From Elusimicrobiota bacterium (GTDB taxonomy: Bacteria; Elusimicrobiota; Elusimicrobia; Elusimicrobiales; UBA9959), in contig JACRER010000016.1 in assembly GCA_016234365.1 (NCBI GenBank), forward strand, positions 1 through 64,000: 64,000 nt of DNA, written 5' to 3'. Positions 1 through 64,000 of this stretch are shown here, in pieces; positions within the stretch are counted from its first letter, which is position 1; the number at the start of each line of letters is the position of its first letter. The notes under the pieces were generated by a model. That model worked only from the letters and a program-made list of their open reading frames with translations. It was not told the origin of the DNA and did no database searches. The translations under genes were made by a program, and so were the position numbers.

Positions 1-14
1 GGCTGTTCAACGCG

Positions 15-2099
15 ATGTTCGACAGCCTGCTGCTTACCGTGGCCTTCGCCCCCCTTCTTTACACCCTGATGACTAAACAGATCCAGTCCATCATCGTGGA
101 GCGGGAGTCCCTGGAAAACCTGGGCAAGATCAACAGCCTTATCCTGGAGTCGCTGGGAGAAGGCATTTACGGGGTGGGGCTGGACGGCAACATAATTTTC
201 ATGAACCGGGAAGCGGAAAAGATGCTCGGTTATACCCTGGCCGACCTGGCCGGCCGGCACTCCCACGAGGCCGTCCATTACGCCAGGCCCGACGGCTCAA
301 AATACGTCTCCACCGACTGCAAGATCTACGCCGCGTCACGCGACGGCCGCGTGCGGCGCGTGACCGACGAGGTGTTCTGGAAGAAGGGCGGCACGCCGGT
401 CCCGGTGGAGTATATCGCCACCCCCATAGTGAAGGACGGCAAACTGGCCGGGGCGGTGGTGGCCTTCTCCGACATCACCGAACGGCTGCGCGCGGCAAAG
501 GAACTGGAAACCGCCAAGGCGGCCGCGGAAGCGGCCAACAAGGCCAAAAGCGAGTTTCTGGCCACCATGAGCCACGAGATCCGCACCCCGATGAACGCCA
601 TCATAGGCATGGGAGAACTTCTCGAGGAAACGAAACTGGACAGGGAGCAGGAGCAGTACGTGCGGGTTTTCAAGTCGGCCGGGGAAAGCCTGCTGGACCT
701 CATAAACGACATTCTCGACTTCTCCAAGATAGAGTCCGGCCGCATAGACCTGGAGGAGACGGATTTCGACCTGGAAGACCTGGTGGGCAAGACCTGCGAA
801 TTCCTGGCGCTGCGCGCGCATAAGAAGGGCATAGAACTCAACTACGAATTGGACGAGGACGTGCCCTGCGCGGTGAAAGGCGACCCGGTAAGGGTACGGC
901 AGGTGCTGGTGAACCTGCTGGGCAACGCCATAAAATTCGTGGAAAAGGGAGAGATCTTCCTGCACGTGAGCCGCAGGGAGGCCAACGACGGCCTGGGGCT
1001 GGTTTTCGCGGTAAAAGACACGGGGATAGGCATCCCGGCCGGTAAACTGGACTCCATCTTCGACAGCTTCACGCAGGCCGATTCCTCCACCACCAGGAAA
1101 TACGGCGGCACCGGGCTGGGCCTGAGCATCTCCAAGAAACTGGCAGGCCTGATGGGCGGCGATATCCTGGTGGAGAGTGTGCCAGGCAGCGGCAGCACTT
1201 TTTATTTCACGGTCAAACTCAAGGGGTCCGCGGAAAAGCCGGCAGGCGCCGCCGCGGCGGCGCCGGAAGAGCTGAAAGGGCTCAACGCCCTTATAGTGGA
1301 CGACAACGCCACCAACCGGATGATCCTGAAAGAACTGCTGCTCAAATGGGGCATGACCGTGGCGGAGGCGGAAAGCGGGCAGGCCGGCCTGGACGCGGCC
1401 GGGAAGGCGCGGGCCGCCGGCGCCCCCTTCCAGCTGGTGCTCCTTGACTATTTCATGCCTGGGATGGACGGCATAGAAATGGCCAGGCAACTGAAGGAGA
1501 ACCCGGGGATCTTCGCCGGCATCATACTCATGCTCACCTCGGACAGCCGCGGCAGCGACGTCACCCGCGCCAAACAGATGGGGATCTCGGAATACCTGGT
1601 AAAACCGGTGAAGAAACGGGAACTCAAAGACGCGATCCTGCTGGCGATAGGCAAGAGCCGGCCGGCGCCGCGGACGGGACCCGCCGCTGGCGCGGCGCTC
1701 ACGGCGGACATGCTGCCGGCGGCGCGCCTGCTGCTCGCGGACGACGCGCAGGACAATAGGACGCTCGTGACGGCCTTCCTGAAAGCCTCGCCGCTGGCCA
1801 TAGAGACCGCCGTGAACGGGGCCGAAGCCGTGGAGAAATTTATGGCCGGCACCTACGACCTGGTCCTGATGGACATGCAGATGCCGGTTATGGACGGCCT
1901 GGAGGCCGTAAAGAAGATCCGGGACTGGGAGAAAGAGAACGGCCGCGCCAGGACTCACATCATCGCCTTCACGGCGTCGGCCCTGAAAGAGGACATAGAT
2001 AAAGCGCTCGCCGGCGGCTGCGACTCCTACCTGACGAAACCGGCGAAGAAAGCCGCCCTTCTGGAAACGCTGGCCGGGTTGCTGGGGCGCGGCAAATGA
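15..2099 (+). CDS. Hybrid sensor histidine kinase (PAS, HisKA, HATPase_c, two receiver domains); N-terminus may extend upstream of the window
   Basis: PAS-like segment; H-box FLATMSHEIRTPMNAIIGM; G-boxes DTGIGIP and GGTGLGLSISKKL; two receiver domains (LIVDDNATNR..LLDYFMPGMDG and LLADDAQDNR..LMDMQMPVMDG). Confidence 0.93.
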   Translation: MFDSLLLTVAFAPLLYTLMTKQIQSIIVERESLENLGKINSLILESLGEGIYGVGLDGNIIFMNREAEKMLGYTLADLAGRHSHEAVHYARPDGSKYVSTDCKIYAASRDGRVRRVTDEVFWKKGGTPVPVEYIATPIVKDGKLAGAVVAFSDITERLRAAKELETAKAAAEAANKAKSEFLATMSHEIRTPMNAIIGMGELLEETKLDREQEQYVRVFKSAGESLLDLINDILDFSKIESGRIDLEETDFDLEDLVGKTCEFLALRAHKKGIELNYELDEDVPCAVKGDPVRVRQVLVNLLGNAIKFVEKGEIFLHVSRREANDGLGLVFAVKDTGIGIPAGKLDSIFDSFTQADSSTTRKYGGTGLGLSISKKLAGLMGGDILVESVPGSGSTFYFTVKLKGSAEKPAGAAAAAPEELKGLNALIVDDNATNRMILKELLLKWGMTVAEAESGQAGLDAAGKARAAGAPFQLVLLDYFMPGMDGIEMARQLKENPGIFAGIILMLTSDSRGSDVTRAKQMGISEYLVKPVKKRELKDAILLAIGKSRPAPRTGPAAGAALTADMLPAARLLLADDAQDNRTLVTAFLKASPLAIETAVNGAEAVEKFMAGTYDLVLMDMQMPVMDGLEAVKKIRDWEKENGRARTHIIAFTASALKEDIDKALAGGCDSYLTKPAKKAALLETLAGLLGRGK

Positions 2100-2424
2100 G
2101 CTTGCAGGGTTTTTTCAGGAAACGGACCCTGGGGTTTTGCACTACCATGCGCTGCAGCAGGCCCGTCACCGTCGCCGAAACAAAAACCACCGGGATCACC
2201 GCCGTAGCCGGAACCAGGTGCAGGCGGGAGTAGATTTCCACGCCGTTCTCTCCTGGCATGTTAAAATCCAGCAGTATCAGGTCCGGGGCAAGTTCCAGCG
2301 CTTTCCGCACCCCCGACGCGCCGTTGAGAGCGAAGTCCACGCAAAGCCCCCTGGCCTCCAGGAATTTGCGCATGAGGACTATCATTTCCTCGGCATCGTC
2401 GATAATAAGCACCAGTTTTCCCAT
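1969..2424 (-). CDS. Single-domain response regulator, apparently lacking a normal C-terminal helix; overlaps the 3' end of the hybrid kinase tail-to-tail
   Basis: MGKLVLIIDDAEEMIVLMRKFL..LILLDFNMPGENG..PVVFVSA..VRFLKKPCK is a CheY-like receiver; the remainder is antisense to the kinase. Confidence 0.75.
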   Translation of the reverse strand: MGKLVLIIDDAEEMIVLMRKFLEARGLCVDFALNGASGVRKALELAPDLILLDFNMPGENGVEIYSRLHLVPATAVIPVVFVSATVTGLLQRMVVQNPRVRFLKKPCKLICRAPATRPAFPEGRLSSPVSSGRSRSRRRALYLCPLSGPTP

Positions 2425-2460
2425 AATTTCGATCCAGCCCGCGCAACAAATATCCGCCGG

Positions 2461-3600
2461 TCAGTTCCCGAGCGGCAGTTCCAGCACAAAAGTAGTCCCG
2501 GCCCCCTCCTCGCTGGAGAAAGTTACCGTTCCCGCCAGATAGCGTTCGGAGAGCAACTTTATGCTGTAGGTCCCAAGGCCCCGGTCGGCCCCTTTTGTAG
2601 AAAAGGACCGGTTAAAGATCTGCAACTTCACATCTTTAGGCATTACGGCACAGTTATGCACCGTGAAGACGGCGCGGCCGCTGTCGGCCGAGGCGCATAA
2701 CGTTACCTTCTCCCCCGCGGCCGAGGCTTCCAGTGCGTTTTTGAGCATGTTGCCCAACACCCTGGAAAGCAAAGTCGCGTCGGTAATAAGCGTTACCTCG
2801 GCTCCCGGCAGCACCTCTATTTCCTTGCCCTTCGCAGCTTCATGGGCACTGTACATTTCCGCGATATTATTTAAAAGGCCGCACGCAGGCACCATTTTGT
2901 GCTCCGGCCGCAGTTCCCCGCTTTCCGCCTTCAGGAGTTCCCTCTGCGCCACTATTTCGCCTATCAGGCGCTGCGAGAGGCGGCTTATGGTCCCTCCATA
3001 CCCCCTCAGGGTCTGCGGGTCGGTCTCTTCCGACATGACTTCGGAAAAACCCTCCAGCGAGCCGGCGGTGTTCAGCACATCATGGAAGAAAATATGTTCA
3101 AGGGCCCGACGCCGCTTTTCGTGGCTAACGTCGGAAACGTAGAATACCGTGAATTTCGCGTCCGAAACCGTTATAGGGACCGCGGTAACTTTCAGGTCAA
3201 ACGCGTCCGTCCTGCCGCCGGCCTTCGTCAGGAGCCGGCACTCCCCCGAGGCCCGCTCCCCCCGTTGGCTGGCCAGTATGGCCAGCACGGCCCCACAGGT
3301 GGAGCACTTCTCGCCCGTCCCGCAGCCTCCCGGAGCCTCGGCATTAACGCAGGCGGCCGCCTCTCCGGGGCGCTGGCCGATAATTTTTTCAAGCCCCGTC
3401 ACCCCCAGGAACTCCAACGCCGAGCGATTGGCGTAAACAATCTGCCTGTTCTCGTTCAAAACCAGCAGCAGGTCCGGCATGGTCGCAAGTATCCCGGTAA
3501 AAAGACCGCTCCGCTCCATCTCCCGGCGTTGCGCGTTCAAGGCGTCGGCGCCGCTGCGGCCCGACGGCGCGAAATTAGTAGGAAGTTCCGGTTCCGGCAT
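2461..3600 (-). CDS. PAS-domain sensor histidine kinase
   Basis: PAS segment (LLVLNENRQIVYANRSALEFLG), FFHDVLNTAGSLEGF H-box-like motif, C-terminal HATPase (DRGLGTYSIKLL..GAGTTFVLELPL). Confidence 0.85.
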   Translation of the reverse strand: MPEPELPTNFAPSGRSGADALNAQRREMERSGLFTGILATMPDLLLVLNENRQIVYANRSALEFLGVTGLEKIIGQRPGEAAACVNAEAPGGCGTGEKCSTCGAVLAILASQRGERASGECRLLTKAGGRTDAFDLKVTAVPITVSDAKFTVFYVSDVSHEKRRRALEHIFFHDVLNTAGSLEGFSEVMSEETDPQTLRGYGGTISRLSQRLIGEIVAQRELLKAESGELRPEHKMVPACGLLNNIAEMYSAHEAAKGKEIEVLPGAEVTLITDATLLSRVLGNMLKNALEASAAGEKVTLCASADSGRAVFTVHNCAVMPKDVKLQIFNRSFSTKGADRGLGTYSIKLLSERYLAGTVTFSSEEGAGTTFVLELPLGN

Positions 3601-3693
3601 ATTCCCCCCTGGCGGATGAGCCTGCTCTCACAGTTTAACTTGCAAAGAAAGAGCCCGCGAAATCCCGTTCATAAGGGCCGCAGGCTCATGGAT

Positions 3694-3721
3694 ATTCTAG
3701 CAGAAATATCGCGGATGTCAA
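3694..3721 (-). promoter_or_regulatory. Sigma70-type promoter for the 2461..3600 kinase
   Basis: Minus strand TTGACA-N16-TAGAAT with extended -10 TCTGC; the -35 overlaps the stop codon of the upstream CODH gene. Confidence 0.6.
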
Positions 3722-5310
3722 GGCCCGGTTCCGGCCCGGCCGCACCCGCGGCGCGCACGCTCGCGGCCCCAAAAAGCCGGCAGAAGGGTTTTTGCGACCT
3801 TCTCCCGGAAGACCCGCGGGTCCGCCTCCAGGAGCAGCTCCCCCCCGCATTCGTTTTTCAGCAGGGCGCCCAGGGCCCCGGCCGTCGCGGTTCCCGGAGC
3901 GACCGGGAAGGGGCCGCCGAAATGCGCGGCGCACCCGAGCGCCGCGAAATAAAAACCTATTGCGGCGCTCTTTTCCGTTATCGGCATGGGACAGGAGACC
4001 AGCAGCGGCATGGAAGAGATCCGCCTCCCGCAGAGCTCCGCCAGCCGGCCGAAAATATCCGCTATCCTGGCGTTGTTCACGCAGGAACCGAGATGCAGCG
4101 CCCTTTTACCGTCCAGCAACCCGTGGCTGCCCAGTTCGAACGCCATGCACCCGGTGGTAAGTATTAGGTAGTCCCGGCTCAATTCGGTGAACGCGTCCAC
4201 CCAGCCGGCCGCTTCGGACCGGGGATTGACGCAGCCTACCACGGCGATAACGCCCTTGAGCCCGCCCCGGCGCAGTTTTGCCGCGATTCCCGGGACGTCC
4301 ACATTCTCCTCGCTGGAACCGATAACCACCCTAGCCGGCGGCTGGCGGTTTTCTCCGAAGGCGGCCTCGTACCCGGGCTTCCTGGCGGACCTGTTGCGCA
4401 GCGCCAGTTCTATAGCCCGCTTTGCGGCCCGGCGCGCGCTCCTCGCGTCCGTTATCGGCAGATGTACGGCCCCCGGCATCCTGGCCAGGGGGTTGGTGGT
4501 TATAAGCCTGGTGTGGTAACATTCGCACAGATCCGAGAGAGAGGGCAGTATGCACTGGGAATCCACTACCAGGGCTTCCACCAACCCGCTGGCTATCACC
4601 TCTTCCTGAAGCGTGAAATGCGCGGCCAGCGGAATGCCGTGCGCGGAAAGGAACGTCGCCCCGGTGCAGCAGACGCCCACAAGATTCACTCCGGCGTGCC
4701 GGCGCGCCTCCCCGGCTATGGCTTCCACCATGGCCGGCTCATGCCCGTGCACGGCGATATTGACTTTCCGGGCGCTGAGACAAGCCAGGTTCAGCGCCCC
4801 CTCCCTCGCCTCCGGTTTCCCGAATTTTCCGTCCTCCAGGGCGGTGGCCGCATGGAGCCCGTAATAGCCGTCCAGTATCGCCATCTTCAGGCACCATTTG
4901 ACAAGGTCGCCCCAGTCGGAATTCACACCCATGGCGGAAGCGTGCATAGCTTCGGAGATCTCCCTGAAGCAGGAGGAGGGACCGGGCGCCGGCAGGAGGC
5001 CGGCCGAGCGCCACGCCCGGTAAAGATATGCGGGCGCCTTGCGCGCCAGGTAGGCGGCCGGTAGTTTCTTCCCGAGGTACTCCCCCAGGCGGGCGGCCTG
5101 GCCGCAATGGGCCGCCGCGCCGGCCGCGAGGGTCCGCAGAAGGTTCTTGGCCGTTATCAACTCGTGGGACGCCCCGCAGACGCCTTTCGCCGGGGGGCCG
5201 GCCAGCCGGCACGGCCCCATAAAACAGCCTTTACAGCAGTTGCCGAGCCTCCCCACGGGACACGACGGCAGGGAAAGCCTTTCAAGAAGCCTGGGCGGCT
5301 TGTTTTTCAT
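3718..5310 (-). CDS. cooS: Ni-dependent carbon monoxide dehydrogenase catalytic subunit (CooS family), compact form of 530 aa
   Basis: N-terminal CPVGRLGNCCKGCFMGPC..GVCGA (D- and B-cluster Cys), AVHGHEP, GVCCTGATFLSAHGIPLA, VDSQCILPSL, VVGCVNPR, TTGCMAFELG, HLGSCVNNARIADI, PMPITEKSAAIG. Confidence 0.9.
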   Translation of the reverse strand: MKNKPPRLLERLSLPSCPVGRLGNCCKGCFMGPCRLAGPPAKGVCGASHELITAKNLLRTLAAGAAAHCGQAARLGEYLGKKLPAAYLARKAPAYLYRAWRSAGLLPAPGPSSCFREISEAMHASAMGVNSDWGDLVKWCLKMAILDGYYGLHAATALEDGKFGKPEAREGALNLACLSARKVNIAVHGHEPAMVEAIAGEARRHAGVNLVGVCCTGATFLSAHGIPLAAHFTLQEEVIASGLVEALVVDSQCILPSLSDLCECYHTRLITTNPLARMPGAVHLPITDARSARRAAKRAIELALRNRSARKPGYEAAFGENRQPPARVVIGSSEENVDVPGIAAKLRRGGLKGVIAVVGCVNPRSEAAGWVDAFTELSRDYLILTTGCMAFELGSHGLLDGKRALHLGSCVNNARIADIFGRLAELCGRRISSMPLLVSCPMPITEKSAAIGFYFAALGCAAHFGGPFPVAPGTATAGALGALLKNECGGELLLEADPRVFREKVAKTLLPAFWGRERARRGCGRAGTGP

Positions 5311-5399
5311 ATTGTATCCGGCACGGAGAACGCCCGCCGCGCCATGAACGAAGAGAGCCCGGCTCCGGCCCGGGCTCCGCTGCGCAAAACCGCCCCCGC

Positions 5400-6590
5400 C
5401 TAGCCCACCATTTCGCCCAGGCTGAACATGGGCATGAACATGGCGATGACGATGGTGCCTATGACGAAGCCCAGGAAGATCATGATCAGCGCCTCCAGCA
5501 AGGACGTGAGGCCCTTCACGGCCGTATCCACTTCCTGGTCGTAGTAGTCCGCGATCTTGGTGAGCATGTTGTCCAGGCCGCCGGTCTCTTCGCCCACGCT
5601 GATCATCTGGATGACCATGGGCGGGAAAATATTGGCCTTCTTGAGCGGGTCGGAGATGCGGCCGCCTTCCTTGATGGAGTTGCGGCTGCTGTCTATGGCC
5701 TGTTCTATTATCTTATTGCCGGCGGTCTTGGCCACGGTCTCGAGGCCCTGCAGGATGGGCACGCCGGACTTTATGAGCGTGCCGAGCGTGCGGCTGAACT
5801 TGGCGATAGCCACCTTCTTGAGGAGTATGCCAAAAACAGGCAGCTTCAGCGAGATCTCGTCTATCTTATACTGCCCCTTTTCCGTCTTGGCCCACTTCTT
5901 CAGCAGCCAGACGGCTCCGCCCAACGGCGGTATGATATAGAGCAGTTTGGCGCGCAGGAAGTCCGAAATGGAGATTATCACCCTGGTAAGGAACGGTAGT
6001 TCCGCGCCGAAACTGGAAAAGATGTCCTTGAAGATGGGGATCACGAACACTATCAGGAAGATGGTAATGAGGCCGGCGGCGCTGAACACCACCATGGGAT
6101 ACATCAGCGCGCTCTTAACCTTGGCCTTCAGCTGCTCGGCGGATTCCAGGTAGGCCGACAGGCGCTCCAGGATGGTGTCCAGGATACCGCCCACCTCGCC
6201 GGCGCGGATCATGGCCACATAGAGCTCGGTAAAAGCGGTAGGGTGCTTCTTCATCGCGTCGGCGATGGAGAGGCCGGCCTCGATGTCGGTGCGCAGGGCG
6301 CCCACCACGGTCTTGAAAGCCGGGTTCTCGGCCTGCTGTTCCAGGATAGTAAGGCCCTGCACTATGGGCACGCCGGCCGATACCAGCGTGGACAGCTGCC
6401 GCGAAAAGATAACCACGTCCTTATTGTCTACCTTGGGTTTGAAGAACTTGCTCTTTACGGGGGCCGGCTTGATCTCCACCACGGACATCTTCTGCTCGCG
6501 CAGGCGCGAGATGGCGGCTTTCTGGTCCGCGGCCTCTACCAGGCCCTCGACCAACTTGCCGCCTTCCTTGGCTTTATAGGCGAATTGCAT
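5400..6590 (-). CDS. pilC: Type IV pilus / type II secretion inner-membrane platform protein PilC/GspF
   Basis: Full-length T2SSF family protein with two repeated domains (FSRQLSTLVSAGVPIVQGL.. and FSRTLGTLIKSGVPILQGLE..). Confidence 0.95.
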   Translation of the reverse strand: MQFAYKAKEGGKLVEGLVEAADQKAAISRLREQKMSVVEIKPAPVKSKFFKPKVDNKDVVIFSRQLSTLVSAGVPIVQGLTILEQQAENPAFKTVVGALRTDIEAGLSIADAMKKHPTAFTELYVAMIRAGEVGGILDTILERLSAYLESAEQLKAKVKSALMYPMVVFSAAGLITIFLIVFVIPIFKDIFSSFGAELPFLTRVIISISDFLRAKLLYIIPPLGGAVWLLKKWAKTEKGQYKIDEISLKLPVFGILLKKVAIAKFSRTLGTLIKSGVPILQGLETVAKTAGNKIIEQAIDSSRNSIKEGGRISDPLKKANIFPPMVIQMISVGEETGGLDNMLTKIADYYDQEVDTAVKGLTSLLEALIMIFLGFVIGTIVIAMFMPMFSLGEMVG

Positions 6591-6596
6591 CGTTTA

Positions 6597-7673
6597 TCAG
6601 CCCGTGACCGACAGGGATTTCTGCAGCAGCTTCTTGAGGTCCTCGGGGTCGGCCGAGCGGTTGATGGCTTCCTGGTAGCTGATCTTCTGCTTCTTGTAGA
6701 GGTCCACCAGCGACTGGTTCATGGTGACCATGCCGAACTTGCCGCCGGTCTGGATGATGGTGGGGATCTGCTCTATTTTCTGCTCGCGGATGAGGTTGCG
6801 CACGGCGGAATTGGCGATGAGCACTTCGCAGCAGAGGGTGCGGCCGGTGCCGCTGGCCATGGGCAGCAACTGCTGCGCGAACACGCCCTGCAGCACGAAC
6901 GACAGCTGCACGCGGATCTGCTCCTGCTGGTGCGGCGGAAAGACGTCGATGATGCGGTTGATGGTCTGGGAGGCGTCCGAGGTGTGCAGCGTGGCGAACA
7001 CCAGGTGGCCCGTTTCGGCGATATTCAGCGCGGCGCCGATGGTCTCCAGGTCGCGCAACTCGCCGATCAGGATGACGTCGGGGTCCTGGCGCAGCACGTG
7101 GCGCAGGGCCGCGCCGAAGGTCTCGGTGTCGGCGCCCACTTCGCGCTGGTTCACGATGCTCTTCTTGTGCGTGTGCACGTACTCGATGGGGTCTTCCACG
7201 GTGATGATGTGGTAGTTGCGGTGCTCGTTGAGGTAGTCTATCATCGAGGCGAGCGTGGTGGATTTGCCGGAGCCGGTGGGGCCGGTGATGAGCAGCAGGC
7301 CCTTGGTCATCTTCATCAGTTCGTAGACGACCGGGGGCAGGTTCAGCTCTTCGAAAGTCTTGTACTTGCTGGGGATGGAGCGGATGGCCGCGCCCACCAC
7401 GCCGCGCTGGCGGTAGGCGTTCATGCGCAGGCGGCCCATGCCCTTGATGCCGAAGGCGAAGTCCAGTTCGTTGGTGGCCTCGAAGCGCTGGCGCTGCGCG
7501 TCGGTCATCAGCGAGAAGATGAGCGTCTGGCACATCTCGGGGGTCAGCTTGTCGAAAGGGGTCTGGAGCAGGTCTCCGTCTATGCGCAGCATCGGCGTGG
7601 CGCCGGCGGTGATGTGGATGTCCGAGGCGTTCTTCTCGTGCATCATTATGAACAGCTCGCTCATTGTTACCAT
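6597..7673 (-). CDS. pilT: Type IV pilus retraction ATPase PilT
   Basis: Walker A GPTGSGKSTTLASMIDYLN, Asp/His boxes, HVLRQDPDVILIGELRDLETI, AIRNLIREQK-like C-terminus. Confidence 0.95.
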   Translation of the reverse strand: MVTMSELFIMMHEKNASDIHITAGATPMLRIDGDLLQTPFDKLTPEMCQTLIFSLMTDAQRQRFEATNELDFAFGIKGMGRLRMNAYRQRGVVGAAIRSIPSKYKTFEELNLPPVVYELMKMTKGLLLITGPTGSGKSTTLASMIDYLNEHRNYHIITVEDPIEYVHTHKKSIVNQREVGADTETFGAALRHVLRQDPDVILIGELRDLETIGAALNIAETGHLVFATLHTSDASQTINRIIDVFPPHQQEQIRVQLSFVLQGVFAQQLLPMASGTGRTLCCEVLIANSAVRNLIREQKIEQIPTIIQTGGKFGMVTMNQSLVDLYKKQKISYQEAINRSADPEDLKKLLQKSLSVTG

Positions 7674-7704
7674 AGGTATTAGCTCCAGGAAAAACGGTGT
7701 AAGT

Positions 7705-9474
7705 TCAGTCCACTCCCGAACCCGTCACGCGGATAACTTCCTCAACCGTGGTCATGCCCGTAAAAAGCTTGCGCAGGGCCGATTCCCTCAGGGTTATCAT
7801 ACCATTCTTGCAGCCCGCCTCTTTTATCTTGGAGACGTGGACTTTCTCTATGATAAGGTTCCTGATGGCGTCGTTGATCTCAAGTATCTCATGGATGCCC
7901 ATGCGGCCCTTGTAGCCGGTCTTGGCGCAGAGGTCGCAACCCCTGCCCCTGGACAGAATGATTTTACCATTTTTGGTGTTTTTATCAAGAGTGGCTTTGG
8001 ACACCCCCAGGCTCACCAGCAGTTCGGGTTTTACCTCGTAGGTTTCCTTGCAGTTCTTGCAGATGCCGCGCACCAGGCGCTGCGCCACCACCATCAGCAC
8101 CGTGGAGGAGGTCAGGAAGGGCTCCACCCCCATCATGCCTATGCGGGTTATGGCGCCGGGGGCGTCGTTGGTGTGCAGGGTACTGAAGACCAGGTGGCCG
8201 GTCATGGCGGCGTTAACGGCTATGGACATGGTCTCAAAATCGCGGATCTCGCCCACCATGATGATGTCCGGGTCCTGGCGCAGGAAGGACCGCAGGCCCG
8301 AAGCGAAGGTAAGGCCGACGTCGGTATTCACCATGACCTGGTTGATGCCTTCCAGGTTGTACTCGATGGGGTCCTCTATGGTGACTATGTTCACGTCCGG
8401 GGCGTTAAGGGTGGCAAGGGCGGAATAAAGGGTGGTGGATTTGCCCGAGCCCGTGGGGCCGGTGATCAGGTTGATGCCGTGCGGGGCCTTGAGGCACTTG
8501 GAGAAGATGGCCAGGTTCTCCGGCTCCATGCCCAGGTCCTCGAGGCGCAGTTTAAGGCCGGAAGAATCCAGGATACGCATGACCACTTTCTCGCCGGGGC
8601 CGCAGGGCAGGATGGATACGCGCAGGTCTATCTCGTGCCCCTCTATCTTGAGCTTGGTGCGGCCGTCCTGGGGCAGGCGGCGTTCCGAGATGTCCAGGGT
8701 GGCCATGATCTTGAGGCGGCTGATTATGGCGTTGTGGAATTTTTTGGGCGGCGAGGGCTGCGCGTGCAGCACGCCGTCTATGCGGAAGCGCACCTTGGTG
8801 TCCTTGTAGGTGGGCTCTATGTGGATGTCCGAGGCGTGGGCCTTGATGGCCGACGAGATGATGAGGTTCACCATCTGCACTATCGGGGCGGCCTCCCCCT
8901 TCTCGTCCATCGAGATGATGTCGTCTCCGCCGCCTTTCGCCTCGTCCTCCTGGACCAGCGACACGTCCGTGGTGCCGTTCACGGTCTTGCGGAGGATGTC
9001 GTCGAGCGCCTCCTTGGAGGTTTTGGCGCCGTAGTTCTTATCTATCGCCGCTACGATATCGGATTCCGAGCCGAAGACCGGCTTGATGTCGTAGCCGGTC
9101 ATCATCTTAAGGTCGTCGAGGATGACGATGTTAAGTGGGTCTTCCATCGCCACTTTCAGCCGGTTCTCCGTTTTCTCCACGGCTATAAGGCCGTAGCGGC
9201 GGGCGATGTTCTCGGGGATAATTTTAAGGAGGTCCTCTTTAAGTTCCAGGCCGCGCAGGTCCACGAACTCTATGCCGAACTGCTTGCTCAGGAACTCCAG
9301 CAGCTTGCGCTCCTCGATGAATTTTTTATGCACCAGCAGGTGCCCCAGCTTGCTGCCGGTGGCGCGCTGCATCTCCAGGGCTTCGTTCAACTGGGCGGCG
9401 GTGACCAGGCCGGCGGTAACCAGCATTTCGCCGAGGCGTTTGGAGATATTTATCGACAGACCTTTTTCAGTCAT
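7705..9474 (-). CDS. pilB: Type IV pilus assembly ATPase PilB/GspE
   Basis: N-terminal GspE/MshEN domain, Walker A GPTGSGKSTTLYSAL, FLRQDPDIIMVGEIRDFET, tetra-Cys CKNCKE..CDLCAKTGYKGR. Confidence 0.95.
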   Translation of the reverse strand: MTEKGLSINISKRLGEMLVTAGLVTAAQLNEALEMQRATGSKLGHLLVHKKFIEERKLLEFLSKQFGIEFVDLRGLELKEDLLKIIPENIARRYGLIAVEKTENRLKVAMEDPLNIVILDDLKMMTGYDIKPVFGSESDIVAAIDKNYGAKTSKEALDDILRKTVNGTTDVSLVQEDEAKGGGDDIISMDEKGEAAPIVQMVNLIISSAIKAHASDIHIEPTYKDTKVRFRIDGVLHAQPSPPKKFHNAIISRLKIMATLDISERRLPQDGRTKLKIEGHEIDLRVSILPCGPGEKVVMRILDSSGLKLRLEDLGMEPENLAIFSKCLKAPHGINLITGPTGSGKSTTLYSALATLNAPDVNIVTIEDPIEYNLEGINQVMVNTDVGLTFASGLRSFLRQDPDIIMVGEIRDFETMSIAVNAAMTGHLVFSTLHTNDAPGAITRIGMMGVEPFLTSSTVLMVVAQRLVRGICKNCKETYEVKPELLVSLGVSKATLDKNTKNGKIILSRGRGCDLCAKTGYKGRMGIHEILEINDAIRNLIIEKVHVSKIKEAGCKNGMITLRESALRKLFTGMTTVEEVIRVTGSGVD

Positions 9475-9554
9475 ACAAAAAAGACGCGCGGCGCCACGCC
9501 GCCGGTTACGGCGCCCCGGAACAGGAGCGGATACTACATCTTACAATAAACCGC

Positions 9555-11807
9555 TTAAAACAGTTCTTCGTCCGACTCCTGCGCCTTCAGATACTTGACC
9601 TGCTCCGATCCCTCCCCCTGGCCGTTCTCGAACCCGGTCGGGTCCGCCTCGGGGGACTGGCCTGCGGCCGGGGCGTCCGGCAGGGGCAGCAACGGGACTT
9701 CCTTGGGGCGCGAGGATTTGCGGGCCTTGGGTTTGGCGGCCGGCTTTTTGGCCGGCACCGCGGCGGCGCTCTTCTCTTTTACTCCCTGGTCCAGCAGCTC
9801 GATAGCGTTGTTGTTTATGCCGCGCACGATGTCCTGCTTGGCGGAATCCACTTCGAACTGGTAGATCAGCGGGTCCTGCTTGGGGCGCAGCAGGCGGTAC
9901 TGCACCACCAGGATATCCCCGTGCAGCGGGGTGGCGGTCCACTCCTCGTTGGCGCCGCCGGCGGCGCCGGACAGGAACGAGTTGGCGAACCAGGTGGCTA
10001 TGGTGCCGCGGCCTCCGGACAATTTATAGTTCTTCACTATATCCAGAGCCTTGCGGATGTTCTCGGAAACTGGTTTGGCCGGTTCGGGCGCGGCCGGAGG
10101 CTGCTGGGCCTGCTGGGCGCCTTCGGGCTGCGGCTGGGCCTCGGCGGCGGGCGCTCCGGCGGGCTCGGCTTTAGCGGCGGGCCCCTTATCTTCGAGCTGG
10201 CTGGTCAGGGCGGCGGGCTTCTTCCTGCCGCCGATATTCATCATAAGGAGTTCGGAAGTGCTGGCGCCCTCTCCGAGGAAGAGGTACCCAAGGCCTCCAG
10301 CGGCCACCGAGGCGAAAGCGACCAGGATCCCGAGGAAGGCCATCTTCCCGCCCTTCTTCTTAGGCTTCTCCTGCGGCTTGGGCGCGGGCGCGCCTTTGAC
10401 GGTTGCGACCGGGATGCGCTGAGTGGTCTCGGGGGAATCGGCGGGGGCGGCAGGCGCCTTTTTATCCTCGGCGGGCTGCACGGCGGGAGCCGGCTGGCTG
10501 GGCTGAGCGGCCGGGGCGGCGGCGGCGGCAGGCTGGACGCCAAAAGTGAAGCCATGCTGGGGCGCAGCCTGCGGCTGGGGTGCGGCGGCTTTCTGAGGCA
10601 CGCCAAAATCGAACGTGGGCGGCTTCACCGCCTGGGCCTGCGAGGGCATGGTGCGGGTGGACTGGGCCGCGGGCGGTACGGCGGGCGCGCCGGGAGCGTC
10701 GGCCTTGGGCGCTATCTTGAACTGCTGGGAGGTTTCGGGCCCCTTGGCGGTTACCACCGTAAAATCGTAGACCACGCCGCCGGCCTGCTGGGGCAGCGGT
10801 TCCAGGTTCTCCGGCTTGAACGCCCCGGGCGGGGCGGCTTCCGGCCCGGGCAGCGGCTTATCGTAGTGCGAGCCGTAGACGTAGGCCGGGGCCTGCGTCT
10901 GGCCGAGGCTCTTGAACTTGCGGCTGGTAAGGCCGGCGTCGTCCGAAGGTTCCTTGGGCTGCACTCCGAGAGAAGTCTCCAGCTTTATCCGGCTGGCCTG
11001 GGGGATGCTCTTCAGGACCCGGCTTTCCATCTCGGGCACGGTCCCCTCGGGACGGGGAGCCGGGGCCTGGGCCGCGGGCCCGGGCTGCGCGGCCGCTTTT
11101 GGGGCGGGGCGGGCGGCCGGGACCGAATCGTCCTTAAGCGCCAGTTCCTCTTTCCTTATCTCCTCTATCTTGCGGATGGTATCGTCTTTTTCCTTAAGCT
11201 CGGCCAGGTGGCGCACCTGCTCCAGCTCACGCACGTTCTCGGCCGAGCGGCCCAGTTCGTTCTTAACGCGGGCTTCCAGCTCCAGGATGCGCTCGCGGTT
11301 CTTCTTCTCCTCCAGGTCCTTCATGCGGATCTTTTCGAGGAGCAGGTTCTTCTCCCAGCGGGCGGCTTCCAGTTCTTCCTGGATGCGCGAAAGGCGGATG
11401 TCGAATTTCTCGGCCAGGTCGTAATCGGTATCCTGGCCGGGCCTGGCGGGGCTCTCTTTGCCCTCCTTGTAGGCGCCGAGGATATTGTCGATGGTGTCGA
11501 GCAGGTCGCCGTAGGAGGCGCCGGGGCCCGGCTCCTTGTCTTCGAAGTAGCGGACGGTGGAGCTGAAACCGGTCTCGTAATCGTAGGCGCCGGACATGAC
11601 GCCGGCGCCGACCACGCGGCCCACGCCCACGCTCATGGCGGCGGCCACATCGGGGATCTGGGAAGCCGGGCGCCAGTCTCCGGGGTTGTCGCCGGTGCAG
11701 GTCTCGGGGCAGACCAGGCTCTCCTCGGCAAAAGCGGGAAGGGCCAGCATTTCTGCCGGCTCGTAGGGCCCGAGGATATTGCCTTCAGAGTAGAACCAGT
11801 ATTTCAT
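9555..11807 (-). CDS. Large uncharacterised protein: N-terminal GYF_2/DUF4339-like domain, coiled coil, Pro/Ala linker, one TM helix, C-terminal extracytoplasmic domain
   Basis: MKYWFYSEGNILGPYEPAEMLALPAF..ESLVCPE resembles GYF_2; charged coiled coil; TM MAFLGILVAFASVAAGGLGYLFL; lies directly upstream of pilB-pilT-pilC on the same strand. Confidence 0.7.
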   Translation of the reverse strand: MKYWFYSEGNILGPYEPAEMLALPAFAEESLVCPETCTGDNPGDWRPASQIPDVAAAMSVGVGRVVGAGVMSGAYDYETGFSSTVRYFEDKEPGPGASYGDLLDTIDNILGAYKEGKESPARPGQDTDYDLAEKFDIRLSRIQEELEAARWEKNLLLEKIRMKDLEEKKNRERILELEARVKNELGRSAENVRELEQVRHLAELKEKDDTIRKIEEIRKEELALKDDSVPAARPAPKAAAQPGPAAQAPAPRPEGTVPEMESRVLKSIPQASRIKLETSLGVQPKEPSDDAGLTSRKFKSLGQTQAPAYVYGSHYDKPLPGPEAAPPGAFKPENLEPLPQQAGGVVYDFTVVTAKGPETSQQFKIAPKADAPGAPAVPPAAQSTRTMPSQAQAVKPPTFDFGVPQKAAAPQPQAAPQHGFTFGVQPAAAAAPAAQPSQPAPAVQPAEDKKAPAAPADSPETTQRIPVATVKGAPAPKPQEKPKKKGGKMAFLGILVAFASVAAGGLGYLFLGEGASTSELLMMNIGGRKKPAALTSQLEDKGPAAKAEPAGAPAAEAQPQPEGAQQAQQPPAAPEPAKPVSENIRKALDIVKNYKLSGGRGTIATWFANSFLSGAAGGANEEWTATPLHGDILVVQYRLLRPKQDPLIYQFEVDSAKQDIVRGINNNAIELLDQGVKEKSAAAVPAKKPAAKPKARKSSRPKEVPLLPLPDAPAAGQSPEADPTGFENGQGEGSEQVKYLKAQESDEELF

Positions 11808-11933
11808 AGGTCTCGCTATGAAAAGTTTAGCAATCCTCTATTTAGAATTTGATTCAAAGATGTGGCTAAATTGTTACACGGGTCGCCGGCATGTCTCCCT
11901 CATCAGGCTCCTACGGCAGGCTGAATAATGGGA

Positions 11934-12064
11934 GCGGGCGGCGAGGGTGTGCCTTCGCAGGGGCCTCACGAAACCCGAGCTTGCATAAGCGCGAGGGTTG
12001 AGTGCGAGAGCGGGGCCACGGTGTGGCCCCGCGTACCCGGAGAAGGCATACCCTTGACGCCCGC
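11934..12064. repeat. Long intergenic palindromic/structured element (three-way-junction-like)
   Basis: Closing stem gcgggcg/cgcccgc (11934-11940 with 12058-12064) and gggtgtgccttc/gaaggcataccc (11945-11956 with 12042-12053); internal hairpin gcggggccac-ggt-gtggccccgc (12010-12032). Confidence 0.6.
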
Positions 12065-12082
12065 GAACCTCCAGGCCGGCCG

Positions 12083-13522
12083 TTACAATTTGGCTATGGC
12101 CCCGGAGATGCGGCGCAGGGTTTCGGGTTTGCCCAGGAGCTCCGCTATTTCCACGGCGCCGGTCGGGGTGACGGCCTGGCCGGAGATGGCTATGCGCAGC
12201 GGCCACATCACCGGGCCCAGTTTGGCGCCTTTGGCCTCGGCGTAGCCTTTCACCGCCGCCAGGATAGCCGCGTAGTCCCACGAGCCAAGCCCGGAAAGAA
12301 GCTCCTGCAGGTCCGCCAGCGCCGCTTTGCAGCTTTCGCGCGTGGTCTTGTTCTTGGCGTGCACGAACAGCTCCGCGGAGTAATTATCGTCGAGCGCGGC
12401 CAGGAAGGCCGTCATCTGCGGCAGGTCGGAAAGTTTCTCCACCTTGCCCTGGATATACCCGCTCAGCTTTTTCGCGTCGAAGCCCGCGGTTATGGCCGCG
12501 GGATAGAACTTCAGGAATAGTTCGTGCGCCTTCTCCGGCGGCAGGGCCTTTATATGCTGGGCGTTGAGCCAGGTCAGCTTGGTCTCGTCGAACATGGCCG
12601 GCGCCTTGCCGATGCGCGCTATGTCGAACTTGGCTATGAGGTCAGCCTTCGTGAAGAACTCCTGCTCGGTGCCCGGGTTCCAGCCCAGCAGCGCGATATA
12701 GTTAAGAATGGCCTCGGGCAGGTAACCCCGGTTAAGGAAGTCCCCCAGCGCCACGCTGCCCTCGCGCTTGGAAAGTTTCTTGCCGCTCGGCCCCAGGATA
12801 TGCGGCAGGTGGATGTGCTCCGGGATGTCCCAGCCGAAAGCCCTGTAGAGCAGGATGTACTTCGGCGTGGAAGAAATATATTCGCAGCCGCGCATCACGT
12901 GCGAGATGCCCATCAGGTGGTCGTCCACGACGTTGGCGAAATTATAGGTCGGAAAACCGTCGCGCTTGAGCAGGATCTGGTCGTCCAGCTGCTTATTCTC
13001 CACCACGATATCCCCGTAGATGAAATCCTTGAAGGAGGTGGAGCCTTCTTTGTCTATCCGCTGGCGGATAACGAAAGGCATCCCCTTGGCCAGGTTGGCC
13101 TGCACCTCGGCCTCCGACAGCCGGCCGCAGCGCCCGTCGTACCCCAGGATCGGGGCGTCGTGCTCCTCGCCGGGCTCCTCCTGCTTCTCGGTCTTGTCGC
13201 AGAAGCAGCGGTAGGCGTGGCCGCCGGCCAGCAGCTTCTGGGCGTACTCCCTGTAAAGCGGCAGGCGGGCGCTCTGCACGTAAGGCCCGAAGTCCCCGCC
13301 CTTATCCGGCCCCTCGTCGTGTTCCAGGCCGGTAACGGCGAGGCTTTCGTAGATCACCTTTACGCTGTCCTCAACCAGGCGCGCCTGGTCGGTATCCTCT
13401 ATCCTCAGGATGAAAGTGCCCTCGTTGCGGCGCGCATGCAGGTACGCGTAGAGCGCGGTGCGCAGGTTGCCGATATGCATGTAGCCCGTCGGGCTCGGGG
13501 CGAATCTGGTTCTGACTTCCAT
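12083..13522 (-). CDS. gltX: Glutamate--tRNA ligase
   Basis: MEVRTRFAPSPTGYMHIGNLRTALYAYLHAR, KLSKREGS motif. Confidence 0.96.
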   Translation of the reverse strand: MEVRTRFAPSPTGYMHIGNLRTALYAYLHARRNEGTFILRIEDTDQARLVEDSVKVIYESLAVTGLEHDEGPDKGGDFGPYVQSARLPLYREYAQKLLAGGHAYRCFCDKTEKQEEPGEEHDAPILGYDGRCGRLSEAEVQANLAKGMPFVIRQRIDKEGSTSFKDFIYGDIVVENKQLDDQILLKRDGFPTYNFANVVDDHLMGISHVMRGCEYISSTPKYILLYRAFGWDIPEHIHLPHILGPSGKKLSKREGSVALGDFLNRGYLPEAILNYIALLGWNPGTEQEFFTKADLIAKFDIARIGKAPAMFDETKLTWLNAQHIKALPPEKAHELFLKFYPAAITAGFDAKKLSGYIQGKVEKLSDLPQMTAFLAALDDNYSAELFVHAKNKTTRESCKAALADLQELLSGLGSWDYAAILAAVKGYAEAKGAKLGPVMWPLRIAISGQAVTPTGAVEIAELLGKPETLRRISGAIAKL

Positions 13523-13543
13523 GTTGTGGTCCTTGTAGGCTGG

Positions 13544-15193
13544 TTATTTACCGGACTCGGCCAGGAGTTCCCTGGCATGCTCGAGCCCGAGTTCGGTGGA
13601 CTGCTTCTTGCCGCCCAGCATGCGGGCTATCTCTTTCTCCCGGGCAGCGGGGTCCAGCAGGCGCACGGAGGCGGCGGCCACGCCGGCTTTCACGTCCTTC
13701 TCCACGAAGAAATGCCTGTCGCCGAACGCGGCCACCTGCGGCAGGTGCGTGATGCAGAAGATCTGTTTGGAGCCCGCCAGCCTGGCCAGTTTCTCCCCCA
13801 CCAGCCGGCCGGTCACGGCGCCCACGCCGGCGTCCACTTCGTCGAAGACCTGGGCGCCTATGCGGTCCGCGCGCGAGAGCACGGTCTTGAGCGCCAGCAT
13901 GATGCGGGCCATCTCGCCGCCCGACGCGGTGTAGCGCAGCGGCCGCAGCGGGTAGCCGGGGTTGGCCGTAAAAAGATACTCGACCGAGTCCCCCCCGAAG
14001 GAAGCTATGGCGTTCTCGTCGTAAGCGGCGTCCACGGAGAACCGGACTTCTTTGAACCCCAGGCCTTCCGCTTCTTTTATGACTTCGGCGGAAAGTTTCT
14101 TCGCGGCGGCGACGCGCTTGTCGTGCAGGGCGGAAGCCAGTTTTTCAAGTTTGGCTTTAGCCGTGGAAAGTTTCTTTTCTATCTCGGAGCGGTCCAGGGT
14201 CAGGTCGTCGAGGCTGGCGGCCTTGGCGCGCAGCTCGGCCGCCTTGGCCAGCACGGCGGGGATGTCCGCGCCGTATTTCTTCTTGAGGCTCTTGAACTTT
14301 TCCAGGCGGCCCAGCACGCGGTCCACCTCGCCGGGGTCGGAATGCACGCCTTTGCCGTAAGCGCGCAGCTCGCCGGCCAGGTCGCGCAGCTCGATGGCCG
14401 TCGAGGCAAAACGGGCCGCCAGCGGGTCCGCGGTAGGGTCTATGGCGGCAAGCGCCTTTAGATTCTCCTGCGCCTTCTCCGCCGCGCCCGCGGCGTCGTC
14501 TATAAGCGCGTGGGCGCCGCCGGAGAGGGTAAAGAGCTTCTCGGAATTCTTCAGGCGCGGCCAGAGGGCTTCCAGTTCCTCCTCTTCGCCTTCCTTCAGG
14601 TTCGCCGATTCGATGTCGTTCAGTTGGAATTTATACAGGTCCAGCAGGCGGCTGCGTTCGTCCTCGGACATGGAAACGGCGTTGAGCGCCTCTTCGAGAG
14701 ACCGGACCGCACCCCAGGCCCCGGCCACGGCGGCGGCCTCTTTTTCGAGTTTGCCGTAGCGGTCCAGCAGGTCGCGCTGCGTCTCGGGTTTGAGCAGGCT
14801 CTGGTGCTCGTTCTGGCCGTGAAAATCCACCAGCCAGCCGCCCACTTCCGAAAGCTGGGCCAGCGTAGCGGGAGAACCGTTTACGGCGGCGCGCGTGCGG
14901 CCCTTGGGGTCCGCCTGGCGCCGTATCCTGAAAGTATCGCCCTTTATGCCCCAGCGCTCGGCCGCGGCGGCCGGCAGGTTGTCGGCCTCGAACTCCCCTT
15001 CCACTTCGGCGCAGGCCGCGCCCGGGCGCAGGATGTCGGCCCCGGAGCGTTCGCCCAGCAGGAAGCCTAAGGCGGAAATGATGATCGACTTGCCGGCGCC
15101 GGTCTCGCCGGTGAAGATATTGAGGCCGGTGCCGGGTTCCAGGTCCAGCGCCTCTATCACGGCGAAGTTCTTTATCGAAAGTTTCTTAAGCAT
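13544..15193 (-). CDS. recN: DNA repair protein RecN (start trimmed to the internal Met MLKKLSIKNFAVIEAL)
   Basis: SMC-like Walker A GETGAGKSIIISALGFLLGERSGAD; DFHGQNEHQSLL; C-terminal ABC motif with FDEVDAGVGAVTGRLVGEKL..ITHLPQVAA. Confidence 0.95.
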   Translation of the reverse strand: MLKKLSIKNFAVIEALDLEPGTGLNIFTGETGAGKSIIISALGFLLGERSGADILRPGAACAEVEGEFEADNLPAAAAERWGIKGDTFRIRRQADPKGRTRAAVNGSPATLAQLSEVGGWLVDFHGQNEHQSLLKPETQRDLLDRYGKLEKEAAAVAGAWGAVRSLEEALNAVSMSEDERSRLLDLYKFQLNDIESANLKEGEEEELEALWPRLKNSEKLFTLSGGAHALIDDAAGAAEKAQENLKALAAIDPTADPLAARFASTAIELRDLAGELRAYGKGVHSDPGEVDRVLGRLEKFKSLKKKYGADIPAVLAKAAELRAKAASLDDLTLDRSEIEKKLSTAKAKLEKLASALHDKRVAAAKKLSAEVIKEAEGLGFKEVRFSVDAAYDENAIASFGGDSVEYLFTANPGYPLRPLRYTASGGEMARIMLALKTVLSRADRIGAQVFDEVDAGVGAVTGRLVGEKLARLAGSKQIFCITHLPQVAAFGDRHFFVEKDVKAGVAAASVRLLDPAAREKEIARMLGGKKQSTELGLEHARELLAESGK

Positions 15194-15217
15194 ACGCAAG
15201 CACCTGAGGCGGGACGG

Positions 15218-15321
15218 CAAGGCGTTCCCCGTACGCCCCACTTGGGGAGGGGGACCCGGCCCGAAGGGACGGGGGAACCGCGCAACGGTTCCCCGGGTGT
15301 GGGGCGCAGGGGAATGCCTTG
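15218..15321. repeat. Intergenic palindromic/structured element upstream of recN
   Basis: caaggcgttcccc/ggggaatgccttg (15218-15230 with 15309-15321), cgccccac/gtggggcg, inner ggggaaccg-cgcaa-cggttcccc. Confidence 0.6.
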
Positions 15322-15337
15322 GCGGCACGCCTCCACA

Positions 15338-16180
15338 CTAGCGTTCTCCCCAGCTTAACTTCCTGCGCAGGATGTCGAAATAGGAGAAGCCCACGGGCGC
15401 CAGCAGTTTAAAGTTCTTGCGGTGCTTGCCCACCATGACCGTGTCGCCGTCCACCAGGCGGAAGTTCTCCTGCCCGTCCAGGGAAAGCGTCATCACGTGC
15501 GGGCCGTAGCGGCCGCTCTGCACCCGCACGGCCAGTTCGCGGCCGGCCGGCAGCACTATGGGCCGGTGGGTAAGCGTATGCGGGCAGATGGGCGACAGCA
15601 GGAAAACCTCCAGATCGGGCATCACTATGGGCCCGGAGGCGGCCAGGCTGTAGGCCGTGGAGCCGCTCGGCGTGGAAACTATGAGCCCGTCGCCGAAATA
15701 CTCGGACAGGAACTCGCCGCCGAACGAGGCGCGCAGCGTGAACGCGCGGGCCTCCTGGCTGCGAATGACGCAGTCGTTAAGGGCGGGCAGGGGCCCGAAG
15801 ACCGTCTTTTTGCCGCGCCGCACGTAAACGGAAAGCAGGCTGCGGTCCAGGATGCGGAATTCCCCCCGCAGGAAGCCGTCGATATTCTTAAGAAAGCCTT
15901 TGCGCTCTATACCGCTCAGAAAGCCCAGGCCGCCGGCGTTAATGCCCAGCACCGGGATGCCGCGCGCTATCACGTGGCGCGCGGCGTAAAGCACCGTGCC
16001 GTCGCCGCCCACGGCCACGGCCGCGTCCACTGGTTTCACCTCGCAGACGGCGTCGTTGACGCAGACGCGGGAGACCTTGGCCCCGGCGGCGCGCAGCCGG
16101 CGCTCCACCGCGGCGGCGTAGTCCATGGCCTTGCGCCTCTTGGAGTTATAGAACAGCAGGACGCTTTTTATGCGTTTCAT
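15338..16180 (-). CDS. nadK: NAD kinase
   Basis: AVGGDGTVLYAAR, GINAGGLGFLS, DGLIVSTPSGSTAYSLAASGPIV. Confidence 0.95.
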   Translation of the reverse strand: MKRIKSVLLFYNSKRRKAMDYAAAVERRLRAAGAKVSRVCVNDAVCEVKPVDAAVAVGGDGTVLYAARHVIARGIPVLGINAGGLGFLSGIERKGFLKNIDGFLRGEFRILDRSLLSVYVRRGKKTVFGPLPALNDCVIRSQEARAFTLRASFGGEFLSEYFGDGLIVSTPSGSTAYSLAASGPIVMPDLEVFLLSPICPHTLTHRPIVLPAGRELAVRVQSGRYGPHVMTLSLDGQENFRLVDGDTVMVGKHRKNFKLLAPVGFSYFDILRRKLSWGER

Positions 16181-16190
16181 TCGGGGTCCG

Positions 16191-17897
16191 TTACTTCGCC
16201 TCGGGGGCTTTTTGCTCTATCTTGGCCCAGGTGTCCTTCAGCGTCACCGTCCGGTTGAAGACCGGGGCGCCGGGCTTTGAATCCTTCGGGTCGGCAAAGA
16301 AATAGCCGAGCCGCTCGAACTGGAAGCGTGAACCGGCGGCGGCGGCCTTGAGCGAAGGCTCCAGCATGGCCCGCTCCAGGACTTCGAGGGAATTGCGGTT
16401 CATGTTCTCTTTGTAGTCGCGCCCTTCCTCCACGTCGTCCGGGTTGCGCTTGGTGAACAGCGCGTCGTAAAGGCGCACTGTCGCCGGGACCGCGTGGCGG
16501 GCGGAAACCCAGTGTATGGTGCCTTTTATTTTGCGGCCGTCGGGAGCGTCGCCGCCGCGGGTGGCCGGGTCATAGGTACAGTGCACTTCCGTAATATTGC
16601 CGGCGGCGTCCTTTGCCACGCTTTCGCATTTAACTATGTAAGCCGCGCGCAGGCGCACTTCAACCCCGGGCGTCATGCGGAAGAACTTCTTGGGCGGCAC
16701 TTCCTTAAAATCGTCAGCCTCGATGTAGAGTTCGCGCGAGAACGGCACCTTGCGCGTACCGGCGGCCGGATCCTCCGGATTGTTCACCACGTCCATCTCC
16801 TCGGTCTTGTCGGCCGGGTAATTATCCAAAACCACCTTCACGGGCTTAAGCACGGCCAGCGCGCGGGGCGCGGTCTTGTTGAGCTCGTTGCGCAGCGCGT
16901 TCTCCAGCACCCAGATGTCGGAAATGCCCGGCACCTTGGAGATCCCGATCTCGTCGCAGAAGGCGCGCAGGGCGCTAGCCGTGTAGCCGCGGCGGCGGAA
17001 ACCGGAGACCGTGGGCATGCGGGGATCGTCCCAGCCCTCCACGTATTTCTCTTTCACCAGCTCCAGCAGCTTGCGCTTGCTGGTGATGGTATTGCCCAGG
17101 GTACGGCGGGCGAACTCTATCTGCTGCGGGTGGTAGATGCCCAGCTGGTCTATGAACCAGTCGTAAAGCGGCCGGTGGTCCTCGAACTCCAGCGTACAGA
17201 TGGAATGCGTTATCCTTTCGATGGAGTCTTCCAGGCCGTGCGCCCAGTCGTACATGGGGTAGATGCACCACTTATTGCCCTGGCGGTGATGCTCGGCGTG
17301 CAGGATGCGGTACATCACCGGATCGCGCATGTTAAGGTTGGGATGCGCCATGTTTATTTTGGCGCGCAGCGTGCGCGACCCGTCGGGGAACTCCCCGTTC
17401 TTCATGCGGGTAAACAGGTCCACGTTCTCCTCTACGGAGCGGTTGCGGAAAGGGCTGTCTTTGCCGGGCTCGCCGGGAATGCCGCGGTGCTGGCGCACTT
17501 CCTCGGCGCTAAGGTCGCAGACGAAGGCCTTGCCGGCCTTCACCAGCTGCATGGCCCAGTCGTACATCTGCTGGAAATAGTCGGAGGCGAAGAACAGGCG
17601 GTCCTCGAAGTCCCCGCCCAGCCACTTCACGTCGTCGATGATGGAATCCACGTATTCCTGTTCTTCCTTGGACGGGTTGGTGTCGTCGAAGCGCAGGTTG
17701 AACTTGCCGTTATAGGCGCGCGCTATGCCCGAGTTGAGGATGATAGAAGTGGCGTGGCCGATGTGGAGGTAACCGTTAGGTTCCGGGGGAAAGCGCGTGT
17801 GCACGCGGCGCTCGAACCTGCCGGACTCGTTATCCTTGTCTATCAGCTCGTAGATGAAGTTGGTCTTCGCGGTGGTTTCCATAGGCAAATTATACAA
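16191..17897 (-). CDS. glnS: Glutamine--tRNA ligase
   Basis: [40 protein letters not shown], catalytic and anticodon-binding domains of class I GlnRS. Confidence 0.96.
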
Positions 17898-17898
17898 T

Positions 17899-19815
17899 TT
17901 ATGGGAGGCCGGGCCCGATGGGGACCACCGCCCCTTTTACGGCATCCGCGCCGGCGCCGGCCAGCTCCGCGCGGACCCCGCCGCGGCTGAGGGTTATCCC
18001 GCCGACCTTCCAGTTAAAAACATCCCCGGAACCGGAGTAGCCGGGCGCGTAGCCGTCCCAGCCGCAGGAAACTTCCTCCGCCCCCTCCTTCTCGCCGGGC
18101 CAGAGGCGGCGCACCTCACCGCCATTTTTCCTAAGCCCCGCCAGGACCAGGGACAGGTCCTCCGGTACGGGCCCGTACGGCAGGAGCATGGTCTTTATCT
18201 TTATCCGCGAAGAGAGTTCCGTTAAGCCGCTGTAATTCTTCTTTTCCAGCGACGAGATCATCACGCCTTCCAGTTCCAGCGCGCCGCTCTCGAGCACCGC
18301 GCCGGCCAGTTTGGCGCCGTTCACCCCCGGGTTGAGCAGGTAGAGGCCGCCGCCCGCGCCGGACACCAGCGCGCTGCCGGTGTTGCCGTCGCCGAAGAGC
18401 GCCCCGCCCTGGCCGCGCACGCGCAGCGCCGCGGCTGACGGCCCCAGCCCCATGACCGCCAGCCCCGCCACGACCAGCGCGTAAAGCCGCATCCGCCCAA
18501 AGCCGAGCCGCGGCGCGTGCAGCACGGCGAAAGCCAGGATAAAAGCCCCGGCTACAGCCCAGGCCGATGGCTCCGGGACCGCCACCGACGCGTAAGGCAG
18601 CCCGGCGAAGAATTTCACCGCCCAGATAAACCCCGCCATGAACCGGGCCACCGCCCAACCCAGCCAGGCGGCCGCCGGGCCGGCCCAGGAAAAAGCGGCC
18701 AGCAGGAAGCCCAGGCCCATGGCGACCGCCGAAGCCGGTACCAGCACCATATTCGAGACCAGCGACGCCATGGAAACTTTGTGGAAATAAACCACCAGCA
18801 CCGGGTAGAGGAAGAGCTGCGCGAAGAAACTGACCGCCAGGAGGCCCAGCGCTTTGCCCGCGAGGCCGCGCACCCGCAGATAAGGGCCCCAGGCGGAGAA
18901 GCCGGCGGTAAGCCCGTAAGCGGCCAGAAACGACATCTGGAATCCCGCGTCGAACAGCGAGTGCGGCGCCAGCGCCAGGATCAGCAGGGCGGCCAGCGTC
19001 AGCGCGTGAAAGGCCCCCGCCTCGCGCCTGGCCAGCCAGGCCGCCAGCCCCGCCGCGAACATCAGGTAAGCGCGCACCAGCGGCGGCTCGAGCCCGACGC
19101 AAAGCACGTAGAGCCCCGCGGCCGCCAGCGCCGCCAGGCCCGAGGCGCGCCGCCGCACCCCTAAACGCGCGCAGAGGAAGTAAACCACCGCCACCACGAA
19201 TCCGACGTTGGAACCAGAAGCCACCAGCAGATGCATAGCGCCGGAATCCTGGAAGGCGGCCCGCAGCTCCGGGCCTATGCCCCGTTTTTCCCCAAGCACC
19301 ACGCCGCCGAGCACGGCCGCCGGCTCAGGCGGCAGCGCGCGGGCAAAAACCCCCATGCAGCCGTAGCGGATGGCGCGGGCCAGGCGGAGCACCGGGTTGG
19401 CGCGGCGCGTTACCTCCAGGTCCGTAGCGCGGGCCTGCGCCGCCACGCCGCGGCGCGCCAGGTAATCGCCCCAGTCCAGGCCGCCGGGCGTCTCCGCCCC
19501 CCTGGGGCTTTCCAGTTCGGCCAGAAAGGTGACGGTATCGCCGTAGGAGGCGCCTTCGAGCGAGCGGGTATAGACCATAAGCCCGCCTCCGTACGGCCGG
19601 CCGTAAAGGCGCACCCCGTCAAGGCCGAACCGCCAGCCGCCGCGCGTCTGCGCGGGGTATTCACCCACGCGGCCCTCTACCAGGACTCCGGAGCGAGGCA
19701 GCGCGAAAGGCGGGGCCTCAGGCGGCTTCAGGAAGAAGCCCCGGAAAACGGCGATAGCCGCCGCCCAGGCGAGCAGCAGCAGGAATATAGGCCTGCGGTA
19801 ACAGGAAAGATGCAT
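17899..19815 (-). CDS. comEC: ComEC/Rec2-type DNA internalisation protein
   Basis: [17 protein letters not shown]-type competence domain, [13 protein letters not shown], multiple TM helices, degraded metallo-hydrolase-like C-terminus. Confidence 0.88.
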
Positions 19816-19882
19816 AGCTTTCGCCGCCGGAGGCGAAGCCGAGGTGACTGAAGTTGCGGCGGTCCCTAACCCAGAACGGAAC

Positions 19883-20476
19883 TCAGATCCTGATGCGCCC
19901 CTTTAGGGCGTAACCCAGCGTGACCTCGTCCATGTAGTCTATATCCCCGCCCAGCGGCACGCCGTAGGCGATGCGGGTTATCTTCTGGACGTAGGGCTTG
20001 AGCAGGCGGATAAGGTACATCGCGGTAGCCTCGCCGTCGGCGTCCGGATTGGTGGCCAGGATGACCTCTTTGACGGCGCCGTCGGAGGCACGCACGCGGT
20101 CGATAAGTTCCTTAAGCTTTATATGTTCGGGCGTCACGCCGGCCGCCGGCGAGACCGCGCCGTGCAGCACGTGGAAAACGCCGGAGAAACTCTTGGCTTT
20201 CTCTATGGCCGCCAGGTCCTGCGGGCGCTCCACCACGCAGATGAGCGAGCGGTCGCGGTGCTCGTCGGCGCACACCGGGCACAGGTCCCCCTCGGCGTAG
20301 TTGAAACATTCGCGGCAGTACTTTACGGACGCCTTCACGGCGCGCAGCGCTTCCACCAGGTCCTCTATTTCCGGGTTGGAGGCCCGCACCACGTAAAGCG
20401 CGAAACGCTCGGCCTGCTTGGGCCCGACGCCGGGGAACTTGCGGAAAACGCCTATTATCCTCTCTAAAGCTTTCAT
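19883..20476 (-). CDS. recR: Recombination protein RecR
   Basis: FPGVGPKQAERFALYVV, zinc finger CRECFNYAEGDLCPVC, Toprim VVERPQDLAAIE..ATNPDADGEATAMYL. Confidence 0.95.
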   Translation of the reverse strand: MKALERIIGVFRKFPGVGPKQAERFALYVVRASNPEIEDLVEALRAVKASVKYCRECFNYAEGDLCPVCADEHRDRSLICVVERPQDLAAIEKAKSFSGVFHVLHGAVSPAAGVTPEHIKLKELIDRVRASDGAVKEVILATNPDADGEATAMYLIRLLKPYVQKITRIAYGVPLGGDIDYMDEVTLGYALKGRIRI

Positions 20477-20484
20477 GTGCGCGG

Positions 20485-22215
20485 TTATTTTACCTTGTTT
20501 ATTTTAGTGATGCGCCCGTGGAAGACCTTGTTAAGGTGCTTCAGTTCCGGCTCCTCGTCGCCGGAAACCTGCCGGGGGGCCGAGGCGGCCCTGTGCGGCG
20601 CCGGCGCCTCCCGGGCGGCTTCGGCTTCCATGGAATCTTCTATGATAGTCTCTTCCTGGGCGGCGTCAGCCTCGCCGGGGTCCGGCATGGTTTGGGCCCC
20701 CGCCACGGGCGCCGCGGCCTGTTCCGCCGTAAGTTTTATCTTCATCCCGGCGAAACGCTCGAGCATTTCCTCGAGTTCCGGGCAGGCCTTTTCCACCATG
20801 CCCGTCTCGAACTTGGTGCCGCTTATAAGCCGCCAGCTGGCCGGCTCGGAGAAAACTATCTTTACCGAAAGCAGGACGTTGTAGAGCGAGGGGCGCTTTG
20901 CGGCCACCTGGCCCAGCAGTTTCTTCCAGGCGTCGGCGGGTGCGCCAGCGGGGACCGCGGCAGGGGACGGCGCGGGGGACGAAGCCGCCGCGGGGCGCGC
21001 GGCCGGGACTGCCGGCTGGCGCGGAGGCTGAACCTCCGCCGGGGCTAAAGCCTCATTTTTTTTTTGACCGGAGGCCGGCGGGAGTTCGGGGGCGGCGCCG
21101 GAGGCCAGCCTGGACTCCATGCCCTCCAGCCGGCGCACCAGCGCGTCCAGGTCCTGCGGGGTCTCTATGAGCGTAAAAAGCGCCACTTCGGCGGCCAGCG
21201 CCTGGGAATCGGAGAACTTCACTTCTTCGATGATGACGTTAAGCTTGCGCGACAGACGCGCGAGCGTACCGGGCGGGATATCCTTGGGAAGGCCGCGCAC
21301 CGGTTCCCCCCCGCCAAACCCCTGCGCCGCCAGGAAAGCGGCGGCCAGGTTGTTGCGCAGTTCGCGCACGGTGGCCAGCGCGTCGTACCCCTCGCCGGTA
21401 AGCTTGTCGAAAGCGGCGTGCAGGGCGGCGCCATCGCGGTTGACCAGCGCCAGCGCCATGGAATTAATGACCTCGAAGTCCGGGTGACCCAGCAGTTCGT
21501 TCACCACTTCGGCTTTCACTTCGCCGCGGCCGAAGGACGCCGCGCGGTCCAGCATGGTAATGGCGTCGCGCATGGCGCCGCCGGCGGAACGGGCGATCAG
21601 GCGCAGCGCCTCGGGCTCGGTCTTTATTTTTTCCGCCGTCGTCACTTCCTTCAGGCGGGCGGCAATATCGGCCTCGGAGATGGGCCGGAAGCGGAAACAC
21701 TGCGAACGGGAAAGGATGGTGGCCGGCACCTTGTTCTGCTCGGTGGTGGCCATTACAAAGACCACGTGCGCCGGCGGCTCTTCCACGGTCTTCAAAAGCG
21801 CGTTGAACGCGCCGGTGGAAAGCATGTGCACCTCATCGAGGATGTAAACCTTGTACTTATCGCGCGACGGGGCGAAACCGACCTGCTCTATGATGACGCT
21901 GCGCACCTTGTCCACTCCGGTGTTGGAGGCGGCGTCTATCTCTATGACGTCTATGGATTTGCTCTCCGCTATTTCCGTGCAGGAAGCGCATTTACCGCAC
22001 GGGGCGCCGTCCTTGGGGTGGTGGCAGTTGAGCGTCTTGGCCAGGATGCGGGCTATGGTGGTCTTGCCGCAGCCGCGCGGGCCGTAGAAGACGTAAGAAT
22101 GCGCCACGCGGTCCAGCTTGACGGCGTTCTGCAGCGTCTGCTTTATCGTCTCCTGACCCATTACCTCGCCCAGCGTGGCGGGGCGGTATTTAGCGGCGAG
22201 ATTTTCGTAAGCCAT
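20485..22215 (-). CDS. dnaX: DNA polymerase III subunit gamma/tau (start trimmed to MAYENLAAKYRP)
   Basis: AAKYRPATLGEVMGQE, Walker A YGPRGCGKTTIARI, zinc Cys, DEVHMLSTGAFNALLKTVEEPP. Confidence 0.95.
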   Translation of the reverse strand: MAYENLAAKYRPATLGEVMGQETIKQTLQNAVKLDRVAHSYVFYGPRGCGKTTIARILAKTLNCHHPKDGAPCGKCASCTEIAESKSIDVIEIDAASNTGVDKVRSVIIEQVGFAPSRDKYKVYILDEVHMLSTGAFNALLKTVEEPPAHVVFVMATTEQNKVPATILSRSQCFRFRPISEADIAARLKEVTTAEKIKTEPEALRLIARSAGGAMRDAITMLDRAASFGRGEVKAEVVNELLGHPDFEVINSMALALVNRDGAALHAAFDKLTGEGYDALATVRELRNNLAAAFLAAQGFGGGEPVRGLPKDIPPGTLARLSRKLNVIIEEVKFSDSQALAAEVALFTLIETPQDLDALVRRLEGMESRLASGAAPELPPASGQKKNEALAPAEVQPPRQPAVPAARPAAASSPAPSPAAVPAGAPADAWKKLLGQVAAKRPSLYNVLLSVKIVFSEPASWRLISGTKFETGMVEKACPELEEMLERFAGMKIKLTAEQAAAPVAGAQTMPDPGEADAAQEETIIEDSMEAEAAREAPAPHRAASAPRQVSGDEEPELKHLNKVFHGRITKINKVK

Positions 22216-22231
22216 AGTGTCCTGTGCTGAC

Positions 22232-22264
22232 CGGGAAGAAAGCGGGGAGGCCAAGCCTCCCCGC
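22232..22264 (-). terminator. Rho-independent terminator downstream of 22275..23129
   Basis: Minus strand gcggggagg-cttgg-cctccccgc followed by TTTCTTCCC. Confidence 0.6.
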
Positions 22265-22274
22265 CGTCGGGTAG

Positions 22275-23129
22275 TTAGAACTTCACTCCGGCTCCGATGG
22301 AGACGAAGCTGTGGTTGGTGGTGCCGTTGTCGAAGATCTGGTAAGCCACGTTGGCCACCAGCATATTCAGGTCAACGTAGCCGCCCAGCGTAACGGCGGA
22401 GCTGTCCTTGGCGCCCTTGTACTTGGTGGTGGTGTAGGCCGCGAAGGGCGTAACCATGGGGATGGTGGACGGGATATCCACGCGGGCGGTCACGCTGGAG
22501 CGCGGCTTGGCTATCACGGCGAAGTCGAGGCCCGGCACAAAGCCCTGCGGGGTCGCGTCCTCGGAACCGTAGGCATAGCCGGTGTAGGAGGCGGACAGGT
22601 TAAGCATCAGCACCTTGGCGCCGGCGAACAGGGAGGCCGCGGTCTGGGAGGTCTTAAGGTCCGTGGTGCCCGCGGTGTTGGTGTGCTGGGTCTGCCTCAG
22701 GGAAGCGCCCACGTCCACGCGGGTAACGCCCTTGCCGCCGCCGGAAACGGAACGCGCGCCGGGGCCGGCCAGGCGGGACTTGCCGCCGGAGGTGGGGGTC
22801 AGCGAGAGGGTAACGTCGCCGCCGGCATAGACGTTCTTATAGCCGTTCACTTCGGGGGTGACGCCGGCTTCGGCTCCTACGGTATAGGCTTCCTGCTCCC
22901 ACGCGCCGCGCAGGCCGTAGGTGCGGTAGGTCTTTTTTGCCCCGGTATCGTACTTGTAGCTGGTCAGCGACGGCTGCAGGGCGAAATCGCCCTCGCCCAC
23001 GCGGAGGTCCAGCTTATAACCGCTGTAATCCTTGCCGGTGGTGCCGGTCAGGCCGCCGTCGAAGTACAGCGCGGAGGCGTTGAGGCCGAGGCCCGCCACC
23101 AGAGTCAGAGAAACTATCAGTTTTTTCAT
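22275..23129 (-). CDS. Exported outer-membrane beta-barrel-like protein, uncharacterised
   Basis: Signal peptide MKKLIVSLTLVAGLGLNASA, alternating hydrophobic strands, terminal aromatic GAGVKF. Confidence 0.6.
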   Translation of the reverse strand: MKKLIVSLTLVAGLGLNASALYFDGGLTGTTGKDYSGYKLDLRVGEGDFALQPSLTSYKYDTGAKKTYRTYGLRGAWEQEAYTVGAEAGVTPEVNGYKNVYAGGDVTLSLTPTSGGKSRLAGPGARSVSGGGKGVTRVDVGASLRQTQHTNTAGTTDLKTSQTAASLFAGAKVLMLNLSASYTGYAYGSEDATPQGFVPGLDFAVIAKPRSSVTARVDIPSTIPMVTPFAAYTTTKYKGAKDSSAVTLGGYVDLNMLVANVAYQIFDNGTTNHSFVSIGAGVKF

Positions 23130-23166
23130 CGTTATTCCCCTTATTGTTATTTACTGCCCAAAATCT

Positions 23167-24216
23167 TCAGGCCGCCTTCGCGAGTTCTTTGTTGAGGAAG
23201 TCGGCGTAATTGCGGGCTTTGCGCTTCTTCCAGGAGCCCTTGTGGTAAGCGTAGCCGGCTATCAGCGGGAAGGCCAGCGTGGCCTCGGCGTACACCATCT
23301 GCTCCTGCGTGGTCTGCACCTTGCCCCACGAGCAGGCCTCCTTCAGCGTCGAGGAGGATAGCCCGCCGTCTCGCACGTCGGCCACGGTCACCTGCACCGC
23401 GTACTTGTGCATGGGGGCCTCTTCGCCCAGGATGTCGGCCGCCACCACGGTGTCCTGCGTAAAATTCTTGGGCACTCCGCCGCCTATCATCAAGAGGCCC
23501 GTGTCGCGGGCTTCTATTTTCAGCTTGGTAAGCTCCAGGAAATCTTTAGCGGAATCCATGGACATGTGTTTGCCCGGGTTGTTCCACTGGTGCTCTATCA
23601 TGCCAAAACCCGCGGAGCAGTCCGAAAAGGCCGGCACGAAGATGGGCACGCGCTTTTCATAGGCCGCCAGCACCACCGAGTCCTTGTTCCTGCCGTGTTT
23701 AGAGAGGTAGCGGCCCATCTCCTCTATGAACTCGCGGGAAGAATACGGGCGGGGCTCCAGCGAATCGGCTATCTTGCGCGTGGTCTGGTCGCAGACGCGC
23801 AGCTCGTCCTCGTCTATAAAAGTGTCGTAGATGCGGTCTATGCGCAGTTCACGCAGTTCGTTGTCGTCCACCCCGCCCGCGGCGCCTTTGTAATGTTTGA
23901 AGCCCAGCGCCTCGAAGAAATCCTGGTCCACCATTACCGCGCCCGTGGAGACTATGGCGTCCACCATGTTATTGCGCACCAGGTCCACCACCACTTTCTT
24001 AAGGCCCGCGGAGAACAGGGAGCCCGCCAGCGTCAGGATGACCGAGCAGTTGCGGTCCTGCAGCATGGTATCGTAAATTTTGGCCGCGCGGGCCAGGTCC
24101 CGGGCGGAAAAAGCCATCTCGCCCATGGCTTCCACCATGGGCACCACGTTATGCCTGGAGATCTCTATGTGCTTTACCGCGTCTTTAAGGTAATCCTGCT
24201 TCTTCATCCTGGGCAT
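23167..24216 (-). CDS. Deoxyhypusine synthase family protein
   Basis: AGSLFSAGLKKVVVDLVRNNMVDAIVSTGA, GFKHYKG, GGGVPKNFTQDT (position of the DHS catalytic Lys), SGISSSTL-like DVRDGGLSSSTL. Confidence 0.85.
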   Translation of the reverse strand: MPRMKKQDYLKDAVKHIEISRHNVVPMVEAMGEMAFSARDLARAAKIYDTMLQDRNCSVILTLAGSLFSAGLKKVVVDLVRNNMVDAIVSTGAVMVDQDFFEALGFKHYKGAAGGVDDNELRELRIDRIYDTFIDEDELRVCDQTTRKIADSLEPRPYSSREFIEEMGRYLSKHGRNKDSVVLAAYEKRVPIFVPAFSDCSAGFGMIEHQWNNPGKHMSMDSAKDFLELTKLKIEARDTGLLMIGGGVPKNFTQDTVVAADILGEEAPMHKYAVQVTVADVRDGGLSSSTLKEACSWGKVQTTQEQMVYAEATLAFPLIAGYAYHKGSWKKRKARNYADFLNKELAKAA

Positions 24217-24271
24217 TACGCCCTCCTCACCGCAGGGATCCGTACCTACATTATACGATTTTGCCCCCTCC

Positions 24272-24307
24272 CGTAAAAAAGAAAAACCCCGCGGAGCCGC
24301 GGGGTTT
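24272..24307 (-). terminator. Rho-independent terminator ending the 24.3-27.65 kb gene
   Basis: Minus strand aaaccccgcgg-ct-ccgcggggttt followed by TTCTTTTTT. Confidence 0.8.
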
Positions 24308-24323
24308 CCCCTGCCACAAACAA

Positions 24324-27300
24324 CTACCTGGGCAGGTAGGTCTGGGGCAGCTTATACTTGTCCAGCAGAGCCTTGGCGGAAGTAAACGCGCCCCAGTAGG
24401 TCTGGTAAGCGCGGTCCGTCGCGGGCTGCAGGCTCTTATAGTTCTCGGCCGCCTGGTTCATAACGCTCTTCTGCTTCAGGAGCTGGGCGGTGTAACCTGG
24501 ATGCTTTACCCCATAGAGCGGGTCCTTCTTACCAAGGTCGAGTAGTTTGTTGAAGGAGTCTTCCTCCGCGCGCCAGCGGTCCAGCGCGCCGTCGGACTTG
24601 CTCTTGGCGTTCATCCACAACAGGCGGGCGTCGGAAGCTTTCTTCACGGCGTCCTGCGCGTCCGGGTAGGACTCCAATTTAGCCGGCTTGGGCTTGGGCG
24701 GATGGACAGGCGTCACAGGGGTCACAGGCGTAACAGGATTCGCCGGCACCGAGACTTTGGCCAGGCGGGCGGCTTCTTTAATATTGGCGTCGAACAGGCG
24801 CGGCTCGGACTGGGAATTCTGCCTGTCCATGGCGGCCCGGACCTGCCCCAGGCGTTCCTTTACCTGGCTCAGGCGCTCGGCGGAAATGCCGGGCTTGAGC
24901 TCCGCCTGGAGCCTGCCTACCTCGTCGCCGTACTTCTTCATGGTGTCGAGGTTGCCGTTGGCGGCGGCGAGATACTGCCGGCAGGTGTCACCGGTGCACT
25001 TGCCGCTATTGGCCACCAGGTTATACCTGGCCTGGGCGTCCTTCAGCTGCGGCGCCATGTCCCCGGCCAAGTTGGCCGCGGAAGCGGAAACATCGTTAAG
25101 GCCCGGCACGGAAGTGCCGCCGGTGTTAGGGTCAACAGGCTGAGTGGTGCCGGCCCCGGCGCACCCGGTCCCGCCGAAATAATGACAGGTGTCCACTATC
25201 CCGGCCAGGTCTTTCTTGGCCTGGTCGATATAGCCTACGGCCACTTTGGCGTCGCGGCTTATGCCGGACAGGTCAACAGAGGCCACGAAGGCCTGTATGG
25301 CCCCGCTGCGGGCTGCGTTGGCCACAAAGTTTGTGGTAGGAGTTATCTGGGCGGCCTGCTTGGCGTTGACGGCGGCCAGGTAGGGGTCCCATACCTTATT
25401 CTCGGCGGCGGCGGAATCGGCGCTGTCGTAAACGCGCTTCTCCGTGGGCCACAGCTTATCCCATTTTACGCCGCGTATATCTTCGGCTATCGCCCTCAGC
25501 GGGGCTTTGTCCGCGGGCGTAGTGCCGGCGGCGGTTTCCTTGGCGCCCTTCTGCGTGCCGGCGGCCGCGGAGCCCTTGGGCTGCACGGCGGTCCGGCCGG
25601 TGGCCTTGGCAAGGCGCTCGTTCAGCGGCAGCGAGGTGTCGACGAGGACGTTGCCCATCGCGCCGGACTTCTGGGTATGCGCCCCGGTAATCTGGCCTAT
25701 CGCACCCTTCAACTGGCCAAGCTCGGTATTGAAAGCGTTGAAGCGGAACTCCTCGGCTTCCAACTTTCCCTTGGCGTTGGCCAGGTTTTCCTTAACAGGG
25801 GCCTCGTAGAGGGCTATTATCTTCTTGACCGCGTCGGCGTTTATATTAGGAGCGGTGTCTGCGGCGCCGGCCGTTTTTTCGGCAACGGCGGGGCCGCCGG
25901 CCTTGACGTCCTTGGAGACCTTCATGTTGGCGCCGTCGGCGAGTATCTTTTTCACCGCCTCCTGGTAGGCCAGGTTGGCCCGTTCCGCGGCCGCATAATC
26001 GCCTTTGGCGGTCAGGATGCCGTCGCGGTACTTCAGGTTGGCGGCCACGGCGGAACTATTGGTCTCGCCTAGTTTCTGCGCCACTACCGGCACTACGGCC
26101 TCCAGTTTCTGCACGTTGCCGGCCAGGTCGGTAAGGTCCTTCACAGGCTGGCCGTCGCTCAGCGCCTTCTCCATAAGGAGGGTGGAGTCTATAACGGCGT
26201 CGAAGGCTTTGTCGTAGTCGGTAAAGAGCTTGGCGGCGTCGTTGGAGATGGCCTGCGGGGTGCCAGGAACCGCCGGACCGCCGGGGTTCTGGGGGCCCGC
26301 CGGCGGGGTGCCGCCGGGAGAGTATTCCTTACCTATGGGCTGGTTAGCCTTGCCGCAGATGCAGTTGACCTGCGCGCCAGAGCCCTTGTCTTTGCCGGCA
26401 GCCTCCCAGGCGAACTTCTGGGCACCGGGATCGTAGCACAGGTCCACGGCGGCGACTTTCTTATACTGTTTCACCATCTCCGCGCAATTGCCGTCCGGAC
26501 ATACCGCGGGCTGCCAGCAGAAAGTAGGCTTGGGCTGCGCGTCCAGGCCGAACACGTGGCTCAGGCTGCCGTCCACCATCTTGGTGAGCGGGCCGGTGAT
26601 GCCGGTAAGGATGGCCTCTATGATCTTCTTGGGGATCTCGTACTGCTTATAGAATTCCCATTCCAGCGCCTTCTGCTGGCGCTGCTTGGCGGCCATTTCG
26701 GCGAGCGACTCGCCGGAGCGGCTGTGGTCGTACTTGTTATTGGAATTGGAGGTACGGCCGGTCTTTTCGGAATCGCCGCCGTAACCCAGCCCGCCGCCGC
26801 CGGCGCCCAGGTTCACGGAATCGGCCGCGGCTTTATCCAGCGAACCGATAGCCGAGCCGCCGCCGAAGTTGCTGGCGGCCCTGTCGCTGGCAGCGCGCAG
26901 CTTCTCGAAAGCGCCCTTGGAGGAACTGTTGGGGGTATTGGAAGCCACGCCCTTATAGCCGGGCGTAGCCACGGGCCCCACCATGGAGCGCTTGGCGGAC
27001 TTGCCGGAAGCGGATTTGGCGTCGTCTATTATCTTGCCGCCGCCCAGGCTGCCGGACGTGCGGGAATTCTCACCGCCGCCGAAGAAAGAACCGAAACTGC
27101 GCAACGCGGACTGCATGCGCGGCACCGGCGTAGGCGAGGGCGCGGCCTTGGCGGCCTCGCTGAAAGCGGCGCGGCCCACGTCCTTCATGGAGTCGCGGAA
27201 ACTGCTGGCCGGAGGGGCGGGCGGCGGGGCCGCGGGAGTAGCCGGCTGGGCGCCCAGGATCAGGGAGGCCGGATCGCGCGAACTCAGCGGGGTTATCACC

Positions 27301-27650
27301 TCGCCGGAGCCGTCGGGAGAGCCTTGGCTGAGCGCGTTGATGCCGGGCTCATAGAGGCCGTTGGGAGCGCCGCCGGAAGCGCTTGAGCGCTGGCCGAAAC
27401 CGCCGGTCAGCATGTTTTCAGGAGAAGGCTTGGACATCATGTACTCGGCCACGGGCGCCATCACCAGCACGCTCATGCCTATGCCCACAAAAGCCAGGTC
27501 CTTGCGCGAGAGGTTCTTGAGGCGGTCCATTATGCCGCCGGCGGTCCTGGAGAAAAGCGGCGACTTGCCGAAGGCGGACGTTTTCTTAAAGCCCGCGCCG
27601 GGCGCTATGGGCGCTCCGTCTTTTTTTTCGTCTTCGTTGTAGAAGTTCAT
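24324..27650 (-). CDS. Giant low-complexity membrane-anchored protein (1108 aa), member 6 of the paralogous envelope cluster
   Basis: N-terminus MNFYNEDEKKDG similar to MNDYNEKKEKKGG of 31171..32955; TM DLAFVGIGMSVLVMAPVAEYM; Gly/Ser/Ala linkers; KGAFEKLRAASDRA; Cys-rich segment FCWQPAVCPDGNC; PVTPVTPVTPVHPPKPKP. Confidence 0.75.
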   Translation of the reverse strand: MNFYNEDEKKDGAPIAPGAGFKKTSAFGKSPLFSRTAGGIMDRLKNLSRKDLAFVGIGMSVLVMAPVAEYMMSKPSPENMLTGGFGQRSSASGGAPNGLYEPGINALSQGSPDGSGEVITPLSSRDPASLILGAQPATPAAPPPAPPASSFRDSMKDVGRAAFSEAAKAAPSPTPVPRMQSALRSFGSFFGGGENSRTSGSLGGGKIIDDAKSASGKSAKRSMVGPVATPGYKGVASNTPNSSSKGAFEKLRAASDRAASNFGGGSAIGSLDKAAADSVNLGAGGGGLGYGGDSEKTGRTSNSNNKYDHSRSGESLAEMAAKQRQQKALEWEFYKQYEIPKKIIEAILTGITGPLTKMVDGSLSHVFGLDAQPKPTFCWQPAVCPDGNCAEMVKQYKKVAAVDLCYDPGAQKFAWEAAGKDKGSGAQVNCICGKANQPIGKEYSPGGTPPAGPQNPGGPAVPGTPQAISNDAAKLFTDYDKAFDAVIDSTLLMEKALSDGQPVKDLTDLAGNVQKLEAVVPVVAQKLGETNSSAVAANLKYRDGILTAKGDYAAAERANLAYQEAVKKILADGANMKVSKDVKAGGPAVAEKTAGAADTAPNINADAVKKIIALYEAPVKENLANAKGKLEAEEFRFNAFNTELGQLKGAIGQITGAHTQKSGAMGNVLVDTSLPLNERLAKATGRTAVQPKGSAAAGTQKGAKETAAGTTPADKAPLRAIAEDIRGVKWDKLWPTEKRVYDSADSAAAENKVWDPYLAAVNAKQAAQITPTTNFVANAARSGAIQAFVASVDLSGISRDAKVAVGYIDQAKKDLAGIVDTCHYFGGTGCAGAGTTQPVDPNTGGTSVPGLNDVSASAANLAGDMAPQLKDAQARYNLVANSGKCTGDTCRQYLAAANGNLDTMKKYGDEVGRLQAELKPGISAERLSQVKERLGQVRAAMDRQNSQSEPRLFDANIKEAARLAKVSVPANPVTPVTPVTPVHPPKPKPAKLESYPDAQDAVKKASDARLLWMNAKSKSDGALDRWRAEEDSFNKLLDLGKKDPLYGVKHPGYTAQLLKQKSVMNQAAENYKSLQPATDRAYQTYWGAFTSAKALLDKYKLPQTYLPR

Positions 27651-27823
27651 AACTGCCTCCGGATCCTAATATAACTGAGATATCCCTTAATAATACGTCT
27701 AAAACGTGCCGGTACAAGGCTCCAATTATAATTTACCTAATATCCGCGCCGCAGCCAAGTGTCATTGGACCCCTGAACCGCTGGGCCTTATGGCCCACGC
27801 CGGGCGCCGCGCTTAAAGACCGC

Positions 27824-27861
27824 AAAAAAGCCCGCCGGCAAAGCCGGAACGCCTACCGGGC
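27824..27861 (-). terminator. Probable rho-independent terminator between cluster members 5 and 6
   Basis: Minus strand gcccg..ccggc-ttt-gccgg..cgggc followed by TTTTTTG. Confidence 0.55.
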
Positions 27862-27991
27862 GCTCCCGGAGGAAAACCACGCGGGCGCGGAAAGGTCCGC
27901 ACTCAACACGCTGCCGCCTTACTGCTGTAGTTGCGCACCCGCTTCCTCCTACGCTTTACCTCGGGCTTAAGAAATCCGAACGGGCACACCG

Positions 27992-29545
27992 TCAATTCTT
28001 GTCGCCGGCCGCGGTCTTGCCAAGTATCTCGCCGGCGGTCTCCATAACGCCCATCACCAGTTTAGACACCGGTCCGAAGAATATGCCCATACCCAGGGTA
28101 ATAAGAGTACCCAGTATAGAGCCCATCAGGCCCGGGAACATGATAGACGCCAGCATACCCACGCCTATGGCCGCCAGCCAGATCTGGCCGGTCATCAGGC
28201 CGACAACAACCATAATGATGGCCAATATGATACTCAGGAAGCATTTCAATTTGGAACACGGCTTGATCCTCATGCTGCTGTAGCTGCCGCAGTCCATGGG
28301 ACTGCTCTTGTTCTGGCACGCCGCGGTGAGCTGGGCCTCGTTGACGTTGAAATCCTGGCAGTACGAGACGAGCCTGTCTATTTTGCGGTTCCACGCGCCC
28401 ACGTTGCCGCAGCACTTGGGCGGCTTGCCGAGGTTCTTTACGCCCTCGTCTATCAACTTGCCGTCTTCCGACATCTTGGCGCCGTTGGTGCCCTGCGCGT
28501 CGGAGCAGGTCTTAGCGGCATCCTGCATGCCGTTGACCCCGTCCATAAGGCTGGTGGTCATGCCGGTATCAGGCATGACTACGCCTGCGTCGGTCTGGAG
28601 CACGTCCATATTAACGTCGTTGCCGTCGTAAGTGGCGCCGGTGTAGGCCGCCTGGTACTCCGGACCGGACGCCTTGGACTTATAGGCCGTGGCCGTAAGC
28701 GCGAAGGTCTGCGACAACTGGAACATGGGGCGCAGGCTGCCCGTCTTCACGTCCATCTTGGTGTTCTTTTTATTGTAGCCCACGTTCTTCCACGTAAAGC
28801 CCGACACGCGGCCCATGCGCTTGGTATTGACCTTCTGCGGCTTGCCGGGCAGCGGCACCTTGGCGCCAGACTGGTTGTAAACGTTGTTGAATACGCCGGT
28901 GGTGCGGTTGCCCACGGAAGGCCCGCCACCGGACATGCTGCCGCCTACGTAGGGGCTGCTGCCGGACCCGTTGAAGCGCTCGGCCAGGTTCTGCCCCATA
29001 ACGTCGCCGTACAGGCCCTGCCCGTCGGCGCCGCCGCCAGCTATCAGGTTCCCCAGGTTAACGTCGTCCCCGGTCTCGCCGCGGGCGCGCTCTTCCTCGT
29101 TGACCACGCCTTTTACCGGGCCCTTGGTGCCGGGGTCCTTAACCTCCGGCAGCCCGAAAATATCGCCCCCGCCGCGGATCATGGCCATGGACGACTGCCC
29201 GCCCGCCGGCGGCAGCGTGGCGTTGATGCTCTTGAGGAACTTGTTCCAGAACGAATTGTTCTGGCTGTCCTCGGCGGCCTTGTCCAGCGCCGCCTTCAGC
29301 AGGTCGTTGGAGTATTTGGGGTTAAGCGAGGAAACCACGCTGCTCATGCCTACGGAGCGCAGGAACGCGGCCACAGGCCTCAGCTCGATCATGCGGCTGA
29401 GCATCTCGCTCGAGACCACGAAGGGCAGAGAAAGTATCATCACCATCAGCATTATGCTGATGTATTTAGCCCTGCCCTGGAAGATGAACAAGAGGGCCGC
29501 AAGTACGGACTTGCGCCGGTGCTTTTCTATGAATTTGTTGCCCAT
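27992..29545 (-). CDS. Membrane protein with Gly/Ser-rich linker, Cys-rich domain and C-terminal TM helices (517 aa), cluster member 5
   Basis: N-terminal TM YISIMLMVMILSLPFVVSS; GSLRPMFQLSQTFALTATAYKSKAS..ATYDGND aligns by eye with member 4; many Cys; C-terminal CFLSIILAIIMVVVGLMTGQIWLAAIGVGMLASIMFPG. Confidence 0.75.
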   Translation of the reverse strand: MGNKFIEKHRRKSVLAALLFIFQGRAKYISIMLMVMILSLPFVVSSEMLSRMIELRPVAAFLRSVGMSSVVSSLNPKYSNDLLKAALDKAAEDSQNNSFWNKFLKSINATLPPAGGQSSMAMIRGGGDIFGLPEVKDPGTKGPVKGVVNEEERARGETGDDVNLGNLIAGGGADGQGLYGDVMGQNLAERFNGSGSSPYVGGSMSGGGPSVGNRTTGVFNNVYNQSGAKVPLPGKPQKVNTKRMGRVSGFTWKNVGYNKKNTKMDVKTGSLRPMFQLSQTFALTATAYKSKASGPEYQAAYTGATYDGNDVNMDVLQTDAGVVMPDTGMTTSLMDGVNGMQDAAKTCSDAQGTNGAKMSEDGKLIDEGVKNLGKPPKCCGNVGAWNRKIDRLVSYCQDFNVNEAQLTAACQNKSSPMDCGSYSSMRIKPCSKLKCFLSIILAIIMVVVGLMTGQIWLAAIGVGMLASIMFPGLMGSILGTLITLGMGIFFGPVSKLVMGVMETAGEILGKTAAGDKN

Positions 29546-29628
29546 AATATCCTCCCCGGCGCCGCCGCCTCAGGGTAAGAACCCGGACCGCACCTTATAA
29601 TAGCCGCAAAAATATTCCTGCGTTACGC

Positions 29629-29663
29629 CCGTTGCCGCCGGGGTTAAAACCCGGCGGCAACGG
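29629..29663. repeat. 14-bp perfect inverted repeat in the intergenic region between members 4 and 5
   Basis: ccgttgccgccggg-gttaaaa-cccggcggcaacgg, no adjacent T tract. Confidence 0.6.
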
Positions 29664-29685
29664 CCTCAAGCTGCGCTCCGCGGCG

Positions 29686-31119
29686 TTACTTGCCGCCCAG
29701 CATGCTGCCGATCATCACCGCTATGCCGGCCACGGCGGACATCACCATCTGCCAGCCGTTAAGCGCGGCGTTACCGGCCATAGCTATGCCGGCCGCGGCA
29801 ATGGCGGCGCCGCCCGCCACCATATACATATTGCCCATCGCCTTCTGACCGAAACTCGACCCCAACTGGGAACCGGCGGACATCACCATGGCGGCGAGGC
29901 CCATGGCGATAACGGCAACTACGATACCCACCCAGTACACCCACGGGGGAACTTTAATGCTGCAGAGGTAACTGGCGATGGCCGACAGGATCAATGAGAT
30001 GGTCAGGAGCAACAGCGCCTTTGTAAGGAGGGCGGTCCATGGGCTCACGTCCACGGGGCCGCCTACATCCGGCACCACGGGGTTGGGATTGCCCGCGCCG
30101 CCGCCGCCGTTGGCTCCGCCCGCGTTATCCAGTGAAGGCGAAGACATGATGCCCGCGCCGCCGTCGCTGAGGCCGCTGCCGCCGGTGGCGCTGCCGTCGG
30201 GCGTGGCGCCGCTCCACGCGGCGTTCTGCGTGCCGGCCATCTGGTCGGCGGAACTGCCGCTATAGGACCGCTGCGTAGCGCGCAGGCCCTTGGCCTGGCC
30301 AAAAGCGCCGGCCCCGAACTTCCCCTTCTTACCAGCGCCCGCGCCGCTGAACAAGGGGCGCGCGGACCCTTTCATGGCCGTCATTTTACCTTTGCGGGCG
30401 TCGAACTTGGGCATACCCTGGAACCCGGAACCGATGCCCGCGCTGAAGCCGGTCTTGGCGCCCATCTGGCCCTGGTTGAACTTATTGCTGAAGCCGCCCA
30501 TCCCCGAGAACTTATTGGAGCCGCCACCCATGGAGCTGGTCAGCGAGCCCACCTCCCCGCCCTGCAGTTTGCCCATCATGGCCTGGGCCATATTGCCCTG
30601 GTCGGGGGCAGGCTGGTCCTGAGCCGCGGCCTCTTCGGCCGGCGCGGGTTTATCATCCGCTGGCTTGGCCGCTTTCTTGGAAGGGTCCTCCTCCATAGAG
30701 AGGCCCGCGCCCTTGTTGGTGTCCTTGAACATGTCCAGCGAAGAGCCCTGGTTGGCCGCCTGGCTGCGCAGGATGGCGGGCACGTAGTTATCCTGCACCC
30801 TGCCTCCGGAGAACGAACTGTTGCTGCCGGTGGGTGCGGGCGCCTGGTTGGCCAGGTACACGCCGCTGGCCACCGCCACCGCGGCGATGGTTGCAAGGAT
30901 ACTGGCCTTGCCGGCCAGCAGGCCGAGGATGCCGTTGGAAGCGCCGAACTTGCCGGCGCCCATGGCCGCACGGCCAAGGTTCATGGCTGACGGGTTGATC
31001 CCCGCTTCGCCCATGGCGCCGCGCGAGCCCAGGCCCAGCCGGCTGCGAAGCCAGCCGAGCGCGCCCTTCTTCTTCTCCTTCTTTTCCTTAAAGTTTATGT
31101 CAGGCAGATTGTCGTTCAT
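29686..31119 (-). CDS. Multi-TM low-complexity membrane protein, cluster member 4 (start trimmed to MNDNLPDINFKEKKEKKK)
   Basis: GGAGG ribosome-binding site before the trimmed start; TM; LDMFKDTNKGAG; GAFGQAK; PVDVSPWTALLTKALLLL; 4-5 C-terminal TM helices. Confidence 0.78.
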   Translation of the reverse strand: MNDNLPDINFKEKKEKKKGALGWLRSRLGLGSRGAMGEAGINPSAMNLGRAAMGAGKFGASNGILGLLAGKASILATIAAVAVASGVYLANQAPAPTGSNSSFSGGRVQDNYVPAILRSQAANQGSSLDMFKDTNKGAGLSMEEDPSKKAAKPADDKPAPAEEAAAQDQPAPDQGNMAQAMMGKLQGGEVGSLTSSMGGGSNKFSGMGGFSNKFNQGQMGAKTGFSAGIGSGFQGMPKFDARKGKMTAMKGSARPLFSGAGAGKKGKFGAGAFGQAKGLRATQRSYSGSSADQMAGTQNAAWSGATPDGSATGGSGLSDGGAGIMSSPSLDNAGGANGGGGAGNPNPVVPDVGGPVDVSPWTALLTKALLLLTISLILSAIASYLCSIKVPPWVYWVGIVVAVIAMGLAAMVMSAGSQLGSSFGQKAMGNMYMVAGGAAIAAAGIAMAGNAALNGWQMVMSAVAGIAVMIGSMLGGK

Positions 31120-31170
31120 AACGCCTCCAGCTCTACTCACCGATTACGCTACAGCACATGCATCAACCAA

Positions 31171-32955
31171 CTACTCGGGCAGGATAGTGCCGCCGCCGGT
31201 AGTTGTGGCAACACTACCGGGCGCGGCATTAATAACAACCTGCGTGGGTGGGGCCGCAGGCGCAGTCACGGCAGGCGCCACGCCAGACGCAGTCACGGCA
31301 GGCGCAGGCGCAGGTGCCGCAGTATAAGTCCCGTTGGGGGCGATAGTCCCCTGGGGCGTGCCGGCAATGCTCACATTCCCGTTGACGACGCTGCTGTTGG
31401 GCACTGGGCCGTTGGCCCCGACCACATTACCCGGCGCGCCGTCCACCCCTGAAATGGCGTACTGCCCGTTGCCCATGGAAGTAGCACCTTCAGGAGGAGT
31501 TATGCTGGTAGTACCGTTGGCGGTCTCGGTAAACCCTGTCATCTTGGACGCATCACCGCCCGCCGCGGCGTAATTATTGCCGAAAGCCTGCCCGGAATTA
31601 TAGCCCGGGCAGCCCTTGCCCATGGCCCCAAGGTCGGCGCCGCTCTTGGTGGCGGCCTCGCCGACACCGCAGAGAGCCTGGTAGGCCTGGTACATAAGCA
31701 TGGCGCCGGCGACCACGTACATCAAGCCGGCATATTTCTGGCCGTACTTGGTCATCAACATCATACCGGACACTATAACCAGCGCGGCCGCGGCCATTGC
31801 GGCGTAGGCGGTCACCATGGCCGCCATATACATCCACGGCACACCCTTGGCGAACTTGGCAAGCATGTTGGTGATAAGGATCAGCACTGCGGCCGCGAGC
31901 ATGGCGTACATGGCGCGGTCCGTCCACTTCTTCCACGGTGAAACGTTAACAGGATCCGGCACCTTGGGAGGCGTGACCTGGCTGTTGTTAAGGCTTGGGT
32001 CGCTGCCCTTAAGCTTGGAGCCGCTGGCAACGCCAGCCCCGCCAAGGCCCATGCCCGCGTTGGGCGCCCCTACGTCGCCGGTTCCCACGTTCTGCGAGGA
32101 GTCAAAGGGGATGCCCGACTGCCCCCTGGCGCCGACGTCGCTGCTGTAGCGCGCCTTGGCGCCCATGTTGTTGGCGAACTTGGCCTGGCCGAAGGCGCCC
32201 TTCTTATTGAAGTTGGGCACCGCGTATTTGGGAGAATTCTTTACCCGGGCCGCCGCGGAGGCGGTCATGCCGGACATTTTGCCGCCGTTGGCCGTGGCCG
32301 GAGGCCTGTAGACGGACTGGAACTGGCCGCCTATGCCGCCGGAAAGCCCGGCGCCGCCGCCTGACATGCGCGGCATGGCGGAACCGCCGCCGGCGCCGCC
32401 GCCCTTGGAACCAAAGCCCGCGCCGGCCTGCAGCTTGGGCCCGCCGCCCATGCCCGCGCCGTCGGCGCCGGGAGCCGCCGGGGCCGCCGCGTCGGCGGAG
32501 GCTGACGCCGCGGCGCCGGAAGCCTGCGCCTCCGGCGGCTGGCCGTCGGCGGATTCGCCGCCAAGGCCTATGCCTTCTTTTTTAGCCTGATCCCTGAACA
32601 TATCCAGCGTAGAGGAAGCGGCGGCGGCGGTATTGCGGGCCTGGGCCCTTTCGGCGCCGGCCTTATTTGATTCCTCTTCGTAATAACTGTTCTGGAACAA
32701 CTCGGGAGAATAGGCCGGCTTTGAGGAGGGGCCTACAAAGTTGTAGACCACGCCCACCCCTGCGGCAATAGTGGCGCCGCCCAGCACCAGGCCCAGCAGG
32801 CCCGCCTTGGTGGCGAAGAGGCCGCCAAGGCCACCCGCGGCCCCGCCGGCAGAACCGAAGCCGGACCCCGCGGCAGACCCGCCGCCGCGCAGCAGCCCGG
32901 AAAGTAGGGAGCCGAAGCCGCCCTTTTTCTCTTTTTTCTCGTTATAGTCGTTCAT
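31171..32955 (-). CDS. Multi-TM low-complexity membrane protein, cluster member 3 (594 aa)
   Basis: MNDYNEKKEKKGGFG; TM; LDMFRDQAKKEGIG; KGAFGQAKFANN; SDPSLNNSQVTPPKVPDPVNVSPWKKWTDRAMYAML; C-terminal TM helices; Ala/Pro/Thr tail. Confidence 0.78.
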   Translation of the reverse strand: MNDYNEKKEKKGGFGSLLSGLLRGGGSAAGSGFGSAGGAAGGLGGLFATKAGLLGLVLGGATIAAGVGVVYNFVGPSSKPAYSPELFQNSYYEEESNKAGAERAQARNTAAAASSTLDMFRDQAKKEGIGLGGESADGQPPEAQASGAAASASADAAAPAAPGADGAGMGGGPKLQAGAGFGSKGGGAGGGSAMPRMSGGGAGLSGGIGGQFQSVYRPPATANGGKMSGMTASAAARVKNSPKYAVPNFNKKGAFGQAKFANNMGAKARYSSDVGARGQSGIPFDSSQNVGTGDVGAPNAGMGLGGAGVASGSKLKGSDPSLNNSQVTPPKVPDPVNVSPWKKWTDRAMYAMLAAAVLILITNMLAKFAKGVPWMYMAAMVTAYAAMAAAALVIVSGMMLMTKYGQKYAGLMYVVAGAMLMYQAYQALCGVGEAATKSGADLGAMGKGCPGYNSGQAFGNNYAAAGGDASKMTGFTETANGTTSITPPEGATSMGNGQYAISGVDGAPGNVVGANGPVPNSSVVNGNVSIAGTPQGTIAPNGTYTAAPAPAPAVTASGVAPAVTAPAAPPTQVVINAAPGSVATTTGGGTILPE

Positions 32956-32976
32956 AAATCCTCCGCTATCCTTAAA

Positions 32977-33921
32977 TTATTTGCCGGGGGCAGGGAACAT
33001 GCTGTTGGCCATCGCCCCGAACATGGGCCCTATCACGCTCTGGAATATCATCTGTATCAGCATCTTTTTAAACTCTTCGTCGCTCTTGTCGTCCTTGACC
33101 GGCTTGGGCTCCGGCACATTGACCTTGGACTTGTTCATATTAGGATCGTTCTTTTTAAGGTCCGCGGCGGTCTGGCCCAGCTGTAGCCCGGCCGTGCCGG
33201 CCTGGTTCTCTATAGCGCTGTTAAGGTCTGACCCGGTGGCTTTGGCGGAATTGGTGAAGGCGGCGGCGGCGCCGCCCTTGGCCGCGTCGATATTGCCGGT
33301 CTTGGCGGCAAGCTGGCTCTTGTCGGCCGTGCTGTTGAGCATGGCCAGCGTGGCGGACCTCTTTTCTTCGGGCCCGTTAAGCTTCTTAAGGTCGGGACCG
33401 GTGCTGGCGGCGAATTCCGCTTTCTGGCCGCCTGAACCGAAGAATTTGTTATGGAGACCGCCGGCGGTCATGGAGTTGGAATTACCGCCGCTTATGGAAG
33501 CCACCGAGTTAAGCTTGCCCATGGGGGCGGCGGGGGCCGGGGCGCCCATAGAGGACGAAGGCGGCAACGCGGGAGCGGAAACCGAAGCCGCGGCGGTCAC
33601 CGGGGCGTCGGCGGTCTCCTCGCCCATTATTCCCGACTGGAAGAGGGAAGAGGCCACCTCTTCACCGGAGGTAGCGGGATTGTTGATCATTTCGCCGCTG
33701 AGGGGCGAACCGGGGGCGCCGCCCTCGGAAGGAATATCGCTGCCCAGAGTGGAGATGTCCGCAACTTTGGAACGGAAGGGATTGCCGGCCGAGACGGAAG
33801 CGTCCATGGAAGAATTGTTCATCAGCGGCAGAGAGATCCAGAGGCCCAGTATGATGACGGCCACCACGGCGCCTATCACGTACTGCGTGCTTTTGGGTTT
33901 CCTGGTTTGGATTTTGATCAT
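32977..33921 (-). CDS. Single-TM low-complexity protein, cluster member 2 (start trimmed to MIKIQTRKPKSTQY)
   Basis: TM YVIGAVVAVIILGLWISLPL; NDPNMNKSKVNVPEPKPVKDDKS parallels the DPSLNNSQVTPPKVPDPV of member 3. Confidence 0.72.
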   Translation of the reverse strand: MIKIQTRKPKSTQYVIGAVVAVIILGLWISLPLMNNSSMDASVSAGNPFRSKVADISTLGSDIPSEGGAPGSPLSGEMINNPATSGEEVASSLFQSGIMGEETADAPVTAAASVSAPALPPSSSMGAPAPAAPMGKLNSVASISGGNSNSMTAGGLHNKFFGSGGQKAEFAASTGPDLKKLNGPEEKRSATLAMLNSTADKSQLAAKTGNIDAAKGGAAAAFTNSAKATGSDLNSAIENQAGTAGLQLGQTAADLKKNDPNMNKSKVNVPEPKPVKDDKSDEEFKKMLIQMIFQSVIGPMFGAMANSMFPAPGK

Positions 33922-34019
33922 AATCCCGCCCGTATTGTGCCTTCTTCCCCTCAAAAAATAAACTTAAACCTTCTTTGACACAGCCACCTGGCGTTCAAAG
34001 CAAAGCTAATTTCCCTAAT

Positions 34020-34048
34020 GTTATAGCAGACAAACCTTGACTTGTCAA
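34020..34048 (-). promoter_or_regulatory. Sigma70-type promoter for cluster members 2-5
   Basis: Minus strand TTGACA-N17-TATAAC, extended -10 TCTGC; CTTGAC-N2-GTCAAG inverted repeat over the -35. Confidence 0.75.
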
Positions 34049-34076
34049 GACCAAGCATCACCGTTACGGCAAGCGG

Positions 34077-35327
34077 CTACCTTGGAGCGACATTGGCCCC
34101 CTCCATGGGGCTGAACCACCCGATCACCTTGGTGGTGCCGTCAGGTTTGACGAGCACGTTACAGGCGTCGTTGTAGGGTACGGTCTCCCCTTTGTACGCG
34201 GCCGTAATGCCCGGCCCAGTACCAGCATAATTAACCTGCATTATCTTGCCTTCAGATGTAGAGCCTATCTGGGTGTAAGATATCCCGGTATCCGTAGGGA
34301 CCTTGCTCTTAGCCATGGAACTGCACAGCGGCGTGGAGGAGTTGGCCGCGCAACTGCCGGACTCCATGGGGCCGCTCCCCTGGGCCCTGTCGGTATCCTC
34401 ACTGCCGCTGCCGCCGGATACGGAATTGCCGAGCCCCTGGCCCACGGCCCCCAGCATAGAGGAAGCCATGCTCTTTTTTATGGCGTCCTCGGCGGTTTCC
34501 TGCGCCTTCTTAAGCGCGGGATCGGTAGCCGCACCGGCTTTTTCGTCCTTGACCGGCGCCGCCACGTCCGGGATCTTCAGGGATTTGGGGTCCGTGGTCT
34601 TGAGATTGTCTATCTCGCCTTTCTTTATCTTATCCAGATTCACCAGCCCGCTCTTGGCATAAGCCAGTTCGCTCCCCCCCCCGGAGCCCGCCCTCCCGGA
34701 GCCGAAACTGGCGTCCCACTTACCCTTGGCAGTGGAAGCGGAGCCGCTGCGCAGCCCCTCGCCCAGCATGGCGCGCGTCTTAGCGAGGGCGCCAAGCGTT
34801 CCCTTGCCCGTCTCGCCAGCGGCCGCGGCCTCCGGGGCCTTGGCGGCTATCTTGGTATTGCCCGAATCGGAACCCTCACCGAAGCGCGACACGCCCCCGG
34901 AGGATTTGGAGCCGCCACCGCCGCCGCCAACTCCGGAAGTGCCGCCGCCCTCCATCCTGGGGATACTGGAAGGTGAAGCCGAACGGCCCGAGGAAGGGGG
35001 CCGGGACCACGGAACTTCATCCTCGGACTTAGAGGAAGTTCCCGCGCTGTCCAGGATGCCGGCCGCGGCGTATTCCTTCTCGCGCGGGCGTTCCTTGGGG
35101 CCTTCTTTGGCTATAGACTCCACATCGTCGAAACCGATGAATTTGAAGAAAGAAGCCGTAGCCTCGCGGGCGGCGCCGCCGTAGGTGAAAGTGTTCTTCT
35201 TGCCGGAATCAGTAAGGTCGTTGGAGCCCTGTATGACGAAGAAGAGAAATACCCCGCCGCCTATGAACAGGAAAGCGAGCACGCTCACTATGAGTGTTTT
35301 TTTTCTGTTCTCAGAGTTGTCGGCCAT
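34077..35327 (-). CDS. Single-TM low-complexity protein, cluster member 1 (416 aa)
   Basis: TM TLIVSVLAFLFIGGGVFLFFVI; Gly/Ser linker; TTDPKSLKIPDVAAPVKDEKA; C-terminal small domain with Cys. Confidence 0.75.
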   Translation of the reverse strand: MADNSENRKKTLIVSVLAFLFIGGGVFLFFVIQGSNDLTDSGKKNTFTYGGAAREATASFFKFIGFDDVESIAKEGPKERPREKEYAAAGILDSAGTSSKSEDEVPWSRPPSSGRSASPSSIPRMEGGGTSGVGGGGGGSKSSGGVSRFGEGSDSGNTKIAAKAPEAAAAGETGKGTLGALAKTRAMLGEGLRSGSASTAKGKWDASFGSGRAGSGGGSELAYAKSGLVNLDKIKKGEIDNLKTTDPKSLKIPDVAAPVKDEKAGAATDPALKKAQETAEDAIKKSMASSMLGAVGQGLGNSVSGGSGSEDTDRAQGSGPMESGSCAANSSTPLCSSMAKSKVPTDTGISYTQIGSTSEGKIMQVNYAGTGPGITAAYKGETVPYNDACNVLVKPDGTTKVIGWFSPMEGANVAPR

Positions 35328-35414
35328 AACAGCCCCCTATCACAAACACAAAAAACATCCCGCTTTTCACCTTTCCCGGAGGGGAAACTGAAAAAACAGG
35401 TATCCGTTCTTTAG

Positions 35415-35443
35415 AGTCTAGCAGACGAAACCGGAAATTTCAA
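35415..35443 (-). promoter_or_regulatory. Promoter for cluster member 1
   Basis: Minus strand TTGAAA-N17-TAGACT with TCTGC extended -10. Confidence 0.65.
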
Positions 35444-35455
35444 GGGCCCTTGAAA
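35438..35455. promoter_or_regulatory. 18-bp perfect palindrome TTTCAAGGGCCCTTGAAA between divergent promoters (putative operator)
   Basis: Sequence equals its own reverse complement; both -35 hexamers lie within it. Confidence 0.7.
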
Positions 35456-35478
35456 AAACAGCCCCCCTCTGCTAGGCT
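35450..35478 (+). promoter_or_regulatory. Promoter for the divergent secreted protein 35498..36925
   Basis: TTGAAA-N17-TAGGCT with TCTGC extended -10, about 20 nt before the ATG. Confidence 0.65.
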
Positions 35479-35497
35479 ATGAGGCAGGTACGAATTT

Positions 35498-36925
35498 ATG
35501 CGCCACTTATTACCCATCATCCTCATATCGTCCGCCCTTTCGTGGGCCGCGGCCGGCGAGCCCGCCAAGGTCCCGTGGGGCTCCGGGGTTTCAAAAGATT
35601 ACACGGTCTGGCGCTGGATAGAGGCTTTCACCGACGACGACGAGCGCGGCTGGGACGAACTGGGCGCCGAACAGCAGGCGGCCGACCTGGGCAAGGCGGT
35701 CCGCGCCTGCTCAAAGGCGCAGGCCAAACTTTCCGCCACGCGAGGGCAGACCGACGGCAAGGCCATACTGGCGGTCTCCGACGGGGACCTGGAGTACCTG
35801 GCCGTGTGCCGCAACGACGGAGAAGCCGCTTCGGCTTCGCTCCAGGAGACAAGGGACAGGCTGGCCGCCATCAAGGCCAGGGCAGACAAGGGCGTTTACA
35901 ACGAAGCGGATATGGCGTGGCTTAAAACGAAAGGGATAACTATGGAGTACAAGCCGCCTCCCGGGGCGGAAGACGCCAAAAAACTGGCGGACCGGGCCAA
36001 GAAGCAGGAAAAGACCGCCGCCGCCGTCAAGAAGAAGTACGACGGCATGAAGGACATGGACGAAGCGAAAGCCAAAAAGTTCTTCGACGGCGGCAAAGGC
36101 GGAACTTCGGACGCCGACAGCGCCGCGGTGAACCTCTCCGGGAAAAAATTCAAGGGGCAGGCCCTGAAAGCGGATACGAGGGATCCCAAGAAAAAACTCA
36201 CCTCCACCGCCCCTCCGGACATAAGCGGCAAACCCGGGCCGGTCCAGGAAGGAACTTTTGCGTGGAACGGGAAAAAGATATCGGCCGGTCAGCAGGCGCA
36301 GCTGGACAAGTGCCGCGCCCAAAAGTGCGAGCTAATGGATATGCTGCGGATAGTTGACCCGGACAAGCTCAAAGCGCCCCACAGCTATGCCAGCCCCGCG
36401 AACGCCAAAGAGATAGCCAGGATGGAGAAGGAATTCAAAAACCTTGCCGGCCGCGAGCTCACGTTCAACGACCTGCTGGCCCTGCGCTCGGATGCTCATG
36501 GCCCGGCCTCCGGCTACGAAAGCAACAACCTCGCCGCGCTGGAGCACAAATATTTCGTCAACGACCAGGTGAAGGACGCGCTTGCCAGGTGCCCCTCGAC
36601 CCCGGGCCTTTACCATGCGTGCTACCTGGCCACCCAGGCCATGCTGCGCGTGGCGGCGCCCACAGTGTACGAATACGGCAAATCCTACATGGCCAACGAG
36701 AAAAAGGCCGCCGCCGGCGACCCGTTCGCGGTCACCCAGCAGGTACTTACCCTCCCTATGCTGCCGGCTAACCTGGCGGTGAAGGGCCTGGTCATAGGGT
36801 CCAAGGACGGAGTCTCGATGGAGACCGTCAAAAAGACGTTCCGGCCTGCGGACGCCGGAAGCATAGGGTCCACCCCCTCCGGACAGAATATCCTGTGCGC
36901 GATGGGAGCGTTCTGCGGGGACTGA
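35498..36925 (+). CDS. Secreted uncharacterised protein (475 aa), divergent partner of the envelope cluster
   Basis: Signal peptide MRHLLPIILISSALSWAAA; Lys/Ala-rich helical middle; Cys-containing C-terminal domain. Confidence 0.75.
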   Translation: MRHLLPIILISSALSWAAAGEPAKVPWGSGVSKDYTVWRWIEAFTDDDERGWDELGAEQQAADLGKAVRACSKAQAKLSATRGQTDGKAILAVSDGDLEYLAVCRNDGEAASASLQETRDRLAAIKARADKGVYNEADMAWLKTKGITMEYKPPPGAEDAKKLADRAKKQEKTAAAVKKKYDGMKDMDEAKAKKFFDGGKGGTSDADSAAVNLSGKKFKGQALKADTRDPKKKLTSTAPPDISGKPGPVQEGTFAWNGKKISAGQQAQLDKCRAQKCELMDMLRIVDPDKLKAPHSYASPANAKEIARMEKEFKNLAGRELTFNDLLALRSDAHGPASGYESNNLAALEHKYFVNDQVKDALARCPSTPGLYHACYLATQAMLRVAAPTVYEYGKSYMANEKKAAAGDPFAVTQQVLTLPMLPANLAVKGLVIGSKDGVSMETVKKTFRPADAGSIGSTPSGQNILCAMGAFCGD

Positions 36926-36944
36926 CAAAAATCCTCATAACATA

Positions 36945-36977
36945 AAAAAGCCCCGGCCTATCCAGCCGGGGCTTTTT
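36945..36977. terminator. Bidirectional rho-independent terminator
   Basis: aaaaagccccggc-ctatcca-gccggggcttttt between convergent genes. Confidence 0.85.
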
Positions 36978-36992
36978 GATCTGCAGCCAGTT

Positions 36993-37481
36993 TTAATTCC
37001 CTTTCTTATCAGCCTGTTTGCGCTCGCCGCGCTCCTGCCCGCGCTCGCCCTGGCGCTGCATGCGCTCTCCGCGTTTTTCCATGCGCTCGCCGCGGTTCTC
37101 TTTGCGCTCGGCGTTCTGCTCCAGTTTATCCGCGGCCTTTTCATTGCCTTTCTCGCGCTGCTTGTCGGCCTGCGTTTCCATTTTCGCGGCCTGGTCCTGC
37201 AGCTTCTCGCCCCGCTTCTCAACGGCCTCGCCGCGCTCTTCGCGCCGCTCACCGCGCTTCTCCTGGCGCTCGCCGCGTTTTTCCCGCATTTCCTTGCGGT
37301 GCTCGCGGCGCTTCTTCATCTCGCCCTTATCCTTCTCGCCACCCTGCTCCCGGGGCTGCTCTTTAGGCTGCACCTGCTGCTCGGCCGGTTTCTGCTCCGG
37401 CTGGGCAGCCGGCTGCTGGTTCTGGGCATAAACCGCGCCGGCAAAACCCGCCAGCAGCGCCGCGACTAATACTTTTTTCAT
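36993..37481 (-). CDS. Secreted, highly charged Glu/Lys/Arg heptad-repeat protein (162 aa)
   Basis: Signal peptide MKKVLVAALLAGFAGAVYAQ then EKRGERx-type repeats. Confidence 0.75.
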   Translation of the reverse strand: MKKVLVAALLAGFAGAVYAQNQQPAAQPEQKPAEQQVQPKEQPREQGGEKDKGEMKKRREHRKEMREKRGERQEKRGERREERGEAVEKRGEKLQDQAAKMETQADKQREKGNEKAADKLEQNAERKENRGERMEKRGERMQRQGERGQERGERKQADKKGN

Positions 37482-37511
37482 AATTCCCTCCCTGTTAGTT
37501 TACCGCAAATC

Positions 37512-38708
37512 TCAGGCCGAGCAGCCCTTGTTGCCGCAGGGCGGCAGGCCTTTGTGTTTCTCGGCTATCTGGGCGGCCAGCTCGTCTATCTGCCCCAGGT
37601 CGGCTTCCGTCGGCATGCCCTTAACGAGCACGGTCTTCAGAACCTCCGCCTTCAGGTTGGGGATGAGCCCGGCTATGGTCTCCGCGGCGCGGCCGCCCCA
37701 GCCGAAGGAGCCGATGACCGAAACGAATTTGGCCTTGGGCCGCAGCAGGTTGGCCAGGTGGGCGGCATAAACGGTTTTGGGATGCGGGCCGGTCAGCACG
37801 GTGGGCGTGCCTATCACTATGGTCGCCGCGTCCACCAGCGCCATGGCCACGCGTCCCTCGTCGAACTGGTCCAGGTTTATCTTTTCCGCGCAGACGCCGT
37901 GTTCCTGCAGGCGGCTCACCAGGCGGTTGACCAGCATGTAGGTGCTGCCGTGCATGGAGATGTAGGCCACCAGCGCTTTGCTTTTGGGCTCGCCCACGGC
38001 CCAGTCGCGGTAGATATCCATTATGAATTTCGTGTCGCAGTGCACCGGCCCGTGGCTGGGGCAGATGAACTCGATGTCGTACTTCGCCAGTTTCTCCAGG
38101 TGCGCCTTGATATTGGAGCGGAACGGCATCATGATCTCGGCGTAGTACCGCTTCATGGGCTCGTACACCACGGCAGGCTCCGAGAACAATTCCCCGGCCG
38201 CCAGGTGCGAGCCGAACAGATCGCAGGAGAAAAGCGTCTTATCCTCGCGCAGGTAGGTGCCCATGGTCTCGGGCCAGTGCACCCACGGCATATAAAGGAA
38301 TTCCAGCGTCTTGCCGCCCAGGGAAAGCGTTTCCCCGTCCTTGACCTCTATGAACTTGTCCGCCGGGAGGTGCAGGTGCGTCATCAGGAATTCTTTGCAC
38401 TTGGGGTTGGTGACCACCTTGGCCTGCGGGTACTTCTCCAGCACCAGCGGGATGGAGCCGGAGTGGTCCTGCTCGGCGTGGTGCGAGACCACGTAGTCTA
38501 TCTTCGGCTCGTTCCTGAGAAAGTCGAACAGGGTAGCGGACTTCTCCGGGTCGGCGGAATCCAGCAGCGCGGTCTTCTCCGAGCCTTTAACCAGGTAGGC
38601 GTTGTAACTGGTGCCTTCCGGCAGGGGAATAAGCGAATCGAAGAGATGCCTGTTGAAATGGTTTACGCGCAGGGAGAATACGCCGTCGGTGATCTTAACT
38701 GGTTTCAT
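37512..38708 (-). CDS. FprA-family A-type flavodiiron protein
   Basis: Metallo-beta-lactamase-like SHHAEQDHSGSIPL, CPSHGPVH, C-terminal flavodoxin MHGSTYMLVNRL..GSFGWGG. Confidence 0.92.
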   Translation of the reverse strand: MKPVKITDGVFSLRVNHFNRHLFDSLIPLPEGTSYNAYLVKGSEKTALLDSADPEKSATLFDFLRNEPKIDYVVSHHAEQDHSGSIPLVLEKYPQAKVVTNPKCKEFLMTHLHLPADKFIEVKDGETLSLGGKTLEFLYMPWVHWPETMGTYLREDKTLFSCDLFGSHLAAGELFSEPAVVYEPMKRYYAEIMMPFRSNIKAHLEKLAKYDIEFICPSHGPVHCDTKFIMDIYRDWAVGEPKSKALVAYISMHGSTYMLVNRLVSRLQEHGVCAEKINLDQFDEGRVAMALVDAATIVIGTPTVLTGPHPKTVYAAHLANLLRPKAKFVSVIGSFGWGGRAAETIAGLIPNLKAEVLKTVLVKGMPTEADLGQIDELAAQIAEKHKGLPPCGNKGCSA

Positions 38709-38753
38709 GTCGCCTCCGATATGTGGCTATGGCTATATTTTATCAAAACGCCG

Positions 38754-40106
38754 TCAGGGCAGGGCGTCCAGCAGCTGCCGCGCAAAATCCGCCAGCGTGG
38801 CGTCGCGCGCGCCCAGCACCGCCACTATGTCGCCGGGGGCGGCGAGCCGGGCCAGGACGCCGGGGATTTCCGAGCGGTTCTCGTAAAAAGCCGTCTTATG
38901 GCCCTTTGCTGCCACCGCGTCGGCGATGTCTTTCGAGGAGATATTCTTGTTGACCGTGCCGCCGGCGTAATAGATCTCCGGCATCAGCAGCATATCGTTG
39001 TCCGCCAGGCCGGCGGCGAAACTCTCTATCAGTTCGTTTTTCAGCAGGCGCGTAGGGGCAAAGCCGTGCGGCTGGTATACCACCAGCAGCCGGCGGCCGG
39101 GCGCCTGGTGCAGGGCCTTGAGCACGGCGGCTATCTTGGCCGGGTTGTGGGCGTAATCGTCCACCACCGTAACGCCCTTCTTCTCCCCCACCAGCACAAA
39201 GCGCCGCTCTACCCCGCGGAAGCCGGCCAGCCCCGCGGCGGCGGCGGAGAGTTTTACGCCGTAAGCGGCGCCGGCGGCGCAGGCGGCCAGCGCGTTCTCT
39301 ATATTGTAAAGTCCCGGCGCAGGCAGGCGGAACGGCACGCCGTTAACTTTAAATTCGGAAGAAAAAGGTCCGGCTTTTATCTCCGTCACTTTCCAGTTCC
39401 CGGCGTCAAAGCCAAAAAGTTCCGCCCCCGGCAGCAGTTCCCTGGCGGGTTTGTCGTCAGCGTTCACCAGCGTCCGGCCGCAGTTGCCGGCGAATTCCCG
39501 GAAGATCTTGTTAAGTTCGGTCACTTCCTTGTGGTCTTTGCTGATGTTCAGAAGCACGCCGGTTTTGGCCTTGTAGCGGACAATGGTCCCGTCGGATTCG
39601 TCGGCTTCTACCACCAGCACCTTACCCTTGCCGCGCCAGGCGTTGCCTATCAGGCCGCGCTCCTTAAGCGCGCCCAGCGCGCCGCCGGTAATTATGGAAG
39701 GCGAAAGCCCCCCGGCCTCGAGCACGGCGAAGGCCATGGCGGCCGCGGTGGACTTGCCGCTGGTGCCGGCCACGGCTATGGTGTCGAAGGAATTGACGTA
39801 GGAAGCCAGCAGTTCCGAACGGTGGCTTATCTTTACGCCGCCGGCTTTAGCGGCTACGACTTCGGGGTTGGTGTCCTCTATGGCGGTGGAAAGGGCGAGT
39901 TCGGCGGTTTGGGCGGTAATGCCGGAACCGTCCTGGGGAAATATCTTCACGCCGAGTTTCTCAAGAGCGGCCTTCACGCCCAGGTTGCGGCCCCTGTCAA
40001 AGTCCCTGTCGGAGCCGCTGACCGGGCGCCCCTCCATGGCCGCCACCTGCGCCAGCGCGCTCATGCCCACGCCGCCGATACCCGAAAAATGGATGGTATT
40101 TTTCAC
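38754..40106 (-). CDS. murC: Mur ligase, UDP-N-acetylmuramate--L-alanine ligase-like (MurC/Mpl)
   Basis: HFSGIGGVGMSALAQV, AVAGTSGKSTAAAM, VVDDYAHNPAKIAAVLKAL, YQPHGFAPTRLL. Confidence 0.85.
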   Translation of the reverse strand: MKNTIHFSGIGGVGMSALAQVAAMEGRPVSGSDRDFDRGRNLGVKAALEKLGVKIFPQDGSGITAQTAELALSTAIEDTNPEVVAAKAGGVKISHRSELLASYVNSFDTIAVAGTSGKSTAAAMAFAVLEAGGLSPSIITGGALGALKERGLIGNAWRGKGKVLVVEADESDGTIVRYKAKTGVLLNISKDHKEVTELNKIFREFAGNCGRTLVNADDKPARELLPGAELFGFDAGNWKVTEIKAGPFSSEFKVNGVPFRLPAPGLYNIENALAACAAGAAYGVKLSAAAAGLAGFRGVERRFVLVGEKKGVTVVDDYAHNPAKIAAVLKALHQAPGRRLLVVYQPHGFAPTRLLKNELIESFAAGLADNDMLLMPEIYYAGGTVNKNISSKDIADAVAAKGHKTAFYENRSEIPGVLARLAAPGDIVAVLGARDATLADFARQLLDALP

Positions 40107-40173
40107 GCTTATTATTATTCATTAATTGGAGGGCAGGGGCAAGTTCGACCTGATTTTTTGTAATATAAGTACG

Positions 40174-40377
40174 ATGGACTGCAAGAACGGCGCCAATCTG
40201 GAGGCTTGCACCTGCACTTACGAGTCGTGCCCCCGCAAAGGCTCCTGTTGCGACTGCGTAGACTACCACCGGCGCAACGGGGAACTGCCCGGCTGCTACT
40301 TCCCCCCGGAAGCCGAACGCACCTACGACCGCTCCTTCGCTAATTTCGCGCGCGCCACAAAAAAGGAACTGACATGA
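40174..40377 (+). CDS. Small Cys-rich protein, DUF6485-like
   Basis: MDCKNGANLEACTCTYESCPRKGSCCDCVDYHRRNGELPGCYFPPEAE; ATGA overlap with the next gene. Confidence 0.75.
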   Translation: MDCKNGANLEACTCTYESCPRKGSCCDCVDYHRRNGELPGCYFPPEAERTYDRSFANFARATKKELT

Positions 40378-40751
40378 AAAAAATAATTTCCACCAAGAAC
40401 GCCCCCGCCGCCATAGGCCCGTACTCCCAGGCCACGGAAGCCAACGGCTTCATCTTCATCTCCGGCCAGCTGCCGGTGGACCCGGCCACAGCCGCCATGG
40501 CGCCCGCCGATATCCGCGCCCAGACCGAAGCGGTGCTCAAGAATTTGGAAGCCATCCTGGTCTCCGAAGGCCTGACGCTCGCTAATGTCCTGAAGACCAC
40601 CGTCTTCATGACCGACCTGGGCCAGTTCGGCCAGATGAACGAGGTTTACGGCAGGTTCTTCCCGGCCAATCCCCCCGCCCGAGCCACCATAGAAGTCAAG
40701 GCGCTGCCCAAGGCCGCGCTGGTGGAGATAGAAGCCGTGGCCGCCAGGTAA
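40374..40751 (+). CDS. ridA: RidA family reactive intermediate deaminase
   Basis: KNAPAAIGPYSQATEANGFIFISGQLPVDP..ARATIEVKALPKAALVEIEAVA. Confidence 0.95.
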   Translation: MKKIISTKNAPAAIGPYSQATEANGFIFISGQLPVDPATAAMAPADIRAQTEAVLKNLEAILVSEGLTLANVLKTTVFMTDLGQFGQMNEVYGRFFPANPPARATIEVKALPKAALVEIEAVAAR

Positions 40752-40754
40752 CCC

Positions 40755-42314
40755 ATGCACCCGCTGTTAGAACGAAAACACACCGGCACGCTGTTCCCCC
40801 TGTTCTCCATGCGTTCCAAGAAGGACTGGGGCATAGGCGATACTTCCGCCATGGCGCTCTGGTTCAACGCGCTGAAGGCGCTGAACATAGACCTGCTGCA
40901 GGTGCTGCCCATTAACGAGATGCCCCCCGGCGTCTCCTGCCCCTACACCGCCCTCTCCGCTTTCGCGCTGGACCCCATTTACATAGCCGTAGAAGACATC
41001 CCCGAGCTTAAAGATTTCCCCGAGCTCCTGGAAGAGCTGAACTCCCGCAGGTTCCAGGCGGGCCTCAAGCAGCTGCGCATCTCCAAGACGGTCATGTACA
41101 ACGAGGCGCGCCACCTGAAGTTCTCCACGCTGTGGAAGATCTACACCGCCTTCCACCAGCGCCACGTCCTCAAGGATTCCCCGCTCGCCGGAGAATTCCG
41201 CGCCTTCTGCCAGGCCAACGCCGGCTGGCTGGAGGATTACGCCGCTTTCCGCCGTCTTAAGGACACTCACAACTGGACCTCCTGGACCCATTGGGAAGGG
41301 CCGCTCAAGACCCGCGACCCGCAGGCGCTCAAAGAACTGCACGGCCGCGAGGAGCTGCAGGTGCTGTTCTTCAAGTACCTGCAGTGGACCATCCACCGCC
41401 AGTGGACCGCCGCCAAGGCGCGCGCGGGAAAACTCGGCATCAGCCTGCTGGGCGACCTGCCGTTCATGGTGAACCAGGAAAGCTCCGACGTCTGGGCCCG
41501 CCAGGGCGAGTTCGACATCGACAGCGAAATAGGCGCCCCGCCGGACGCGTTCAGCGATACCGGCCAGCGCTGGGGGCTGCCGGCTTATAACTGGAGCGCG
41601 GTGGAGAACAACAATTTCGACTGGTGGCGCTCCAAGGTAAAGAAAGCCTCCGAGTTCTACGACCTGTTCCGCATCGACCACATGGTGGGCTTCTTCCGCA
41701 CCTGGGTCATACCGCGCGACGCGGCCAGGAAACCCGATTTCGACATCACGGACGCGCCGGGCCAGCGCGCGCGCGGGCGCCGCTTTTTACAGGCGGTCGC
41801 CGGGGCCAGCCCCATGCTGCCGGTGGCCGAGGACCTGGGCCTCATCCCGCCTTACGTCGGGGAAGTGCTGCGCGAGCTCAACGTCCCCGGCTACAAGGTG
41901 ATGCGCTGGGAAAAGAACAAGGACGGCGACTACACGGACCCGGCCACCTACCACCCGGTCTCGCTGGCCACTTCCTCCACGCACGACAACGAGCCTCTGG
42001 CCGACTGGTGGGACACGGTGGACCACGCGGAGAAAAAACTTTTCTGGAAGCTGGTCTCCGGGGAGACCGGCAAGCCGCCCCTGTTCTCCAAAGCCAGGGA
42101 AAAGGCGCTGGGCAAACTGCTGGGCGCCGGTTCGCGCATAGTCATCCTGCCCATCCAGGACATCTTCGGTTCCAGGGAACGGGTGAACACCCCCGGCACG
42201 CTGGGCGACCACAACTGGACCTACCGGTTCCCCACCGCCGCCGAGGATTTCCTTAAGAAGCACGCCGACACGGCGGAGTCCTTCTCCGCCCTGGTAAGGG
42301 AGCACCGCAAATGA
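40755..42314 (+). CDS. malQ: 4-alpha-glucanotransferase (amylomaltase)
   Basis: FSMRSKKDWGIGD, LQVLPINEMPPGVSCPYTALSAFALDPIYI, LLGDLPFMVNQESSDVWA, FRIDHMVGFFR, STHDNEPLADWW. Confidence 0.95.
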   Translation: MHPLLERKHTGTLFPLFSMRSKKDWGIGDTSAMALWFNALKALNIDLLQVLPINEMPPGVSCPYTALSAFALDPIYIAVEDIPELKDFPELLEELNSRRFQAGLKQLRISKTVMYNEARHLKFSTLWKIYTAFHQRHVLKDSPLAGEFRAFCQANAGWLEDYAAFRRLKDTHNWTSWTHWEGPLKTRDPQALKELHGREELQVLFFKYLQWTIHRQWTAAKARAGKLGISLLGDLPFMVNQESSDVWARQGEFDIDSEIGAPPDAFSDTGQRWGLPAYNWSAVENNNFDWWRSKVKKASEFYDLFRIDHMVGFFRTWVIPRDAARKPDFDITDAPGQRARGRRFLQAVAGASPMLPVAEDLGLIPPYVGEVLRELNVPGYKVMRWEKNKDGDYTDPATYHPVSLATSSTHDNEPLADWWDTVDHAEKKLFWKLVSGETGKPPLFSKAREKALGKLLGAGSRIVILPIQDIFGSRERVNTPGTLGDHNWTYRFPTAAEDFLKKHADTAESFSALVREHRK

Positions 42315-43117
42315 AGAAACTCCTGCTGCCGCTTTTAGCCGCCGGGCTGGGCGCCTGCTCGCTCAACCACACCGCCGCGCGCGTCACTTCCGGCGTGATA
42401 GACAAGGGGCTGCCCGCCGTATTCAGCCAGTCGGACCCGCAGTACGTCAGGGAGGCCCTGCCGGCCAACCTGCAGCTCATGGAGATCCTGCTTAAGAGCG
42501 ACCCGCAGAATAAAAAAATGCTGGTCAACGCCGCGCAGGGCTTCTGCGGTTACGCTCTGCTCTACCTGGAGGACGAGGACACCGCCCGCGCTTCCGCTTT
42601 CTACGCCAAAGGCGAGGCCTATTCCGCGCGCGCGCTCAAAGGCCTGACGCCGGACAAGGCGCGCAAGGCCGACGTGCCGCCGCTGTTCTGGAACACTTTC
42701 TGCAAGGCCCTCTACATCAACATAAACCGCGACAAGCCGGAGGCCGTGGCCGAACTGCCCGGCATAGAACCGGCCGCGCAGCGCCTGCTGGCGCTGGACC
42801 CGGCCTATTACTACAACGGCGCGCAGGCCGTTATGGGCGCCTACTATTCCATCCGCCCGCGCATTTTCGGCGGCGACCCGGACAAGGCCAAGGCTTATTT
42901 CGAGGCCGCACTCAAAGGCGCCGGAGAGAATTTTTTGCTCAACCGGTTCATGTACGCCAAGATGGCCGCCGTGGCGGCGCAGGACCCGGAACTTTTCGAA
43001 CGCCTGCTGAACTCGGTGCTCGAGGCCCCCGCCGTGGACGGCGAAACGCGCCTGCCCGACGAAGTGGCCAAGCTGAAAGCCAAGAAACTGCTGGAGAAAA
43101 AAGATGACCTCTTCTAA
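42311..43117 (+). CDS. TRAP transporter TatT-type TPR lipoprotein
   Basis: Lipobox LGACSL; TatT-like helical repeats; coupled to dctP by overlapping reading frames. Confidence 0.82.
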   Translation: MKKLLLPLLAAGLGACSLNHTAARVTSGVIDKGLPAVFSQSDPQYVREALPANLQLMEILLKSDPQNKKMLVNAAQGFCGYALLYLEDEDTARASAFYAKGEAYSARALKGLTPDKARKADVPPLFWNTFCKALYININRDKPEAVAELPGIEPAAQRLLALDPAYYYNGAQAVMGAYYSIRPRIFGGDPDKAKAYFEAALKGAGENFLLNRFMYAKMAAVAAQDPELFERLLNSVLEAPAVDGETRLPDEVAKLKAKKLLEKKDDLF

Positions 43118-44129
43118 ACTGCTGTCCGCCGCCCTGCTCGCCGCCATCCTGGCCCTGCCTCTCAGGGCGCAGGACCCCGCCCCCGCCGGCGGCGCCATGG
43201 TAAAGTTCGCCACGCTGGCTCCGGACGGCTCCACCTGGATGAAGGCCATGAAGCAGTTCACCGACGAGACCACCGCCAAGACCGCCGGCCGCGTCAAATT
43301 CAAGATCTACGCCGGCGGCGTGTCCGGGGACGAGAAGGACGTGGTGCGCAAGATCCGCCTGGGCCAGCTGCAGGCCGGCGGGTTCACCGGGGTGGGCATA
43401 GGCGAGATCGCCCCCGAGGCGCGCCTGCTGGACACCCCGTTCCTTTTCAAGAACGCCAAAGAGATAGACCACGTCTACAAGACCTTCGACGCCGACTTCC
43501 GCAGGATCTTCGAGAACCGGGGCTACGTGCTGCTGGGCTGGGCGGAGGTGGGCAACGTCAACATCTTCTCCACCACGCCGGTCACCAAACCCGAGGACCT
43601 GCGCAACGTGAAGATGTGGATCTGGGAAGGCGACCCCATAGCGGAGGCCACCTTCGCCGCGCTCAACATCAAACCCATCCCGCTCTCCATCACCGACGTG
43701 ATGACCTCGCTGCAGACCGGTATGATCAACGGCGTCTACGGTTCCCCCCTCTCGGTGATAGCGCTGCAGTGGTTCGCCCGCATGAAGTACGTTTTCGCGC
43801 TGCCGCTCACCAACGCCTCCGGCGCCGTGGTGATCTCCAAAAAGACCTTCGACTCGCTGTCGAAGGAGGACCAGAAGACCATGCTGGCGCTGGGCGACAA
43901 GTATTTCCGCGCGCTTACGCTTGCCAGCCGCAAAGAGAACGAGCAGTCCGTGGGCGTGCTCAAAAGCAAAGGCCTGACCTTTACCGAGCCGGCCACCGCG
44001 GCCGTGGCGGCCGAGCTGGAGAAGGCCGGCAACTCCGCCCGCCAGGCCCTGGTGGGCAAGCTCTACTCCAGGGAACTGCTGGACAAGGTCGAGGGCGCGC
44101 TTAAGGCCTTCCGCAGCGCCAAGAAGTAG
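43104..44129 (+). CDS. dctP: TRAP transporter solute-binding protein DctP
   Basis: VKFATLAPDGSTWMKAMKQF, GRVKFKIYAGGVSGDEKDVVRKIRLGQLQAGGFTGVG, MWIWEGDPIAEATFAAL. Confidence 0.92.
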   Translation: MTSSKLLSAALLAAILALPLRAQDPAPAGGAMVKFATLAPDGSTWMKAMKQFTDETTAKTAGRVKFKIYAGGVSGDEKDVVRKIRLGQLQAGGFTGVGIGEIAPEARLLDTPFLFKNAKEIDHVYKTFDADFRRIFENRGYVLLGWAEVGNVNIFSTTPVTKPEDLRNVKMWIWEGDPIAEATFAALNIKPIPLSITDVMTSLQTGMINGVYGSPLSVIALQWFARMKYVFALPLTNASGAVVISKKTFDSLSKEDQKTMLALGDKYFRALTLASRKENEQSVGVLKSKGLTFTEPATAAVAAELEKAGNSARQALVGKLYSRELLDKVEGALKAFRSAKK

Positions 44130-44151
44130 TTATCTTATCCCCGGGAATTAC

Positions 44152-44178
44152 AAAAGGCCCGGGCAACCGGGCCTTTTT
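44152..44178 (+). terminator. Rho-independent terminator after dctP
   Basis: aaaaggcccgg-gcaa-ccgggcctttt followed by T. Confidence 0.8.
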
Positions 44179-44201
44179 GCATCGAGTGCCCCCCACTTTC
44201 G

Positions 44202-45197
44202 CTAATCGTGCTTACCGTTGCCGGGTTTGCCCCGCTCGTCTTCGGCTTTGCCATCAAGGAACTTGATTAACCAGCCGGCGTCGTCTTTAATTATCTTGAG
44301 GGCCTCGTCGGTTATGACGCGGTGGCACTGTTTCTTGTGTTTGTGCCAGTCATCCCGGTCCCAGTCGCGGAAGAAATCCTTATAATCATCTTCGCGGCCG
44401 TGCTCTTTGCGGAAGGTGGACCACTCGCGTTCTTCGTCACAGGCATCAGGCTTGTCGCACTTGCGGCTGGCCAGTTCCAGGCGTTTCACGAAAAGCTTCA
44501 GCACATTGGCCGCAGGCTTACAGCCCTTGGTCTTGGATGTCTTGTGCTTTTCACAAACGCCAGCCAGTTTCTCGGCCAGCTCTATGTTCTTTGTAAGGCT
44601 GCCCACGAACTTATCGTCGCCGAGCTGGTTGAGCTGCCGGGCCACAAGAACATCGTTGCGTAGCGTGTTAAAGACAACAGTCTTGGCCACAACAAGGGGC
44701 GGGGCATCCGGGGCAGGATTATATCCCACAGATAATGTCTCCGACTGCCCCATAGTCGAGAAGCCAAACGACTCATAAGGCTGCATTGTAAGATTCGATT
44801 TGTGGAAGTCGGCAAATAGCCGATATCCCCCAATTTGCTTCCCGACGATCTGTATTATATAGTTACCGGGCAAAGGTCTATGTATATACAATTCCCTATA
44901 GGCCGCTTCATCTCCCCCCCCCCCAGTATTATCCGCTATCCCCTCAACCGTGTAATTCGATTCCGGAATTTCATAAACTTCCTTTATCAGCAACGTTTCA
45001 TTAAAAGGTGCCGCCGCATCATAACCTGTTCTGCGCCCCTGCGGGTCAATCACGACAACCTCAGCCGGAGTGTCTTGCGCTGTATTGGATGAGTTGTAAA
45101 TACGAATCGTAATACTGCTTCTGTCCTGCGCACTCGACAGTGCGGGGCACAAAAATATTGCGCTCAAAACAGACGCACAGAAATGGCTGTTTTTCAT
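44202..45197 (-). CDS. Secreted uncharacterised protein (331 aa) with an 11-G homopolymer in its reading frame
   Basis: Signal peptide MKNSHFCASVLSAIFLCPALSSA; overlaps the stop of the upstream gene (ATGA coupling). Confidence 0.7.
   Translation of the reverse strand: MKNSHFCASVLSAIFLCPALSSAQDRSSITIRIYNSSNTAQDTPAEVVVIDPQGRRTGYDAAAPFNETLLIKEVYEIPESNYTVEGIADNTGGGGDEAAYRELYIHRPLPGNYIIQIVGKQIGGYRLFADFHKSNLTMQPYESFGFSTMGQSETLSVGYNPAPDAPPLVVAKTVVFNTLRNDVLVARQLNQLGDDKFVGSLTKNIELAEKLAGVCEKHKTSKTKGCKPAANVLKLFVKRLELASRKCDKPDACDEEREWSTFRKEHGREDDYKDFFRDWDRDDWHKHKKQCHRVITDEALKIIKDDAGWLIKFLDGKAEDERGKPGNGKHD
44914..44924. repeat. C11 (G11 on the coding strand) homopolymer
   Basis: Direct count in the window sequence. 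Confidence 0.9.
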
Positions 45198-47236
45198 ATG
45201 GTTCCTTTGGCAATCATTCGAATACTGACAATCTCTTTAGGGTTCCCGTTTGCTATTAAATTGAAATAATCTTTGAGAGTCGCCACCCGTGTATTATTAT
45301 TGCCTGGGTCATTTATATAAATTGCATCACCACATTTCTTCGTGACCACAACAAAATGTGTGCGCCCCACCCTGGAGGTACTATATAACTCCAAAACAAC
45401 GGGGTTGTCATTTTTCAACCCAGCATCCAACAACGAGTTCAGTTGCGCGGCCGTGCCAGTTGTTTTTTTATATTGCACAGCAACCCCGCTCGCTGTTATC
45501 GCGTCGACCATTGCGGGCAGATACACAGACTTACCATCAAACCCCCCCGGAGTGTTCTTCAGCGTTTTATTTAATTCGCCTGGATCCGTGTTGTAGCCCT
45601 GCTTTTTAACAACTTGTGCGGCAGCAGTTAACAAGCATCCTAATGCACCTATTTTCTGGGTTGTGTGATCGTAATCATCATCCCACCAGGTGTTCATACC
45701 GTCGTCATACTGCTTCCAGTTCGGCACACCGGCCACTTCCACGCAGGTCTCCGCCGAGACGCAGTTGGACAAGCCGGAAATGTTTCCCGCCTCATCCGCC
45801 GTCTTCAGCGCGAAAAAATACGTCGTCGCGGGCGAAAGCCCCTTTACAATGAACGTCTCCGCGGAACCGGCTGCCTGCGGGACAGAAACGTCTTGGGCTC
45901 GTACGGCGGCGGCGAACTCTGCGTCCGTCGTTATCTGCCCGGCCGCGCTATACCCTAAATCATATGAGGCGGCTGTCCCCGTGTTCCCATCGTCGCCGGG
46001 CGCGGTCCAGGCCAAAGTGATCGTATCTCTGGAGACGGCCGTGACGGACAGGCTAGTGACGGCGGCGGGAGGAGCGGCGTCCTCTTCCCCGCCTTGGCTC
46101 CAGGACTCCAGGTAGAATTCGTCGAATCCGCTGTCGGTGTTCCAGGTGTGATAGCCGGCTATGCGCATGTTCAGGTCGTCGTCCACATAAACCGTTTCCA
46201 GACTGCCCTCGTCCGGCTTTTGCAGTATCAGCGGGTTCCAGGCGGAAGAGCCGTCAGCGTTAAGCTTCGTTACGGCTGGGGCCCACGTATCCTTCATATT
46301 GCCGGCGATGTACGCGGCGCCGGCCTTGTCCACGGCCACCGCTTTGGGCCAGGACCAGTTATCGAAAGCCGTAATGAACACAGGCTCCGACCACACGCCG
46401 GAACCGTTCACCCGCCGGATAGAGAATCCCGCCGCACCGTCGCCGACTATTTCGTTACCGATAAAAACCATGCCGCCGGTCGGATCGCCGCCGGCTTTGA
46501 GCTGCGGCGATTCGTCGAAGGCGGCGTCCTTCAGATATTCGCCTTCCAGTTGGCCGAGGCCGGGAGTGTACTTGAGCATGAAATACCTGTAAGTATAGTC
46601 GTCCTTACAGGAATAGCCTCCCACTAAAACCTCCCCAGAAGCGCTTATATGCACTCCGCCGGAAGGGATAGCCGCGCCGGAACAAGTCTGCTGGTCTACG
46701 GGAAAATATTCCTGCTCGCCGGCCAGTTCCAACTCCGGACTATAACGGAATGTCACGGTTTTATACCTGCCTGCTGATTGGTCATAGACTGACTCGGCGG
46801 CGTATATGTTGCCTGCGTCAACGGCGACACCATATCCATCGGGCCAGTAACCGGGCCCGCTATAAGGCAGCGAAACGCTGCCCGAGAGATTACCACCGGC
46901 ATCATACTTCATCAACTGAGCGGTTTTGGCCCCGAGGTCTGAAAAAGAAACGTAGGCGTTCCCAGATCCGTCGACGGCCAGGGCGGTCGCGTAACCCCAG
47001 CTGCCGCTCAACTGCGCGGTCCAGGCCGACTTCCCGCCGGACACCAGCGTGAGCGTCTGGCTGCCCAACAGATAAATCCCCGCGGGGGCCTGCGCCGCAC
47101 CCACAAAGTAATCGTAAGTCCCGGCCATGTCGAATACCGCACGCGCTGCCAGTTCAGGGAACGCCGCCTGCAATACCGACGGCGCGACCATGGACAGCGC
47201 GGCGAAGAGAAGAGTGGCGTGCCGTCTCATTGCCAC
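45194..47236 (-). CDS. Secreted protein with beta-propeller-like repeats, a fibronectin type III domain and a C39-like cysteine peptidase domain
   Basis: Signal peptide; FnIII AAVTSLSVTAVSRDTITLAWTAPGDDG..TTYFFALKTADEAGN; C39_2-like VPNWKQYDD..IGALGCLLTAAAQVV..GRTHFVVVTKK. Confidence 0.78.
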   Translation of the reverse strand: MAMRRHATLLFAALSMVAPSVLQAAFPELAARAVFDMAGTYDYFVGAAQAPAGIYLLGSQTLTLVSGGKSAWTAQLSGSWGYATALAVDGSGNAYVSFSDLGAKTAQLMKYDAGGNLSGSVSLPYSGPGYWPDGYGVAVDAGNIYAAESVYDQSAGRYKTVTFRYSPELELAGEQEYFPVDQQTCSGAAIPSGGVHISASGEVLVGGYSCKDDYTYRYFMLKYTPGLGQLEGEYLKDAAFDESPQLKAGGDPTGGMVFIGNEIVGDGAAGFSIRRVNGSGVWSEPVFITAFDNWSWPKAVAVDKAGAAYIAGNMKDTWAPAVTKLNADGSSAWNPLILQKPDEGSLETVYVDDDLNMRIAGYHTWNTDSGFDEFYLESWSQGGEEDAAPPAAVTSLSVTAVSRDTITLAWTAPGDDGNTGTAASYDLGYSAAGQITTDAEFAAAVRAQDVSVPQAAGSAETFIVKGLSPATTYFFALKTADEAGNISGLSNCVSAETCVEVAGVPNWKQYDDGMNTWWDDDYDHTTQKIGALGCLLTAAAQVVKKQGYNTDPGELNKTLKNTPGGFDGKSVYLPAMVDAITASGVAVQYKKTTGTAAQLNSLLDAGLKNDNPVVLELYSTSRVGRTHFVVVTKKCGDAIYINDPGNNNTRVATLKDYFNLIANGNPKEIVSIRMIAKGTI

Positions 47237-47766
47237 GTCCTTATAAAGACCATATTCCCGGAAGTCTCTATCGGTTCCTTGCCTGCCCTGTACGCCCGCA
47301 CCTTGTACGCGCAGGTTCCGTTGGGGGTGTTCTCCGAAGCGAAACGGTACTCGTAGACATACGCGCCGTTGATGTTTTTTGGAGCGTCGGTTATCGTCGC
47401 CTCTTCAAGGAGCGCTCCGGAACCGTCGAAGATCTTCACTTCCACTTTGTCCGCCAGGCCAGCTTCAATATGTATCACGGGATGCTTCATGCCTATGGCA
47501 GGATTAGGCTGGGCATAGACCAGGCGGAACTTGAAAGCCCTGGCGGCTGCTTCGGTCCTGGCGGATTTTATGGTTGCGCGCCGGGCCTCGAACTTCTCAC
47601 GCCCCTTAAGAATGGCGCCTATGTGGCTGCGATACGCCGCCGGGGCCGCCGTGGACTTATAAATTTCGTAAAGTTTATCGGTTTTTTTGTCAGCGGCATG
47701 AAAATCCCCTACGGAACCAATGAACAGCAAAACAAATATAAATACGATGCTGGCGATTTTTTCCAT
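47227..47766 (-). CDS. Secreted uncharacterised protein (start trimmed to MEKIASIVF), same operon as the C39-like protein
   Basis: Signal peptide; C-terminal FlgD-Ig-like beta domain VEVKIFDGSGALLEEATI. Confidence 0.65.
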   Translation of the reverse strand: MEKIASIVFIFVLLFIGSVGDFHAADKKTDKLYEIYKSTAAPAAYRSHIGAILKGREKFEARRATIKSARTEAAARAFKFRLVYAQPNPAIGMKHPVIHIEAGLADKVEVKIFDGSGALLEEATITDAPKNINGAYVYEYRFASENTPNGTCAYKVRAYRAGKEPIETSGNMVFIRTWQ

Positions 47767-47823
47767 GCATTCCCCCCGAACCACAAGGCTGATACTATAA
47801 CTTACCTTCCGGCACTGTCAAAT

Positions 47824-47832
47824 TGTTATAAT
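47824..47832 (+). promoter_or_regulatory. Extended -10 promoter TGTTATAAT
   Basis: Exact TGnTATAAT; predicted start about 7 nt downstream is at the 5' end of the riboswitch. Confidence 0.6.
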
Positions 47833-47838
47833 TTATCC

Positions 47839-47928
47839 ACGGCGATGATGTCCGCCGCCCCGGCCCGACGGGGGAACCGCGCGCGAGCGCTGATGACCTC
47901 TACCCCTCAAGGTAGAGGTCTTTGTTTT
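47839..47928 (+). ncRNA. Fluoride riboswitch (crcB motif) with overlapping intrinsic terminator
   Basis: GGCGATGATGTCCGCC-[hairpin insert]-AACCGC-GCGCGAGCGCTGATGACCTCTAC; terminator GACCTCTACC-CCTCAA-GGTAGAGGTC-TTTGTTTT; followed by an antiporter gene. Confidence 0.85.
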
Positions 47929-47942
47929 CGTGGAGATTAATT

Positions 47943-49070
47943 ATGGAACCTGACAAGATACCGCTGATAGCCGGGCTGCTGGTCTTCGCGGCCAGCGTCC
48001 TGAGCCTGAAACTGGGCGTCTCGGTAGCCATCTTCGAACTGCTGCTGGGCACCGCCGCCGGAAGCCTTGGCCTTGCCGCGCCCGACTGGATGACCTATAT
48101 CGCCGGGTTCGGCGGCATAGTGCTGACCTTCCTGGCCGGCGCGGAAGTCGACTCAAAACTGCTCAGGGAAAACTTCCGGCAGGCCGCGGCCATCGGCACC
48201 CTGTCCTTCCTGGCCCCGTTAGCCGCAGGCGCGCTTTTCTGCCATTACGCCGCGGGCTGGAGCCGCGAAGCCTCGCTCATAGCCGGCATCGCCCTGTCTG
48301 AAACTTCGCTCGCGGTGGTTTATTCCGTGCTGACGGAAACCGGCCTTGGCAGGACCAGGACCGGCAAGATGCTGATGGCCTGCACCTTTCTAACCAACAC
48401 GCTCACAGCCCTGGCGCTCAGCGTCGCCTTCCTGAAACCCGGTCTCTATACGCTGGTCTTCCTGGGGGCCTGCGGCACTTTCCTGCTGTTCGCTGGCCGC
48501 ATTTCCGCCTGGCTGATGAGCCGCCCGGCCCTGGCCGGTAAAACCGTAGAGCCGGAGATAAAATATATTTTCGCGGCGCTCCTGGCTTTCGTCTACCTGG
48601 CCGAGCTCGGAGCAGGGCAGGCCATGCTGCCGTCTTTCCTGTTCGGCCTGGCGCTGGCCCCGCAGCTTTCCGGCGCGCACGCGCCCGTAAAGGAGCGCCT
48701 GCGCACGGTGGCCTACGCTTTCATAACTCCGTTCTTCTTCATCGCGGCCGGCATGAAAGTTTCCCCGGCCGCGCTGATGGGCGCCGCCGGGCTCTTTGTC
48801 GCGCTGTTGCTGGTAAAGCAGGCGGCCAAATTCGCCGGGGTCTATTTCCTGGCGGCCAAATTTTTTCCCCGGGAGCGGGGCCGCTTCACGCTGCTCATGT
48901 CCACGGGTCTTACCTTCGGTCTGATGGCCGCCATGTACGGGGCCAGGGCCGGCCTGCTGGACGCAGGGCAGTATTCGCTCTTGACCGGCGTGCTGCTGGC
49001 CAGCGCGGTCCTGCCCACCTTTGTGGCGCAGCGCTGGTTCCTGCCCGTCGAGGGCGAGGATATAGTCTAG
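47943..49070 (+). CDS. Cation/proton antiporter, CPA2/Kef-like (start trimmed to MEPDKIPL)
   Basis: About 12 TM segments; GFGGIVLTFLAGAEVD, GIALSETSLAVVYSVLTETGL, AFITPFFFIAAGMKV. Confidence 0.87.
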   Translation: MEPDKIPLIAGLLVFAASVLSLKLGVSVAIFELLLGTAAGSLGLAAPDWMTYIAGFGGIVLTFLAGAEVDSKLLRENFRQAAAIGTLSFLAPLAAGALFCHYAAGWSREASLIAGIALSETSLAVVYSVLTETGLGRTRTGKMLMACTFLTNTLTALALSVAFLKPGLYTLVFLGACGTFLLFAGRISAWLMSRPALAGKTVEPEIKYIFAALLAFVYLAELGAGQAMLPSFLFGLALAPQLSGAHAPVKERLRTVAYAFITPFFFIAAGMKVSPAALMGAAGLFVALLLVKQAAKFAGVYFLAAKFFPRERGRFTLLMSTGLTFGLMAAMYGARAGLLDAGQYSLLTGVLLASAVLPTFVAQRWFLPVEGEDIV

Positions 49071-50134
49071 CGCGTCTTGCCGGCAGCGTCCTCTTCGGCG
49101 AGGCGCTCCATTTCTGCTTTGCCGGCCGCGCAGCGAAAGCCTATATCGTCGTTGGCCCTGGAGCTGCTGGCGCGGTTGCCGGAGCGCAGCGAATCCGCGT
49201 CAAAGTCCCAGGAGCCGCCGCGGATAGAGTTTTCCCGGCCTGTAGCCGGCCCCGCCGGGGCGATGCGCTCGCTGGCGGCGTAATACCCTTTTCCGTAGAA
49301 GTCCGAAGTCCACTCCCACACGTTGCCGTGCATGTCATAAAGTCCAAAAGCGTTCGGCTTCAGGGCCCCGACCGGGTGCGGGAGGCCGCCGGAGTTCCCT
49401 TCATACCAGGCGTACCCGCCAAGGCCCGCCGCGGAATCGCCAAAACTGTAAGCGCTCCCGGAACCGGCGCGGGCGGCGGTTTCCCATTCGGCCTCGGTCG
49501 GCAGCCGTTTCCCCAACCGCGCGCAGTAGGCGGCGGCGTCTTTTACGGTCACGCCCATCACCGGGCAGTTCGGACAGGCCGCCATCAGGCCTTCGTCGCG
49601 CTTATAATGCGTAGCGGTGCCGGCCTGCACGCTGAACTTACTTCCCGGCTTAGCCCATTCCGGGAAATTGGCCTGTGTCTCTTCCGCAAATTTGAAGTAA
49701 TCCGCCATGGTCGCCTCGCGAGCGTCCACATAGAACGCCGACAGCCTTACCGTGTGGAGAGGGTGTTCATCCGGGTCTCCCGCGCCTTCCGGAGACCCTA
49801 CCTGGTACTCGCCTCCGGGTATCAGCGCCATGCCGGCGGTCCGGGTTTTCAGCGTAGTCAACCGCTTTTGAAGAAGGAACTCATCCGCGGAGCCCAGACA
49901 GCCGCCGCATGCGGCCGCGCCCGCCGGGGAAACTATGAACGCGATTTTCTCCTCGTTGAGCCCCCTGGGCGGCGCCGGCTGCGGCGCGGCCGCTGCGCCT
50001 TTGCCGGACTCCCGCCAGAAAAAAACCGAAGCCGCCAGCGCCAGGAGGGAAACCGCCAGATAGACCGGGAACCCCGCCGGCTTTGGCGCAAGGTGTTTGC
50101 CGCAATGCGGGCAGGCGTCGTGAGGCTTGCTCAT
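49067..50134 (-). CDS. Membrane-anchored SUMF1/formylglycine-generating-enzyme-domain protein with N-terminal zinc ribbon
   Basis: CPHCGKHLAPK, TM, MALIPGGEYQVGSPEGAGDPDEHPLHTVRLSAFYVD..RLPTEAEWETAARAG..GLYDMHGNVWEWTSDFYG..RGGSWDFDADSLRSGNR. Confidence 0.9.
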   Translation of the reverse strand: MSKPHDACPHCGKHLAPKPAGFPVYLAVSLLALAASVFFWRESGKGAAAAPQPAPPRGLNEEKIAFIVSPAGAAACGGCLGSADEFLLQKRLTTLKTRTAGMALIPGGEYQVGSPEGAGDPDEHPLHTVRLSAFYVDAREATMADYFKFAEETQANFPEWAKPGSKFSVQAGTATHYKRDEGLMAACPNCPVMGVTVKDAAAYCARLGKRLPTEAEWETAARAGSGSAYSFGDSAAGLGGYAWYEGNSGGLPHPVGALKPNAFGLYDMHGNVWEWTSDFYGKGYYAASERIAPAGPATGRENSIRGGSWDFDADSLRSGNRASSSRANDDIGFRCAAGKAEMERLAEEDAAGKTR

Positions 50135-50164
50135 GTTGTTACCTCGTGATGTTAAGTGCGGCCT

Positions 50165-51838
50165 TCAGAACAGGCCGGTGATGTTGCCTTCGGCGTCGAT
50201 GTCGATGTTCTCGGAAGCGGGGTGCTCCGGCAGGCCGGGCATGCGCATGATGTCGCCGGTGATGGGGATAATGAATCCCGCGCCGGAGGCTATCTCTATC
50301 TCGCGCACGGTGACCACAAAATCCTTGGGCCGGCCTATCAGGTCCGGGTTATCCGAAAGGGATTTCTGAGTCTTGGCTATGCAGACCGGCAGTTTGTCCA
50401 GGCCCAGGCCGGTTATCTTTTCCAGGTCCTTCTTGGCCTTGGCCGTGTAGTCGATATGTTTTGCGCCGTACATCTTGCCCGCAATGGCCTCTATCTTCTT
50501 TTCTACGGGCCACTCCCACTCGTAGACCGGCTTGAAGCCGCAGGTCTTTTTGGCGTCCACGGTGGCGGCTACTATTTCCGCCAGTTCCACCGCGCCGGCG
50601 CCGCCGCGGCCCCACACGTCGGCCACGGCCACGGGCACGCCAAGCTGGGCGCACTTGGCCTTTACCACCGCTATTTCCTCGTCGGTGTCGGAAGTGAACT
50701 TATTCAGCGCTATCACGGGGGAGAGTTCGAACTGCTTCATGTTCTCCACGTGCTTCTCCAGGTTCTCCAGACCCCTCTTTACAGCGGCCGGGTCGGGCTT
50801 GCCCAGTTCCTTCAGGCCCACGCCGCCGTGGTACTTGAGCGCGCGCACCGTGGCCACCAGCACCGCGGCGCTGGGGCAAAGACCCGCATAGCGGCACTTG
50901 ATGTCCAGGAATTTTTCCGCGCCCAGTTCGAAAGCGAAGCCGGCCTCGGTCACGACGTAGTCGGAAAGACTCAGCCCCATACGGGTGGCTATGATGGAGT
51001 TGCAGCCGTGCGCGATGTTGGCGAACGGTCCGCCGTGGATGATGGCCGGCGTGCCCTCGGAAGTCTGCACCAGGTTGGGCATCAGCGCGTCTTTCAGGAG
51101 CGCCGCCATGGCGCCGTGGGCCTTGAGGTCGCGCGCGTACACCGGCTTGCGGTCGTAGGTATAACCGACGAAAATGTTGCCCAATTTTTCCTTAAGATGC
51201 TGCAGATCGTTGGACAGGCAGAAGATGGCCATCACTTCGGAAGCGGCCACTATGTCGAAGCCGGTCTCGCGCGGCACGCCGCTCATGGTGCCGCCCAGCC
51301 CCACTATGATCTTGCGCAGGGAGCGGTCGTTCATGTCCATCACGCGCTTCCAGGTTACGGTGCGCGGGTCCAGGCCGAGGTTGCTCTTCTTGTTCTGGAT
51401 ATTGTTGTCGATGATGGCGGCCAGCAGGTTATGCGCCTTCTCTATGGCCGCGAAGTCGCCGGTGAAGTGGAGGTTGATGTCCTCCATGGGCAGCACCTGC
51501 GAGCGGCCGCCGCCGGTGGCGCCGCCCTTTATGCCGAACACCGGGCCGAGCGACGGCTCGCGCAGCACGACGGTGGTCTTCTTCCCTATCCGGTTGAGAC
51601 CCAGCGTCAGGCCTATTGAAACGGTGGTCTTGCCCTCTCCGGCCGGGGTGGGCGAGATGGCCGAGACCAGCACCAGCTTCCCAGTTTTCGCCTTCTCGGG
51701 GTTTATCAGTTTGAGCGGCAGCTTGGCCTTATACTTGCCGAAATAGTGCAGTTCTTCGGCCGGAACGCCGAGCAGCGCGGCGATCTCGTCGATATGTTTG
51801 AGCTTTATAGTGCGGGCTATTTCAATATCCGTAGGCAT
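50165..51838 (-). CDS. fhs: Formate--tetrahydrofolate ligase
   Basis: LVSAISPTPAGEGKTTVSIGL, LREPSLGPVFGIKGGATGGGRSQVLPMEDINLHFTGD. Confidence 0.96.
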   Translation of the reverse strand: MPTDIEIARTIKLKHIDEIAALLGVPAEELHYFGKYKAKLPLKLINPEKAKTGKLVLVSAISPTPAGEGKTTVSIGLTLGLNRIGKKTTVVLREPSLGPVFGIKGGATGGGRSQVLPMEDINLHFTGDFAAIEKAHNLLAAIIDNNIQNKKSNLGLDPRTVTWKRVMDMNDRSLRKIIVGLGGTMSGVPRETGFDIVAASEVMAIFCLSNDLQHLKEKLGNIFVGYTYDRKPVYARDLKAHGAMAALLKDALMPNLVQTSEGTPAIIHGGPFANIAHGCNSIIATRMGLSLSDYVVTEAGFAFELGAEKFLDIKCRYAGLCPSAAVLVATVRALKYHGGVGLKELGKPDPAAVKRGLENLEKHVENMKQFELSPVIALNKFTSDTDEEIAVVKAKCAQLGVPVAVADVWGRGGAGAVELAEIVAATVDAKKTCGFKPVYEWEWPVEKKIEAIAGKMYGAKHIDYTAKAKKDLEKITGLGLDKLPVCIAKTQKSLSDNPDLIGRPKDFVVTVREIEIASGAGFIIPITGDIMRMPGLPEHPASENIDIDAEGNITGLF

Positions 51839-51839
51839 A

Positions 51840-52535
51840 TTATGCGGGTCCCATTTCCCCGGGCACAGGGCGGTCCGCTATGCCCAGATAACCCTCTATT
51901 TTCTGTTCCAGGAACAGCGCGTCCTCCGGCTTCTCCATGCCGCTCACCAGTTTCTCGCGCCGCCCACCGGTCAGGACCGCGTCCAGGTTGTACGAATAAC
52001 TGACGCCGTTGCGGCCGCGGGAAAGCTTCTCTTCGCAGAACAACTGTTCTATTTCGATGCGCTGCACCACGCGGTTTCCGGGCCAGGGCAGCGGATAATG
52101 CTTTACGCGTATTTCCGCCGGATTAACGTTTATCCGGGTCCTGTTCAGGAACCCGGCCAGCGTGGTGTAAGTGAGGAACACCCCCACCCCGACGTGCCCC
52201 AGCGGGAACAGTATGGCCATCAGCGGCGCGCCCTTGGTAACGGCCGTAGTATACCAGAAGAACAGGAAGCCGTCCCAGAACACGCAGAAGAAGAGCAGGA
52301 ACAGGTACTTGGGGGAGAGCCAGCGCCGCGTTATCACCAGGTCCGCGCCGTCGTTGCCCAGTTCGTAACCGCGCGGCATCGCCACCTGGCGTTTGGCCGC
52401 CGGCTGCACGGCGCCCGGCACCTTGTCCGCAAAGCCGAACACGGCGCCGCACGCGCCGCATTTGGCCATAGCGGACTGGATGTTTATATCCCCGGCCGGC
52501 ACTTCCCGGCCGCAGTGCGGGCATTTGAGATTCAT
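51840..52535 (-). CDS. Uncharacterised membrane protein with N-terminal zinc ribbon and two TM helices
   Basis: MNLKCPHCGREVPAGDINIQSAMAKCGACGAVFGF then two hydrophobic segments. Confidence 0.65.
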   Translation of the reverse strand: MNLKCPHCGREVPAGDINIQSAMAKCGACGAVFGFADKVPGAVQPAAKRQVAMPRGYELGNDGADLVITRRWLSPKYLFLLFFCVFWDGFLFFWYTTAVTKGAPLMAILFPLGHVGVGVFLTYTTLAGFLNRTRINVNPAEIRVKHYPLPWPGNRVVQRIEIEQLFCEEKLSRGRNGVSYSYNLDAVLTGGRREKLVSGMEKPEDALFLEQKIEGYLGIADRPVPGEMGPA

Positions 52536-52537
52536 GC

Positions 52538-53071
52538 TTAAGCGGCCTGGGCGCCGCCGGCCGGCAGGGTGCGGTCCACGAACACGCGGGTGGAAAGTTC
52601 CTTATCCAGCATCAGCAGGCCGTCCTTGGAATCGCCGATGAGCTTGAGTTTCTCGGTTATCTCCGAGGAATTGGCTTCTTCCTCCACCTGCTCGTCCACG
52701 AACCAGTTGAGCATGCTGGCGGTGGCGTGGTCGCGCTCGGCCAGGGCGATATCCACGATGTTGTTTATCATAGCGGTAACTTTCTGCTCGTGCTCGTAGG
52801 CGGCGGCGAACATCTCCACCGGGGCCTTCCAGTCGGTGCGCACGCCTTCTATGGCCGGCATCACCGGGTGGCCGGCGCGGTCCAGCACGAAGCGGTAGAA
52901 CTTGATGGCGTGGGTCATCTCTTCCTGAGCCTGCACGTAAAGCCAGTTCGCCATACCTTTAAGGTTCATCTCCACGCAGCGCGAGGACATCCCAAGGTAA
53001 AGGTAGGCGGAATAGAGTTCCGCGTTTATCTGCTTATTTATCGCGTCTTCCACTTTTTTATTTATTTTCAT
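52538..53071 (-). CDS. ftnA: Ferritin
   Basis: MKINKKVEDAINKQINAELYSAYLYLGMS..AQEEMTHAIKFYRFVLDR..WFVDEQVEEEANSSEI. Confidence 0.95.
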   Translation of the reverse strand: MKINKKVEDAINKQINAELYSAYLYLGMSSRCVEMNLKGMANWLYVQAQEEMTHAIKFYRFVLDRAGHPVMPAIEGVRTDWKAPVEMFAAAYEHEQKVTAMINNIVDIALAERDHATASMLNWFVDEQVEEEANSSEITEKLKLIGDSKDGLLMLDKELSTRVFVDRTLPAGGAQAA

Positions 53072-53210
53072 GATAGTTACTCCATAAGTTCAAAGCGCAC
53101 CCGGGCGGCTACCCGCCCCCCTACCCGCTATGATACTAAAATCTCCGGGTTTTTTCCCCTCCGGGGCCACTGCCTTGCTTAACCGCGCGGGCATTTAGGA
53201 TAATGGACTT

Positions 53211-53711
53211 ATGCGTTTACTTTTCCGGGCTGAAGAATACGTCGTAAAGACTGAAAAGGCCGTAGTAGTGGGGCTCATCTTCCTGATGGTCGCCCTCTCC
53301 TTCTCCCAGGTGCTGCTGCGCATCCTGTTCCACTCCGGCATAGTCTGGCTGGACCCGCTGCTGCGCCACATGGTGCTCTGGGCCGGCCTTACCGGTTCCG
53401 CGCTCGCCGCGCGCTACTCCCACCACTTCGCCCTGGAAGCCTTCGTCAAGTTCGCGCCGAAGTACCTGCACCGCACGCTGGACGTCTTCGCCCACCTGTT
53501 CACTTCGCTGGCGGCCGCCCTGCTGTTCTACGCCGCTTATAAATTCATCCGCGACGAGTTCGCGGCCGGAGCCGTGGCCTTTTACATCGGGAACTTCGGC
53601 GTAAAGGGCGGCTGGGCCGAAATAATAATCCCCGCCTCGTTCGCCCTTATCGGCTTTCACACGCTGATAGGTATCATACGTCCCAAGGACAACTTCGAGG
53701 GGCCCTTCTGA
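53211..53711 (+). CDS. dctQ: TRAP transporter small permease DctQ
   Basis: Four TM DctQ-like; VLLRILFHSGIVWLDPLLRHMVLWAGLTGSALAAR. Confidence 0.88.
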   Translation: MRLLFRAEEYVVKTEKAVVVGLIFLMVALSFSQVLLRILFHSGIVWLDPLLRHMVLWAGLTGSALAARYSHHFALEAFVKFAPKYLHRTLDVFAHLFTSLAAALLFYAAYKFIRDEFAAGAVAFYIGNFGVKGGWAEIIIPASFALIGFHTLIGIIRPKDNFEGPF

Positions 53712-54970
53712 TGGGCATAATAATAGGCGCCCTCATCCTGCTGCTGGCCTTCCTGGGCTCGCCGGTCTTCACGCTGATAGGCGGCGGGGCCATCTTCCTC
53801 TTCTCCGGCTCCGGCATCGACTCTTCCGCGGTGATAGTGGAAATGCTGCGCCTGGCCTCGCTGCCGGCGCTCATCGCCATACCGCTGTTCACCTTCTCGG
53901 GCTACATCCTGGCCGAAAGCAAGGCCCCGCAGCGCATGCTCGCGCTGGCGGAGGCGCTGTTCGGCACCATGCCCGGCGGGCTGGCCATAGTGGCGCTGTT
54001 CACCACGGCGTTGTTCACCGCCTTTACCGGCGCCTCCGGCGTCACCATCATAGCGCTGGGCGGGCTGCTGTACCCCATGCTGGAGCGGCAGGGCTACCCG
54101 GAAAAGTTCACGCTGGGCCTGCTGACCACCACCGGCAGCCTGGGGCTGCTTTTCCCGCCCAGCCTGCCCATAATCCTCTACGGTATAGTGGCCAAGATAG
54201 ACATAGACCGCCTCTTCAAGGCCGGCCTCCTGCCGGGCGTGCTCCTGCTGGTAGCGCTTTCCATCTACGCTTTCTTTACCGCCCGCAAAGCCGGGGTTAA
54301 ACACATCCCCTTCTCCATGGCCGCGCTCAAAAAGTCGGTGCGCGACATTGCCTGGGAACTGCCGCTGCCTTTCCTTATAATAGGCGGCATCTACCGAGGC
54401 CTGTTCACCGCCAGCGAGGCCGCCTCGGTAATGGCGTTCTACGTCATCATCACCGAAGTTTTCATCTACAGGGACCTGAACCTTTTTAAAGACATTCCGC
54501 GCGTGGCGGTAAAGAGCATGCTGCTGGTGGGCGCCATCTTCATGGTGCTGGGCACGGCGCTCGGCTTCACCAATTACCTGATAGACGCGCAGATACCGGA
54601 CCGCATCTTCGCCTGGCTGCATACCTACGTGGCCAGCAAGGTGGTTTTCCTGCTGCTCCTCAACGCCTTCCTGCTGGTCATCAACATGATAGAGATCTTC
54701 TCGGCGATCATCATCGTCGTGCCGATCATCGTGCCGGTGGCCAGCCAGTACGGCATAGACCCGGTGCACCTGGGCATCATCTTCCTCTTGAACCTGGAGA
54801 TAGGCTACATGCTGCCGCCGCTGGGGCTCAACCTGTTCCTGGCGAGCTCGCGCTTCCATAAGAAACTGCCCACGCTCTACCGCGCCACCGGGCCTTTCCT
54901 GCTGATCCTGCTGGCCATGCTGGCGCTGGTGACCTACATGCCGCAGCTCAGCTTCCCGGGCGGCCGTTGA
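53711..54970 (+). CDS. dctM: TRAP transporter large permease DctM
   Basis: FTFSGYILAESKAPQRMLALAEALFG, GASGVTIIALGGLLYPML, LLFPPSLPIILYG, multi-TM. Confidence 0.93.
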   Translation: MGIIIGALILLLAFLGSPVFTLIGGGAIFLFSGSGIDSSAVIVEMLRLASLPALIAIPLFTFSGYILAESKAPQRMLALAEALFGTMPGGLAIVALFTTALFTAFTGASGVTIIALGGLLYPMLERQGYPEKFTLGLLTTTGSLGLLFPPSLPIILYGIVAKIDIDRLFKAGLLPGVLLLVALSIYAFFTARKAGVKHIPFSMAALKKSVRDIAWELPLPFLIIGGIYRGLFTASEAASVMAFYVIITEVFIYRDLNLFKDIPRVAVKSMLLVGAIFMVLGTALGFTNYLIDAQIPDRIFAWLHTYVASKVVFLLLLNAFLLVINMIEIFSAIIIVVPIIVPVASQYGIDPVHLGIIFLLNLEIGYMLPPLGLNLFLASSRFHKKLPTLYRATGPFLLILLAMLALVTYMPQLSFPGGR

Positions 54971-54997
54971 GCCTGGCCGGCCCCGCACAATTTTACC

Positions 54998-55711
54998 GTG
55001 GCAAAAAAAGAACTCATCATCTGCTCGGCGGGCCTTAAGCCCGGCCACATGACCCTGGAAACGCTCGGCGCGCTCAAGACCTGCGCCGCCGTTTTTACCA
55101 CCCTGCGCTCCGCCCCGCTGCACGCTTTTATCCGCGGCCTCTGCCCTAAAATAATAACCGGCGGCCAGGGCTCCCCGGCGGAAACTGCCGCCGAGGCTCT
55201 GGCCGCGCTGAAGAAGCATTCGCCGCTGGCCTTCCTCACCTACGGCAACCCTCTGGTCCTCAACCGCCCGGCGCTGGAGGTCTGCCTTAAAGCCGAAGCC
55301 GCAGGCGTTACCGTGCGCGTGCTGGAAGGTATCTCCTCGGTGGACTCGCTGATGAATTTCCTGCGCTTGTCAAAGGACGGCGGTTACGACCTGCGGCTGG
55401 TCAACATAGGCGAATTCGACCGGCACCCGCGGCTGGACGCGGGCACCGACACTCTTTACTTCATGGCCGGCGGCGGAGACTCGCGCCACGCCGGCAATCT
55501 GAAGGCTTTCCTGAAAGAACTCGGCGCCCTTTACCCGGCGGATTTCCCCGCCGTTCTCGCCAATTGTCCCGACGAGATGCGCCCGGAAGGCCGCCTGCTG
55601 AACACCACGGTAGGTTCCCTCTCAAAAACCCTGCGGGAAGCCGACCAGGCTACCACGCTGTTCGTAGGCAGGCTGCCCGGCGGGCCGCGCGGCAAAAGGC
55701 GGGCCAGATGA
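54998..55711 (+). CDS. Tetrapyrrole-methylase-fold SAM-dependent methyltransferase, GTG start
   Basis: GHMTLETLGALKTCAAVFT..AFLTYGNPLVLNRPALEVCLKAEAAGVTVRVLEGISSVDSLM. Confidence 0.82.
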   Translation: MAKKELIICSAGLKPGHMTLETLGALKTCAAVFTTLRSAPLHAFIRGLCPKIITGGQGSPAETAAEALAALKKHSPLAFLTYGNPLVLNRPALEVCLKAEAAGVTVRVLEGISSVDSLMNFLRLSKDGGYDLRLVNIGEFDRHPRLDAGTDTLYFMAGGGDSRHAGNLKAFLKELGALYPADFPAVLANCPDEMRPEGRLLNTTVGSLSKTLREADQATTLFVGRLPGGPRGKRRAR

Positions 55712-57003
55712 CCGGGGGCGCCGCCAAAGCGGCCAGGCTAAACGCGCTGGGCATAGCGGCCGCGCGCGCGGGCAAGTCCGCCGAGGCGCAGCGCTCTTTC
55801 CTGGCCGCCGCGGCCGCCGACCCCGCCAACGCTTCAGCCTACATGAACCTGCTGGGCTGCCTGCTGCCCGCGCGCCGCTATGCGCGCGCCGCCGCGGTTT
55901 GCGAAACCGCCCGCCGCACGTGCAACCCCGCGCAGCTGCGCGCCCTGGGCCCGGCCCTGGAACGTGCCGCCGCGCAGGCCGGCGCCGGAATAAAAAAACG
56001 CGTTTTACTGGTAAGCCTTGCCGACACCATAGAACACCGGCTTTTCGAACTCGCCTTCCTGGAAGCGGCCGCCGGCTGTGGTTCCACCGCCGTGGACCTG
56101 GCCGTCTCCCCGTCGGTATTCCGGCTGACGCCGCCGCCTTTTTCCTTCGTCAAACGTTTCCTGTGCCTCCCCGGCGAACCCTGCGCCGAGCTTTCCGCCG
56201 CCGGCTACGACGCCGTAGTCTTCGCCGATTTCCCGTCCACGGCTTTCATCGAGCCGTTCTGCGGCCTGCTTGGGGAGCCGGGCCCCGTAAAGACTTTCGT
56301 CTGCCTGCACCTGCTGCCCCGCAAGGGAGATTGCGCCGCCGCAGACCTGGCCGCCTACCGCCGCCTCTTCTCCGGGGTAAAAACAGTTTTCACTCTGGAC
56401 AACGACGAAGCACGGCGCCTCGATGAACTGGGGACGCCGCGCGGCGCCCGGCGCAGCTACCCGCTCTCCGTCAACACCGGCTACTACGCTCCCGCGGGCA
56501 AGCCGGGCGGCTACCTGTTCTCGGCCGGAAATTCCGCCCGGGATTACCAACCGCTGATCCGGGCCGCGGCGCGCCTTAAAACGGAACTGCGCATTTATAC
56601 CGATCTTCCGCAGCCGGCCTCCCCCGGCCTCCGACTGGAACCGCTGAGCGGCAACCACGAGGCGCTGCGGCCGGCGCTGGCCGGCGCAAAAGCCGTAGTG
56701 ATCCCTTTCAGGCCGCGCGTCAGCGCCGCGGCCAATTCCATCGCCACTATGGCCATGGCCTCCGGCAAGGCCGTGCTCACCAACGACACGCCCGCCCTGC
56801 GCCGGCTCATCAAGCCGGGAGTGACCGGCTTCCTTTATAACGAACGCCTTGCCGGCGACCTGGATAAAAAACTTAAAACCCTGCTCACCCTCGGGCCCGC
56901 CGGGCTGGAGCGCGTGGGCCGGGCGGCCCGCAAAACGGCGCTGGCTAAAGCCAGCAGCGCCCTGCTCGCCGGTCGGGTGCTGGCGGAGCTGGGCGCCGAT
57001 TGA
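55708..57003 (+). CDS. TPR plus glycosyltransferase-like protein (start trimmed to the ATGA overlap)
   Basis: TPR-like N-terminus AKAARLNALGIAAARAGKSAEAQRSFLAAAAADPANASAYMNL; Rossmann-like C-terminus with VIPFRPRVSAAANSIATMAMASGKAVLTNDTPALRRLIKPGVTGFLY. Confidence 0.75.
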   Translation: MTGGAAKAARLNALGIAAARAGKSAEAQRSFLAAAAADPANASAYMNLLGCLLPARRYARAAAVCETARRTCNPAQLRALGPALERAAAQAGAGIKKRVLLVSLADTIEHRLFELAFLEAAAGCGSTAVDLAVSPSVFRLTPPPFSFVKRFLCLPGEPCAELSAAGYDAVVFADFPSTAFIEPFCGLLGEPGPVKTFVCLHLLPRKGDCAAADLAAYRRLFSGVKTVFTLDNDEARRLDELGTPRGARRSYPLSVNTGYYAPAGKPGGYLFSAGNSARDYQPLIRAAARLKTELRIYTDLPQPASPGLRLEPLSGNHEALRPALAGAKAVVIPFRPRVSAAANSIATMAMASGKAVLTNDTPALRRLIKPGVTGFLYNERLAGDLDKKLKTLLTLGPAGLERVGRAARKTALAKASSALLAGRVLAELGAD

Positions 57004-57009
57004 ATTACC

Positions 57010-58188
57010 ATGAAAATAGAACTAAGCCATAAACTAAGCTCTTTCAAGCCTTTCCTGTTCGAGGAATTGTACCGCCGCGAGCGCGCCGAGCGCGCCAGGG
57101 GCAAAGACATCATCAGCCTCGCCGTGGGCGACCCGGACATCCCCACGGACCGCCGCATAGTGGCCGACGCCATAAAAGAAATAAAGAACGGCCGCAACCA
57201 CCGCTACCCCAATACCAAAGGCAACGAGAACCTGCGCAAAGAGATCTCCGCCTGGCATAAACGCCGCTTCGGCCTTGACTTCCACCACAACGACGAGGTT
57301 TCCATCCTGATAGGCTCCAAGGAAGGCATAGCGCACCTGCCTTTCGTGGTAATGAACGAGGGCGACTACTGCCTCATCCCGGACCCCACCTACCCCACCT
57401 ACCGCACCGGCGTGGTGCTTTGCGGCGGGCACATCCACGATGTGCCGCTGGAAGAGAAGAACGGCTTTCTGCCGGACCTGGGCAGGATCCCGCAGAAAGT
57501 AGTGAACAAGACCAAGCTCTTTTTCCTGAATTACCCCAACAACCCCACCGGCGCGGGGGCCACGCTGGATTTCTTCAAGGACCTGGTGAAGTGGGCGCGC
57601 CGCAACGGCGTGGTGATAGCGCAGGACGCTGCTTACTGCGACATCTATTTTGGCGAACCGGCGCCCAGCATCATGCAGGTGGCCGGCGCGCGCGACGTGG
57701 CGGTGGAGTTCTACTCCTCGTCCAAGACCTACTGCATGGCCGGCTGGCGCATAGGCTGGGTGGTGGGCAACTCAAAGTTGGTCTGCGCGCTGAACCAGCT
57801 CAAGGAAAATATCGATTCGGGACCCTTCAACGCCATCCAGAACGCCGTGGCCTACGGCCTGAAACACCACGAGGAGATAGTGCCGCCCATCCGGGCCCGC
57901 TTCAAGGCACGCGCGGAGCGCTTCTGCTCCGCCCTGCACCACTCCGGGTGGCGCTTCCCGGACCCCAAGGGCAGCTGCTTCGTCTGGGCCAGGCCGCCGG
58001 TGAAGTGCTCCTCGCTGGACGCAGTATTGTTCATGCTGGAAAAAGCCGCCATCCTCACCGCCCCGGGATCGGGCTTCGGCAAATGCGGGGAAGGCTACGT
58101 ACGGTTCTCGCTGACGGAGCCCGACGCGAAACTGGCCGAGGCCGCGCGCAGGATAAAGGCCCTGGACTGGGCCGCTCTCAAGAAATAA
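57010..58188 (+). CDS. PLP-dependent class I/II aminotransferase, LL-diaminopimelate aminotransferase-like
   Basis: ISLAVGDPDIPTD, NHRYPNTKGNENLRKEISAWHKRRFG, FLNYPNNPTGAGATLDFF, SSSKTYCMAGWRIGWVVGN. Confidence 0.9.
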   Translation: MKIELSHKLSSFKPFLFEELYRRERAERARGKDIISLAVGDPDIPTDRRIVADAIKEIKNGRNHRYPNTKGNENLRKEISAWHKRRFGLDFHHNDEVSILIGSKEGIAHLPFVVMNEGDYCLIPDPTYPTYRTGVVLCGGHIHDVPLEEKNGFLPDLGRIPQKVVNKTKLFFLNYPNNPTGAGATLDFFKDLVKWARRNGVVIAQDAAYCDIYFGEPAPSIMQVAGARDVAVEFYSSSKTYCMAGWRIGWVVGNSKLVCALNQLKENIDSGPFNAIQNAVAYGLKHHEEIVPPIRARFKARAERFCSALHHSGWRFPDPKGSCFVWARPPVKCSSLDAVLFMLEKAAILTAPGSGFGKCGEGYVRFSLTEPDAKLAEAARRIKALDWAALKK

Positions 58189-58259
58189 AGGTTTTTAGGC
58201 CCTGGGCCGCCGAAACGCAGGGAATCCCGGGCAGGCCGCCCGGCAGCAATATCCTTTAA

Positions 58260-58790
58260 TTCCTTTAGCGAGGCAACCGGCCGCCATTTATTTTGCATTT
58301 ATTAACGGCCTCATGCCAATTCATGGGAGGATATAGTTCTTTGACCGGAGCTTTGCTCACAAATTCCGCTGTTGCATTACTGCTTCCGGATTCTGATTCT
58401 TCAGCCAGGGCCTTCCCTTCCGGAATTATCCGGGATTCTTTTTTGTACAGTTGAAAATCATAAAGCACATCGGACACGCGTCCGCCATCAACCACTTTTT
58501 GCGGAACCTCGTGCCGCGATATGGCTATTATCTTCTAAAAGTTTGCCCTCACAATTATCATTGTTAGGATCCTCCTCCCATGCCGTAGCCCAAGAAATCT
58601 CTCGCCCGGAGAGTTTGCCGCTTATGGCGCCCGAAGTAGCTTGGAAATTTATTTTGAATTTTCAATTTCAGGATAGCCGGGCTTAACCGAGGGCTAAGTG
58701 GATAGTCTGTGCTTGGTGCGCCGAAGTATTTGCTTTCGGTCAATTTATCAGGATCCCGCTGTTTTTCCGAGGATCTCCGGCGGGACATCA
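58260..58790 (-). pseudogene. Probable degenerate gene remnants
   Basis: Short minus-strand open stretches in different frames, ending VKELYPPMNWHEAVNKCKINGGRLPR-stop, similar to the start of a DUF1566/FGE-like WxEAxxxCxxxGGRLP motif. Confidence 0.35.
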
Positions 58791-58804
58791 CCGAGAATTG
58801 TCCT

Positions 58805-59656
58805 TTAAATGTCGCGCAGTTTAACTATCCGTCCCTCTACCCAATAGAGGGCGGACTTCGCCGTTCTTTCCTGCAGGGAGTAGGTCTGGGCCGTGGAGAT
58901 GTTCAGCGCCATGAGCGGGTAGAACTCGCGGAAAGCCGCCGAATCGGCCCTTACCACGCAGCCGTGCATGAAGCTGAGCTTGCCGGAAGCTATAAGTTCC
59001 TTATGATACGCCTCCAGTTTCTCCCGGAGGGCGGTCTCCACCAGGTTCAGGTGCGGGTAAACTATCCTGCTGGAGGCGAAAGGACATTTATATAAACCCC
59101 TCCTATCCTTCTTAACAATGCCGGCGTCCAGCAGCGTCTTCAAAGCTTTAGCGGCCGACTTCTTTTCCAGCTTCAATACGCCGGCCAGGCTTTCCGCCGA
59201 CCAAAACCCCATATCATTGGAGACACCCAGAAAGCACAGGTAGACGTCCCGGTCGGCCAGGACGGCGCGGAACTGCGCCAGGGTGAGCTGGTACTTGTTC
59301 TCCGCCAGCGCCCTCTTTACGGTCTTATGCATGGGAGACATGCCGGAAGCCAGCGCACTCTCGGAAATGAGCGGTTGCAGGATGTTCGAGTAAGTTTCTT
59401 CCCCCGCCATGGTCCTGAGCCACGCCAGCACAAGTTCGTTGGCCCCTGAACTTTTGGGCACCAGCCGCAGGGCCAGGGAGAGCCGCAGCAATTTTCCGAC
59501 GTCGGGCAGGTTCCTGCCCTGTTCGAGGAACAGGTACCTGCGGTAAGAAATCTTCAAAACCGGGGTCCCGCCGGTGGCATGATAAAAACCGTAGGCGGTG
59601 GGAAACCCGGCCTCGCGCCGCAGCTTCGTCAGGACTTCGGAAAAGACAGTGCTCAT
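58805..59656 (-). CDS. Putative two-domain regulator with C-terminal winged-helix-like region (TIGR02147-like)
   Basis: N-terminal helical region and VLKLEKKSAAKALKTLLDAGIVKKDRRGLYKCP winged-helix-like segment. Confidence 0.5.
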   Translation of the reverse strand: MSTVFSEVLTKLRREAGFPTAYGFYHATGGTPVLKISYRRYLFLEQGRNLPDVGKLLRLSLALRLVPKSSGANELVLAWLRTMAGEETYSNILQPLISESALASGMSPMHKTVKRALAENKYQLTLAQFRAVLADRDVYLCFLGVSNDMGFWSAESLAGVLKLEKKSAAKALKTLLDAGIVKKDRRGLYKCPFASSRIVYPHLNLVETALREKLEAYHKELIASGKLSFMHGCVVRADSAAFREFYPLMALNISTAQTYSLQERTAKSALYWVEGRIVKLRDI

Positions 59657-59946
59657 CGTTCCTCCAGCTTGGTCATAACAGAATTCTATCGTAATATCGG
59701 TCCCGCACTCAACCGGACGTTCCCCCCCTGGTGACGTTGACCGTCACTAATCCCGCGTTTTCCTGCCGCGCGCCGACATAAACCGGACGGGCAAAACTAC
59801 CGGAGCCATTGCCGTAAAAAACAAGGCCCAAAGCCGCTTGGGCGGCCCGCCGCAGGAGGGTAGACTATATACAGGTTCCTATCAACCCGATAACAGACTG
59901 GATCCGCGCAAGCCCAAAACATGGGAGGGCTGGCCACAAAGAAAGT

Positions 59947-61209
59947 ATGCAACATTTTATACGGCTTCTATTCACTCTGCTGGCTTTTGCGCCACTCAAG
60001 CTCGCTGCCTCCGAGTTCGAGATCTTAGATGTCCTACGAGTTGACGGCTATGCTATTGTGCACTCTTCGATGGACATAGACGGCAGTATTTTCACTGTGG
60101 GAGGCTCCACGCTGGTGGTGAAAGGCGGCAATGTCGGCATAGGGACGGCTGACCCCGGGACCAAATTGGACGTGGCGGGCAATCTACGGTTGAGTGCAAC
60201 CGGGGCAAGAGATATTCAAAGTTACACCGGCGCGGCATATACTGATCTGAATTATGACGCTTTGTCTCATAACTGGCAGACGGGCGGCGGAACCGCGAAA
60301 ATGGTGCTGTCAAATTCCGGCAACCTCGGCATCGGGACGACAAGCCCGGGTGGGAAATTGGCGATTTACTCGGGGGCTTCGGGCGCAAGCGCTACTGCCG
60401 GCGCAAATGATCTGATTATCGAGGGGAATGAGGCAGGTGGAACCGGTGAGAGTATCCTGTTTCCTGATGCCTATAGCGCTTATTTAAGTTTTAGTACTCC
60501 GTCCGGATCGCATCGGGGTGCTATAGGTTATTTTGGCGCCGCTTATGGTACCGCGTCCTATCAGGATTCAATGGTGTTGAGAGCTAATAACAGCGATGCG
60601 GTTATCATCAATAAAAACGGCAACGTCGGCATAGGGACAACGGCGCCGGCGGCCAGATTGGCCGTGCAGATGCCCGGAGACACGGACGGCACTTTGGTGG
60701 GGACCTTCGGCGACGCTGCCCGCACGTACGCCGAATTCTATACCGGCTCTGATGCCGCTAACCCCAATGCCGCAAACGCGGTACTTAAGGTAAGGAAGAG
60801 CAATGCCAGCGGCCGCTCCATCAGCGCCTCCGGCACTATCAACGCCTCCGGCGCGGACTACGCCGAATGGATACCATGGGAAGGGGAGCGGCCCGGGGCC
60901 GGCGCTGTAATAAAGTACAAGGGTTCCTATATGGTGGTGTCTTCATCCGGTACGGCCGCTTTTACCGGCAACGACCTGTACGGCGAGGGCGGAGCTATTC
61001 TTCTGGCCTTTATCGGGCAGGTGCCGGTCAGGCTGCGCGGCCCCGTGCGCCAAGGGGATTATGTAGTACCCAACGACGACGGGACAGCCGGTGCTGTGGC
61101 GCGCGGGGCCGCGACTTTCGCGCAGTACCGCGAAGCCCTCGGCACCGCCTGGGAAGCGAACGAGGCGGCGGGAGTGAAAACCGTCCTTGTCGCCGTCGGG
61201 GTCAAGTGA
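59947..61209 (+). CDS. Secreted tail-fibre-like repeat protein with GNVGIGTxxP motifs
   Basis: Signal peptide MQHFIRLLFTLLAFAPLKLAAS; three copies GGNVGIGTADPGTKLDV / GNLGIGTTSPGGKLAI / GNVGIGTTAPAARLAV. Confidence 0.8.
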   Translation: MQHFIRLLFTLLAFAPLKLAASEFEILDVLRVDGYAIVHSSMDIDGSIFTVGGSTLVVKGGNVGIGTADPGTKLDVAGNLRLSATGARDIQSYTGAAYTDLNYDALSHNWQTGGGTAKMVLSNSGNLGIGTTSPGGKLAIYSGASGASATAGANDLIIEGNEAGGTGESILFPDAYSAYLSFSTPSGSHRGAIGYFGAAYGTASYQDSMVLRANNSDAVIINKNGNVGIGTTAPAARLAVQMPGDTDGTLVGTFGDAARTYAEFYTGSDAANPNAANAVLKVRKSNASGRSISASGTINASGADYAEWIPWEGERPGAGAVIKYKGSYMVVSSSGTAAFTGNDLYGEGGAILLAFIGQVPVRLRGPVRQGDYVVPNDDGTAGAVARGAATFAQYREALGTAWEANEAAGVKTVLVAVGVK

Positions 61210-61268
61210 TGGGGAGTTGGGGCGGTATGACATTTCTGGGGAAGAAAGCATTAATATGAGGCTATCGA

Positions 61269-61976
61269 GTGATAAAACTGACCATTCTGATCGTAGAAGA
61301 TGACCCGGCGACCCTGGAGTTGCTGGAAGCGGCGGTTTCGGAGGTGGGGCATATGGCGCGTACCGTCGGGACCCTGGCGAACGCCTTTAAGTCCGTGGAG
61401 CGCAACCCGCCGGACCTGATAATCATGGACAGGGGGCTGCCCGACGGGGACGGCTTCAAGCTGTGCCTCGCCTTAAAGCGGGACCTGCGGTTCCGCGCCA
61501 TTCCCATCCTTATGGTTAGCGGCAGGGGTGAAGTGGCCGAGCGGGTGCTGGGGCTGCGCTTCGGCGCGGACGACTACCTGGTAAAGCCGTTCGACATGGA
61601 GGAACTGCTGGCGCGGGTGGACGCGCTTTTCAGACGCGCCCATCCGGAACTTGCCGGCTATTCCAGCAGAATCGCCAGCGGCGGCCTTGAACTGGACCTG
61701 GCCGCCCGGCAGGCCACGTCTGGAGGCAAGCTGGTCCGGCTTACCCCCATGGAATACGAGCTTTTGCGGGTGCTGGTGGAGCGGCGCGGCACCGTGCTGA
61801 CACGCGAGTTCCTGCTGGAGTCCGTGTGGGGCGCCGCACGTGGGGGCGCCGGGCCTAAAACCGTGGACGTGACGGTGATGAACCTGCGCAGGAAGCTGGG
61901 TGCGGCGGGCAGTCTTATAGCGGCCGTGCGTGCGCAGGGCTACAAACTGCTGGAGCTGGGAAATACGGGGACATAA
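61269..61976 (+). CDS. OmpR/PhoB-family response regulator
   Basis: Receiver LTILIVEDDPATLELLEAA..LIIMDRGLPDGDGF..DYLVKPFDMEELLARV and C-terminal RLTPMEYELLRVLVERRGTVLTREFLLESVWG. Confidence 0.95.
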   Translation: MIKLTILIVEDDPATLELLEAAVSEVGHMARTVGTLANAFKSVERNPPDLIIMDRGLPDGDGFKLCLALKRDLRFRAIPILMVSGRGEVAERVLGLRFGADDYLVKPFDMEELLARVDALFRRAHPELAGYSSRIASGGLELDLAARQATSGGKLVRLTPMEYELLRVLVERRGTVLTREFLLESVWGAARGGAGPKTVDVTVMNLRRKLGAAGSLIAAVRAQGYKLLELGNTGT

Positions 61977-62222
61977 AACTGTTTTCCGGGCGCGCTTCTC
62001 TTTCGGTAAAGGAACGGTAAAATTATCTGGGCCCTGCCGCTGGGCCGTTTACCGGGGCATGTCGGGCTAAAGGGCACTTAACCCGGCGTGTCATTTGCGG
62101 TAAGCTATATGGAGAGCATAGCTGTGCAGTTGTGGAAGTCCGATATTGCCGGTGAAAGGCTTGAGAGCATCTTTATGTGGCGTGCCTTATACTATAACTG
62201 AAAGGATTGAGGAGGAAGTGTT

Positions 62223-63020
62223 ATGAAGACTGAAATAGCGGCAGTTACACTCTTGACGGTAACCGCGGCCGTGTTCGCATACACGCGGCCACATAAGGCC
62301 GCCCCGTCCGACCTGAGGGACGCCGTAGCGGACAAAAGCGCCATCAGCCAGCTTGGCGGAGATCAGAACGCGCCCATGTCGCAGCCTCGCCCGGCTGACC
62401 CCGCGGCAGGCGCGCCTGCCACCCTCCCTGTCCTTGCTAAAGACACCGGCGTTATCCCCGTGTCCAAACCGGTGGCGGTGGAAAAGAGGTTCAATAAATC
62501 CGGCAATTGTGCCGGCCGCCTGGCAGCGATACACACGGGCTGGGATCCCGGAAACCTCAGAGCGGCGTGCGATGGTGCTGAGGCCGACTGCGTGGTCAAC
62601 ACCGCGCGCGTCCATACCGGCTGGGGCCCCGAAAACCTCATGGCGGCCTGCGCCGGCGGCGATAACGGCGGCTACGATTACGGGCATCACGGCAATTGTG
62701 CCGGCCTTCTGTCCGCCATCCATGCGAGTTGGCCCCCCGGCGATCTTGAAGCGGCATGTACAGGTGCTGCCGCCGAGTGCGTGGTCAATGTGGCCCGCCG
62801 TCATAACGGCTGGGCGGTAGCTGACCTCCACGCGGCCTGCGCGGGAGACGATCACAATTGCGCCGGCCGGTTGGCGCTTAGGCGCCCGACCTGGGGCCCC
62901 GAAAAACTTAAGGAAGCGTGCAACGGCGCGGACGCAAATTGCGTGGACAGCACGGCGTACTGGAGCGACCAGTTTATGACCCCCGGCCTGCTCAACAAAG
63001 AATGTACGCGCGGGAACTAA
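62223..63020 (+). CDS. Secreted paired-Cys repeat protein, uncharacterised
   Basis: N-terminal hydrophobic segment; six units of the form xC(A/V)xxxxxxxxxWxPxxLxxAC. Confidence 0.8.
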   Translation: MKTEIAAVTLLTVTAAVFAYTRPHKAAPSDLRDAVADKSAISQLGGDQNAPMSQPRPADPAAGAPATLPVLAKDTGVIPVSKPVAVEKRFNKSGNCAGRLAAIHTGWDPGNLRAACDGAEADCVVNTARVHTGWGPENLMAACAGGDNGGYDYGHHGNCAGLLSAIHASWPPGDLEAACTGAAAECVVNVARRHNGWAVADLHAACAGDDHNCAGRLALRRPTWGPEKLKEACNGADANCVDSTAYWSDQFMTPGLLNKECTRGN

Positions 63021-63032
63021 CTCCTCCATCCG

Positions 63033-63066
63033 ACGCGCCCGGTCATCGCCGGGCGCGTTTGTATTT
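63033..63066 (+). terminator. Rho-independent terminator after the repeat protein
   Basis: acgcgcccgg-tcatcg-ccgggcgcgt followed by TTGTATTT. Confidence 0.7.
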
Positions 63067-63181
63067 AGTGGGGCTTCCGGGAACACCAAACTCCCAATAC
63101 CCCCGCCCGGGCAACCGGGTGAACTTTTTTGCGGCTGCGGGCACTAACGGGTGATGCATTTTCAGCCGGCGGAGGAAAGGT

Positions 63182-63496
63182 ATGCGCGTAAAACATGTTT
63201 GTGCGGCCCTGGCGGTGTGCCTGGCGGTCCCGGCGGCGGTGCTGGCCTTCGGCCACGACAGCGGGCGGGCGCTGTTCTGCGACAGCGGCGACAACCCGGT
63301 CTGCGGCCTCTACCGGGTCTGCAAGCCGATCCTGGACAGCTACCCGGCCTCCGAAATAACCGCGCGCGGCAAGGACTGCACGCTTACCGTAGGCTCGCGC
63401 CAACTCATCATCCGGCGCAAGCTGACGGGCGATGAGGACGGCTACTTTTTCTACGTGAACAGGACGGACGTGGGGAAGACAGGCGCACGGCCCTGA
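63182..63496 (+). CDS. Small secreted uncharacterised protein
   Basis: GGAGG-like RBS, signal peptide MRVKHVCAALAVCLAVPAAVLA, four Cys in the mature region. Confidence 0.6.
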   Translation: MRVKHVCAALAVCLAVPAAVLAFGHDSGRALFCDSGDNPVCGLYRVCKPILDSYPASEITARGKDCTLTVGSRQLIIRRKLTGDEDGYFFYVNRTDVGKTGARP

Positions 63497-63531
63497 ACGC
63501 CGCCGTCACCGCAATACCGTGTAAGCGAAAT

Positions 63532-64000
63532 ATGCAACACCCGGATAGACAACAACTGGCCGCCCAGGAGAACCGCCTGGTTTCACGCTTTCTCGGCGGC
63601 GACGCGGAGGCCTTTTCCGGCCTGGTTGAACTCTACAAGGACAGGGTGCACCAGTTCATAATCTGCATTTTGGGGCCCGACAGGGAAGCCGAGGACATAG
63701 CGCAGGAGGTTTTCATCCAGGTTTATAAATCGCTGGCCGGTTTCCGGAGCGAAGCTTCGTTCAGCACCTGGGTCTACTCCGTTGCGCGCAACGTCTGCCG
63801 CCGCCGCCTGCGCGACCGCGGGCGGGCTGGGGCGCTGTTTGCGGACACCGGTAGCGAAAGCGGCCTGAAGCTGCCGGACACCTTGCCTTTGCCGGACGCA
63901 AGTTTCGAGAAGAAGGAAGCCGGGGGCCTGGTCCGCGCCGCCGTGGAGGCGCTGTCCCCCTTGCACCGCTCCGTCATCTTCCTGAGCTGCTGGGAACGCC
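63532..64000 (+). CDS. ECF-type RNA polymerase sigma factor, truncated by the window end (not in the ORF track because it is open-ended)
   Basis: Hand translation: MQHPDRQQLAAQENRLVSRFLGGDAEAFSGLVELYKDRVHQFIICILGPDREAEDIAQEVFIQVYKSLAGFRSEASFSTWVYSVARNVCRRRLRD.. Confidence 0.9.
   Translation, partial: MQHPDRQQLAAQENRLVSRFLGGDAEAFSGLVELYKDRVHQFIICILGPDREAEDIAQEVFIQVYKSLAGFRSEASFSTWVYSVARNVCRRRLRDRGRAGALFADTGSESGLKLPDTLPLPDASFEKKEAGGLVRAAVEALSPLHRSVIFLSCWER

What the first reader, a model, noticed from the sequence alone, without database searches (positions are those of the whole stretch)
24324..36925. Candidate undescribed envelope system: six tandem membrane-anchored low-complexity paralogues plus a divergent secreted protein
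Six consecutive minus-strand genes (35327 down to 24324) encode proteins with a short cytoplasmic N-terminus, one TM helix and a long Gly/Ser/Ala/Lys-rich spacer. The C-termini differ: soluble in members 1 and 2, multi-TM in 3 and 4, Cys-rich plus TM in 5, large alpha-helical in 6. Several short motifs recur. N-terminal MNDYNEKKEKK / MNDNLPDINFKEKKEKKK / MNFYNEDEKKDG. LDMFRDQAKKEG / LDMFKDTNKGAG. KGAFGQAK / GAFGQAK / KGAFEKLR. GSARPLF / GSLRPMF. A hinge DPSLNNSQVTPPKVPDPVNVSPW / DPNMNKSKVNVPEPKPVKD / DPKSLKIPDVAAPVKD / VVPDVGGPVDVSPW. This suggests one ancestral module diversified by tandem duplication into a multi-component complex. I recognise no known secretion, pilus or conjugation family in it.
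Basis: partly seen in the sequence, partly recalled or inferred. Interest (0 to 1): 0.82.

Follow-up and report, generated by a model that had tools for sequence, protein, structure and literature searches.

The report
Displaced Tad-pilus membrane-protein block in Elusimicrobia
These six neighbouring genes make membrane-anchored proteins found only in Elusimicrobia so far; in most other Elusimicrobia families they sit inside the gene cluster for a hair-like Tad (type IVc) pilus, so they are most likely unrecognised parts of that machine whose genes have moved elsewhere in this bacterium's family.

Summary
The six minus-strand genes are real and form an operon-like block (M1-M6, 35327 to 24324). 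Block order is kept in over 20 genomes of the family, usually followed by an outer-membrane barrel-like gene (22275-23129). M3 and M4 are clear paralogues; M1, M2 and M6 are weakly linked; M5 is not. The divergent secreted gene (35498-36925) does not belong: it is patchy and unlinked. No Pfam, NCBIfam, PDB or Foldseek match exists. Function comes from other Elusimicrobia families. There M2-M6 lie directly downstream, on the same strand, of a Tad/Flp (type IVc) pilus locus: 15 of 15 same-contig pairs lie within 28 kb. The window's genome has that Tad locus, collinear, on another contig. It ends just where M2 would start and has no M gene. So the block is most likely a lineage-specific membrane module of the Elusimicrobial Tad system, displaced in this family. 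Its exact role (anchored scaffold, surface-display arm, or substrate set) is inferred, not shown.

The parts
34077..35327 (-). M1: 416 aa, N-terminal TM, conserved Gly/Ser-rich region to about residue 250, variable C-terminus; seen only in the window's family
32977..33921 (-). M2: 314 aa, N-terminal TM and conserved low-complexity region with LKxNDP motif; first gene after the FtsH-like gene in Tad loci of other families
31171..32955 (-). M3: 594 aa, TM, conserved spacer, two or three C-terminal TM segments, variable tail; duplicated in some relatives
29686..31119 (-). M4: 477 aa, clear paralogue of M3; start corrected from GTG 31140 to ATG 31119
27992..29545 (-). M5: 517 aa, TM, region 74-337 predicted disordered, helical domain with invariant Cys (about 340-435), C-terminal TM segments
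24324..27650 (-). M6: 1108 aa, conserved first 350 residues (TM and VITPLSSRDPASLI motif, mostly predicted disordered) followed by variable helical-bundle modules (460-1108)
22275..23129 (-). OMP: 284 aa signal-peptide protein, barrel-like, ends in GAGVKF; follows the block in most f1 loci; presumed partner
23167..24216 (-). Deoxyhypusine-synthase-family gene (PF01916) between M6 and OMP in some genomes; neighbour, not a member
35498..36925 (+). Secreted 475-aa protein named in the finding; NOT part of the conserved unit
   Evidence: 7 of 41 genomes, none of the relatives' copies next to the block

Best explanation
M1-M6 are lineage-specific inner-membrane-anchored accessory proteins of the Elusimicrobial Tad (type IVc, Flp) pilus/secretion apparatus. 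Their genes have been separated from the Tad locus in this family. Shown: M2-M6 follow the Tad genes (Flp pilins, TadE, CpaB, secretin, ParA-TadA, TadB, TadC, TadG-like, TadE-like, FtsH-like) on the same strand in other families, and the window's genome has the same Tad locus without the block. Inferred: each protein is held in the inner membrane by its TM, and its long disordered but conserved stretch reaches across the periplasm, binding its sister proteins and the Tad machine. The fast-evolving C-terminal modules (largest in M6) form the distal, lineage-variable working end near the outer membrane or cell surface. The locus-encoded FtsH-like AAA protease may control the level of these proteins or of pilins through their cytoplasmic tails.
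For: Own-genome Tad locus C87:12031-37871 is collinear with f7/f8 loci: BIG1180, PorV-like, Flp, Flp, TadE, CpaB, secretin, ParA-TadA, TadB, TadC, TPR, regulators, TadG-like, TadE-like, FtsH-like. It stops where M2 should begin and has no M homologue. Its Tad identity rests on RcpC PF16976 and TIGR03177 above cut-off, Secretin PF00263, TadE PF07811, T2SSE, two T2SSF and a class III signal peptide. M2-M6 directly follow TadG-TadE-FtsH-like in f7 and f8, and TadG-TadE in f2 g17. 15 of 15 same-contig M6/TadG-like pairs outside f1 lie 10.7-27.8 kb apart, including one in a single-contig 3.8-Mb genome. 82 of 88 M6-positive genomes carry TadG-like (expected 50; Fisher 1e-18, not corrected for phylogeny). 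Divergent M2/M5/M6-like genes sit at the same place in gut f2 genomes, and an M2-like gene in f10. Disorder of conserved halves and helical C-terminal modules of M6. Variable C-termini.
Against: In the window's family the block is not beside Tad genes in any locus examined. The Tad locus can exist without an adjacent block, for example G045, and TadG-like occurs in 86 genomes without a detectable M6 (partly because M6 is diverged there). No physical or genetic interaction data exist. M1 and OMP were found only in f1. Co-occurrence is confounded by shared ancestry.
Confidence: 0.72

Rival explanations
1. M1-M6 (with N1/N2 in other families) are substrates or surface proteins exported or displayed by the Tad apparatus rather than parts of the machine: a tethered surface coat or adhesin set with lineage-specific tips.
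For: C-terminal modules of M6 and M1 change between close relatives while the anchor half stays constant. In f7/f8 two large secreted proteins (N1, N2) follow M6. M6-like/N1-like pairs recur in G237.
Against: Five to six distinct anchor halves kept in fixed order look more like fixed subunits than interchangeable cargo. M proteins keep a TM anchor and show no prepilin-type cleavage site.
Confidence: 0.3
2. The block is an independent envelope system that merely neighbours the Tad locus in some families.
For: It is unlinked in the window's family. One f2 genome (G045) has Tad without the block next to it.
Against: Same-strand adjacency in f7, f8 and f2 g17, with divergent versions in gut f2 and f10; 15 of 15 same-contig pairs within 28 kb; 82 of 88 co-occurrence.
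Confidence: 0.15
3. A free-standing new secretion or pilus system made of six tandem paralogues and a divergent secreted protein.
For: No family match for any member.
Against: No ATPase, platform or pilin in the block. The secreted gene is not conserved with it. Tad linkage elsewhere. Only M3/M4 are firm paralogues.
Confidence: 0.05
4. M proteins are long minor pilins (pseudopilins) of the Tad pilus.
For: Single N-terminal TM after a short tail, encoded next to TadE/TadG-like genes.
Against: No G|xxxxE-type processing site in any M N-terminus, whereas Flp, TadE-like and TadG-like here show G-Q sites before the helix (sequence). No TadE/pilin Pfam match.
Confidence: 0.05

Closest known systems
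Tad / Flp (type IVc) pilus, including Tad systems already reported in Elusimicrobia (Denise et al. 2019, PMC6668835)
   Same: The block belongs by synteny to a locus with Flp-type class III signal pilins, TadE, RcpC/CpaB, secretin, TadA, TadB and TadC.
   Different: No Tad component known to me corresponds to M1-M6. The locus also has a ParA-TadA fusion, a short secretin, an FtsH-like protease, a PorV-like protein and a two-component relay. M1-M6 are encoded apart in the window's family, although Tad is almost always a single locus (PMC6668835).
Kil apparatus of Myxococcus (Tad-like, contact-dependent killing; PMC8460266)
   Same: A lineage-specific Tad-like machine encoded in two unlinked clusters.
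   Different: No M1-M6 counterpart is described among its core parts in the passages read. No homology was tested here, and no predatory function is implied.
RcpC/CpaB Tad alignment complex (PMC12307814)
   Same: Inner-membrane TM plus a periplasm-spanning part, the role I infer for the M proteins.
   Different: RcpC is a folded dodecamer and has its own orthologue here. M proteins are predicted disordered in their conserved halves and match no RcpC model.

Membership tests
Tad (type IVc) pilus locus in the window's genome | TadA-type ATPase | tested here: met
   C87: PF00437 E 4e-62; TIGR03819 TadA 329 bits (below its 373 cut-off), fused to a ParA/MinD domain
Tad (type IVc) pilus locus in the window's genome | Two half-size inner-membrane platform proteins TadB and TadC | tested here: met
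   two adjacent T2SSF (PF00482) proteins
Tad (type IVc) pilus locus in the window's genome | RcpC/CpaB and secretin | tested here: met
   PF16976 and TIGR03177 above cut-off; PF00263 E 2e-42
Tad (type IVc) pilus locus in the window's genome | Flp-type pilin with class III signal, TadE minor pilin | tested here: met
   PF04021 and PF07811 above cut-off
Tad (type IVc) pilus locus in the window's genome | Prepilin peptidase TadV | not tested
   not searched; can be encoded elsewhere (PMC6668835)
M1-M6 as components of the Elusimicrobial Tad system | Conserved physical linkage to Tad genes | tested here: met
   f7, f8, f2 g17; 15 of 15 same-contig pairs within 28 kb; not linked in f1
M1-M6 as components of the Elusimicrobial Tad system | Physical interaction with, or requirement for, the pilus | not testable with these tools
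   needs experiment
Known Tad or type IV pilus component families (TadE, TadG, pilins, PilN/O/P, RcpB) | Profile match of M1-M6 | tested here: not met
   no Pfam or NCBIfam match above cut-off
Type IV prepilins / pseudopilins | Prepilin peptidase site (G/A followed by hydrophobic helix with E at +5) | tested here: not met
   N-termini of M1-M6 read directly
TrbL/VirB6 or other T4SS membrane families | Profile match of C-terminal TM regions of M3-M5 | tested here: not met
   no match; M5 model without PDB match

The most novel reading that the evidence does not exclude
Elusimicrobia have turned the Tad pilus into a different kind of surface machine: a set of five to six membrane-tethered, intrinsically disordered arms with interchangeable distal modules, policed by a dedicated FtsH-like protease, works with the pilus motor for contact or protein display. 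No described Tad system known to me has such a sub-complex.
Probability: 0.3. Interest if true: 0.8.

Novelty: new variant of a known kind. Interest (0 to 1): 0.6.

Why it matters
Tad pili are widespread in adhesion and biofilms, and their part list is thought nearly complete. A conserved five-to-six-protein membrane module plus a dedicated AAA protease, built into Tad loci across a bacterial class and detached in one family, would add a new kind of component. It also gives a function handle to large unnamed proteins in uncultured Elusimicrobia. The case shows that conserved 'low-complexity spacers' can be the functional core.

Tried and rejected
Family searches (Pfam, NCBIfam) and PDB profile searches with M-block proteins and OMP: nothing above noise; coiled-coil/F-BAR hits to M6 are generic helices. 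Foldseek of the M5 and M6 models: no match with E below 0.1; M5 mean pLDDT only 48.7. Secreted gene S as a member: rejected. N1-like protein in the own genome: no significant match. Charge of the spacers as a polymer-binding clue: near neutral. Mobile-element carriage: none in viral contigs or plasmids. Literature: among held papers only Denise et al. 2019 was found to mention Tad in Elusimicrobia; the groundwater Elusimicrobia genome paper is not held.

Full report
What is there. The window comes from an Elusimicrobiota genome; named relatives are Elusimicrobia and Elusimicrobiales MAGs. Families are given here by the tool's anonymous labels: f1 is the window's own family, f2 another family of the same order, f5-f14 other families of the class. 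Between 35327 and 24324 six minus-strand genes lie in a row, here called M1 to M6. Each has a short N-terminal tail, one TM segment and a low-complexity stretch (52-67% G/S/A/N/Q/P/T, near-neutral charge). M3-M5 have further TM segments near the C-terminus. Downstream follow a deoxyhypusine-synthase-family gene (PF01916) and a 284-aa signal-peptide protein ending in GAGVKF. That last gene follows the block in 17 of the f1 loci examined.

Conservation. The order M1-M2-M3-M4-M5-M6 is kept in more than 20 genomes of the same genus and family. Conservation runs opposite to the first impression. The TM plus low-complexity half is the conserved part (M6 residues 1-350 about 78% modal identity, M2 1-100 about 80%). 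M1 beyond about 280, M3 beyond about 430 and M6 beyond about 350 diverge strongly, and M6 carries different C-terminal modules in different relatives. Some genomes carry a second M3 copy or an extra stretch of about 1.6 kb between M4 and M5.

Are they paralogues? Profile-profile comparison of the conserved halves with shuffled-column controls gives a firm result only for M3-M4 (E 3e-19, probability 99%). M1-M6, M2-M3, M2-M4 and M1-M2 score 28-40 against 9-19 in controls, which is suggestive. M5 matches none. Recurrence of the quoted motifs exceeds composition-shuffled sequences, but the motifs were chosen after the fact.

Known families. None of the proteins matches Pfam or NCBIfam above cut-off, or PDB sequences beyond generic coiled coils. 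AlphaFold models give residues 74-337 of M5 and 1-318 of M6 below pLDDT 50. M5 has a moderately confident helical Cys-rich region, and M6 460-1108 is a string of confident helical modules. Neither has a PDB fold match.

The decisive context. A profile of the M6 N-terminal half finds the family in 88 of 296 sampled genomes of the phylum: nearly all of f1, two f2 genomes, and many in f7, f8 and f12-f14. In f7/f8 the order M2-M3-M4(s)-M5-M6 is kept. It is followed by a large secreted protein (N1, about 640-1200 aa) and often a giant one (N2). Upstream of M2, on the same strand, is an FtsH-like AAA-M41 protease, then TadE-like and TadG-like genes, regulators, a TPR protein, TadC, TadB, ParA-TadA, secretin, CpaB, TadE and Flp-type pilins. 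This is a Tad/Flp (type IVc) locus. The f2 genome G165 has a similar arrangement. Gut f2 genomes have divergent M2/M5/M6-like genes at the same place, and f10 an M2-like gene.

The window's own genome carries this Tad locus on another contig (C87:12031-37871), gene for gene in the same order. It ends with the FtsH-like gene, exactly where M2 begins elsewhere, and holds no M homologue. Pfam and NCBIfam confirm CpaB/RcpC, secretin, TadE, T2SSE, two T2SSF and a class III signal pilin. No Tad component lies near the block in 27 f1 loci. The block is therefore best read as the missing part of the Tad locus, displaced in this family. The direction of the move (out of the locus in f1, rather than into it elsewhere) is inferred from the distribution over several families.

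Strength of the link. Outside f1, 41 of 43 M6-positive genomes have the TadG-like gene. In the 15 where both lie on one contig they are 10.7-27.8 kb apart, including a single-contig 3.8-Mb genome. In the other 26 they are on different contigs of fragmented assemblies, so linkage there is untested. Over 296 genomes 82 of 88 M6-positive genomes have TadG-like against 50 expected; shared ancestry inflates this figure. Against it: TadG-like occurs in 86 genomes without a detectable M6, and one single-contig f2 genome (G045) has Tad with no block next to it.

How it may work (inference). Six bitopic proteins with long flexible conserved stretches could cross the periplasm beside the pilus conduit, holding each other and the machine. 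The rapidly changing C-terminal modules would be the exposed end, where contact with surfaces, partners or other cells drives divergence. The FtsH-like protein keeps Walker A and HExGH motifs and could act on the cytoplasmic tails. Whether the M proteins are machine parts or Tad-dependent surface proteins cannot be decided from sequence.

Known and new. Tad systems in Elusimicrobia are already reported (PMC6668835). I found no description of this block, of the FtsH-like gene in the locus, or of the split arrangement, in the papers available here. Closest in spirit is the Tad-like Kil system of Myxococcus, also encoded in two clusters (PMC8460266), but no homology was tested. I rate it a new variant of a known kind.

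Noticed in passing
L088-L104 and L117, downstream of M6 (for example L088:5925-8567 and L088:1-5803; L095:9274-19500): Two unnamed secreted protein families follow M6 in f7/f8: N1 (about 640-1200 aa) and giant N2 (up to at least 3400 aa), no Pfam match.
   Followed up: partly
L091, L098, L100, L103, L123 between M4 and M5/M6: Lipid/polyketide-like genes (ketosynthase, ACP, AMP-ligase, LpxL-like acyltransferase, acyl-CoA dehydrogenase, B12 radical SAM) inserted inside the Tad-linked block in several f7 genomes.
   Followed up: partly
G000:C87 29107-31302 (L151:9107-11323) and f7/f2 relatives: ParA/MinD (TadZ-like) domain fused to the TadA ATPase in one protein.
   Followed up: partly
L094 (G237:C41:122000-141900), L097, L124: Extra M6-like copies, in G237 followed by repeated N1-like genes; tandem M6 duplicates in G157 and G161.
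   Followed up: no
window 35498-36925 and L110-L115: Secreted protein with conserved first 250 residues and variable C-terminal half, patchily scattered in relatives.
   Followed up: partly
window 5400-9474: Separate type IVa pilus genes (PilC-, PilT- and PilB-like) in the same window, so the genome holds both pilus types.
   Followed up: no
window 36993-37481: Short secreted Lys/Glu/Arg/Gln-rich protein, found just upstream of the block in several relatives.
   Followed up: no
window 44000-47000: Local drop in G+C (0.53-0.55 against about 0.62) over secreted-protein genes.
   Followed up: no
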